A stretch of DNA of 45,990 nt from Methanomicrobiales archaeon. GTDB taxonomy: Archaea; Halobacteriota; Methanomicrobia; Methanomicrobiales; Methanospirillaceae. The DNA is taken from assembly GCA_026394765.1 (NCBI GenBank), contig JAPKXQ010000057.1:1-45990 (forward strand), written 5' to 3'. Of this stretch, positions 1 to 45,990 are shown piece after piece. Under the pieces are notes generated by a model. The model saw nothing but the letters and a program-made list of their open reading frames with translations, was not told the origin of the DNA and made no database searches. Within the stretch, counting starts at the first letter, position 1. Each line of letters opens with the position of its first letter. Both the position numbers and the translations under genes were made by a program.

Positions 1-55
1 CGCGGATCTTTCGAATAGTTTCAATAATTTCTGCAACTCTCTTTGATTCGGACAC
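1..55 (-). CDS. 5' end of a minus-strand CDS running off the window edge (GTG start; VSESKRVAEIIETIRKIR...)
   Basis: Open minus frame with coding-like peptide; TATA-like TTTAAATA on the minus strand about 30 bp upstream (near 82-90). Confidence 0.35.
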   Translation of the reverse strand, partial: MSESKRVAEIIETIRKIR

Positions 56-598
56 CTACTCATAAGAACGCAACGATACTATTTAAATTTAGTCTCACTT
101 ATGATGGCAGTATTTTGAATTTATCCGAAAGTCATGTAATATCATTCGTGACACTTTTCATGGTGAATGGAACTATTCAATAGAACCTCAAATCTCCTAA
201 AATGATCATATTATTTTTTCACAAACTCTTAGGTATCTGCGGTATCGATCAGGTTGAGGTGCGGGTGCTTGATGAACCCTGGAACTGGAACCGGTTCGTG
301 CAGCAGAAGGGTGATCTCAAGGAGGTGTAACTATAATTGCATCTCGCTCTGCAAGGTGACGGCACGAATATTTACAAGGGAGCAGACTCCTGACAGTAAG
401 TATACGATTGAACAATGCAAAAAGTCAGCGATGAACCGGGGATTCATCGAAGGCTATGAAACACGAAGTGTTTCATATCAGGAGATTACAACACACCGCT
501 CCATAATCCAGAAACGTCTGTTGATGCATATGACTACTCCTGCTCTCTCTGCCACATTCTACACCAGGGGGGTGATGGTAAGATTATGATCAGCCAGG

Positions 599-946
599 TC
601 ATGGGTGACCTTCTTGGATCTGCTGGATATACGCCCTTATCATTCTGGTATCAGATCCCTCCCCATATTGTGCAAGTATAACCTGGAAGAGTTCTCTTCC
701 CTGTTTCATCACCTCTTTCTTGAACTTCACGTGAATGGACTTCTCCGTGACCATACCTTTCATGGTGAAGCACCCAGGAATCGTGAAGGAGTAGAAGGGC
801 GGGTCCATATTCTCAAATATTCTGAGCTCGCCAAAGTCGGCGAGGTAGTTAAGCAAGGGCAGAGCCACATGATCATCGAGATGGATCTCGTTTATTACCG
901 TACCATCACGGCATTGCTTGAACTTGGTTGCCTTAAGGATGCGCAT
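599..946 (-). CDS. Small uncharacterised protein (MRILKATKFKQCRDGTVINEIHLDDHVALPLLNYLADFGEL...), last gene of the sulfur operon
   Basis: ORF overlaps the 3' end of the upstream desulfurase-like gene by 14 nt in the same direction; internal ATG at 946 preferred. Confidence 0.6.
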   Translation of the reverse strand: MRILKATKFKQCRDGTVINEIHLDDHVALPLLNYLADFGELRIFENMDPPFYSFTIPGCFTMKGMVTEKSIHVKFKKEVMKQGRELFQVILAQYGEGSDTRMIRAYIQQIQEGHP

Positions 947-2081
947 GATCTGCCACCTCCCTGATAGCATGGGAGACATACTTGCACTCCTCGGGAGTGT
1001 TTATGGATGAGAGGCTTATCCTGACAGTACCCTCTCCTCCGTTCATCTTCTGGTGGATCAACGGGGCGCAATGAAGCCCTGTGCGGACAATTATCCGGTA
1101 CTTCTTGAGGAGGATGTACCCCACATCTTCGCAGTCGAGCGAGTCGAGGGAGAGGGAGATCACAGGGAGGTCGGGTTCTGGGTTGTCCAGGGTTATATGA
1201 TCATTTCCCGTACATTCATGTAGAATGAGACTGGTCAGTTCCTGGCACTTCTGCAGGACATTGTGGACTCCTTGCCGGGAGATGTATCGGCTCCCTGCCC
1301 AGAGCGAGACGATACCAGGATAGTTGTGCGTTCCTGACTCGAACTTGGCTGGCATATCCACGGGGTGTGCAAGGTTGCCGGAATCGACACCTGTCCCACC
1401 CTGTCGTACCGGGGTGATCCGCGAAGGGTCCTTGATGAGGAATCCGCCGATCCCAGGGAGGCCGAAGAGGTACTTGTGACCGGTGAAGACAAAAGCATCA
1501 ACAGGTGTCTGGTTGAGATCGATCGGTACGAGGCCCGCGGTCTGGGCCCCGTCGGCGATGAAGTATACGCCATGGTCATAGAGCACCTCACCTATACCTC
1601 CGATATCCTGTCGAGTCCCAAGGACATTACTCCCGTGGGAGAGCACTGCAAGATGTGTCTCCGGGACCAGGGCATCTTCTACTCCCTTCACGGTGATATA
1701 TCCCTTATCTGAATGGATGATGGAAAGAGTGATCTTTCCCTCAGACGCAAGCAGGGTGAGAGGTCGTAGGACCGAGTTGTGCTCTAGATCTGAGGTGATG
1801 ACATGGAAACGATCTCGCGTTGCCGCACAGAACCCGTGAATAAGCATGTTAAGCGAATCTGTCGCATTCTGGGTGAATACAATGTGGTCGGGAACGTCGA
1901 AGTGAAAGAGATCGGCGAGTGCCTCCCGTGCCAGCTCCGGATAATCTTCCAACCCCTCTATCGTGCTCCGACCGGCCTCGAAGTAGGGTAACTGAAATGA
2001 TTCCTGGACGGCATCGAGGACTTCGGAGGGTTTTGGCCAGGTAGATGCAGCATTATTGCAATAGGTGAGTCCAGGGTTCAT
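933..2081 (-). CDS. Class V aminotransferase / cysteine desulfurase family protein (SufS/Csd-like)
   Basis: CNNAASTWPKP start, ADGAQTAG, FTGHKYLFGLPGIGG (PLP Lys), FESGTHNYPGI, RTGLHCAPL motifs. Confidence 0.85.
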   Translation of the reverse strand: MNPGLTYCNNAASTWPKPSEVLDAVQESFQLPYFEAGRSTIEGLEDYPELAREALADLFHFDVPDHIVFTQNATDSLNMLIHGFCAATRDRFHVITSDLEHNSVLRPLTLLASEGKITLSIIHSDKGYITVKGVEDALVPETHLAVLSHGSNVLGTRQDIGGIGEVLYDHGVYFIADGAQTAGLVPIDLNQTPVDAFVFTGHKYLFGLPGIGGFLIKDPSRITPVRQGGTGVDSGNLAHPVDMPAKFESGTHNYPGIVSLWAGSRYISRQGVHNVLQKCQELTSLILHECTGNDHITLDNPEPDLPVISLSLDSLDCEDVGYILLKKYRIIVRTGLHCAPLIHQKMNGGEGTVRISLSSINTPEECKYVSHAIREVADHAHP

Positions 2082-2548
2082 GAATCCACCTCTTCCCGGG
2101 TCGCTTGTTGCTCATGTGCGAGATTTCCCTTAATCCAGCGCCCGCCATCTGCTGTGTACTCCTTCTTCCATATGGCTGCTCTGGCTTTGATCGCTTCGAG
2201 GGCCTCCTTAAATGCGCTGAATGCCTCTTTTCGGTGGCTAGACGAGACCACGATGAGGAGAATGGTCTCGCCGATTGCCAGTTGTCCTGTGCGGTGGATG
2301 ATCTCCAGGCAATGAACAGGGTATTTCCTCCCTACCAGCTCGTGTATCTCCTCGAGGTCTCTTTGCGCAACATCCTCAAAGGCCTCCACTTCGATCGACA
2401 AGATTCCGTCATCCCGCACTATCCCGAGGAATGTGACCATTGCGCCGGAATTTGGGTTATGCGCACCCATGATCAACCGGTCTACTTCAATAGGTTCCTT
2501 TGTGATCACCGCCCGACCTCGTGGGGGTGTCTCTCCTGGTGTGCCCAT
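2078..2548 (-). CDS. moaE: Molybdopterin synthase catalytic subunit MoaE-like
   Basis: GAMVTFLGIVRDD...VSSSHRKEAFSAFKEALEAIKARAAIWKKEYTADGGRWI; 4-nt overlap with the next gene. Confidence 0.9.
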   Translation of the reverse strand: MGTPGETPPRGRAVITKEPIEVDRLIMGAHNPNSGAMVTFLGIVRDDGILSIEVEAFEDVAQRDLEEIHELVGRKYPVHCLEIIHRTGQLAIGETILLIVVSSSHRKEAFSAFKEALEAIKARAAIWKKEYTADGGRWIKGNLAHEQQATREEVDS

Positions 2549-2827
2549 TCATCCACCTGCTACCGGCGGGAGGAGGGCAAGTTCGTCCCCCTCTGATAGG
2601 ATCAGGGTCTCATATTCCGCACCAGTGAGACGTCGTTGATTAATCAGGAGGATGAGGTGCCGCTTAAGGCCACCTGTCTCGTCAAAGGAGAGGGTGTGAC
2701 CCTCTGTCCCTCGCGGGAATGCCAGTCTGAGTATTCCCAGTGGGCTGCAGGGGTCAGTGACCTCTAACTCCTTCATATCTCCGTATATATCCCGGTATCG
2801 GGCAAACAACCTCAGTCGTATCTTCAT
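2549..2827 (-). CDS. moaD: MoaD/ThiS family sulfur carrier protein
   Basis: MKIRLRLFARYRDI...LSEGDELALLPPVAGG; C-terminal GG; directly upstream of moaE. Confidence 0.88.
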   Translation of the reverse strand: MKIRLRLFARYRDIYGDMKELEVTDPCSPLGILRLAFPRGTEGHTLSFDETGGLKRHLILLINQRRLTGAEYETLILSEGDELALLPPVAGG

Positions 2828-3589
2828 GCATCATCACGTATGATACCATTTTCGCAATCTACGCAGTGGGGATCCCTGTTCACTGTGATCTTCTCGATTC
2901 TGTTGAAAAGCCCATCCCAGAGGGGGAGAGTATCGGTAAGGAGGGTCCCGGTCCCTACGTTGTACTCGATCGCCTCATTTGCCTGGATCAGACCGATTAT
3001 CCCAGGGATGACGCTGGTAACCGGAACTATGGCGGGTGGCAAGGGATGGGGAAAGATGCACTGGAGAAAAGCGGTCTTTCCAGGCATAAAAGTCACAATT
3101 TGGCCGTAAAATTTGTGTATACCCCCGTAGAAGAGAGAGATCGTGGATTGTAGGGGGGCTCTGTTCAGGATATAGGGGGTGGGGAAATTGTCCATGGCGT
3201 CCATGATCAGTTCCTACCCTCTGAAAGGTCCTGGATATTACTATCAGAGATGAACTCGTACATTGCCCCGATGTCTAGGTCCGGGTTGAGTTCTACGAGT
3301 TTTCTCACCGCAGATTCGGTCTTTAACACCCCTATGTCCTCCTCCAAGTGGACGATCTGGCGGTTCATATCAGAGCGCTCCACGCAATCACGATCTACAA
3401 CCGTATCTTTACCACCCCTCCAACAGCACAATTGGTGGCTACGGGAGAGCCGAGGCATCCTATACCACCTATAAACACGAAAGCCCGGGCCAGTGCTCCC
3501 CGGCCTTCCTCCCAGATGAGGAGTATCTGACGTAGATAGCGTTCTCTCTCCCTCTCGGTCAGAAGTGAGGGGATGCCCATGCCGCTCAT
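2824..3589 (-). pseudogene. ThiF/MoeB/HesA E1-like adenylyltransferase broken by frameshifts
   Basis: N-terminus LTERERERYLRQILL...GGIGCLGSPVATNCAVGGV in ORF 3395-3589; middle DCVERSDMNRQIVHLEEDIGVLKTESAVRKL in another frame (within ORF 3207-4028); C-terminus DAMDNFPTPYILNRA...PHCVDCENG in ORF 2824-3204. Confidence 0.8.
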
Positions 3590-4028
3590 GCCACCGTTTC
3601 CGGGTGCGTCCCGTCACAGGCCACATCATGCCTGTTACCAGGGGGGCTCTCCTGCCAGGGATCCCATGCTTCACACGATAATCATTGATCGCCTTATGGA
3701 TCCACTCCTCTGCAAGGACAGAACAATGCATCTTTATCGTGGGGAGGCCATCCAGAACTTCAGCGACCGTCCTGTTACTGACCGCCCATGCTTCTTCAAG
3801 GGTCTTTTCCTTGACCAGATCGGTGGCCATACTGCTGGAGGCGATCGCTGCCCGGCAGTCGAATGTCTTGAATTTTGCATCGACGATGCGATTGTTCTCA
3901 ATCTTGAGGAAGATCTTCATTATATCCTCATATACGGGATTTCCGACATTGCCAAAACCGTCGGGATCTTCGATCTCCCCTAAATTTCGAGGGTTGGTGA
4001 AATGGTCCATTACCTTCTCACTATACAT
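3586..4028 (-). pseudogene. IscU/NifU N-terminal-type Fe-S scaffold, degraded (frameshift near the C-terminus; first ligand Cys region is NPVYED)
   Basis: MYSEKVMDHFTNPRNLGEIEDPDGFGNVGNP...FKTFDCRAAIASSSMATDL...LPTIKMHCSVLAEEWIHKAI; an alternate frame gives ...VACDGTHPETVA* ending in an ATGA overlap with the ThiF start. Confidence 0.75.
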
Positions 4029-4546
4029 GACAATCTTTCTCCGTGGGAGAATAGAGCAGGGACATTGCCCTCAATTTTGTGACTACCTGGGGCCATCAGC
4101 ACGTGCGAGGGCTCAAGAGAACCTGAGGTGCAGGCACTCCCGGTGGACGCACAGATCCCAACCCTATCGAGGAGATGGAGTATTGACTCTCCCTCCACGA
4201 ATTCCACACTCATGTTCACATTCCCGGGTAAATTCCGGGTTGGGTGCCTATTCAATCGCGTGTACGGGACTGAAGCGAGCACCCCGCTGATCAGAGGGTC
4301 ATCCCGGTGTCGGAGTTGGTCAGCCTCCTCATTCATGGTTCGCAGAGCACTATCGAGCGCGGTTGCCAGCCCAATGATCCCAGAAATTTTCTCTGTCCCG
4401 GCTCTCCGGTTCATTAAATAGTTTTGTCTGTTGCGATTTGACAGCCATAATGGGAAAACCTGTTTCTTAACAGATCCACGAGATCTGGTCAGAATGAACC
4501 GAGGGGGAATTCCTGTTTTCATGATGCAACTGATGATTAATTGCAT
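4010..4546 (-). pseudogene. C-terminal remnant of NifS/IscS cysteine desulfurase (N-terminal PLP half absent)
   Basis: RRAGTEKISGIIGLATAL...GNVNMSVEFVEGESILHLLDRVGICASTGSACTSGSLEPSHVLMA; no PLP-Lys region is encoded before it; the tail is degenerate. Confidence 0.8.
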
Positions 4547-4555
4547 GGTTGTAAC

Positions 4556-5590
4556 TCACACATCCCGAAACGGCGTGATGTCACACCCAGTACAGGGGAG
4601 GCACATAGTCTTCGCTAACCGGGAATCCAGGCCATAATCGGCAAGAATATCTTTTTCCATCAGTGCAAGATTGAGCAGACGATCTGCGGAGGGGCGACTG
4701 ATGACAATCTCACCGTTTCGCAGGGGTGACGCAGAGATCGGCCTGAGGATAGGGATCACTCCCAGTTCAGCAAGATGTATCACGCCGTCCCTGACACAGG
4801 TATCGGACTCCCCAAGTCCGATAATAAAATTTGAAAATACGGCGTTTTTACCGAATACGCCTACTGCCTGCTCCAGAGTATCTAGGATTAATTCAATGGA
4901 GAGGCCGGGGCAGACCCGCGTAAAGAGTTTCGGGTCCATGGTCTCGACATTGTACTTGACCTCATCAGCGCCGGCATCTGCAAGGATCTCGCTTGAGGTA
5001 TCAGTCGGATACACCGAGACCCCAATTGGGAGGTCATAATGATCCCGGAGTGTTCTCACGGTATCTGCCGTTCTCGCAACCTCCTTCTCCGGAGACTCGG
5101 CGACGCCGCTCGTGAGCGAGATCGCTCGCACTGTTCCACGGGAGTAAGAGTCATCGATCAGGTTAAGGACAGTGTCAATAGTCTTGATCTCACCGGATAA
5201 TCTTGGGACCGGGCAGAAAGTGCAGTTGTAGATACACCTTTCGCTGATGGTAATGTACGCCTGCTCCGGGCAGTGGCAGAGTGCCGGTTCAAGCTCCCCG
5301 CGGGCAATCACAGCATCATCCCGGAGCACCATGACGCCCTCCTCACTCGCCACCACCCTGATGAGTGATGTCGGGTTGATGGAGAGGCGAACACGGCGAT
5401 CGCCTGACCTGATGAAGAACGAGGAGCCGCCTGCTCCCGGACCAGCAGTTGCAGTTGTCTTGTTGGCATCTGCAAGGAGTGCCTCATCGATATGGGCACT
5501 CCCGATACTGACGAGCAGGGCCTTCTCCTCAGGGGTCAAAGATACGCCCCCTTCCCAAATTTGTTGATTTCCTGATCGAATGCAGAACAT
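4556..5590 (-). CDS. Radical SAM protein (biotin-synthase-related, COG2516-like)
   Basis: ERCIYNCTFCPVPRLSG (CxxxCxxC), VSVYPTDTSSEILADAGADEVKYNVE, FIIGLGES, C-terminal CLPCTGCDITPFRD. Confidence 0.8.
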   Translation of the reverse strand: MFCIRSGNQQIWEGGVSLTPEEKALLVSIGSAHIDEALLADANKTTATAGPGAGGSSFFIRSGDRRVRLSINPTSLIRVVASEEGVMVLRDDAVIARGELEPALCHCPEQAYITISERCIYNCTFCPVPRLSGEIKTIDTVLNLIDDSYSRGTVRAISLTSGVAESPEKEVARTADTVRTLRDHYDLPIGVSVYPTDTSSEILADAGADEVKYNVETMDPKLFTRVCPGLSIELILDTLEQAVGVFGKNAVFSNFIIGLGESDTCVRDGVIHLAELGVIPILRPISASPLRNGEIVISRPSADRLLNLALMEKDILADYGLDSRLAKTMCLPCTGCDITPFRDV

Positions 5591-5692
5591 CTATCGGTAT
5601 GAAAACGGAGAAGATTACCTAGAATGGGAATTGAAATGATGGAGATCAGATCTCTGAATGCATGCATTGCCATGCCTCTCCCTGAATATTTA

Positions 5693-5734
5693 ATCACAAT
5701 TGTGAACGTACATACAATAAGTAACAATTGTGAA
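5693..5734. promoter_or_regulatory. Two copies of the CACAATTGTG-type palindrome (5693-5706 ATCACAATTGTGAA; 5721-5734 GTAACAATTGTGAA), centres 28 bp apart
   Basis: Direct sequence; on the minus strand TATATA lies just upstream of the 5721-5734 copy; upstream of the radical SAM operon. Confidence 0.75.
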
Positions 5735-5902
5735 TATATACCTGTTCATCGGCACACCCGCTCACCCTTGACCGGGAACGAATCTGTGTCAGAATGATCT
5801 TATCAGGTAGAATCGCGGCGAGGGAATGGAGTAGTCCCGCGCCAGGGAGATGGTGGAAGTCATGAGCCTCGCTACAGGCCGGTCCTCATCTCTCTCCCTG
5901 TG

Positions 5903-6940
5903 TCACTGGGTTCCCGCAATACTCTCAAAGAAGACCGGCCAGAAAGGATCCTGCACCGGCATTTCCAGCTGCTCTCTTCGGCCATCGCTTCTTGTCATCC
6001 ATCTGCTCTTTGGATCATCTGTGACCCTGCCAATGACAGATGCGGGAATTCCGGCATTTTTCAAAGCGAAAATGATGCGATCTGCAGACCCCGCTCTCGC
6101 GGTGATGAGCAGGGACCCCTCCGCAATTGCTGCGACCGGGTCCAGGGCAAAATACTCGCACACCATCCTTACTTCTTCAGGATAGATGAACAACGACTCG
6201 TCTATCTCCATGCCCACACAACTGGCCTCCGCTATTTCATAGAGTCCTCCTTTGACCCCCCCCTCGGTGGCATCATGCATGGCAGTCACTCCGCCAGCCT
6301 CCATTGCAGTGAGGGCGTCACTTACAACGCTCATCTGGCTGGCAAGTCCCTGGGCTTTTTTCACCAGGTGAGGTGGGTATTTGCTGAGCAACTCTCGCTC
6401 CCTGAGCACCGAGAGGATACCTGCGGTCTCAATCGCAGGCCCCTTGGTGAGCAGCACTGAGTCCCCTGGGCAGGCCCCTGCTGGCGTGATATACTCCTCT
6501 CGCTTGGCTATGGCAAAGACGGTGATCCCTCCGATCGTCGGGGCTGCAAACCCCGGGTAGTGACCGGTATGGCCCCCAACAATGGCGATCCCTAGGTCCT
6601 TTGCTGCCTGGTGGATCGAATCTGCGACCAGAATAAAGTCTTTTTCAGAGAATTCCGGGGGCATCAGGAGGGAGTAGGTCATGTACTGGGGCCGGACTCC
6701 CATCACCGCGATGTCACTGGCCCCAATATGGACCGTATACCATCCAAACATCTCCAGGGGCTGGCCGGGTATGGCAAAGATCGGGTCCTCTGCAACCAGG
6801 AGAACCTGGCCGTTCCCAATATCAATGACACCCGCATCTATACCGGCTGCCGGGGGAACTATGACCCGCTCGTTCTCTCTTCCAAGTCTCTCCCGTATCA
6901 CTGAGGAGAAGACCTCACGGCTGATCTTTCCGATCTTCAT
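5903..6940 (-). CDS. AIR synthase-related protein (HypE/ThiL-like fold)
   Basis: VAEDPIFAIPGQPLEMFGWYTVHIGASDIAVMGVRP; IVGGHTGHYP; GVTAMHDATEGGVKGGLYEIAEAS. Confidence 0.85.
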   Translation of the reverse strand: MKIGKISREVFSSVIRERLGRENERVIVPPAAGIDAGVIDIGNGQVLLVAEDPIFAIPGQPLEMFGWYTVHIGASDIAVMGVRPQYMTYSLLMPPEFSEKDFILVADSIHQAAKDLGIAIVGGHTGHYPGFAAPTIGGITVFAIAKREEYITPAGACPGDSVLLTKGPAIETAGILSVLRERELLSKYPPHLVKKAQGLASQMSVVSDALTAMEAGGVTAMHDATEGGVKGGLYEIAEASCVGMEIDESLFIYPEEVRMVCEYFALDPVAAIAEGSLLITARAGSADRIIFALKNAGIPASVIGRVTDDPKSRWMTRSDGRREQLEMPVQDPFWPVFFESIAGTQ

Positions 6941-6946
6941 CCCGGC

Positions 6947-7543
6947 CTAACCTCTCTGATACTCCAGTGTAAGGTTGATCATCTCACTCACCACCACGAT
7001 CGGATCGCTCCCGACCAGGACTGTTACCGGCTCTTTTCCGACAGCCCCGGTCTCGTAAAAGACATTGGGCACCCGGCCCCCAGCAGCCCGGATTGCCTCC
7101 CCCACCTTCCAGGGCATGGATGCACCTTCGGCCTCCTTGATCGCTTCAGGTTCAGATCTCCGATCGATCACACTAAAGACCCACCCTTTTCTCTTGCAGT
7201 AAATCTCCAGCCATCTTGAAAGTGAGGGTGTATTCGCGAAGTTGATCCCTGCTCTGATGGTCGGGTCACGTCTCCGTATCTCAAGAAGCAGCCGTGCCAT
7301 ATGGCTCGAGGCACCGAATTTCGGGTCCCCAGATGCGTGAGGCATCCCACCGACTACCGTGACCCTCCCATCAATTGCGAGCACATCATCGGTCCTCTCT
7401 GCAGATTCCCGGGCATAGACCAGATTGGTCCTGACTTCGGGGATCATTTGCGCAAATTCCTGACACGATTCGAGCAGGTCGAGTGCAATACGCATCTTCC
7501 CGTGCATCTCGATCTGCTCATTCAGATCTCGCTCGTTTTCCAT
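6947..7543 (-). CDS. ThiN-type thiamine-phosphate synthase family protein (no HTH or ThiD fusion)
   Basis: RTNLVYARESA...DVLAIDGRVTVVGG...PKFGASSHMARLLLEIRRRDPTIRAGINFANTP...VPNVFYETGAVGKEPVTVLVGSDP. Confidence 0.75.
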   Translation of the reverse strand: MENERDLNEQIEMHGKMRIALDLLESCQEFAQMIPEVRTNLVYARESAERTDDVLAIDGRVTVVGGMPHASGDPKFGASSHMARLLLEIRRRDPTIRAGINFANTPSLSRWLEIYCKRKGWVFSVIDRRSEPEAIKEAEGASMPWKVGEAIRAAGGRVPNVFYETGAVGKEPVTVLVGSDPIVVVSEMINLTLEYQRG

Positions 7544-7676
7544 ATCGTACCACTCCTTACATTACCGGTCAGAGACTCATACCCTTTGTCCATGTTTCAT
7601 CCGGATCAAATGACTGGTCTTCAATATATTATCTGGGGGAGTCATCCGGGCAGTGGGAGTACACTCCCCAGAATAT

Positions 7677-7690
7677 TTCATAATTATGAA
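7677..7690. promoter_or_regulatory. Perfect 14-bp palindrome TTCATAATTATGAA, a symmetric variant of the island motif
   Basis: Direct sequence; differs from TTCACAATTGTGAA at one position per half-site. Confidence 0.5.
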
Positions 7691-7884
7691 TATCCTTGTA
7701 TGCAAGAGCACGTACTGGTAAAAATAACCACAATTAATACGTTTCGTTTATCGTTTCGTTTATGAGTTCCTTTTGCACGGGGGAGAAGGAATACCTGTGA
7801 TCCTCCTGGGAACTGTTCATGCTGCTGAAGTATTCCGCTCTTACCGTGACATTTATGAGCCGTCGGACATAACCTCAAGAGAAT

Positions 7885-8082
7885 TTGATGCAGGTAATTC
7901 TTCCTGACAAGTCCGTTCGCACCCTTCCAGGTGACCCTCTCCCTGTTGCGCAGATCCTCATGAGCCTGGGGATCAAGCCTTCTGGCGTGATCGTGGTCAA
8001 GAACGGCTGTTTAGTCCCCGACGATGTTCTTGCCCGCGGGGATGACCAGATCCGTTTAATCCGGATCGCACACGGGGGATAA
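7885..8082 (+). CDS. ThiS/MoaD-like small sulfur carrier (C-terminal GG)
   Basis: MQVILPDKSVRTLPGDPLPVAQILMSLGIKPSGVIVVKNGCLVPDDVLARGDDQIRLIRIAHGG; adjacent to a TtuA-type gene. Confidence 0.88.
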   Translation: MMQVILPDKSVRTLPGDPLPVAQILMSLGIKPSGVIVVKNGCLVPDDVLARGDDQIRLIRIAHGG

Positions 8083-8100
8083 ATCCCCAGATATCACGAG

Positions 8101-9024
8101 GTGGGTGTGGCCATAGAGGACAAGTGTTCCCTCTGCAATGAACCTGCGGTAATCCGCGGGAGCGAGAATGGCACACGGCTGTGCGGGAGTCACCTGGTCC
8201 TGGATCTGGAGGGCCGTGTTCAGAAGAACATTGCAGAACACTGCATGGTATCATCCGGGGATCATATCGCTCTTGCTCTTTCCGGGGGAAAGGATAGCAC
8301 TGCCCTCCTACTTTTCCTCCATCACCTCCAGCCGGCATGGCATGGCGTGAAAATTACCGCAATCACCGTCGATGAAGGTATTTCCGGATATCGCGAGGAG
8401 ACTGTAATGGCTGCGAAGAACCTGACTGAGCATCTCGGAGTCAGCCACCATATTCACTCCTTCTCCGATTATTTTGGGGATGACCTGGATACGCTTCTTA
8501 AAGGACATGAACAGAGAGCCTGCACCATCTGCGGGGTGTTGCGCAGAAGGGTACTGACCGAGGCAGCCCGGAAGATCGGGGCAACAAAACTTGCGACCGG
8601 TCACAACCGTGACGATGAGGCACAATCGGTACTGATGAATGTGCTGCGTGGCGATCTGGCCCGGCTGGTCCAGGATAGCTCATCTGGGAGCCCAGGATCT
8701 TTTCTTCCGAGAATCAAACCACTCTTAACAATCACAGAGAGAGAGGTCGTGACGTACCTCTTCGTTCGGAATTACTGTACCGATCTGCCGGAATGTCCTT
8801 ATACCGTATCAGCGCTTCGATTAGAGATTCGCGAGATGCTCGAAGAGCTAGAATCCTGGTGTCCTGGGGCCCGCGATGCGCTCATCCGGTCACGGGACGG
8901 CATGAGAAGATATGCCTCGTCCCTAGCTCGTTCCGGAGCACTGCAGGTATGCCGGGAGTGCGGAGAACCCTGCAGCGGGGAGATCTGCCAGGTATGCAAA
9001 ATACTCGCTTCACTGAGGCATTGA
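8101..9024 (+). CDS. TtuA/Ncs6/CTU1-like tRNA 2-thiouridine synthase
   Basis: CSLC...C zinc motifs, LALSGGKDSTALL PP-loop, CTICGVLRRR, LATGHNRDDEAQ, C-terminal CRECGEPCSGEICQVCK. Confidence 0.9.
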   Translation: MGVAIEDKCSLCNEPAVIRGSENGTRLCGSHLVLDLEGRVQKNIAEHCMVSSGDHIALALSGGKDSTALLLFLHHLQPAWHGVKITAITVDEGISGYREETVMAAKNLTEHLGVSHHIHSFSDYFGDDLDTLLKGHEQRACTICGVLRRRVLTEAARKIGATKLATGHNRDDEAQSVLMNVLRGDLARLVQDSSSGSPGSFLPRIKPLLTITEREVVTYLFVRNYCTDLPECPYTVSALRLEIREMLEELESWCPGARDALIRSRDGMRRYASSLARSGALQVCRECGEPCSGEICQVCKILASLRH

Positions 9025-9819
9025 TTTTTCCTGCTCTGTAGTGACATTGATCCGGTACTGGTGCGTGTATACATTCATCTTCACTCCCCGGACAAATCCA
9101 ACGATAGTTAGGCCGTTTTTATCGGCGATATCTATCGCAAGGGTTGTGGTCGCGCCGCGGGAGACGATGATGGGGATGTTGGCAATCAGGCACTTCCGCG
9201 CCATCTCAGAGGAGATGCGACCCGAAACGATGATGAATGTCTGTGAGAGATCAATTGCGTTCCTGAGTGCATGACCAATGACTCGGTCAAGTGCATTGTG
9301 TCTCCCGATGTCTTCAGACACGGTGATGATCTTATTTGCACCTGCCAGTGCGACGACATGTATGCCCCCGGTCAATTTATGTAGGTCGGAACTCAGGGTG
9401 TTTTTTATCATATCTGTGATGACCACCGTGCTTATAGAGAGGTCAGAGTGAATTTTAGGGAGCTTTTCTGCATCAATATAGGATGCACTCCCCCCGCATC
9501 CCGAGAGGATCGTCTTCTTCGGACCGATGACTTTGAAGAGGTTTTTGGTGATCACTCCGATGCGGTTTGCATCCACCTTGATCGATTCGATCTCATCAAC
9601 GCTCCTTATGACCTGCTCGGTGAAGAGAAACCCGGTGACAAAATTCTCCAGGCCCTCCGGGCTCATCATCGCGGTCATCATGTGCCGTCCGTTCACAAAG
9701 AGGGCATAGGGGATCTCTTCGATGACCTCATGGAGGATCTCTTCAGAATATTCCCCGTTGATGCGTTTACATGGTATCTTACGGTACATCACGCTCACCC
9801 CCGCTGGACTGCCACCCAT
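9010..9819 (-). CDS. fdhD: FdhD-like formate dehydrogenase accessory sulfurtransferase (start possibly 9789)
   Basis: EIPYALFVNGRHMMTAMMSPEGLENFVTGFLFTEQVI; SGCGG; VSEDIGRHNALDRVIG; SGRISSEMARKC; VSRGATTTLAIDIA. Confidence 0.9.
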   Translation of the reverse strand: MGGSPAGVSVMYRKIPCKRINGEYSEEILHEVIEEIPYALFVNGRHMMTAMMSPEGLENFVTGFLFTEQVIRSVDEIESIKVDANRIGVITKNLFKVIGPKKTILSGCGGSASYIDAEKLPKIHSDLSISTVVITDMIKNTLSSDLHKLTGGIHVVALAGANKIITVSEDIGRHNALDRVIGHALRNAIDLSQTFIIVSGRISSEMARKCLIANIPIIVSRGATTTLAIDIADKNGLTIVGFVRGVKMNVYTHQYRINVTTEQEKSMPQ

Positions 9820-9858
9820 GAGAACGCAACCACTCCCGGACTAGCTTCATACGCACTA

Positions 9859-10662
9859 TTACAACACCTCATCCATGCTCCCGCTCCGGTATCCTTCAAG
9901 GTCAAGGGCTATATATAAAAATCCCAATTTCTTGAATTCACCTACAATCTCGTTCCTCATCGCTACAACCGCGGGTATATCCTCCGGGTCCACTTCGATC
10001 CTCGCAGTATCGCAGTGCAGTCTCACCCGTACCTGGTGAAACCCTCTTGAGTGAAGATACGCTTCTGCTTCTTCGATCATATGGAGACGTTTATCAGTGA
10101 TCTCTTCTCCGTAGGGAATACGCGAGGAGAGACAAGCATCTGAGGGTTTGTCCCAGAAATCGTAACCTCGTTCCCGGGCGATCTTCCTTATATCCACTTT
10201 GGTGATGCCTGCATCGATGAAGGGATGCAAAATTCCTTCTTCGGTACTTGCGATGATGCCAGGGCGGTGTTCGTCCATATCTGAGCAGTTGACTCCATCG
10301 GCAACACTGGAGATGCCAAGTTCATGAGCCCTCCTCTTTAAGACCTGCGCATCTCTCTTCTTGCAATGATAGCAGCGATCTGGAGGATTCTCTCTGATCA
10401 CATCAGGGGGGACAGGCTGCCTGATGATCTCGAGTGAGAGGCCCAGGTCATGACTGATCCGCTGCGCTTCTCTCAATGCCGATCTCGGGACAAGTGGACT
10501 GTCAAGATAGACGCAGTGGGCTCTCTCCCCGAGAACTTCTTTTGCTACCCCTGCGAGAAGAGCGCTGTCAACCCCGCCCGAATAGGCGATGAGCATAGAC
10601 CGCCTAATGGCAATCTGGTCTTTAAGATCTGCGTACTTGCAGTCTCTTCCTTCTTTGTCCAT
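9859..10662 (-). CDS. larE: LarE family ATP-dependent sulfurtransferase (PP-loop)
   Basis: AYSGGVDSALLAGVAKEVLG; CYHCKKRDAQVLK; DKPSDACLSSRIPYGEEIT. Confidence 0.88.
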   Translation of the reverse strand: MDKEGRDCKYADLKDQIAIRRSMLIAYSGGVDSALLAGVAKEVLGERAHCVYLDSPLVPRSALREAQRISHDLGLSLEIIRQPVPPDVIRENPPDRCYHCKKRDAQVLKRRAHELGISSVADGVNCSDMDEHRPGIIASTEEGILHPFIDAGITKVDIRKIARERGYDFWDKPSDACLSSRIPYGEEITDKRLHMIEEAEAYLHSRGFHQVRVRLHCDTARIEVDPEDIPAVVAMRNEIVGEFKKLGFLYIALDLEGYRSGSMDEVL

Positions 10663-10713
10663 GAAGACGAAGATCTCTCTTTGGACGGAATATCCTCATG
10701 GGGCCGCCTAATA

Positions 10714-11043
10714 TCAGGACCCGCACCCCGTTGTTTGGGACCCGCACTGGTCCCCCTCTTCTCTCAACTGTTTGCAGATGTCACAGATACGGGCAACAAG
10801 GTTTTCTACTTTACCTTCCTTGAGGTCCTGTGCAAGGCGTTCAATCGACCGTTTTACTGTATCCTCAAACTCGATACGGTACCCGCGTTTACCTGAGATA
10901 TACTGGGATACGGCGGAAGGGGCAATCTCCAGCATTTTAGATGCTTCAACCTGGGACACCCCGCACCTAACCAGTTCGACAGCAATTGCCGCCCTGATTG
11001 CGGGCAGGACATCCCATACGATCTTCTGACAGGGTGCCTGCAT
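10714..11043 (-). CDS. Small XRE-type HTH transcriptional regulator with Cys-rich C-terminus (CX2CX9CX6C)
   Basis: GVSQVEASKMLEIAPSAVSQYISGKRG helix-turn-helix; C-terminal ICDICKQLREEGDQCGSQTTGCGS; first gene of the LarE-FdhD unit. Confidence 0.82.
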   Translation of the reverse strand: MQAPCQKIVWDVLPAIRAAIAVELVRCGVSQVEASKMLEIAPSAVSQYISGKRGYRIEFEDTVKRSIERLAQDLKEGKVENLVARICDICKQLREEGDQCGSQTTGCGS

Positions 11044-11084
11044 TCTCTCACACTCTGAGCATAACCTTCCATATTTGTATGGCT

Positions 11085-11098
11085 TTCACAATTGTGAA
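11085..11098. promoter_or_regulatory. Perfect TTCACAATTGTGAA palindrome in the HTH-LarE-FdhD promoter
   Basis: Direct sequence; TATA-like CTTATAAG at 11103-11110 immediately upstream on the minus strand. Confidence 0.8.
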
Positions 11099-11248
11099 TC
11101 AACTTATAAGCTCAAAATAGTTTGCAATCTCATCCCCCAATTTTTTGATTTTGGAACTATCTCGAACCCCCTCAAAGGATTCTAATGAAGGATTATCTGC
11201 CGCTTACAAAATCTATAAATAATCACATTTGTTATCAAATAAGGTAAG

Positions 11249-11262
11249 TTCACAATTGTGAA
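11249..11262. promoter_or_regulatory. Perfect TTCACAATTGTGAA palindrome 6 bp before tRNA-Cys
   Basis: Direct sequence; TATA-like CTATAAATAA near 11213-11222. Confidence 0.8.
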
Positions 11263-11268
11263 TATAAT

Positions 11269-11340
11269 GCCCGGGTGGCAGAGCGGCGATGCGTCAGACT
11301 GCAGATCTGATCTACATGAGTTCAATTCTCATCCCGGGCT
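11269..11340 (+). tRNA. tRNA-Cys (anticodon GCA, 11301-11303), U73
   Basis: Acceptor GCCCGGG/CCCGGGC; anticodon arm TCAGA-CTGCAGA-TCTGA; T-arm GAGTTCAATTCTC. Confidence 0.95.
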
Positions 11341-11355
11341 CTCAGGTGACACACA

Positions 11356-12720
11356 ATGGATAACAGGATAGATAACGTCTTTCGAGCCCTCTTTACACTT
11401 GAGGATCTGCGGGAGATCCACCGGAATGCGCTCCCCACTGGTCTTGATGCTGAAGAGGAGGAGCAGTACCGGCAAGTCCTGGCCCGCCTGGAAGGGATCA
11501 TCACTGACATAGAGCAGGGAAGAGCAGCAAAAGAGATCACAAAGATCGCTGGCACCATCGATGTCCGTACCCGGGAAGAGAATTTCATCAACATCCAGCC
11601 CATTCAGGCTGCTGGCAGGCTGACCCCTGAAGCACGAAAGGCGGTGATCGCATACGGAGACGGGTATTCGACCTGTGACGCCTGCCGTAAACCCTTCCGC
11701 CTCGACAAGATCTCTAGGCCTGGGATTTCCGAGTTCCACGCAGACCTTGCAAAGTTTGTAAATATGGACCAGGCCCGGGTCGTGCCCGGAGCCCGGCGCG
11801 GGTTCCAGGCAGTTGCCTCCACCCTGGTGGCCAAAGGGGACTCGGTGATAGTCTCTGCCCTGGCCCATTACACCGAGTTCTTATCTGTGGAGAATGCGGG
11901 AGGCGTGGTGAAGGAAGTCCCGTTGGACAATAGCAACATCGTCACCGCAGACGCAACCGCTCAGAAGATCGAGGAGGTCATCCGCGAGACCGGGAGGTCC
12001 CCGGTGCTGGTGATGATGGACCATTTCGACTACCAGTTTGCCAATGAGCATGATATTTCCGGGATCGGAAAAGTCGCGCACCAGTACGACATCCCGCTCC
12101 TCTACAACGGGGCATACACCGTCGGAGTGATGCCGGTTGACGGCAAGAAGATCGGGGCTGACTTTGTCGTTGGCTCAGGGCATAAGAGCATGGCATCGGT
12201 CGCGCCGTCCGGGGTGCTGGCGATGACTGATGAATGGGTTCCTTCCGCGCTCCGCACCACCGGTATGGTGGGTGATGTGACAAAGCGGAAGTTCGGCATC
12301 AAGGAGGTGGAGATGCTCGGGTGCACGCTGATGGGCGGGACTCTTCTCTCTATGATGGCATCGTTCCCGACCGTCAAAGCACGGACGCTGAGGTGGGACG
12401 ACGAATTAAAAAGGTCCAACTACTTCGTCGACCGTCTGCTGAAAATATCAGGTAGCAAAGTGCTCTCTGAGTATCCGCGCAAGCATACACTCACGAAGGT
12501 GGACACCACCATGAGTTTCGATACAGTTGCTAAGACCCATAAACGGCGTGGATTCTACTTCAGCGACGAACTGTCATCCCGTGGGATTACAGGCGAGTTT
12601 GCCGGTGCAACGAGGACCTGGAAGCTGAACACCTACGGACTCAATGGCAGGCAAATCCGGTACCTTGCTGACGCATTCACCGAGATTGCGCAAAAATACG
12701 AAATACCTGTGCAAAAGTGA
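11356..12720 (+). CDS. O-phosphoseryl-tRNA(Cys):Cys-tRNA synthase (SepCysS) with a ~70-residue N-terminal extension
   Basis: [73 protein letters not shown] (PLP Lys); MLGCTLMGG. Confidence 0.92.
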
Positions 12721-12730
12721 GGAACTCCCT

Positions 12731-14026
12731 ATGTCAGATCCAAAATTCCGTTTAGGAACTACCGCCCTTTATGCAGGGCAGGTGCCAGACCCGACAACCG
12801 GGTCACGAACAGTACCGATCTACCAGACGACTTCGTACGTGTTTAAGAACACAGAACATGCTGAAAACCTGTTTGGTCTAAAAGAACTCGGGAATATCTA
12901 CACCCGGCTTATGAACCCGACAACAGACGTCTTAGAGAAGCGCATGGCTGCAATTGAGGGAGGGACCGGTGCCATCGCAACCGCGTCGGGAGCCGCAGCC
13001 ATCACCTATGCGATCTTAAATATCACTCGACCAGGTGACGAGATCGTCTCGGCTGACAACCTGTATGGCGGCACGTACGAGTTCTTCCACTATACTCTCC
13101 CGAAGTTTGGGCGTCATGTCACCTTCGTGGACTCGTCAAGTCCCGAGGATTTCAGGAGAGCTATCACTAGTAAGACAAAGGCTGTATATGCCGAGACCAT
13201 CGGCAACCCAAAACTGGATGTCCCGGACTTTGAAAAGATTGCAAAGATAGCCCATGATGCCGGCGTGCCACTTATTGTAGATAACACGACCGGAGTCGGT
13301 CTTGTCCGCCCGATCGATTTTGGTGCGGATATCGTGGTCCATTCGGCAACCAAGTACATCGGAGGTCATGGGAACTCTCTTGGAGGCATCATTGTCGACT
13401 CAGGCAGATTCGCATGGGACAACGGTAAGTTCCCCGAGTTCACCGAGCCGGACCCGAGCTATCATGGCCTCAAATACTGGGAGACGTTCGGCAACTTCCC
13501 GGGGCTTGGTAACGTTGCATTTGTCTTTAAGATCCGTATCTCACTCATGCGAGACACTGGGGCCGTTCTCAGCCCTTTTAATGCCTGGCTCTTCCTTATC
13601 GGCCTTGAGACCCTGCACCTGCGGGTGCCTCGCCACTCAGAGAATGCCCTGGCTGTCGCGGAGTTCCTTAATACCCACCCAAAGGTTGCATGGGTGAACT
13701 ATCCCGGACTTTCTGATAACCCCAACCACGCGCTCACAAAGAGATACCTTACCGGGGGTTATGGTCCTCTTGTCGGTGTTGGCATACGTGGCGGCGAGGT
13801 GGCGAGCAGGAAGTTCATTGACAACCTCAAACTCTTCAGCAACCTCGCCAATATTGGGGACTCAAAAAGCCTCGTGATTCACCCGTCAAGCACGACCCAC
13901 CAGCAACTCACGGTCGAGGAACAGGCAAAGACCGGGGTCACACCTGACTTCGTCAGGCTCTCTATAGGCACCGAGGATATCGAGGATATATTAGATGATC
14001 TCGAACAAGCCCTAGCGGCAGTGTGA
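12731..14026 (+). CDS. metY: O-acetylhomoserine aminocarboxypropyltransferase (MetY-like)
   Basis: [69 protein letters not shown] at 12731 preferred over the track start. Confidence 0.92.
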
Positions 14027-14113
14027 TATGACTATCAATCATCATTGGATTTACAGGAATGAGAGAGGATATTTGGGGGGTCCTCGCAGAACTCAGCTGG
14101 TGGAGGAAGGTGC

Positions 14114-15610
14114 TTGTCGATGATCAAAGGTTTTGTAGGTACAGTGAAGACAGAGTACTACTTCCATCCATCCCAGCTCGAACTGGAGAGCGGGGAGACC
14201 CTTCCTTCTCTGACAATTGCCTATGAGACCTATGGTTCACTGAACCGGGACGCAAGCAATGCTATCTTACTCTGCCATGCTCTGTCAGGGGATGCCCATG
14301 TCGCGGGGCATCATGAAGGAGAGAAGAAGGCGGGCTGGTGGGACGGAGTTGTTGGTCCGGGAAAGGCGTTTGATACTGACCAGTATTTTATCATCTGCTC
14401 CAATGTTATCGGCGGGTGCAAGGGCTCAACTGGCCCTTCATCAGTCAGTCCTGTAACAGGAAGACCCTACGCCACCTCCTTTCCTGTCATCACAATAAAA
14501 GACATGGTCAATGCCCAGAAACTGCTCATTGACCACCTTGGGATCTGCCGGCTCTTCGCGGTCGCGGGCGGATCGATGGGCGGTATGCAGGTGCTCCAGT
14601 GGACTGTCACTCACCCGGATAAGGTGAAAAGAGCGGTAGTGATTGCGAGCACCGGGTATTCCACACCCCAGCAGATCGCTTTTAACGAGGTCGGACGCCG
14701 GGCAATAATCTCGGACCCCGAGTGGAATGGCGGGAACTATTATGACCGTAAGTCCTACGACTCCAGCGGTCCGGACCGGGGGCTCGCCCTCGCCCGGATG
14801 GTCGGGCACATCACCTACCTATCCAATGAGTCGATGCATGAAAAGTTTGGCAGGTCATTACAAGGCAAGGACCGGATCGGGTTTGACTTCTCCACGGATT
14901 TTGCAGTCGAGAGTTACCTTCACCACCAGGGCGACACCTTTACCAAACGGTTTGATGCCAACTCATATCTCTATATCACAAAAGCTATCGATTACTTTGA
15001 CCTGACAAAAGAGGGGTCGCTGGCCATAGGACTTGCAGGAGTAAAGGCATCATTCCTCGTCATCTCGGTCTCATCAGACTGGCTCTACCCGCCGTACCAG
15101 TCGCAGGAGGTAGTCTCGGCTCTCGCGGCAAATGACCGGGATGTTCACTATTGTGAGATCCGGTCCAACTACGGGCATGATGCCTTCCTCTTGGAATCGG
15201 GTCAGCTGAACTACCTGATAGGGAAGTTTCTTTCCCATACCGTGGTTGCGGATGTCATGATTGAGGATATCCAGCTCATCGAGGAGGGGACGACCATTGC
15301 CATTGCAGCAAGGCGGATGATTGCGACTGGTGTAAACCACCTCCCTGTTCTCTCACCCGATGAAAGACTCGTGGGAATCGTGACCTCATGGGATATTGCC
15401 AAAGCGGTGGCCTCCAATTTTTTGTGGCTGGATGAGATAATGTCACGTGACGTCATCACCACAACCCCTGATGAGCCGATTGAGGCTGCAACTAAGAAGA
15501 TGGAGGACCACCAGATATCAGCTCTTCCGGTAGTAGATGGTGATAGGCATGTCATTGGGCTTGTTACCAGTGATGCCATCACCATGCTTATCGGAAGGTG
15601 GAATGTATGA
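14114..15610 (+). CDS. metX: Homoserine O-acetyltransferase (MetX) with C-terminal CBS-domain pair
   Basis: [53 protein letters not shown]; then tandem CBS segments ([26 protein letters not shown]... [22 protein letters not shown]). Confidence 0.93.
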
Positions 15611-16048
15611 TGACCTCTCTCACCATGCAGACTGCATTGGGGATCGCAAGTGCGGCAAAGAATGCCCTCCTATGACTGGGCACGCTGGAAGTGACCAAGT
15701 TGATGCTGTCCCCTTATGCTCTCCTGACAAGCAGATTTGGTTCTCTCCAGTGCGCACTCGCTACTTTCAAAGGTCTAGAAGAATCGCTCATAGCAGCATC
15801 GATCGATCTGAAAAGAGCACTCTTTGGGTTGGTTGCAAGGAATTTATGCAACATGGATAAAGGCCATCCGTCTGCTGATCTCTCGATTATTATCTTCCCA
15901 GATTGAAGGAACCGAATGTGTATTCATGGGCCCTACTGTAAAACTCCGCTCAAGGAGACTGACATGAACCCTCAAAAACCTATTCTCAAAGACAAAACGA
16001 CAGAACAATCTGATACAGGGGGCCCGCACTCATGAGAGGCATCAAGAT

Positions 16049-17158
16049 ATGACTAAAAAATGGCTTGTCCGCTATTCGGAAATATTTTTGAAGTCCGATC
16101 CCGTCAGGCGCAGATGGGAGAACCAACTTATGGACAACATCCGGGATGTGATGCCTGATGCCAGGACCCGGAGTGAACGAGGCCGCATATGGCTGGAAGG
16201 TGACGTAGACCCCACCCTCCTGAAAAATATCTTCGGAGTGGTCTCTTTTTCCAAGGTGGATCATGTCCATCTCAAGGACCTTGAGTCCGGTCTCCTCACC
16301 TATTGCCATACCTTGGGGATGGAAAAGGCCAGGACCTTTGCCTTACGCATAAAGCGGGTCGGCTCCCATCCATTTACCTCACAGGAGAAAGCTGTCGATT
16401 GCGGCAACCTAATCCGAAAAGAGTTTTCGGCCCTCAAGGTGAACCTTGCAACTCCCGATAAGGAGATATTCATCGAGATACGGGGTGATGATTGTTACTT
16501 CTTTGATTCGGTCACAGGGGCGGTTGGCGGTCTTCCTCTTGCTGTCGAAGGAACACTGGTATCTCTTATATCCGGGGGTATTGACTCCCCTGTTGCCGCA
16601 TGGATGATGATGAAGCGGGGCTGCAGGATCGTTCCCCTCTATGTGAATCTGGAGGGTGTTCTTGATGAGAGCAATTATATCAGGGCACAACAGGTTATCG
16701 GAGCCCTGCGGTCGTATCAGCCCGACATCGCTCTCCAGGTGGTCACTGATTCCTACCTATCATCGGCATGGCAGGAACTGATGCAGTCCGGTCAGGAGCG
16801 ATATACCTGCATCTTCTGCAAGAGGAGGATGTACCGGGTTGCGGAGGCGTTCGCACGAAATGTTGGTGCTAAGGGAGTCGTCACCGGAGAATCGATCGGC
16901 CAGGTTGCCTCACAGACCCTCGATAACCTGATGGTTCTGAACGATGTGGCCCAAATACCAGTGTACCGCCCCCTCATCGGATTTGATAAGGATGAGATCA
17001 TTAGAATTGCTCGTGAGATCGGGACCTATCTTCCGTCCATCAGTAAAGCTTCCGGGTGCCGGGCTGTCCCTAAAAAGCCCTCAACGTCTGCATCCCTTAA
17101 GATGGTCAAGGGTATTGAGCAGCATATGGGCGCATCTTCGATCAGATTACCGGTATGA
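16049..17158 (+). CDS. thiI: ThiI, tRNA 4-thiouridine synthase (archaeal type, no rhodanese domain)
   Basis: N-terminal ferredoxin-like/THUMP region, LISGGIDSPVAAWMMMKRG, CIFCKRRMYRVAEAFA, GCRAVPKKPST. Confidence 0.92.
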   Translation: MTKKWLVRYSEIFLKSDPVRRRWENQLMDNIRDVMPDARTRSERGRIWLEGDVDPTLLKNIFGVVSFSKVDHVHLKDLESGLLTYCHTLGMEKARTFALRIKRVGSHPFTSQEKAVDCGNLIRKEFSALKVNLATPDKEIFIEIRGDDCYFFDSVTGAVGGLPLAVEGTLVSLISGGIDSPVAAWMMMKRGCRIVPLYVNLEGVLDESNYIRAQQVIGALRSYQPDIALQVVTDSYLSSAWQELMQSGQERYTCIFCKRRMYRVAEAFARNVGAKGVVTGESIGQVASQTLDNLMVLNDVAQIPVYRPLIGFDKDEIIRIAREIGTYLPSISKASGCRAVPKKPSTSASLKMVKGIEQHMGASSIRLPV

Positions 17159-17203
17159 TTCCCGGTAGGTATCGTGAAAAGATAACAAAAATTCAGGTGT
17201 ATC

Positions 17204-17593
17204 ATGAAAAAAACGCTGATATTGATTGTGTTTGCATGTGGTCTTGCTGGATTCCTGATTACTGCAGGGTGTACATCACCTGCAAAGGAAGAGGTATCTG
17301 GTGGTAATTCTATAAATGCGGTAAAGATCGGCGATATCCTTGAGAACCCGGATAGTTATAATGGAAGAGATGTCCTCATCAATGGCAAGGTGGTAAACCA
17401 GTGTGGTTCAGGGTGCTGGTTTTTCCTGGATGACGGCAGCGGCACTATCTATGTCGATCTGCTGCCCAATAACTTTGCTATCCCGCCGATGATAGGATCG
17501 AAGGTTACTGTTGAGGGCAGCGTTCTTGTCAACGGAACGGACGTATCGATCCTGGGCACGTCTGTTACTACCGGCCTGAAGGTATACTCGTGA
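17204..17593 (+). CDS. Predicted lipoprotein with OB-fold (nucleic-acid-binding-like) domain
   Basis: Signal with LITAGCTSP lipobox; GRDVLINGKVVNQCGSGCWFFLDDGSGTIYVDL OB-fold pattern; overlaps the permease start. Confidence 0.75.
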   Translation: MKKTLILIVFACGLAGFLITAGCTSPAKEEVSGGNSINAVKIGDILENPDSYNGRDVLINGKVVNQCGSGCWFFLDDGSGTIYVDLLPNNFAIPPMIGSKVTVEGSVLVNGTDVSILGTSVTTGLKVYS

Positions 17594-18759
17594 ATCTTCT
17601 CTCCTTTGCAGTAAAGAATCTGAAGAGAAGAAAGAGCCGCACCCTCCTTACAATGGCAGGAGTGGTGATAGCCGTAGCCGTCCTCTTCTCGCTTCTGTCT
17701 ATCAGCTCGGGATATGAGCAGCAGCTTACCCGGGAGATGGACAGCCTGGGGTTTCACCTTCTCGCCGTCCCAAAAGGGTGCCCATATGAAGCCGCATCCC
17801 TGATTATCCACGGCGGAGTATTCCCAAAATACCTGTCAGGTGAGGATCTTGCCCGGGTGAAGGCTATGGAAGGGGTAGATTTTGCAAGTCCTCTTCTCCT
17901 CCACCAGATTGTGAAGAACAGCACCCCTCATATCATCTACGGGATTGATCCCAACGACATCACTGGGCTGAAACCTTCCTGGAAGGTAAGCGGGCGATAC
18001 TTCGAATCCTGGGAGACCCGGGTCATGGTGGTAGGAAAAATCCTTGCCGAAAGAGAAGATCTTGGTGTCGGGAGTGTTCTGCCATTTGGTCCAGATCAGG
18101 AATCATTCACAATTGTAGGTGTTCTCGAACGCACCGGGGGCGAGGACGATAATTTCCATTTCATTCCGCTATCCGAGGCACAAAGAGTGTTTGGAAAAGA
18201 GAACAGGATCACCGCTATTGCTGTTCGTGTACATGATATCCGTCGAATTGCAGAGATAAGTAGAGATCTCGAGACTATCCCCGATGTTCAGGTAATAACC
18301 ATGGCCCAGGTGGCCGGTACGATCATGAATCTGGTTGGATCAGCGAGGACGCTCCTCTATACGGTTATCGTAATTGCCATATGCATCAGTGGTGGCGGGA
18401 TTATCAACTCTCTCCTCATGTCCGTGAATGAGCGAACCCGAGAGTTCGGGATGCTGAAGGCCATCGGGGCTTCAGGGCTGGATATCGGGTTCCTCGTCCT
18501 ATATGAGACCCTGATCATCACAACCCTCGGAGGGATTCTTGGAATTGTTGTCGCAGTGATCGTTTCCGGGTTTATAGAAGGATTTGTCAGGAATGCAATC
18601 CCCTACGCGCCGTCCGGCAGCCTGTTCTCTTTTGAACCGGCATTAGTGCTTATCGCCCTCGTCTTTTCAATAGTTCTCGGGCTAATCTGCGGGATATACC
18701 CGGCCATCAGGTCTGGCCGGCTCTCTCCGATGGAGACAATCCGGGAGGGTTTTTTATGA
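17590..18759 (+). CDS. MacB/FtsX-type ABC transporter permease
   Basis: LSFAVKNLKRRKSRTLLTMAGVVIAVAVLFSLLSISSGYE; SVNERTREFGMLKAIGA; C-terminal YPAIRSGRLSPMETIREG. Confidence 0.9.
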   Translation: MNLLSFAVKNLKRRKSRTLLTMAGVVIAVAVLFSLLSISSGYEQQLTREMDSLGFHLLAVPKGCPYEAASLIIHGGVFPKYLSGEDLARVKAMEGVDFASPLLLHQIVKNSTPHIIYGIDPNDITGLKPSWKVSGRYFESWETRVMVVGKILAEREDLGVGSVLPFGPDQESFTIVGVLERTGGEDDNFHFIPLSEAQRVFGKENRITAIAVRVHDIRRIAEISRDLETIPDVQVITMAQVAGTIMNLVGSARTLLYTVIVIAICISGGGIINSLLMSVNERTREFGMLKAIGASGLDIGFLVLYETLIITTLGGILGIVVAVIVSGFIEGFVRNAIPYAPSGSLFSFEPALVLIALVFSIVLGLICGIYPAIRSGRLSPMETIREGFL

Positions 18760-19445
18760 GTGTGATTGAAGCGACCGAGATCACCAAGGTATACAAACGC
18801 GGGAGGGAGGAGGTCCATGCAATCAGGGGGGTAAGTTTATCAATCGATTCTTCAGAGTTCGTGGCAATTGTTGGTCCTTCCGGTGCCGGAAAGACAGCCC
18901 TCATGAATATAATTGGGTGTCTTGATACCCCGACCAATGGGACTCTCACCATCGATGGTATCAGGGTAACCGGGAGGACCGAGCGCGAGCTTGTCAGGAT
19001 GCGGCGCGGGACCATAGGATTTGTCTTCCAGCAGTTCTTCCTAATTCCGACGCTGACTGCCAGGGAAAATATCGGCCTTCCCCTGATCTTCAATCGCAGG
19101 AAGGCTGATGACTGGAAGATCGACGATATTCTCGACCAGGTAGGGCTGTCAGATCGAGCATCTCATTATCCTCACGAACTCAGCGGGGGGGAGATGCAGC
19201 GGGTTGCCATCGGCCGGGCGCTCGTCACCAGGCCAAAAATTCTCCTTGCCGATGAACCCACCGGAAATCTCGATACCGGGAATTCCGATCTGATATTTCA
19301 TCTCCTCCAGGGACTCAACCGGGAAGGGCTCACCATCCTGATGGTCACCCACAATCCCGGACTTGCCAGAAGAGCGGGAAGGGTTGTAAGTCTGAAAGAT
19401 GGATTGATCGAGCACGATATGCCACCACCAGGGTGTCCTATTTGA
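18756..19445 (+). CDS. MacB/LolD-type ABC transporter ATP-binding protein
   Basis: Walker [30 protein letters not shown]; 4-nt overlap with permease. Confidence 0.93.
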
Positions 19446-19524
19446 TCCCTTAAAGTGCCAGGGGTGCCCTGTCATGAGTAAAAAGATCTTCAGCCGAAAG
19501 GGCTGAATGAAGGAGCATACTTCT

Positions 19525-19809
19525 CTAGGGTTTTTTCCTTCCTTTCTTCCTGATCATATCAGCTTCTTCTGCAGACTGGACCTTAAGGATGAAGGTACCA
19601 TAACAGGGCTTGGTGTAGGGGAGGATTACGACCGGGCCGTCCAGACCGATTGCGATGGGTGGAACACCGATCAGGCATTTATCAAAGATCTTGAACCCTG
19701 GGTTCACATAGAACACTTCACTGCAGTGTTCTTCGATGAATGCCCTGCATTCAGCAAAAGAGACCCCTGATTTGAGCACCTCGTACCCTAGGTCTTCGAC
19801 ACAGCCCAT
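19525..19809 (-). CDS. DUF1894-like methanogen protein
   Basis: MGCVEDLGYEVLKSGVSFAECRAFIEEHCSEVFYVNPGFKIFDKCLIGVPPIAIGLDGPVVILPYTKPCYGTF; overlaps the DUF1890-like gene. Confidence 0.6.
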   Translation of the reverse strand: MGCVEDLGYEVLKSGVSFAECRAFIEEHCSEVFYVNPGFKIFDKCLIGVPPIAIGLDGPVVILPYTKPCYGTFILKVQSAEEADMIRKKGRKKP

Positions 19810-20261
19810 CCCATCACCTCGTCCAGTTTCTTCCTGAGTTGTCCCGGGTTGTGCACGGCCTTCTCTACGATTTTTTCACAGGGAATATCCAGCTGTGCAC
19901 CAAGAGCTTCGGCCTCTCTCCCAAACACAACCGCGATCAGTCTCCCCTCAGTTAGATAGCGAATAGTGGTAGCGTATGAGATCCCTGCATCACTATGTGC
20001 AAATACGATACATACCTCGGGCTCGAGTTTTTTGGTCGAGAGGTCTTCGATACACCGGTCGAGATCCATCATCTTCTTGACATAGACTTTGCCAGGGTCA
20101 GATACCCTGAGTAGTTGCAGGACTGCGGTGTTTCCTGCTATCCGCAACTCTCTCCCATGCTCCCCGAACCGGTGGGCAGAGTAGAGCGCAAGCGCCTGCT
20201 GAACCGGCACCTCAGGACAACCGAGGATCAATAATGGTCCGGAATTTTCGTTGTCATGCAT
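19788..20261 (-). CDS. DUF1890-like methanogen protein
   Basis: MHDNENSGPLLILGCPEVPVQQALALY...; the listed longer ORF reads through the tRNA gene, so ATG 20261 is used. Confidence 0.6.
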   Translation of the reverse strand: MHDNENSGPLLILGCPEVPVQQALALYSAHRFGEHGRELRIAGNTAVLQLLRVSDPGKVYVKKMMDLDRCIEDLSTKKLEPEVCIVFAHSDAGISYATTIRYLTEGRLIAVVFGREAEALGAQLDIPCEKIVEKAVHNPGQLRKKLDEVMGWAVSKT

Positions 20262-20274
20262 AGCGATCTCACAG

Positions 20275-20346
20275 AGCCAGGGTCCGGATTTGAACCGGAG
20301 TGTAGCTGATCTGCAGTCAGCCGCGTGGCCGCTCCGCCACCCTGGC
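20275..20346 (-). tRNA. tRNA-Cys (anticodon GCA), second isoacceptor, U73
   Basis: Reverse complement GCCAGGG...GCTGA-CTGCAGA-TCAGC...CCGGTTCAAATCCGG...CCCTGGCT. Confidence 0.95.
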
Positions 20347-20349
20347 AGG

Positions 20350-20376
20350 TTCACAACTGTGGTTCACAATTGTGAA
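20350..20376. promoter_or_regulatory. Tandem palindromes upstream of tRNA-Cys: degenerate TTCACAACTGTGGT (20350-20363) and perfect TTCACAATTGTGAA (20363-20376)
   Basis: Direct sequence; TATA-like TTTTTATAGATT (minus strand) around 20393-20404. Confidence 0.8.
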
Positions 20377-20565
20377 TTAATCGTGGGTCGATAATCTATA
20401 AAAACATATTCTTTGAGGTGTGCACAAAAGAACAATATCTCCCCATAAGAGCAGAGTGCAGGTCAGGTCAGATCAATGGTACCAGTACCGAAGTGGTATC
20501 TTGGAAGAATGTATTCACACTCATCTCTCGCATTTGAAATAACCATTAAGTTGATAGATTTAAAA

Positions 20566-20579
20566 ATAACAATTGTGAA
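20566..20579. promoter_or_regulatory. Island palindrome variant ATAACAATTGTGAA upstream of the SufS-like/CysK unit
   Basis: Direct sequence; adjacent to AT-rich TATA-like GATTTAAAAATAA; lies inside the over-extended ORF 20476-21819. Confidence 0.7.
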
Positions 20580-20652
20580 CATATTTATCTCATGCAATTC
20601 GTATGTGTATAACACATTACTGGGGATACCTCGTCTCCAGGGTGATAGTTCC

Positions 20653-21819
20653 ATGTATGATGTTGAAAAGTTGCGCCAGCAGTTTCCGATACTCTCAAAG
20701 TGTATCTATCTTGACAGCGCCTCGACAAGCCAGACCCCCCGGTGCTCTGTCGATGCCATGTGTGAATATTTCTTCGAATATGCGGCGAATCACGGAAGAG
20801 GCGCCCATCACCTCGCGCGGAAGACGACTGAGAAGTACGAAGAGACCAGGTCACGACTGGGAGATTTTCTCAAGGTCCCAGCTGATCAGATCATATTCAC
20901 AAAGAATACCACAGATGCAGTGAATACGGTTGCAAACGGAACTTTGTGGAAACGAGGCGACGAAATAATTACTACATGGTTGGAGCACCATTCGAATCTT
21001 CTTCCCTGGATGATGCTGAAGAGAAAAGGTGTCCGTGTCACGATAATCCCGCATGAGAATGGATATCTCAATCCCCATACCCTCCAGGAGGCAATCTCAC
21101 ATAAGACGAGATTGATCGCCCTCACTCACATGCCTAATATTCTAGGGACGGTCCAACCGGTGGAGGAGATAGGTCGCATCGCTCACGATGCTGGGGTTTC
21201 TGTTGTCGTAGATGGGGCTCAATCCGTGGGGCATTTCCCAGTTGACGTAACCTACATCGATTACCTTGCAATTCCCGGGCATAAAGGACTTCTAGGGCCC
21301 CAGGGCACAGGGGCACTCTATATGAAAGATCCAGATTCCTTGAACTGTTCGATCTTTGGGGGAGGAATGGTGGTATCTGTCACTCATAAAGTAGTGAAAC
21401 TACTCCCCCCTCCTGCAAAATTTGAACCCGGTACTCCCAATATCCCGGGTATTATCGGACTTGGACCAGCAATTGACCTCGTCAGTTCACTTGGTGTCAA
21501 AAAGATCCATGCATATGAGAAGAATCTAGGCTCGCGAATGTTCGAGGGACTGGAAAAGATCCCAGGTGTGAGCGTCTATAGTCCGCATGGAACCGGGGTG
21601 GTGTCATTTAATGTCGCCGGGGAGAACCCCAATGTATTCTCCAGGAAGCTTGACGATCACCGGAAGATCTGTGTGAGGAGCGGCATGCACTGCGCAGAAC
21701 CACTGGCGAGCAGCTATCACTGCGAAGGGACGATTCGGGCATCAGTTGGTTGCTATACCACAACCGAAGAGGTCGATGCCCTGATCGAGAGTGTCCGGCA
21801 TCTGACCGGGAAAATATAG
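20653..21819 (+). CDS. SufS-like cysteine desulfurase family protein
   Basis: IYLDSASTSQTP; FTKNTTDAVN; VDGAQSVGHFPVD; IPGHKGLLGPQGTGALY (PLP Lys); FEPGTPNIPGI; RSGMHCAEPL. Confidence 0.88.
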   Translation: MYDVEKLRQQFPILSKCIYLDSASTSQTPRCSVDAMCEYFFEYAANHGRGAHHLARKTTEKYEETRSRLGDFLKVPADQIIFTKNTTDAVNTVANGTLWKRGDEIITTWLEHHSNLLPWMMLKRKGVRVTIIPHENGYLNPHTLQEAISHKTRLIALTHMPNILGTVQPVEEIGRIAHDAGVSVVVDGAQSVGHFPVDVTYIDYLAIPGHKGLLGPQGTGALYMKDPDSLNCSIFGGGMVVSVTHKVVKLLPPPAKFEPGTPNIPGIIGLGPAIDLVSSLGVKKIHAYEKNLGSRMFEGLEKIPGVSVYSPHGTGVVSFNVAGENPNVFSRKLDDHRKICVRSGMHCAEPLASSYHCEGTIRASVGCYTTTEEVDALIESVRHLTGKI

Positions 21820-21826
21820 GTCGCTT

Positions 21827-22756
21827 GTGACCATGGTGCATAGGGCGCGAACGGTACTTGAAGCGATCGGGAACACCCCGCTTGTCGAGGTAAAAAACCT
21901 CAACCCTTATCCAGAGATTCGTATCTTTGCAAAGTTTGAAGGGTGTAACCCGGGGGGCTCGATCAAGGACCGTATTGCCCTTTTCATGATCCTTGCCGCG
22001 GAACAATCCGGCGAACTTACACGTGATAAGATAATTATAGAGCCGACCTCAGGTAACACCGGGATTGCGCTCGCCATGATTGGTGCTGCAAAAGGCTACC
22101 AGGTAAGGCTGGTGATGCCCGGGTGCGTCAGTGTAGAGCGCAGACGGATTATTGAGGCATTTGGAGCAGAAGTGGTGATCACTCCATCTGAGGAGGGAAC
22201 TGACGGAGCGATCCGGCGGGCGTGGCAGATTGTCAAAGAGAGCCCAAAACGTTACTATATACCTGATCAATTCTCAAATCCCGCGAATGTACAGGCCCAC
22301 TATGAGACCACGGGCCCTGAAATATATCATGAACTGGGCGGGAAGATCGACTGTTTTGTTGCAGGTATGGGGACCACCGGGACTCTTATGGGTGTCGGGA
22401 GGTATTTGAAAGAGAAAAACCCCGGGATAGTGGTCGTCGGGATTGAACCGGAACCGGGCCACGCCATCCAGGGGCTGAAGAATATGGATGAAGCGATAGT
22501 TCCTGAGATCTACCATGCAGATCTCCTCGATGAGAAGATTCGGATCGGAGATGAGGAGGCGTATCTGATGGCACGTAAAATTGCGACCCAGGAAGGGATC
22601 TTTACTGGGATGTCGAGTGGTGCGGCACTTGCAGGTGTGCTGAAAGTCGCTAAGTCGCGTGGGTCTGGGACCATTGTCACCATCTTCCCTGACCGGGGAG
22701 ACCGTTATCTCAGTACCACACTCTTTCGCTCTATCTGCAGCGATTGTAACCCTTAA
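21827..22756 (+). CDS. Cysteine synthase family (CysK/CysM-like); start GTG 21827 or ATG 21833
   Basis: IGNTPLVEVKNLNPYPEIRIFAKFEGCNPGGSIKDRIA (PLP Lys), EPTSGNTGIAL, FVAGMGTTGTLMGVGRYLK, GMSSGAALAG. Confidence 0.9.
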   Translation: MTMVHRARTVLEAIGNTPLVEVKNLNPYPEIRIFAKFEGCNPGGSIKDRIALFMILAAEQSGELTRDKIIIEPTSGNTGIALAMIGAAKGYQVRLVMPGCVSVERRRIIEAFGAEVVITPSEEGTDGAIRRAWQIVKESPKRYYIPDQFSNPANVQAHYETTGPEIYHELGGKIDCFVAGMGTTGTLMGVGRYLKEKNPGIVVVGIEPEPGHAIQGLKNMDEAIVPEIYHADLLDEKIRIGDEEAYLMARKIATQEGIFTGMSSGAALAGVLKVAKSRGSGTIVTIFPDRGDRYLSTTLFRSICSDCNP

Positions 22757-23032
22757 TTTTAATTGGTGCAGAAAAAAGGACGAGATGAGGCCCTCATATC
22801 CTCCTTTGGGCGGTCACGTCGTATCGTTCTCCTCGATGTAATAGGGCTGCCCTGTCCCAAATGCCTTGAGTAGTTACAAAAGATGCGACCATGCATGAGC
22901 ATCAGAAAGGATATTTCCACTTTTTGGTCAAGAAATTATGTAAACTATCATCAACCTTGTGGAATAAGGATTTTGGATTGGCGGGAGATGTCGCAATCGA
23001 TATAATTCCCGATGGGCTATAAATACCCCAGG

Positions 23033-23494
23033 TCAGAGTTCTGATGCATTCAACGCGATTTTCCGTAGATTCCTCATTATTAATGCCGATTCATCAGCAT
23101 CGGAATCCCTGAGCAGCACCTCATTTAGCCGGTAACCGATTCGTTCCATCTCCTGGCGAAGATTCCGGCTTTTTTCCGTGAGGTAGAGTCGTTTTACCCG
23201 CTTGTCATCCTGATCAGTCTCGCGGCGGACAAAGCCCTCCTCCTCCAGTCTCACAACGGATTTTGCAATCATCGTTTTATCAAATCCCCGGGATAATGCA
23301 AGGCTGTCCTGACTGCGGCCTTCCATCTCGTACAGGGACACAAGGATCGCAAAGTGTCCCCATCCGATATGATATGGTGCTAGTTCTTTTGCAAAAGATT
23401 TTTGAATCGTTCGATAAGCGTACGATATCAATGCTGCAGGTACATCAATATCCGAAATCCACTGAATGATCGATTCTTTTGTGTTCTGTTCCAT
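23033..23494 (-). CDS. MarR-family transcriptional regulator
   Basis: WGHFAILVSLYEMEGRSQDSLALSRGFDKTMIAKSVVRLEEEGFVRRETDQDDKRVKRLYLTEKS winged-helix pattern. Confidence 0.88.
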   Translation of the reverse strand: MEQNTKESIIQWISDIDVPAALISYAYRTIQKSFAKELAPYHIGWGHFAILVSLYEMEGRSQDSLALSRGFDKTMIAKSVVRLEEEGFVRRETDQDDKRVKRLYLTEKSRNLRQEMERIGYRLNEVLLRDSDADESALIMRNLRKIALNASEL

Positions 23495-23594
23495 TGTATC
23501 AAGACCTTATAATTAGTTGAAGAGTCATCTATTTATGGTGTGAAGGTTCATCCGTTATTGTTGCGCAGTCAACTAATCCGGCAGGTATAATGAA

Positions 23595-24419
23595 ATGAAG
23601 AGTATTACCGCAGACAAACTCCGGCTTGACCACGAAACCGTGGCAATTCTCTGGAGCAATACAAAACCCGAAGGGGCACTACAGATAAAACCGCATGGAT
23701 TTGGCTGTATCATGCCGTTCTTTGCGCATGTGGCAATGAAGGGAAAGACCGCAGCATTTGACAGGGAGAGTTATGGCTGCCCTGGCGCCCGGGCCGGTCT
23801 CGGGTTTGGAAACGGTTACTTCGACGCTTTTGGTGGCGCCGGCGTTGAATTCATGTCTGCATTCTTTGTGAAAGGGCAGGAGAGTAGCAAAAACCCAGAG
23901 GCGTATTGCGCTATGTTGCAGCATATCCCCGAGCGGGAGCGTGCGAAGTTCCTGCAGGGGGAGCGCCTTCATAAGAGTACAGAGAAGGCAAAAAAGTTCA
24001 TGACTACTGACTTACCAATCACGGACATTGCAGAGAAGTACGTTATCTTTACGCCTATGAGTAAGGTAATGCCCGGTCAGCGCCCGGTAGTCGTGGTCTT
24101 TGTTGCCAACCCTCTCCAGATCAGCGGGCTTGTCACGCTGGTCGGGGCAATCCGTGAGGGCACCGATCCCGTCCGGGTCCCGCCCATGGCCGCCTGCCAG
24201 CAGATCGGGGCATTCGTGTACGAAGAAGCTAAGAAGGAGCACCCCCGGGCAGTGCTCGGATACACAGATCTTTCTGCACGGGAGAGTGTGGGCAAGACCA
24301 TTCCTGCGAACATGTTCACTTTTGCCGTGCCCTTCTCTCTATTTGAGGAGATGGAGGAAGAGGCAAAGGACGGGGTGTTCGATGGCCCGATCTGGAAAGA
24401 ACTGGTGGCAGAAGAGTGA
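23595..24419 (+). CDS. DUF169 family protein
   Basis: VAILWSNTKPEG...CIMPFFAHVAMKGKTAAFDRESYGCPGARAGLGFG; RPVVVVFVANPLQISGLVTLV. Confidence 0.75.
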   Translation: MKSITADKLRLDHETVAILWSNTKPEGALQIKPHGFGCIMPFFAHVAMKGKTAAFDRESYGCPGARAGLGFGNGYFDAFGGAGVEFMSAFFVKGQESSKNPEAYCAMLQHIPERERAKFLQGERLHKSTEKAKKFMTTDLPITDIAEKYVIFTPMSKVMPGQRPVVVVFVANPLQISGLVTLVGAIREGTDPVRVPPMAACQQIGAFVYEEAKKEHPRAVLGYTDLSARESVGKTIPANMFTFAVPFSLFEEMEEEAKDGVFDGPIWKELVAEE

Positions 24420-24529
24420 AATGTAGTGATTGTGGGGGAATTGCATCTCAATGAGATCGGGGCGAATATTAAATCGGATTCATGGGTCCGGCGGACATGC
24501 TCGTTCCCGTTCCCCTTACAGCAATCCCG

Positions 24530-25079
24530 CCTTTTATCACCGTGTCCTTAATTTCGCGATTAACCGCTTGAGTGATGAGAGATTCTTGAGAGCGCTTTCG
24601 TGAATATCGTCTTCGGATTCGGTTGCCGTCTCTGTAAGTGACCACCCGCAGAAATTGCAAAAATCTCTGCCACTGGCCCTTTGATTAGCTTACCATGCGG
24701 GAACTGGAGGGCCCCTTGCGTATTTCAGCTAGAACTTCTCCATTTTTGGTCTTCTTGATCCCGTAATTCCGCAGGGTCTCGTTATCGATGTCCTTGCCCG
24801 TGAGATGAGCTTAGGTCTGAACATATTCTTCGTGAGGCTGCTCCATATCATCAGCTTGATCACACTCTCGGACACGTTCTCTTTGATCAGGTGGATGATA
24901 TGGGAATGGCGAAAGATCTGCGGCTTGATATGCATCTGGATGTCAGACCGCTTTGCAAGCCGATTGAGCTGCATGGTCAACCCGAGGGTGAGCGCGGTCT
25001 GGTGCTCGGTGATAAAGACCGGCATATCGTTCTTCACGGATTTTTCAGGATAATCGTTTTTTCTTTTGCGAGGGGGCAT
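24530..25079 (-). pseudogene. C-terminal remnant of a tyrosine recombinase/integrase (frameshifted)
   Basis: IKPQIFRHSHIIHLIKENVSESVIKLMIWSSLTKNMF (minus ORF), then in another frame AHLTGKDIDNETLRNYGIKKTKNGEVLAEIRKGPSSSRM and CNFCGWSLTETATESEDDIHESALKNLSSLKRLIAKL. Confidence 0.7.
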
Positions 25080-25127
25080 CGCGTGACATGATGTGGCGGA
25101 CTTATCGGGGCTTATTGGTCTTGGAGA

Positions 25128-27380
25128 TCATGTTCTTTGTGGACCCTCTCCTGCGGTCGGGGGCCGCATTTTCCCAGACCTCCTCCCGGTGAGTGCCAGG
25201 GTCGCCGGCATGATGACGGCAGCACCGATCAGGGAGAAGATAACAAGGATCACTGTGGCAAGGCCGAACCCGGAGAGGATCGGGAACGACGACAGCATCA
25301 GTGCCGAGAACCCTGCAGCGGTAACCAGGCCTGATACAACCACTGCAGACCCTACCTTCCGGACCGCCTCCCGGATTGCCTGAGTCCGGTCACCAGATCT
25401 CCGGTGTTCCTCCATGTACCTCTCCATGACGAGGATGGTGTATTCGGATCCCACACCGATGGTCATGGAACCAAGCACAGCGGTCAGGATACTGTAGTCC
25501 TGCCCCAGGGCGATCATTGCCAGCGGGTTCCAGCCGATTACACAAATGATCGGGACAAGCGGGGTTAGTGCCACGCCCTTCCGGTAGACGACCAGCAGGT
25601 AGAGGAAGATGAGAACAAAGCCAAGGACCGTCATCTGATCCTTCTTCTCTACGATCTGGTCGGTCATTATGGTATAGAGCGTAAAGTCGCCTGTCGGGAC
25701 GATCTCTGCACCGGGTGGGGGTTCAAGCCAGGCAATATCCTTCACCACGTTATCCGAGAATGCCCGCTGCTCATTGATGGTCATCGACAGGGTGTTGATC
25801 ACAATAACCGATGTCGTATCATCGAGTTGGTAGAGTTTCAGCTGGTCAGGCGGTATGGACAGGAGCACGCGGTTCAGTTCTGCCTGATTGGCCGGGAGCA
25901 CCCCGGAATTATAAGACCTTACAAGTGAGGAGAGGCTGGAAATGCTCGAGATCTCGTTGTAATTGTTGGTCAGCTCGGTACAGAGGCGATCGGTCCACCA
26001 GATCCCTGTAACAGTCATGGTATTTATCCCGCGGACATACAGCGGGAGCGGAGTGAGCGATCCGCTTACTGACTGAACCTGGTCGGCAACCACCTGTGCC
26101 GGCAGGTCTGGGGGTGCAAATGAATTTTCAGAGGCATCTATTGGAATACTGGGGTCCATGGCAATCCCTGCAGCTGCGATAATCACTGCGACCAGAACCA
26201 CCGGTGCGGCAATTTTGACGACACTGGTAACAATCCAGGAGAGCCCTGCATCATATGCGGTCATGAGACGGTCCGGGATGCCCTTTCCGGGTGGTTTTGG
26301 TTCATACCGGAGAAGGTGTACAAACGCCCCGAAACCGAAGAGCGAGGTGAGATAACAGCAGACGATCCCGAGTATAGATACGGTAGCAAAGGTCTGTATC
26401 ATGGGGATGGGGGTGATAAACATCGCAATGAAGCCTAGCGATGTAGCACCCAGTGCGATAAGCACGGCAGGTCCGGTCTTCGTAAGGGTCTCGGTGAGTG
26501 CGGATGATGCGTCACTGTGCCGGCGTTCATCGTCAAACCGCATGTGGAACTGTACACCGTAATCGATACCTAACCCTAATAGGATAGGGAATGCCGCAAG
26601 AGCCCCGTCGTTTGCCGGGACCCCCAAGATGCCCATAATCCCGAAAGTGTAAAAAAGGCCAAAGATCAGGAGGACTACCGGAAGGATCCAGAACCGTATC
26701 TTCGAGTATAGTAGATACTTGACGACGAGCATGAAGACCAGGGATGCGATGATCAGGACACTGAAATCAGTCAGCATGGCATCTTCGATCTGGATGTTAT
26801 AGGGTGTATTTCCGGTCAGCTCGACTGAGACCCCGGGAGGGAGGGTTGCCTGCTCTATCGTGGTCACTACGAACGGCTCAATATTCTGGGAAGCGTCGGT
26901 GGATACCCCCTGGTTGATGAGGACATAGGCCAGTGCAGTCTGCCGGTCGGGAACGAACTGTATTTGCGTATCAGGAGGAAGATTATCGATTATTGCCTGG
27001 ACTTCGGCACTGGTGCCCGGGATGGTCCCGCCGTGGTTCTCGGCAACGATATCTGCAATGGAGACCACCGAACTGACCCGGTTGATCCGCCCTATCTGTT
27101 CTTCCAGCAGGAGGAGATCGGTTAAGAATTCTGGGTCTGCCGGGTTTGGGGCCTTGATAAGCAGGATATAGGAATCCTGCCCGTAGCGGTTGTTATAGAG
27201 GTCGTAGACAATACCCGCGGGAGACTGTTTATCCATGTACTCATCGGACATGGTCTGGGAAGGGATCGTGGTCATGAAGCCGATGGCGATCATGGCTAGC
27301 ACGAGCATCACGGCCAAAATCCCCTTCGGATAGCGGTTCACCACGACCGCAACACTGCCAAACAGATACTCGCCCTTCAT
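25128..27380 (-). CDS. RND superfamily (MMPL/HAE3-like) exporter
   Basis: Two large extracytoplasmic loops flanked by TM clusters; PILLGLGIDYGVQFHMRFDDERR; GSMTIGVGSEYTILVMERYMEEHRR. Confidence 0.88.
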   Translation of the reverse strand: MKGEYLFGSVAVVVNRYPKGILAVMLVLAMIAIGFMTTIPSQTMSDEYMDKQSPAGIVYDLYNNRYGQDSYILLIKAPNPADPEFLTDLLLLEEQIGRINRVSSVVSIADIVAENHGGTIPGTSAEVQAIIDNLPPDTQIQFVPDRQTALAYVLINQGVSTDASQNIEPFVVTTIEQATLPPGVSVELTGNTPYNIQIEDAMLTDFSVLIIASLVFMLVVKYLLYSKIRFWILPVVLLIFGLFYTFGIMGILGVPANDGALAAFPILLGLGIDYGVQFHMRFDDERRHSDASSALTETLTKTGPAVLIALGATSLGFIAMFITPIPMIQTFATVSILGIVCCYLTSLFGFGAFVHLLRYEPKPPGKGIPDRLMTAYDAGLSWIVTSVVKIAAPVVLVAVIIAAAGIAMDPSIPIDASENSFAPPDLPAQVVADQVQSVSGSLTPLPLYVRGINTMTVTGIWWTDRLCTELTNNYNEISSISSLSSLVRSYNSGVLPANQAELNRVLLSIPPDQLKLYQLDDTTSVIVINTLSMTINEQRAFSDNVVKDIAWLEPPPGAEIVPTGDFTLYTIMTDQIVEKKDQMTVLGFVLIFLYLLVVYRKGVALTPLVPIICVIGWNPLAMIALGQDYSILTAVLGSMTIGVGSEYTILVMERYMEEHRRSGDRTQAIREAVRKVGSAVVVSGLVTAAGFSALMLSSFPILSGFGLATVILVIFSLIGAAVIMPATLALTGRRSGKMRPPTAGEGPQRT

Positions 27381-27765
27381 GCTGGGATGCTCCTCAATCT
27401 ACCATAATGCTGGAGAGATCGTTAATTATGTGTTCTCATTTGTTCCGGATTTTTGGGCATTTTCAGGGAATGGATAACAGGGGGCAAGCAATCTGTACCG
27501 ATATTCTCATCAGACCCATCACGAGAGAGGATCTTATTTGATCGGGTGAATATCACCTATATTCTGACCTCCCATAATCCTCCTCATTGCTCCATGTGCT
27601 GAAAAGATACCATCTTCCTCCTCACTGCCTTCGCGACCGGTATTGGTTATCTATGGGGAACGAGCTATCCTCCAGATTTTCGGTCTTGATAAGGTATCAT
27701 CCGACATTTTTAGTTAAGTTAATCTTTCGTTATCGGTATATCCATAAAATGGAGATGGAGAGAAG

Positions 27766-29070
27766 ATGCAATGTTTTCGTATACAACGGATTTGGATAAT
27801 TTTTATCGTCCTCTGCACTGGATTGGGACTCTGTGTTAATCCCGTCCTTGCAGGATATAAATACTACTCGGGTGGGCCCGACCTTTTTGTATCCCTCGAT
27901 GCAAGCGACGAGATGATCCCCGGGACGACGGTGGAACTTCCGCTGGCCCTTGAGAACAAGGGGATTCTTACGATGGCGTTTTACAATGCATACACTCTCC
28001 AGCCTGAATATCTACCAACGACCGCTTTATTCACCTCTGTCCAGCTCGTCCCGGGTGATGCTCCTGTCAAGGTCAAATCAAATTCCCAAATTGTGGGGGA
28101 CATCCCTTCGGGCATGGTTGTACCTGCCGGATTTGTCGTCGAGATCCCGCAGGATGCGAAGGCCGGCAGGTACACGATGCAGGCTATTGTCACCTACCAG
28201 TATGTCCCCCAGGTGGAACAGGAGAGCACCGGCACCATCGAGTATTATTTCAAGGATGCGGAGACCTCCCTCCCCTTACCTGTGGTTATCAGGCCGGTTG
28301 TCGTCTTATCTGTGGAAGATGTATCCAGTACCCACCTCCAAGCCGGGGGCGAAGGGTACATCACCTTCACCATCAGGAATACCGGGCAGGACACAGGCGA
28401 TCGCACGTCTATCTACCTTGTACCGGAAGATGCAAGCCCTGTTGTGCCGTTCAGTAATGGGGTCTATATCGGAAATTTCACTCCCGGCGGAACTGCACAG
28501 CCCAGGTTTAAAGTCGCCATCTCGAGGAATGCCGATCCCACACAGCCCTACCCTGTCACCCTGTACGCGGTATACCGTGACTTCGAGGGGAATACCATCA
28601 CCTCCCCTACGGTCAGCACCGGGGTGACATTCGGAGAGAGAGTCCAGTTCGAATGCATCAGCGTACCATCGATCGTTCACCCGGGAGAGACCAATACTGT
28701 CAGTGTTACGTACCAGAATACCGGAAATTCAACGGTATACAATGCCCAGGCCCGGATCAGTGTCATCGACCCGTTTTCAAGCGAAGATGACACCGCGTAT
28801 CTTGGGGATATGAGATCGGGACAGTCCGCCACTGCGTTATTCAGTGTCAAGACAGATGCGGGAGCAATGGTCAAGACCTACTCTGTTGATTCGGAGATCG
28901 GGTATACCGATTCCTATAAGACCACATATACGTCTGACAATATCCCAATACTCTTCGATGTTCAGCCGGGTTCGGGTACCTGGCTCATTGCCATAGTCCT
29001 TATCGTGGTGGTCATCGGTGGAGGGGTGTTCCTGTGGCGCCGGAAGAAGAGAGCAGCGGATGTGAAGTGA
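27766..29070 (+). CDS. COG1361-type (CARDB/NEW3-like) surface protein with signal and C-terminal TM anchor
   Basis: N-terminal signal; PGTTVELPLALENKG / LQAGGEGYITFTIRNTG / PGETNTVSVTYQNTGNSTVYNAQARI repeats; C-terminal LIAIVLIVVVIGGGVFLWRRKKR. Confidence 0.75.
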   Translation: MQCFRIQRIWIIFIVLCTGLGLCVNPVLAGYKYYSGGPDLFVSLDASDEMIPGTTVELPLALENKGILTMAFYNAYTLQPEYLPTTALFTSVQLVPGDAPVKVKSNSQIVGDIPSGMVVPAGFVVEIPQDAKAGRYTMQAIVTYQYVPQVEQESTGTIEYYFKDAETSLPLPVVIRPVVVLSVEDVSSTHLQAGGEGYITFTIRNTGQDTGDRTSIYLVPEDASPVVPFSNGVYIGNFTPGGTAQPRFKVAISRNADPTQPYPVTLYAVYRDFEGNTITSPTVSTGVTFGERVQFECISVPSIVHPGETNTVSVTYQNTGNSTVYNAQARISVIDPFSSEDDTAYLGDMRSGQSATALFSVKTDAGAMVKTYSVDSEIGYTDSYKTTYTSDNIPILFDVQPGSGTWLIAIVLIVVVIGGGVFLWRRKKRAADVK

Positions 29071-29078
29071 CGATCTCC

Positions 29079-30434
29079 ATGACTGGTCATTACCCGGATA
29101 CACGGGCTCGTTTACCCGGTGCACCCGTCATCATGCTTTTCGGGCTTCTCTTCGCTCTTGCCCTGTGCTGCAACCCGTGTCTTGCGGTGGGATACCTCTA
29201 TCTCGATACCGGCGAGCAGCCGACCCTCGTAGCCTATACCGGGGGTGAGACCGATTATTACCCCGGCGATACGTTCGAGATGACTGTTATCCTGACCAAC
29301 AAGGGGAGGGACACGGCGATGCAGGTCGCCCCGCGCCTTAAACCTGGGGCTTATGACCCAAGTACAGCCCTCGGGGTTACGATCCGGCCGGGCGCAGGGG
29401 ATGCTCCCGTAACCCTGAAGAGCCTGCCCGTCGTAGTCGGTGATATCGGTTCCTGGGACCAGACCCCGGTCATCATCATGGGAACAGTTCACCAGAACGC
29501 CTCGCCCGGTGTTTACGCGATCCCCCTTGACGTGACCTACACGTATGTATACGCGATACCTATGGTCGGTCCGGACTACAGCACGATCGACCTGCTTTAC
29601 AACGGGAAGGAGCAAACCCTCATGGCCACTTTCCGGGTAATGAGCGAGGTGAGGCCGTCGATAATCAGCGAAAGGTCGGAGAACCTGGTGCCGGGCACAC
29701 AGGGATATTTGGCGGCCGAGGTCGTAAACATCGGTTATGGGACTGGCACCGATGTCACGCTCAGTATCGTGCCGGCGAATAATGTCACGCTTCAGATGGT
29801 AGATGACAGCGTGTATCTTACCTGGTTCGGACCCGGCGATGTTGTGCCGCTCAGGGTTCGGATCGCCGTCAAGGAGCATACCAGCGCCGGCTCGTACCCA
29901 GCTGTCCTCGAGGGAGAGTATCGTGATGCTGATGGAATATTCAGGACGACTCCGCAGGTCCCACTTGGCATCACAGTATCACGTGGGGCGGTCATAGATG
30001 CTGCAACCCGGAACCTGACCATCGGTCCGGGTAGAAAAGAGACGATTAACATATCTTTCCTGAATATTGGGGACACCCCTGCCTTTGATGCCCAGGCCCG
30101 CATCATCGGTAGTCAAGTGCTCGTGCCCGCAGACGATTCCGCACCGCTGGGGACCATCGCTCCCGGGGAGAGCAAAACCGCACAATTCGTCCTCTTGGCA
30201 GAATCTGCAATTGCCGGAAAACGATACGTGCTCGATTCAGAAGTGAAGTACCGTGACGGGCTTGATGCCCTCATGTTGTCCGATATAATGAGTTTGGGGG
30301 TTGAGGTCAAACAGCCATCAGGTCTCAGCGCGATAACTTCTAGCCCAGTCATCCTGATCTTCATTGCAGGGGTTCTCGTGATGATCGTGTATGCCGCCTG
30401 GAAGGTACGGGGAAGGAAGGAGTGGAAGGAGTGA
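29079..30434 (+). CDS. Paralogous COG1361-type surface protein
   Basis: YPGDTFEMTVILTNKGRDTAMQVAPRLKPG..., GRKETINISFLNIGDTPAFDAQARI; C-terminal TM then RGRKEWKE; same architecture as the upstream gene. Confidence 0.75.
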   Translation: MTGHYPDTRARLPGAPVIMLFGLLFALALCCNPCLAVGYLYLDTGEQPTLVAYTGGETDYYPGDTFEMTVILTNKGRDTAMQVAPRLKPGAYDPSTALGVTIRPGAGDAPVTLKSLPVVVGDIGSWDQTPVIIMGTVHQNASPGVYAIPLDVTYTYVYAIPMVGPDYSTIDLLYNGKEQTLMATFRVMSEVRPSIISERSENLVPGTQGYLAAEVVNIGYGTGTDVTLSIVPANNVTLQMVDDSVYLTWFGPGDVVPLRVRIAVKEHTSAGSYPAVLEGEYRDADGIFRTTPQVPLGITVSRGAVIDAATRNLTIGPGRKETINISFLNIGDTPAFDAQARIIGSQVLVPADDSAPLGTIAPGESKTAQFVLLAESAIAGKRYVLDSEVKYRDGLDALMLSDIMSLGVEVKQPSGLSAITSSPVILIFIAGVLVMIVYAAWKVRGRKEWKE

Positions 30435-30967
30435 AAAGTGGAGATACCCAAATTCTCTCTTTTTCCCCCGCATATCTTAACAATCTCCATCGGATGTGGA
30501 GCGAGTATTCACCCAGATATCTCATCAACATCCGTTGTGACGGTGGTGACTAATGAGGGATATTTCAAAGTAGATTGTGACAAGATGACGCCCCCGGCTT
30601 AATCGTTTCACTTCTCGCCCGGAATCTGTTCTCTGCCGCTCCAGTACCATGCTCCGGAGCGTGTCTCGTCGCTGTTTCCCTCACAACCGCAGACCTTTCG
30701 TGACCCGCAACCACCTGACGACTCGTTCATGCATGGTCGTAATCGGTGACCACTCACTTACCTGGCTACTCGTCGCTTCCAGTGGGCAATGCTACCCAAT
30801 TCCGCCCCTCTCTTTTCCGAAGGAAAGGTACCAGTCCTGATGCATTTCTCCCAATATCTGGAATGAGAAGTATAGTGCAGACTGAATGGGGGCGGAGATC
30901 CAAGAATGACTCCAAATTAAACTCTATCTAAAAATACAATTGTAAATTAAGGGATATACTGATAAAG

Positions 30968-31040
30968 AGCCCCAGCCGTGATTTGAACACGGGACCTGCT
31001 GATTACAAGTCAGCCGCTCTGCCAGCTAAGCCACTGGGGC
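30968..31040 (-). tRNA. tRNA-Thr (anticodon TGT)
   Basis: Reverse complement GCCCCAG...GCTGA-CTTGTAA-TCAGC...CGTGTTCAAATCACG...CTGGGGCT. Confidence 0.95.
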
Positions 31041-31146
31041 GTGCTAATATGGTTCGCAGTCAGATCTGAAAAGCTTGATGACCAGGACCCAGTCAAAACC
31101 ACCCATCTACCTCGGGTAACCCTAACCCTTGTGGGCTTCTTACGTG

Positions 31147-31392
31147 TCAAGGTCTTCTCCATCTGACTTCCCCGCGATAAGTTATCTCCACGATTCGGTG
31201 ATAGGGGACTTCGGTCTCACCCCGTAAGGAGAGGATGGTGAATGACCAGGGCCCAAGCCCTGTGATATCGGCTCCTTTCACAGACGTGCGATCACCTGCT
31301 GCACCCCGGTCAATATAGGTGACTATAACCTGGTTGAAATCACACCGCGGGTCGTAGCGGAATTTGAGGAGGAGCGCGTGACTCGTGCGCAT
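31147..31392 (-). CDS. DUF504/UPF0248 family protein
   Basis: MRTSHALLLKFRYDPRCDFNQVIVTYIDRGAAGDRTSVKGADI...VPYHRIVEITYRGEVRWRR. Confidence 0.75.
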   Translation of the reverse strand: MRTSHALLLKFRYDPRCDFNQVIVTYIDRGAAGDRTSVKGADITGLGPWSFTILSLRGETEVPYHRIVEITYRGEVRWRRP

Positions 31393-31490
31393 GGCCAGAT
31401 CTCACAGGTGCCATTGGACCTGATCCAAAGGTGGCGCCTCTCTTTCCCTGTTCACCTCTTCATATCGTGCTGTTCGGAAGAAGAGATCTC

Positions 31491-32282
31491 TCATACAATG
31501 AGCCTCCGCTCCATAAGGCGGTTACCAAGGGGGATGAAGAGGACGGTTGCCCCAATGAGCCATGCAAGGTGGACCAGGGCATAGGGAGTAGGAGCTCCCA
31601 TGGTGATCATCCGCATAAGTGCCATCACATGGGTGAGGGGGAGGAATGCGAACGCGAATGCCTGGACGGGTGCCGGGAGGAGTTCGAGGGGGAAGAACGT
31701 CCCGCAGAAGAGGAACATCGGGGTTATGAAGAGAAACATCGGGTAGTTGAGGGCGTCTATCCCGGGGGAGATAGCGGTGAAGCAGATCGCGATCGCGGCA
31801 AAGAGGACCCCTGACAGGAGGGCGAGGGGGATTACCAGGAGTGATGCGGGGAAGTCGGCAAGTCCTGCGATGGCAAGGACGACCAGGATGCAGGCGGCAT
31901 AGATAACTCCCTTCGTCGCCCCCCAGAGGACCTCACCAAGCACCACCTCCCGGAGGGTGACCGGTGTAGCGGTGATCGCATCAAAAGTCTTTTGGTAGTA
32001 CATCCTGACGTACGATGCATAGCTGCACTCGAAGAAAGCGGCGTGCATTACAGCGGTCCCGATGACTGCGGGGGCAAAGAAGCAGCTGTAGGAGACATCA
32101 CCTACCATCCCCACGTACGCTCCTATCCCAAAGCCAATCGCCGCGAGGGTGAGGATCGGCTCCAGGAACGGGATCGCAAAATTGAGGAGGGGGTTTTTCA
32201 GATAGACCCGCCAGTTCCTCGCCCAGACATGTGAGATGCCCCTTGCCACAGGGACGGCCGCGGCGAGTACCACATTATTCAT
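31491..32282 (-). CDS. ABC-2 type transporter permease
   Basis: VWARNWRVYLKNPLLNFAIPFLEPILTLAAIGFGIGAYVG...FLFITPMFLFCGTFFPLE; 4-nt overlap with ATPase; start ATG 32282. Confidence 0.88.
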   Translation of the reverse strand: MNNVVLAAAVPVARGISHVWARNWRVYLKNPLLNFAIPFLEPILTLAAIGFGIGAYVGMVGDVSYSCFFAPAVIGTAVMHAAFFECSYASYVRMYYQKTFDAITATPVTLREVVLGEVLWGATKGVIYAACILVVLAIAGLADFPASLLVIPLALLSGVLFAAIAICFTAISPGIDALNYPMFLFITPMFLFCGTFFPLELLPAPVQAFAFAFLPLTHVMALMRMITMGAPTPYALVHLAWLIGATVLFIPLGNRLMERRLIV

Positions 32283-33196
32283 TCGCGCAGTCTCCTCCCG
32301 GTAAGTTTCAGAAAAACGTCTTCCAAGGTGGCCCTTCGGGTGATCACCCGTCCAATAGAGCAACTCGCGAGGAGCGCACCGGTTACTGCAGCAGGGTCTT
32401 TTGTCTGGACCTGGACGACCTCTCCTGCCACTTCAAAAGGGATTCCATGGCTATTGAGGCATGCCTCCACAGCGGGGGTATGCTCGGTCTCGACGATCTC
32501 GCCCGTGATCTCTTTCTGCACCAGGGATTCAGGCTCCCCTTCGACGAGGATCTTCCCATGGTCCATGATCACGAGGCGGTCACAGAGCCTGGCGGCCTCG
32601 TCGAGGTAGTGGGTGGTGAGCACGATCGTCCTCCCCTCGGCGCGGATGCTCCTGAGCCGGTCCCAGATGAGGTGGCGCGCCTGGGGGTCGAGGCCTATTG
32701 TAGGCTCGTCCAGGATGAGGAGCCTGGGCTCGTTCACGAGTGCACGGGCGAGGATGAGCCGCCGCTTCATCCCCCCCGAGAGCTGCTCAATTGGTGTGTC
32801 CGCCCGCTCGGTGAGTTCTACGAATTTTATCAGTTCCTCAGCCCGGCTCTCCCCTTCCCTGCGGGGGATGTCGAAGTAGCGGGAATAGATGACGAGGTTC
32901 TCACGGGCGGTGAATTCAGGGTCCAGGTTCGTCTCCTGGGGGACGACGCCGACTTCCCGCTTGATCGCCCGGGCGTGGTGCGCGGGGTCACGGCCGAGGA
33001 CTTTTAGGATTCCCCCTGACCTTGGCGAGACACACTCGCACATCCGCATCGTGGTGGTCTTTCCCGCGCCATTGGGTCCGAGGAACCCAAAGACCTCTCC
33101 CTCCTCAACTGCGAAGCAGATATGGTCGACTGCCGGAAAGGACCCAAAATACTTGGTGAGGGCATCAGCCTCGATGACCGCAGGGACACTTGGCAC
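32279..33196 (-). CDS. ABC-2 transporter ATP-binding protein (DrrA/NodI-like)
   Basis: FLGPNGAGKTTTMRM; LSGGMKRRLILARALVNEPRLLILDEPTIGLDPQARH. Confidence 0.93.
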   Translation of the reverse strand: MPSVPAVIEADALTKYFGSFPAVDHICFAVEEGEVFGFLGPNGAGKTTTMRMCECVSPRSGGILKVLGRDPAHHARAIKREVGVVPQETNLDPEFTARENLVIYSRYFDIPRREGESRAEELIKFVELTERADTPIEQLSGGMKRRLILARALVNEPRLLILDEPTIGLDPQARHLIWDRLRSIRAEGRTIVLTTHYLDEAARLCDRLVIMDHGKILVEGEPESLVQKEITGEIVETEHTPAVEACLNSHGIPFEVAGEVVQVQTKDPAAVTGALLASCSIGRVITRRATLEDVFLKLTGRRLRE

Positions 33197-33287
33197 GCGG
33201 GTGAGGTTGGGGTGATGGGGCTAACTCCCTTTCGATCAGGGGGTCCACCGGTGGGGTTTACTCACCAGAATACGAGGATGGTACAGG

Positions 33288-34784
33288 ATGTCTCTCCCCG
33301 GGTTCCTCGGGCCCCTCATGGGGATAGGTCCGGTCCGTCGGCAGAGCCTTATTGGGGTTGCCACATTCGTCGGTACTACCGCGATCGGCTACCTTGCGAC
33401 GGCCTACTTTGCCCATACCCTTGGGCCCGCTCCACTCGGGACGCTCTATCTCCTCATATCGGTCTCTGCGATCCTGGCGCAGCTCACCGACTGGGGGCTC
33501 TCTTCTGCCGCGGCGCAGAAGATTGGGGAGGGAGATGAGCGGGACGCATACTTTTCGGCCCACGCGTCTGTGCGCCTCCTCCTCCTGCTACCTCTCCTGC
33601 TCCTGGTGCTCTTCGGGATGCCGTATCTCCCAGGGAAAGGGGAGGGGTTGCTCCCTGGCTGGGGGTTTGCCGCGGCACTTCTCCTCACGCTCGGGGGTAT
33701 CGCTACCGCGGGGCTGACCGGGTCTGCGAAGGTGGGGATACTCCGCCTGACCGAGTTTTCAGGGAACCTTGTGAAGCTTGGTGTGCAGGTTACTGCCGTT
33801 GTGCTGGGGTATGCCACCGCCGGGTTGCTCGGGGGCTTCCTTGCCGGACTTGTGGCCACTGCCCTCCTTGCGGTGCCTTTTTTGGAGGTCCGCCCTGCCA
33901 GGTTCGGGTGGCACCACCTGCGGGGGCTGTGGTGGTATGCCGGCTGGGTCTCACTGGGCGGGTTTGTCGGTGTTCTCGGGGGGTACGCCGACACCCTTCT
34001 TATCGGGTTCTTTCTCACACGAGGAGACGTTGGTCTCTATCGCGGTGCGGTCCAGTTTGCCACAATCGCCCTTTTTGCGAGCATCGCGCTTCGCGCCACG
34101 CTCTACCCGAGGATCGTGGTATGGTACCGGGCCGGGGAATTGGGAATGGTCAGTGCAGCTCTGTCGCGGGCGCTCACCTACTCGCTCCTTATCGCCGTTC
34201 CCTGCGCAGTGGGGGGGACCATCCTCTCCGGGCCGATCCTCTACTATCTCTATGGGGAGGTCTTTGCCTCCGCTGCCCCTGCGCTCGTCCTTCTCCTCTT
34301 TGCACAGGTGGTGTCGGTGTGGGCAGACCTCCCTGCGGTGGCGATCAGTGCGTGTGGGAGGCCTGACATCGCGGTTCGTATCTCGATCGGCGGGGCAGCT
34401 GTGCTCCTCGTGGCCGACCTTGCACTGATCCCTTCTCTGGGTATCGTGGGTGGCGCAGTGGGGCTGCTCCTCTCCCAGGTGGCTGCTGCGGTGATCGCTT
34501 ACCGCATGTCTTGGGACGTGACACGGGTCAGGGTTGAGAAGGCCCCCCTTTGCCACATCCTCCTTGCCACGATGGCGATGGCCCTGGTCGTGGGTGTATT
34601 TTCGGCAGTAGTCACGATGAGCCATGTATTTGCCGTGGTCGCTGCGGTCGCCCTCGGTGCAGCGGTCTACTTCGCAGTGCTACTTAGGCTAGACCGTGGG
34701 ATTCATGCTGATATCAGGGATATCTTTACGTCGCTCGGTCTTTTTAAGCAGGGGGCCAGAAAGAGGGGGATTTTTAAAGGGTAG
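33288..34784 (+). CDS. Polysaccharide flippase (Wzx/MATE-like) membrane protein
   Basis: About 12-14 hydrophobic segments; GPAPLGTLYLLISVSAILAQLTDWGLSSAAAQKIGEG pattern typical of oligosaccharide flippases. Confidence 0.8.
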   Translation: MSLPGFLGPLMGIGPVRRQSLIGVATFVGTTAIGYLATAYFAHTLGPAPLGTLYLLISVSAILAQLTDWGLSSAAAQKIGEGDERDAYFSAHASVRLLLLLPLLLLVLFGMPYLPGKGEGLLPGWGFAAALLLTLGGIATAGLTGSAKVGILRLTEFSGNLVKLGVQVTAVVLGYATAGLLGGFLAGLVATALLAVPFLEVRPARFGWHHLRGLWWYAGWVSLGGFVGVLGGYADTLLIGFFLTRGDVGLYRGAVQFATIALFASIALRATLYPRIVVWYRAGELGMVSAALSRALTYSLLIAVPCAVGGTILSGPILYYLYGEVFASAAPALVLLLFAQVVSVWADLPAVAISACGRPDIAVRISIGGAAVLLVADLALIPSLGIVGGAVGLLLSQVAAAVIAYRMSWDVTRVRVEKAPLCHILLATMAMALVVGVFSAVVTMSHVFAVVAAVALGAAVYFAVLLRLDRGIHADIRDIFTSLGLFKQGARKRGIFKG

Positions 34785-34789
34785 AGCCG

Positions 34790-36283
34790 TCACACCACGG
34801 TTAACGTCACGCTTTTAGAGGTCCCGCCCCCGGGTGCGGGGTTGAAAACGGTGATGGGTACGCGCTTTTTGGTCCTGATATCATCACGGGAGATGATGGT
34901 CCGGATCTTTGTTGCCGAGAGGTAGGTGGTAGCCCTGTTGCTACCATTCCATCGTATCATGCTGCCCCGGACGAAGTTTGTCCCTGTCACCCTGAGCACG
35001 AAGCTGGGTCCTCCCGCAGTGACATTGACTGGGCTGATACTATGGAGGTCGGGGTGTGCGTTTTTCACGAGGTAAGTGATGTTGCGGGAGAACCCTCCTC
35101 CTGAGCCGAGGTTGCTAACCCTCACCTGATAAAGCCCTGCACGGGCTACGTCAGCGGCAAGTATATTGGCCCTGAGTTTGGTGGCAGAATAATAGGTAGT
35201 TGTTCGGACCTTCCCATTCCACTGGACCTTGCTCCCGGAGAGGAACCGGCCCCCGGTCGCGGTGAGGACAAAGGGCCCTCTCCCGGCGATCACACTGATG
35301 GGTGAGAGGGATCTGAGGACGGGTCCTAAATTATTCTTGATGGTGAAGGTGAGGGGCGAAGAACTTCCTCCTCCCGGAGTCGGGTTGAAGACCGTGACGT
35401 TATTTTTGCCTGATACTGCGAGATCTGACTGGAGGATAGTGGCATTGAGTGACGTTGAAGATAGGTAATATGTCGTTTTGTCGACGCCATCCCACCTGAC
35501 TTGGCTGGTGGGGAGGAAGTTGGTCCCTGTCACGGTGAGGTTGAATCCCGCTGCGCCGACGTACTTTGTCTTCGGGGTGAGTGATGATGCAGTGGGGGCG
35601 GGGTTAGTGGGGGTGGAGTTGCCGATGGTGAAGGTGAGGATTGAAGAGATCCCGCCACCAGGTGCTGGATTTACCACCCTGACACTCCGATTTCCCGCAG
35701 TAGTGAGATCAGAGGTAGTGATGGTGGCATTCAGAGTAATATTTGAGATGTAATATGTCGTTTTGTCTTCCCCATCCCACCTGACGGTGCTTGATGGGAG
35801 GAAGTTGGTCCCTGTCACGGTGAGGTTGAATCCCGCTGCGCCGACGGTCTTAGAGGATGGTATTAGGGCGGTGAGGGTGGGAGCAGGGTTTTGTATGGTG
35901 AACGGCAGGATCCCGGACGCCTCATGGCCCGTGGTGTTCACCACTGCGACAAATTTTATCCCGGCACTGGTGATGTACGACTGTGGTATGGTGACGTTGA
36001 GCGTCGTGTTCGAGACGTATGTTGTCGTTAGGTTATTCCCATCCCACTGGATCTTGCAATCGCTGGTGAAATTTAAACCCGTCGCGATGAGATTGAAGTC
36101 AAGGCCACCTACTATCGCGGAATTTGGGGTCAAAGTGGTCAAATCAGGCACTGCAGTCGCGGTATTCACCATGCACACAAGGAGGAGCAGGACACCCAGC
36201 CCGATGGTGATGGAAGTATTGTAACTCCCCTCTCTTCTTATGTGAGGTCTTTGGTTGGTACAATCCTGGGTGAATAATAGCAT
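34790..36283 (-). CDS. Secreted IPT/TIG-repeat protein (about 5 repeats)
   Basis: Signal-like N-terminus; repeated P.L..L.P....VG..GFNLTVTGTNFLP.S.VRW.G..KTTYY...LNATI...V.NP.PGGG.S. Confidence 0.82.
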   Translation of the reverse strand: MLLFTQDCTNQRPHIRREGSYNTSITIGLGVLLLLVCMVNTATAVPDLTTLTPNSAIVGGLDFNLIATGLNFTSDCKIQWDGNNLTTTYVSNTTLNVTIPQSYITSAGIKFVAVVNTTGHEASGILPFTIQNPAPTLTALIPSSKTVGAAGFNLTVTGTNFLPSSTVRWDGEDKTTYYISNITLNATITTSDLTTAGNRSVRVVNPAPGGGISSILTFTIGNSTPTNPAPTASSLTPKTKYVGAAGFNLTVTGTNFLPTSQVRWDGVDKTTYYLSSTSLNATILQSDLAVSGKNNVTVFNPTPGGGSSSPLTFTIKNNLGPVLRSLSPISVIAGRGPFVLTATGGRFLSGSKVQWNGKVRTTTYYSATKLRANILAADVARAGLYQVRVSNLGSGGGFSRNITYLVKNAHPDLHSISPVNVTAGGPSFVLRVTGTNFVRGSMIRWNGSNRATTYLSATKIRTIISRDDIRTKKRVPITVFNPAPGGGTSKSVTLTVV

Positions 36284-37223
36284 ACATGGTCACATCCAAT
36301 TGATTATTCCAATCATGGATGGTATGTAGAAATACTTTTGCAATTTCCTTGAATACCTATGTGGAGCGTATAAGAGCGTTATCGCTTGGGAACGAATCCT
36401 GGTGGAGGCAGCTTTCTGAATTACAAACCCCTTTGAACCGGGATTTTATCAAATAACGGACTTTTTTATAAAAAGAGAAGGAGAGTGGACTTAACCCCTC
36501 TCCTATCCTGGCCGTGTCCAGATGATCTACGTCTTCTTGTTCAAACTTCTTCATCCTGGGGGGGGGGGTTGATCACCCTGACGTTGTTTGTCCCAACAGC
36601 CTGGTGATAAGTCGCAAATCGTTTCCTGTGGAGATGCGGCTTACCTCTTTGCGAGATGATACTTGTTCAGGGTTACGCTATTCTCATGGTTCCAGCATGT
36701 GGAGGTGAAGTTCGCACCATTTAGAGTGTGCGTGAAACTTCTGGTTCCCGGGAGTAATTCTCTGACGGGCTCAATCTTGTGATTTTTTGTCCAGGGCTTT
36801 GCCATATAACAAAAGGCACATTGCTTGAAGGGCCACCGACTGGGAGGGGGGACGGGTCAGTGCGACTCTGGCGCGGGCGTTGGCTCTGTCAATTTTCCCA
36901 TAAAAGTTGGGATAGAATTCAAAAATGGGGCAAACTATGGGACATTCATAGGTTAAGCATGAGGCGAAGCTTCATCTGGGTTTCCAGTGATTACATTTGT
37001 AAAATGTAATTATAAGTCGTGTCTGGGCAGGTAAAATTCACCAGATTATCGTTCAATTACTAAAAACCAAGAAATAATATTTCTTATAATGTGGGAATTC
37101 AGATAACAGATATTTGATATCCCCAAATCACTGGATTTTCAGACAGAGCCACAACCCGAAACCCGGGTGGGGCTAAAAAAAAAGTTTTCGGTTCTGCTGT
37201 GGGACTTTGCCGGAGGGTCGCTT

Positions 37224-37403
37224 ATGAGTGGGCCAGATCTACATAACCGCCTCTATTGCATACTTGATGCATGGGAAAATGTACGTGACTGGGAAGACCA
37301 CAGGCTCATTTGGGAATTGATCACCAATTCAGAAAAAATAATCACTGAAGATCTCTGTGAAAGGTTTATAAAAAAAGAGATCCTGTATCAACCACCCCAG
37401 TAA
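37224..37403 (+). CDS. Small hypothetical protein (MSGPDLHNRLYCILDAWENVRDWEDHRLIWELITNSEKIITEDLCERFIKKEILYQPPQ)
   Basis: Coding-like composition; not supported by a recognised family. Confidence 0.3.
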   Translation: MSGPDLHNRLYCILDAWENVRDWEDHRLIWELITNSEKIITEDLCERFIKKEILYQPPQ

Positions 37404-37466
37404 TACAGATGATGGGGATTATCCACAGATAGACTCAGGAGTGTCTGATGTATACGTACCCAAATC

Positions 37467-38388
37467 TTAAACGAGATGGGTGATCTCATCTTCTGATAGG
37501 CCGGTGATCCGGGAGATCTCAACAAGTGACATGCCCGCCTCTTTCATGCGATTAAGAATCTTCGCCTCACCTCTAGCTTCACCTCTAGCTTCACCTCTAG
37601 CTTCACCTCTAGCTTCACCTCTGGCTTCACCTTCAGCCCTGAGCTCCTCTCTCCATTTACTAATCCTGTCTGCCAGCATGATTGTCCCCTGAAATGGATT
37701 TGGATAATTTTTCTCCCCTATAGACTTTAAACTTTTCTCAAAGTACAACGAGAACTCTCCATACAACTGCTTCAGATCCGGTTTAGTTGTCATCCACTCG
37801 TTGATATCTTTCCCGATCAGTACTATTCGTTCATCTGCCGCGAACTGCTCCAGAGCAAACAGACATGCTGCGAGATTCCTGCAGTCCAACAGAGGAAGTA
37901 CTTCTAAACGGAGTTCGTCCAGAACCAGGTATGGCACAGATGGAACAAGATGAGATGCCTGAGATGGCATCGTGATAACCTCTCTCACATTATTAGGTAC
38001 ATTCCATGGCACTTCCCCATTATACAGGACCAGGGGAATAATCCCGGGGAGGGAATCTGGCGATGCTGCTCCGGTCCTGACAAGGTCCTGCCAAAGGAGC
38101 GCCATATATGACATCATCCTTGTATGCATCATGGGATCCGGTCTGGACTGAAACTCGATGAGAAGATAGAGCACCATCTCGCGGTCTCCCCATCGGAGTT
38201 TTCCAGATCAGATCATCTTCACGCTCTCTGAGATCATCTGTCACATAACTCCCATTGCACCGTTCAAGTGAACTTATATCAAAGACTTCAACCAGATCGG
38301 CATCAAGAAACCCCACAATAAGATCTGCCATCATGATCGGATAGCTGAACAGACGTTTGTATGGATGATCGTAATCGGTCATAATCAT
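37467..38388 (-). pseudogene. Rpn/YhgA-type PD-(D/E)XK nuclease-transposase family gene split by a single frameshift
   Basis: N-terminus MTDYDHPYKRLFSYPIMMADLIVGFLDADL...REREDDLIWK in ORF 38020-38388; continuation (LRWGDRE)MVLYLLIEFQSRPDPMMHTRMMSYMALLWQDL in ORF 37467-38177; removing one A from AAAA (plus-strand TTTT 38199-38202) restores one frame. Confidence 0.82.
37569..37631. repeat. Minisatellite of about five 12-bp units (CTCTAGCTTCAC), encoding (RGEA)n
   Basis: Direct sequence; in-frame within the Rpn-like ORF. Confidence 0.9.
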
Positions 38389-38937
38389 CAGTCCTCTTCA
38401 TCCGTTGATCACTGTCATGGCACAGGATCAGGAAAAGTATGAACGTGACCAAAAATATGCTAGGAAACCAGATATTCATTCTGATTTGAGGATGCACAAA
38501 AAACTTGAGCATCAGGAGTTTCAACCTCAATATCTATCTATTTTTACAAACCCCTGGTTTTTTTATTGCCTGCGGTTCAGAATGTTCCTCTCGCAGTATT
38601 ATCTGTCGATAATAATTTAACACGTGGTGATTGGAAATGCAAAGGTATGGTTGTTCTTCAAGTCATGACACTTGTATCTGATGAGAGTCGAGCAATTACG
38701 TTGATGCCGACCTTTAAAATTGGTTAAGTCAGGTAATTTACCAAGATTAACTCATCCCTGCTATTATGGAAGGATTCATTGCATCTTCTATCAGGGTAGT
38801 TCTCTCTTCAATGTCCCGTTTCTAGGTTTTGTCAGGCTGGCACAGCTGCACTATGAACGAAACCTTGAATTTTCTTAATTTAACCCCTTATTAAGCAGAG
38901 GGCCAGAAAAGAAGAGGGGTTTAAATGGGTAGAGCCT

Positions 38938-40149
38938 TCACAGCACGGCTAGCGTTACGCTGTTTGAGGTCCCGCCCCCGGGTGCGGGGTTGAAAACGGT
39001 GATGGGTACGCGCTTCCTCGTCCTGATATCGGCGCGTGGTATGATACTTCTGAGTCTTGTTGCCGAGATGTAGGTGGTATCCCTGTTGTCACCATTCCAT
39101 CGTATTATGCTCCCGCGGACGAAGCTGGTCCCTGTCACCGTGAGCACGAAGTTGGGTCCCCCTGCAGTGACATTGGTTGGGTTGATGCTGCGAAGGTCGG
39201 GGCGTCCGTTCTTCACGAGGTAGGAGATGTTGCGGGAGAACCCTCCTCCTGGGCCGGGGTTGAATACCCTCACCTGATACAGTCCTGCACGGGCTACGTC
39301 AGCGGCCAGTATATTGGCTTTGAGTTTGGTGGCAGAATCATAGGTAGTTGTTCGGACCTTCCCATTCCACTGGAGCTTGCTCCCGGAGAGGAACTGGCTC
39401 CCGGTCGCGGTGAGGACAAAGGGCCCTCTTCCGGCGACCACACTTACGGGTGAGAGCGAGGTAAGTTTTGGTCCTAAATTCTTGATAGTGAAGGGCAGCG
39501 GCGAAGAACTTCCTCCTCCAGGACTCGGGTTATAGACCGTGACGTTCTTTTTGCCTGCTGCGGTGAGATCTGACTGGAGGATAGTGGCATTGAGGGACGT
39601 TTCAGAGATGTACGTCGTGTTTCTCTCATCACCCTCCCACCTGACTTTGCTGGTGGGGAGGAAGTTGGTCCCTGTCACTGTGAGGTTGAATCCCGCTGCG
39701 CCGACTTTCTTGGAAGATGGCGTGAGGGTTGTGAGGGTGGGAACAGTGTTTTGTATGGTGAATGTTAAGTTCCCGGACGCCTCGTGGCTCGAGGTGTTCA
39801 CGACTCCGACATTTTTTGTCCCGGCACTGGTGATGTACGACGCCGGTATGATGACATTGAGTGTCGTGTTCGAGACATAGTTCGTTGTCGTCAGGTTAGT
39901 CCCATCCCACTGGATGTGGCATTCACTGGTGAAGCTTAAACCCGTCGCGGTGAGGATAAAAGCTGAACCCCCCATGGTGGTTGCATTGGGGTTGATCGAC
40001 ATCAATGCTGGTGCTGCGAGGGCAGGTGCACTGAGTGCGATGACGAGGAGGAGCACCGCAAGTCCATAGGTGACTGCGTGCACCCTCCCGGGGCGTGGAA
40101 TCGTGTCAAGTACTTCAAAATTTCCGATTGATGGTGGCATACCGATCAC
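38938..40149 (-). CDS. Secreted IPT/TIG-repeat protein (about 4 repeats), paralogue of 34790-36283
   Basis: Same repeat pattern and a nearly identical C-terminal segment (TRKRVPITVFNPAPGGGTSNSVTLAVL). Confidence 0.82.
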   Translation of the reverse strand: MIGMPPSIGNFEVLDTIPRPGRVHAVTYGLAVLLLVIALSAPALAAPALMSINPNATTMGGSAFILTATGLSFTSECHIQWDGTNLTTTNYVSNTTLNVIIPASYITSAGTKNVGVVNTSSHEASGNLTFTIQNTVPTLTTLTPSSKKVGAAGFNLTVTGTNFLPTSKVRWEGDERNTTYISETSLNATILQSDLTAAGKKNVTVYNPSPGGGSSSPLPFTIKNLGPKLTSLSPVSVVAGRGPFVLTATGSQFLSGSKLQWNGKVRTTTYDSATKLKANILAADVARAGLYQVRVFNPGPGGGFSRNISYLVKNGRPDLRSINPTNVTAGGPNFVLTVTGTSFVRGSIIRWNGDNRDTTYISATRLRSIIPRADIRTRKRVPITVFNPAPGGGTSNSVTLAVL

Positions 40150-40355
40150 ATCCTTTCTCTATGTAGTAGGATCAGAATGGTGGGAGAAAAACCTTCGTCC
40201 TCTGACCCGGGTGGTGTGCCAGGCGGGTTGATCTGCCTGGGACTCTTCATCATCAGGGCGCGCAAAAGCGAAAATACGGCGTTTTCGGAGTTCTGGTCCA
40301 GATAAAAAGGGGATGAATCGGTTTTCTTCTTCAGGTTATGGTCTGGTATAACCTG

Positions 40356-43300
40356 TCATGGCCTCTTCCATATCGTATAGGACTTTCCGAACGACTTTCC
40401 TCCACCTGGCGTGGGGTTCTGGACCTTGACTGTGAATTTCCCGGGTACCAAGACGTAGCTCGCTGGAATCGCAGCACTTATCTGGGCAGTTGAGATGTAC
40501 CTCGTGACCACCTCGGCATTGTTCCAGAGGACTTTGCTCCCTTTCACGAACCGAACCCCGTTAATAGTGAGCGTGAAGCCTCCTCCTCCCATAATCCACA
40601 TGGTGGGATAGAATGAGAGGATCTGGGGGACTGGGTTTCTCACCGTGAACTGCTTTGCATTGGAGTTCTTTCCATCTGAGTTTATCACTGATATAGCAAC
40701 ATACTTCCCGCTCAATGTCTCGGATGGCGGGACATAGGCCTTGACCCTAGTCGCACTATAGTAGGTGGTCCCCAGGATCTGAGTGCCCCACTTCACCCGG
40801 CTCCCCTTGGCGAAGTTGGCACCGGTCACGGTGATGGTGAAACCGGTCTTTCCTGCTGAGACCTGCGCTGGGCTGATGGAGCTGACTGTCGGTGAGCCCA
40901 CCGCAAGGATGGTGAAGGTCTTCGCAGTCGAGGTGCAGCTGAGGTCAGGGTTGTATACCGTGACGCTCTTGGTCCCTGTGGTGGTCAGGTAGCTTGCTGG
41001 TATGGTGGCGTCGATTCGGTTGGATGAGACGAAGGTGGTTGAGAGGTCAGTGCCTCCCCACCGGACCGTACATCCTGATACAAAGGCCTCGCCGGTGACG
41101 ACTATCTTGGTCGCCGGGTCACCTTCCATCGCCGTGTCCGGGCTGATGGCGGTGATGGTGGGGCAGGCCGTTATGGTGAAGGTCTGGCTGTTCGAAGTAC
41201 CGCCACAGCTGTAGACCGTAACTGTGGCCGTTCCACCCGAGGCGATGTCAGTTGCAAGGATCGATGCGGTAATCGTGGTTGCAGAAACATAGGTGGTGGT
41301 TCGATCCCCTCCATTCCACCTGACCTTGCTCGCAGTATTGAAGTTGCTCCCTGTTACTGTGAGGGTGAAAGCTGCTCCTCCTGCGGCGGTCTGAGTGGGA
41401 CTGATACTTGAGATGGATGGGACTGGCGACGATGCAATGGTGAATGTCGCTGGATTGGACGTCCCACCACCGGGGGTCACAACTGTGACACTCACCGATC
41501 CTGGGCTCGCAATGAGCGACGCACTAATGTTTCCAATCAGCTCTGTTGCTGAGTTGTATGTCGTTGGGACTGATGCCCCATTCCAGTTCACAGTCGAACT
41601 GGATGTAAAGTTCAGTCCAGTTACCGTTAGATTAAATGGGGAGGTATCAATGCATGCTGTTTTTGTGGTGGGACTTATTGAGCTAATGACTGGGGTGGGA
41701 GGGGTCTGGATAGTAAACGGTAGGATTCCAGAAGATCCGCCTCCTGGGGTGGGGTTGAAGACCGCAACATTTGCCGTCCCGGCATTTGCTATATCTGAAG
41801 CGGGAATTGTGGCCTGAAGGACTGTAGCAGAGCTATATGTCGTAGTCTTGTTCACCCCGTTCCATTGAACCTTGCTGATTGAGGTGAAGTTGGCCCCGTT
41901 CAGCGTGAGGGTGAAAATGTTTCCTCCTGCATAATTTACCGTTGGGCTGATGGTGGTGAGAGTGGGAACCGGGAGTTGGTTTACAGTAAAGTTCAGGTCG
42001 GTGACAGACCCCAAGCAGGGTGGTGGATTGAACACAGTGATAGTCTTTGTCCCTTCTGTCTGGAGATCGGTTGATGGGATGGATACCCGGAGCTGGGATG
42101 AGGAGTATGAAGTAATTGTCTTGTTCACTCCACCCAGTTGAGCCCAGCACCCGGAGATAAAGTTTGCCCCATTGATAGTGAGGGTGAAACCTGCTTCACC
42201 AACATACTTCGAGGTTGGGCTTATGTTGGTGATGCTTGGTGTCGGGCAGGTTGTGACGATGAGGGGGACCGATGGGGTAGATTCACCAGAACCGGGCTCA
42301 GAATTGAAGACAGTAATTCCAAGGGTTCCGGTGGCATCGATATCGGTATTTAGAATCTGGACTGTCAGATTTGTTGAACTACGGAACCATGTTGTTCGGG
42401 GAAGTCCGTCTCTTCGACCCTGGCTGTTCGTTGTGAACCCTGTCCCTAGGACGGTGAGATTGAAAGTTGGTCCCCCCACGTACGCCGTGTTTGGTACAAT
42501 ACTACTTATGGTGGGTAATGGGGTGGCCGAGATAGTAAAGGTCACTGGATCGGAAGACCCCGCGCCAGGTTCAGAATTGTAAACCGTGATGAGAGCTGAA
42601 CCAACGACACCAATGTTGGCGGGTGGGTTGACAACTTGTCCTGTGAGGTTAGTAACGGAGTTAAATGTAGTGGGAAGGTCTGCACCATCCCATCGGACGT
42701 GGCTATTGGTCGTGAAGTTAACCCCTAATACGACGAGGTTGAATGGGAGAGTACTCCCTGCAATGACGCTTTGTGGGTTGATAGAGAGTATTGTGGGTTT
42801 GGAATAGGGGGTAACGGTGTAACTGTAGGGGTCAGAATCTATACCTGGTCCGGGGGTTAGGTCAGGGTTTCGCACGACAACGCTCACAGTCCGTGGAACA
42901 ATACCCCCGGCGAATTTTATGGCAGGTATCGTGACAACGATCTGTGTATCAGTGATAGATGTGGGGGTGTATGGGTCGGTGAATCCCGCATCATCGAAGA
43001 ACACGGTACATCCCCGTGTAAAGTTGAGGCCTTGAATCGTAAAGACCGTGTCTCCATTATTGACACGCGTCGTAATTGGCGAGATACTGGTGATGGAGGG
43101 TTTGAAAGAATTATAAAACACGGCCAATATAACAACATCAGGAATTATCCTATCGTCATTAACATCTACTTTAAACGTAGCTTTGTTGTTGGTATCGCGT
43201 GGAGTTACACCAAGTAAAGAAACCCAAGTTAAAGGGAGGTTGGGAATGGAAACTGCACCAGCAATGTTTTCATTAAAGTATACATAACTGCCTCCGCCTG

Positions 43301-44507
43301 GTACATTATTATTATGTGAGATAGCCATAACCTCAGCCGTTAGAACATTTGCTGGGTATATAGTCGCACCGGAGAATGGAGCGTATGCTACCATCTCATC
43401 TAATGTCAGCCATGTATATGCCACTGGTCTCTCGAGGTGATCACACCCCTCGTTGATAAAGAACGTTACCTTTCCGATTCCTGCAGCAGGATCATTGTAG
43501 ATTACCAGGAGATATGCCCCGTCGATAGTCGCATCAGGGAAGGCCCCTCCGATGTTCACTAGACTAAATGTGTTAGCAGCCGTTAGAGAGAGTCCACTTT
43601 TCACATCATAGATCATGATACCGTCATTAAAATCGCCAACGACTGTATTGGGATGGCCGAGGCTATCGTACTGGTGCCCGCTGGGGCCTGCGGGGGTTAC
43701 AGGAACAGAATTAAAAAATGTATTCACATTGCTCGGCATGGTGTGAACGGTATCTCCATGGTAGAAGACATACAGCCGTGCCGTGTCAATTGTACTTCCT
43801 GCAGGTAATACTAGTGGTCCGGGCCACGTAAAGGTTATTAATGGCCACCCCGTCGCGGCACCTGGTGAGAATAATTGGACATTCCCATACACGGTTCTGA
43901 CCAGTTTCGTGGTGATATCAAGATCGCCTGGCATATTGGTGAACCTCTTCCCCTTGTACCCGTGGTTGTAGACGATCATATTCTGTCGCAGGAAGTAGTT
44001 TGTCCTGAGATTGCCCACGATGGCTCGATGGGGGTCTGCTGTTACGTTGACCGAGAGAGTCGTCCCTGCCGTCCGTTTGTTTAGATCAGGGAGTGCAACA
44101 ATTTCTGAACCCCCAGGTAACAATGCAGCAGTAGTTGCCGCGGCTACCACCAATACGTTATTCACCTTAAGTTCTACTAAAACCGGGTCTACTGTCCCTG
44201 CTGCACCATTGTTTATGATTGTTGCATAGTAGGTATTCGTCTCGTTTGCAAAGACGAATGCATCTCCGTTGGTGTTGGCACCAAAGGCGTCATCATTTGC
44301 CCATACAGCAGTAACCGCAACATCAGGTACCTGGGCCATCACGCCCATCGGGATGACAAGGCATCCAATGAGGATACAGCAAAAAGCAAGTAAATGCCAG
44401 TTTGCCCCCCTCTTTGTACAAGGCTCTTGTGGAGAGATAGCATGCTCTATCATAGTGTATAACATGACGTCCACCTCATGAACGATAAAAATGTAATTAA
44501 CGTGCAC
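40356..44507 (-). CDS. Large surface protein: N-terminal CARDB-like and DUF3344-like region followed by about 10 IPT/TIG repeats
   Basis: VAVTAVWANDDAFGANTNGDAFVFANETNTYYATIINNG; ...TFTWPGPLVLPAGSTIDTARLYVFYHGDT...; ten repeats of the type P.I.SISP...G..FTLTV.G.NF...S.V.W.G...TTY. Confidence 0.8.
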   Translation of the reverse strand: MHVNYIFIVHEVDVMLYTMIEHAISPQEPCTKRGANWHLLAFCCILIGCLVIPMGVMAQVPDVAVTAVWANDDAFGANTNGDAFVFANETNTYYATIINNGAAGTVDPVLVELKVNNVLVVAAATTAALLPGGSEIVALPDLNKRTAGTTLSVNVTADPHRAIVGNLRTNYFLRQNMIVYNHGYKGKRFTNMPGDLDITTKLVRTVYGNVQLFSPGAATGWPLITFTWPGPLVLPAGSTIDTARLYVFYHGDTVHTMPSNVNTFFNSVPVTPAGPSGHQYDSLGHPNTVVGDFNDGIMIYDVKSGLSLTAANTFSLVNIGGAFPDATIDGAYLLVIYNDPAAGIGKVTFFINEGCDHLERPVAYTWLTLDEMVAYAPFSGATIYPANVLTAEVMAISHNNNVPGGGSYVYFNENIAGAVSIPNLPLTWVSLLGVTPRDTNNKATFKVDVNDDRIIPDVVILAVFYNSFKPSITSISPITTRVNNGDTVFTIQGLNFTRGCTVFFDDAGFTDPYTPTSITDTQIVVTIPAIKFAGGIVPRTVSVVVRNPDLTPGPGIDSDPYSYTVTPYSKPTILSINPQSVIAGSTLPFNLVVLGVNFTTNSHVRWDGADLPTTFNSVTNLTGQVVNPPANIGVVGSALITVYNSEPGAGSSDPVTFTISATPLPTISSIVPNTAYVGGPTFNLTVLGTGFTTNSQGRRDGLPRTTWFRSSTNLTVQILNTDIDATGTLGITVFNSEPGSGESTPSVPLIVTTCPTPSITNISPTSKYVGEAGFTLTINGANFISGCWAQLGGVNKTITSYSSSQLRVSIPSTDLQTEGTKTITVFNPPPCLGSVTDLNFTVNQLPVPTLTTISPTVNYAGGNIFTLTLNGANFTSISKVQWNGVNKTTTYSSATVLQATIPASDIANAGTANVAVFNPTPGGGSSGILPFTIQTPPTPVISSISPTTKTACIDTSPFNLTVTGLNFTSSSTVNWNGASVPTTYNSATELIGNISASLIASPGSVSVTVVTPGGGTSNPATFTIASSPVPSISSISPTQTAAGGAAFTLTVTGSNFNTASKVRWNGGDRTTTYVSATTITASILATDIASGGTATVTVYSCGGTSNSQTFTITACPTITAISPDTAMEGDPATKIVVTGEAFVSGCTVRWGGTDLSTTFVSSNRIDATIPASYLTTTGTKSVTVYNPDLSCTSTAKTFTILAVGSPTVSSISPAQVSAGKTGFTITVTGANFAKGSRVKWGTQILGTTYYSATRVKAYVPPSETLSGKYVAISVINSDGKNSNAKQFTVRNPVPQILSFYPTMWIMGGGGFTLTINGVRFVKGSKVLWNNAEVVTRYISTAQISAAIPASYVLVPGKFTVKVQNPTPGGGKSFGKSYTIWKRP

Positions 44508-45758
44508 GGTATTTAAATGTATTGGGGTATGGGTGGAAAAACTATATAAAAACGTATTACATAAGGATGGTTTTTTAATATACCTTGCACAGGGAAGGGG
44601 GAATGGGAAAAACTCTCATTCACCTCTGCGCGGTGTTGGTCTGGCACTTATCCGCCCCGTAGTTCCTGGGGTTCAAGATCCAAGAGGCGGAGGTTTTCGA
44701 GATACCTTCACTGGGTCTCGGGGAGAGCCCGGTCCCCTTGGATGGTGAGGACAAACCAGATCTCAACCGCCGTCCACCCCTCGGGGTAGGTGTTCGCGAT
44801 CTTCGGGACGGGGTTAGTGACCATTATCATCGTGGGGATCGATGCCTCGTTGCCGGGATCAGAGCTGATGACCTGGACCTTCGCCGTGGTGCCCGGGGCT
44901 TAACGAAATACCCCCCCAGGAGCGGCGAGATTCATTTATGTCTCATTGATCAGCCTTTTCGGACCTTATTGGTCAAAGTGAAACAGTCATTCTGACAGGT
45001 CTGCATGGACACAAGGCATTTGATGGTATCTTTGCCATCTAGTCAGCACTCTATCTATACTCCAGCAGGTTGCTCTTTAAATTGATAATTACGTGCCCAC
45101 ATGACAACGTTTGTGGATGATGATCCAACTTCAATAGGAATCCTTGAAATCTTCCCGGTATTCATGTCCAGTCAGCATCGATAATATTGGCATAGATTGG
45201 GGATATTGCGCGGTTCTCCTCGCAAAAGATCTTGTTCATCTGTGCGGGCCTTGATCCACGGGTTCCCGAATCTACGGGAAAAACTCGTAAAGGTGCAATA
45301 AGCAAACGGGGAAATAGACCCCTGTGGTCACATTTGGTTGAATGAGCTAATACTCTCGCACGTAGCAAGAATATTATGTTTCGACAGTTTTTCAACCGAT
45401 CAAACTGAAGAAAGGCCATAAACAGGTCATGGTTGCTCTAGCAAGGAAATTGTTCTGCATCATCTTTCACCTGCTCACTCACAAAGAATGATATGAGGAC
45501 CTCCTGATGCAGAAACCTCAACAGATCCGACTGCTATACAGTCCGATGCTAAAATACTCCTTAAAACCCTACTATAGGGGCCGTTTCACAAACATTTGCT
45601 ATCCTAAACCTCCCCCACGTCGTGGGAAACATCCATTAAATTACTGATCGAATAGAGTCGGGTTTATTGTTCTTCACTTAAAAAAAGTATATAGTAGCAA
45701 CTCCCCCTTCTCTAAAATACAAGAAGTTTCTAAAAAAAGCGAGAATTGGGGGATTTTA

Positions 45759-45965
45759 TCAAGCGAAGGTCGATGCAGGAGGGCGTACCGAGAGATTTCT
45801 TTGAACATTATCAGCGCATGTGTTCAGAGCAGCAGTCAAAACCCCTTGCACGAATGTTTTTCCAGACTTCACTTTTTCTTTCATTAGCATAAGATGTAAT
45901 TTTATAATATTATGGCAGGCCAATGCCAGAAAGAGCTCACCTGCGCAAGCATCCTTGCCTTTCAA
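45759..45965 (-). pseudogene. Possible transposase C-terminal fragment
   Basis: KGKDACAGELFLALACHNIIKLHLM resembles the ...LALAHNLRKL... tail of DDE transposases; weak. Confidence 0.2.
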
Positions 45966-45990
45966 AGAAAACCCTCTAAATCTCCTATTA

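Follow-up and report, generated by a model that had tools for sequence, protein, structure and literature searches.

The stretch of DNA analysed here (the window) comprises the 45,990 nucleotides of contig JAPKXQ010000057.1 from the draft genome of a Methanomicrobiales archaeon. It carries an island of sulfur, cysteine and Fe–S genes in which a 14-bp palindrome, TTCACAATTGTGAA, recurs at promoters. The genes concerned and the copies of the palindrome, entered as predicted operators, are as follows:

4556–5590, minus strand, radical-SAM gene (PF04055), putatively driven by the tandem pair at 5693 and 5721
5693–5706, predicted operator, downstream member of a tandem pair with 28-bp spacing, 1 mismatch
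5721–5734, predicted operator, its tandem partner, TATATA directly before it on the minus strand, 2 mismatches
5903–6940, minus strand, AIRS-family protein (SelD/ThiL/HypE-like; PF02769, PF00586), second gene behind the 7677 site
6947–7543, minus strand, ThiN-domain protein (PF10120), first gene behind the 7677 site
7677–7690, degenerate symmetric variant upstream of ThiN–AIRS, 2 mismatches
10714–11043, minus strand, 109-aa XRE-like helix-turn-helix (HTH) protein, probable regulator (sub-threshold Pfam HTH_3, alignment, AlphaFold model)
11085–11098, predicted operator (perfect motif match), 41 bp ahead of the start codon of the HTH gene, putatively autoregulatory
11249–11262, predicted operator (perfect motif match), 6 bp 5′ of tRNA-Cys, heading tRNA-Cys–SepCysS
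11269–11341, plus strand, tRNA-Cys (GCA) gene (ARAGORN)
11356–12720, plus strand, SepCysS, O-phospho-L-seryl-tRNA:Cys-tRNA synthase (TIGR02539, above cut-off)
12644–14026, plus strand, MetY-like O-acetylhomoserine sulfhydrylase, named by eye; true start probably internal
14114–15610, plus strand, MetX-like acyltransferase (named by eye from the sequence) that carries CBS domains and follows metY
19525–19809, minus strand, DUF1894 gene (PF08979), behind DUF1890
19788–20261, minus strand, DUF1890 gene (PF09001, E 2.8e-49), behind tRNA-Cys; start codon inferred
20274–20346, minus strand, second tRNA-Cys (GCA) gene (ARAGORN)
20350–20363, second operator copy, half-degenerate (3 mismatches) and offset by 13 bp from the perfect copy
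20363–20376, predicted operator (perfect motif match), upstream of the second tRNA-Cys
20566–20579, predicted operator, 73 bp ahead of the start codon of the SufS-like gene, adjoining a TTTAAAAATA stretch, 2 mismatches
20653–21819, plus strand, SufS-like cysteine desulfurase (best NCBIfam TIGR01979, below cut-off); start codon inferred
21827–22756, plus strand, CysK-like gene, named by eye from the sequence

The first-pass annotation of this DNA had reported eight copies of the palindrome, and all are present: the perfect ones at 11085–11098, 11249–11262 and 20363–20376, the near-copies at 5693, 5721, 20566 and 20350 with 1, 2, 2 and 3 mismatches, respectively, and the symmetric variant at 7677–7690, which is the weakest copy, differs from TTCACAATTGTGAA at two positions and is probably a weak site. 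When up to three mismatches are allowed, the window holds 12 matches, as compared to 1.79 expected from shuffling it (shuffle maximum 5). The four matches not listed before (15144, 18106, 41476 and 42570) lie within long open reading frames and look like chance. The statement that the palindrome marks most promoters of the island was slightly generous, as no match in the 200 bp preceding metY, metX, thiI, NcsA, FdhD, LarE and CysK has fewer than five mismatches. Several of these seven genes are probably part of operons headed by a regulated promoter. The MetY-like gene probably shares an operon behind SepCysS, the MetY-like and MetX-like genes have the same order in relatives, and the CysK-like gene is probably in one operon with SufS.

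Pattern searches of the draft genome gave 17 places with up to two mismatches to TTCACAATTGTGAA and a single place for the reversed control pattern. The seven places with 0–1 mismatch are all intergenic and each lies upstream of sulfur or Fe–S genes, four in the window and the other three in a second island (iscS-iscU-hesA, nadA and cysK); places on four contigs (C8, C13, C81 and C96) were taken as chance. In the genomes scanned, the reversed pattern has 0–2 matches per genome, and in 2.14 Mb, mostly of selected loci, there are 105 distinct perfect sites and none for each of 12 permuted palindromes. The annotation had named three observations that would speak against a regulon: equal frequency in coding DNA, occurrence upstream of unrelated genes genome-wide and lack of conservation upstream of sulfur orthologues. 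Instead, none of the 204 distinct sites with 0–1 mismatch lies inside a named gene and 199 have a listed gene start, projected by homology, within 260 bp, in loci that were chosen by motif or by HTH and with four target names added after inspection. The motif is nearly absent elsewhere in the draft genome, and it is conserved upstream of sulfur orthologues in six Methanomicrobiales family groups and in Methanosarcinaceae. The suspicion that the site is a coincidence, a compositional artefact or a repeat with no regulatory role could feed on the first site list, which was compiled by eye from a single window, but the reversed-pattern and permuted-palindrome counts together with the promoter placement rule it out, and we give it practically no weight. 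A role as an RNA hairpin, judged without a folding run, was also rejected: a perfect 14-bp palindrome is loopless, and protein genes too follow the sites, at varied distances.

Perfect sites were found in 37 of 150 Methanomicrobiales genomes and also in Methanosarcinaceae, where one Methanosarcina genome (∼3.6 Mb) has only three places with 0–1 mismatch, all in a single tRNA-Cys/iscS/HTH/cysK locus. The conserved targets are tRNA-Cys, SepCysS, IscS, NadA, CysK and the HTH gene. The sites are conserved upstream of orthologues and scarce elsewhere, as expected of a regulon. A site is found within 75 bp at 32 of 44 distinct tRNA-Cys promoters as compared to none of 18 promoters of other tRNAs, and the draft genome has no site at the promoter of SepRS, which catalyses the first step of the pathway. 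As these methanogens make cysteine on tRNA, the presence of tRNA-Cys in the regulon can be understood. Upstream sites also recur for the radical-SAM orthologues, and perfect copies precede the orthologous ThiN–AIRS pair in three loci of relatives (L080, L206 and L098). The annotation had proposed a single-factor regulon for cysteine supply and sulfur transfer. The single factor is supported, with the HTH protein as candidate, whereas the predicted regulon is wider and also takes in NadA, PdxS, the radical-SAM gene, ThiN–AIRS and DUF1890/DUF1894.

The case for the HTH protein is based on the conserved placement of a putative autoregulatory site and on co-occurrence. Among 80 loci retrieved with the HTH protein alone, independently of the motif, 66 have a site with up to two mismatches in the 150 bp that precede the HTH gene (0.18 expected), and these sites mostly end 45–48 bp from the start codon. 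A close HTH protein is present in 35 of the 37 motif-bearing and in 36 of the 113 motif-free Methanomicrobiales genomes (p = 4e-12). In a sample of the phylum, all 18 motif-bearing genomes have the HTH protein, and the motif is absent from all 110 genomes without it. The two motif-bearing genomes that lack a close HTH protein are G121 and G051, the latter having a type-B paralogue; many genomes with a diverged HTH protein (g25 group, roughly 47–57% identity) have no perfect motif. In addition, a related HTH paralogue is preceded by a variant of the same palindrome, TTAACAATTGTTAA, as would be expected if this HTH lineage reads the AACAATTGTT core. These observations also bear on the idea that another factor, for example, a small winged-helix protein, reads the site and that the HTH gene is merely another target. 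Nine distinct sites do precede winged-helix genes, but only in some lineages, whereas the HTH–site pairing is seen in nearly all motif-bearing genomes and the paralogue variant fits the HTH lineage; we therefore regard this idea as very improbable. Our reading, which we hold with considerable confidence, is that TTCACAATTGTGAA serves as operator for a regulon under the XRE-like HTH protein (10714–11043), a probable repressor of sulfur and Fe–S genes.

As to its structure, Pfam PF01381 (HTH_3) matches residues 26–53 with 21.4 bits, below the cut-off of 23, and the AlphaFold model (pLDDT 78.6) has five helices including the HTH, with the C-terminal tail that carries C100 modelled poorly. The best PDB sequence match is a lambda-repressor-like protein (E 0.02). 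When the model was compared by fold with the PDB, nothing matched with E ≤ 0.001; thus no sensor can be borrowed from a structural relative. A 53-sequence alignment has C87 and C90 in every member and shows conservation of at least 90% for C5 and C100; these four near-invariant cysteines flank the HTH.

The annotation had placed a TATA-like element just upstream of the copies, the 7677 variant excepted. This is broadly right, except that the distance varies by target class: in relatives the spacing from the first base of the TATA-like hexamer to the operator is about 33–37 bp for tRNA-Cys and about 18–23 bp for the HTH gene. In the window TTATAAG stands just upstream of the operator at 11085–11098. 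As the operator is mostly downstream of TATA and near the inferred start, the sites are likely to act in repression. Alternatively, the HTH protein could be an activator under sulfur limitation rather than a repressor under plenty. The nadA site of the draft genome is followed downstream by a clear TATATA (GTGAATATATACACC), and several promoters have tandem sites 27–28 bp apart, which would suit an activator. On the contrary, both tRNA-Cys and the HTH gene have the site in a polymerase-blocking position downstream of TATA, and a conserved autoregulatory site at such a position suits negative feedback. Activation thus appears unlikely.

Binding of the HTH protein to the site, its dimerization and repression are inferred from the sequences, and on this basis we suggest the following mechanism. 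An HTH dimer would occupy the symmetric operator, placed after the TATA box and ahead of the gene or tRNA start, and would obstruct the polymerase, also at its own promoter. Upon shortage of sulfur, cysteine or Fe–S clusters, C5, C87, C90 and C100, which could ligate a cluster or metal or serve as thiols, would switch state, and the altered protein would release the operator. This would allow the joint production of tRNA-Cys, SepCysS, cysteine desulfurases, IscU, CysK and Fe–S- or PLP-dependent enzymes. The cysteines may sense metal or thiol state. That the signal is a cluster or metal is the least certain part of the model, and we put it forward as a tentative choice at slightly less than even chances. 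The same regulon and regulator could instead respond to a small molecule (cysteine, O-acetyl- or phosphoserine, sulfide) or to thiol redox, with the cysteines holding a structural zinc. A similar cysteine pattern recurs in HTH paralogues with other or unknown targets and different surroundings, so that a structural metal instead of a sensor is possible, and cysteine, methionine and tRNA-Cys genes are among the targets as much as Fe–S genes. Against this, profile searches and the AlphaFold model revealed no ligand-binding domain besides the HTH in the 109-aa protein, and the Fe–S assembly genes iscS-iscU and the Fe–S enzyme NadA are among the targets. To us a signal of this kind has a real chance of being correct, a little short of one in two.

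Methanogens depend heavily on Fe–S proteins and, to our knowledge, the regulation of their sulfur assimilation and Fe–S assembly is largely unknown. The present results provide a candidate regulator, an operator and a target list for sulfur control in methanogens, in lineages that include the gene-deletable Methanosarcina, and point to a control switch that appears not to have been described before. A dedicated operator for just one tRNA species would be an unusual case, explicable because this tRNA is the scaffold for cysteine synthesis. The conserved upstream sites suggest that DUF1890/DUF1894, the radical-SAM gene, the ThiN–AIRS pair and a PAPS-reductase–SufS fusion have roles in sulfur metabolism.

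A literature search, with thin coverage of subscription papers, did not find a description of this regulator. The paper on the Methanosarcina isc genes describes the gene cluster, and regulator terms yield only a general mention in it.

Several known regulators invite comparison. SurR and MsvR differ from the HTH protein in fold, operators and targets; the likeness is cysteine-based sensing in anaerobic archaea, which for the HTH protein is our inference. In the case of MsvR, cysteines are reported to modulate DNA binding (PMC3729527). ThiR may resemble the HTH protein as a small archaeal HTH regulator, but the 109-aa protein has no ThiN domain, and the ThiN protein of the window is encoded by a separate gene, a probable target. 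ThiR itself, which controls vitamin genes, carries a ThiN domain fused C-terminally to its HTH. Bacterial cysteine regulons are controlled by CymR, CmbR and CysB, whose operators and targets differ from those of the HTH protein. As in these systems, a single factor would coordinate cysteine, methionine and sulfur-supply genes; the HTH protein, however, has no LysR-type or Rrf2-type match and no separate ligand domain. IscR and SufR are bacterial Fe–S-sensing repressors of isc and suf operons. They would share with the predicted system a repressor tied to Fe–S assembly genes, autoregulation and cysteines able to ligate a cluster. Nevertheless, the HTH protein belongs to another family: Pfam and NCBIfam gave no match to the Rrf2 domain, which in IscR has three clustered cysteines, no NCBIfam match as for SufR was obtained, and the sub-threshold HTH_3 match is the only one in Pfam. 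In addition, the regulon described here takes in tRNA-Cys genes and tRNA-dependent cysteine synthesis and has archaeal TATA-type promoters. It is conceivable, though we lean somewhat against it, that the HTH protein represents a new class of archaeal sulfur/Fe–S sensor, a small cysteine-ligated HTH protein unrelated to IscR and SufR that represses tRNA-Cys transcription along with that of the pathway enzymes, the tRNA being treated as a biosynthetic carrier because cysteine is made on it.

The eight copies of the 14-bp palindrome that the first-pass annotation had listed at promoters of sulfur and cysteine genes are all found in place in the window. With up to three mismatches the window has 12 matches; dinucleotide shuffles average 1.79, and none reached 12. 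In a pattern search of the draft genome (1.83 Mb, about 79% complete) allowing two mismatches, the palindrome occurs at 17 places and the reversed pattern at 1; the four perfect and three one-mismatch places are all intergenic and upstream of sulfur or Fe–S genes. Four of these seven places are in the window and three on contig C9, the second operator island of the draft. The features concerned are:

Window 10714–11043, minus strand: gene of the 109-aa XRE-like HTH protein, the candidate regulator; operator 11085 sits 41 bp before it
Window 11249: operator leading tRNA-Cys and SepCysS
Window 20363: operator leading tRNA-Cys and DUF1890/DUF1894
C9 7253: operator (0–1 mismatch) before iscS-iscU-hesA
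C9 10273: operator (0–1 mismatch) before nadA
C9 12142 (0–1 mismatch) and 12156 (2 mismatches): tandem operators before cysK
Window 4010–4546: iscS fragment
Window 3207–4028: iscU/hesA stretch, frame-disrupted

Quinolinate synthase, the nadA product, is a 4Fe–4S enzyme. The region 2824–4546 of the window is a decayed second copy of the C9 iscS-iscU-hesA cluster. A short sequence encoding NRG.I.GYETRSVSYQE is common to both islands (window 254–589; L016, 1445–1560), and is possibly a repeat element or an assembly duplication.

The two tRNA-Cys genes detected in the draft both lie in the window, each with a perfect operator a few bases upstream. Among related loci, 32 of 44 distinct tRNA-Cys promoters have a site at most 75 bp upstream, usually 7–12 bp from the tRNA, and the 18 promoters of other tRNAs in these loci have no site within that distance. 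SepRS is present in the draft, and no CysRS scored above the family cut-off in this incomplete genome; if that absence is real, Cys-tRNA would be made by tRNA-dependent synthesis.

In 2.14 Mb of related loci we counted 105 distinct perfect sites, and zero for each of 12 permuted palindromes of equal composition. With 0–1 mismatch there are 204 distinct sites, all of them outside named genes, and 199 are followed by a listed gene start at a distance of at most 260 bp. The commonest targets are the HTH, tRNA-Cys, IscS, SepCysS, NadA, HesA/ThiF-like and CysK genes, followed by a radical-SAM gene, a small winged-helix gene and PdxS, the PLP synthase (L088 1560, L089 9862, L161 6566, L153 1070), a tally biased twice, as loci were picked by motif or HTH and four names entered the target list after inspection. 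PLP is the cofactor of SepCysS, IscS and CysK. The unbiased genome-wide results agree with this tally: in our draft (7/7) and in a Methanosarcina genome (~3.6 Mb), where the only three places with 0–1 mismatch fall in a single tRNA-Cys/iscS/HTH/cysK locus. The literature (PMC7585200) places iscSU2 of M. acetivorans in a cluster with methionine and NAD biosynthesis genes, which agrees with the gene order of L236 and L239, two loci presumed to come from Methanosarcina relatives.

Less common arrangements were also seen. In L096 (13699/13723; PF08915) and L101 (12742/12765; named by eye) the gene behind a tandem pair of sites encodes a free-standing archaeal ThrRS editing domain, which suggests a tRNA-editing role tied to sulfur metabolism. 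At 3478–6102 of L016 a PAPS-reductase-like domain is fused to a SufS-like cysteine desulfurase in one 874-aa protein, whose orthologues have sites upstream in relatives. In L244 a perfect site (8109) lies between an APS/PAPS-reductase-like gene and a gene that by eye resembles one for a DUF39 homocysteine-synthesis protein.

The distance from the start of the TATA-like hexamer to the operator is about 33–37 bp at tRNA-Cys and about 18–23 bp at the HTH gene. As the archaeal TATA-to-start distance is usually ~25 bp, the operator would lie at or just past the predicted transcription start, where it would be well placed to repress. In this genome the nadA promoter is an imperfect fit, with a clear TATATA downstream of the site. 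Tandem sites occur at several spacings, most often 27–28 bp, as in the pair 5693/5721 before the radical-SAM gene.

The pairing of operator and HTH gene was assessed in 80 named loci chosen by HTH profile only, the motif not being consulted. In 66 of them (shuffles 0.18) the 150 bp before the HTH gene contain a site with at most two mismatches, most sites ending 45–48 bp from the start codon. Among 150 Methanomicrobiales genomes 37 have the perfect motif, and a close HTH protein is found in 35/37 with it vs 36/113 without (p = 4e-12); in a phylum sample of 197 genomes the HTH protein is present in 18/18 motif-bearing genomes and the motif in 0/110 lacking the protein, although such p-values overstate independence because the counts ignore phylogenetic relatedness. 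An HTH paralogue (37–48% identity) with a similar cysteine pattern has the variant palindrome TTAACAATTGTTAA upstream of its own gene (L123, L124, L125, L127 and, in a close form, L128), as expected if the HTH lineage reads a AACAATTGTT core. Most Methanomicrobiales genomes have a more distant paralogue (L120, L121, L122, L126, L136, L139), upstream of which a small winged-helix protein is encoded; a similar winged-helix gene is an operator target elsewhere (L085 5399, L089 12454, L098 15068).

The promoter palindrome described at first pass is real, on stronger support than the window could offer. It marks a putative conserved cysteine/Fe–S regulon, probably autoregulated, that is shared by Methanomicrobiales and Methanosarcinaceae and has tRNA-Cys genes among its members.

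In an alignment of 53 HTH orthologues C87 and C90 are invariant and C5 and C100 are kept in at least 90%, which suggests a cluster, metal or thiol sensor. On the other hand, paralogues with other surroundings retain a similar pattern, so that the cysteines may hold a structural metal, which argues against a dedicated Fe–S sensor. That the signal is a cluster or a metal is a tentative reading, held with slightly less than even confidence.

The AlphaFold model has five helices (mean pLDDT 78.6) with a confident core and poor ends, and no convincing relative was found among solved structures. The protein matches HTH_3 of Pfam slightly under the cut-off and no NCBIfam model, and we found no description of the regulator in the open-access literature. 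These profiles place it outside the IscR and SufR families, and the lack of an attached ThiN domain sets it apart from ThiR. Nevertheless, the candidate system would resemble IscR, SufR and bacterial regulators of cysteine genes in the way it works.
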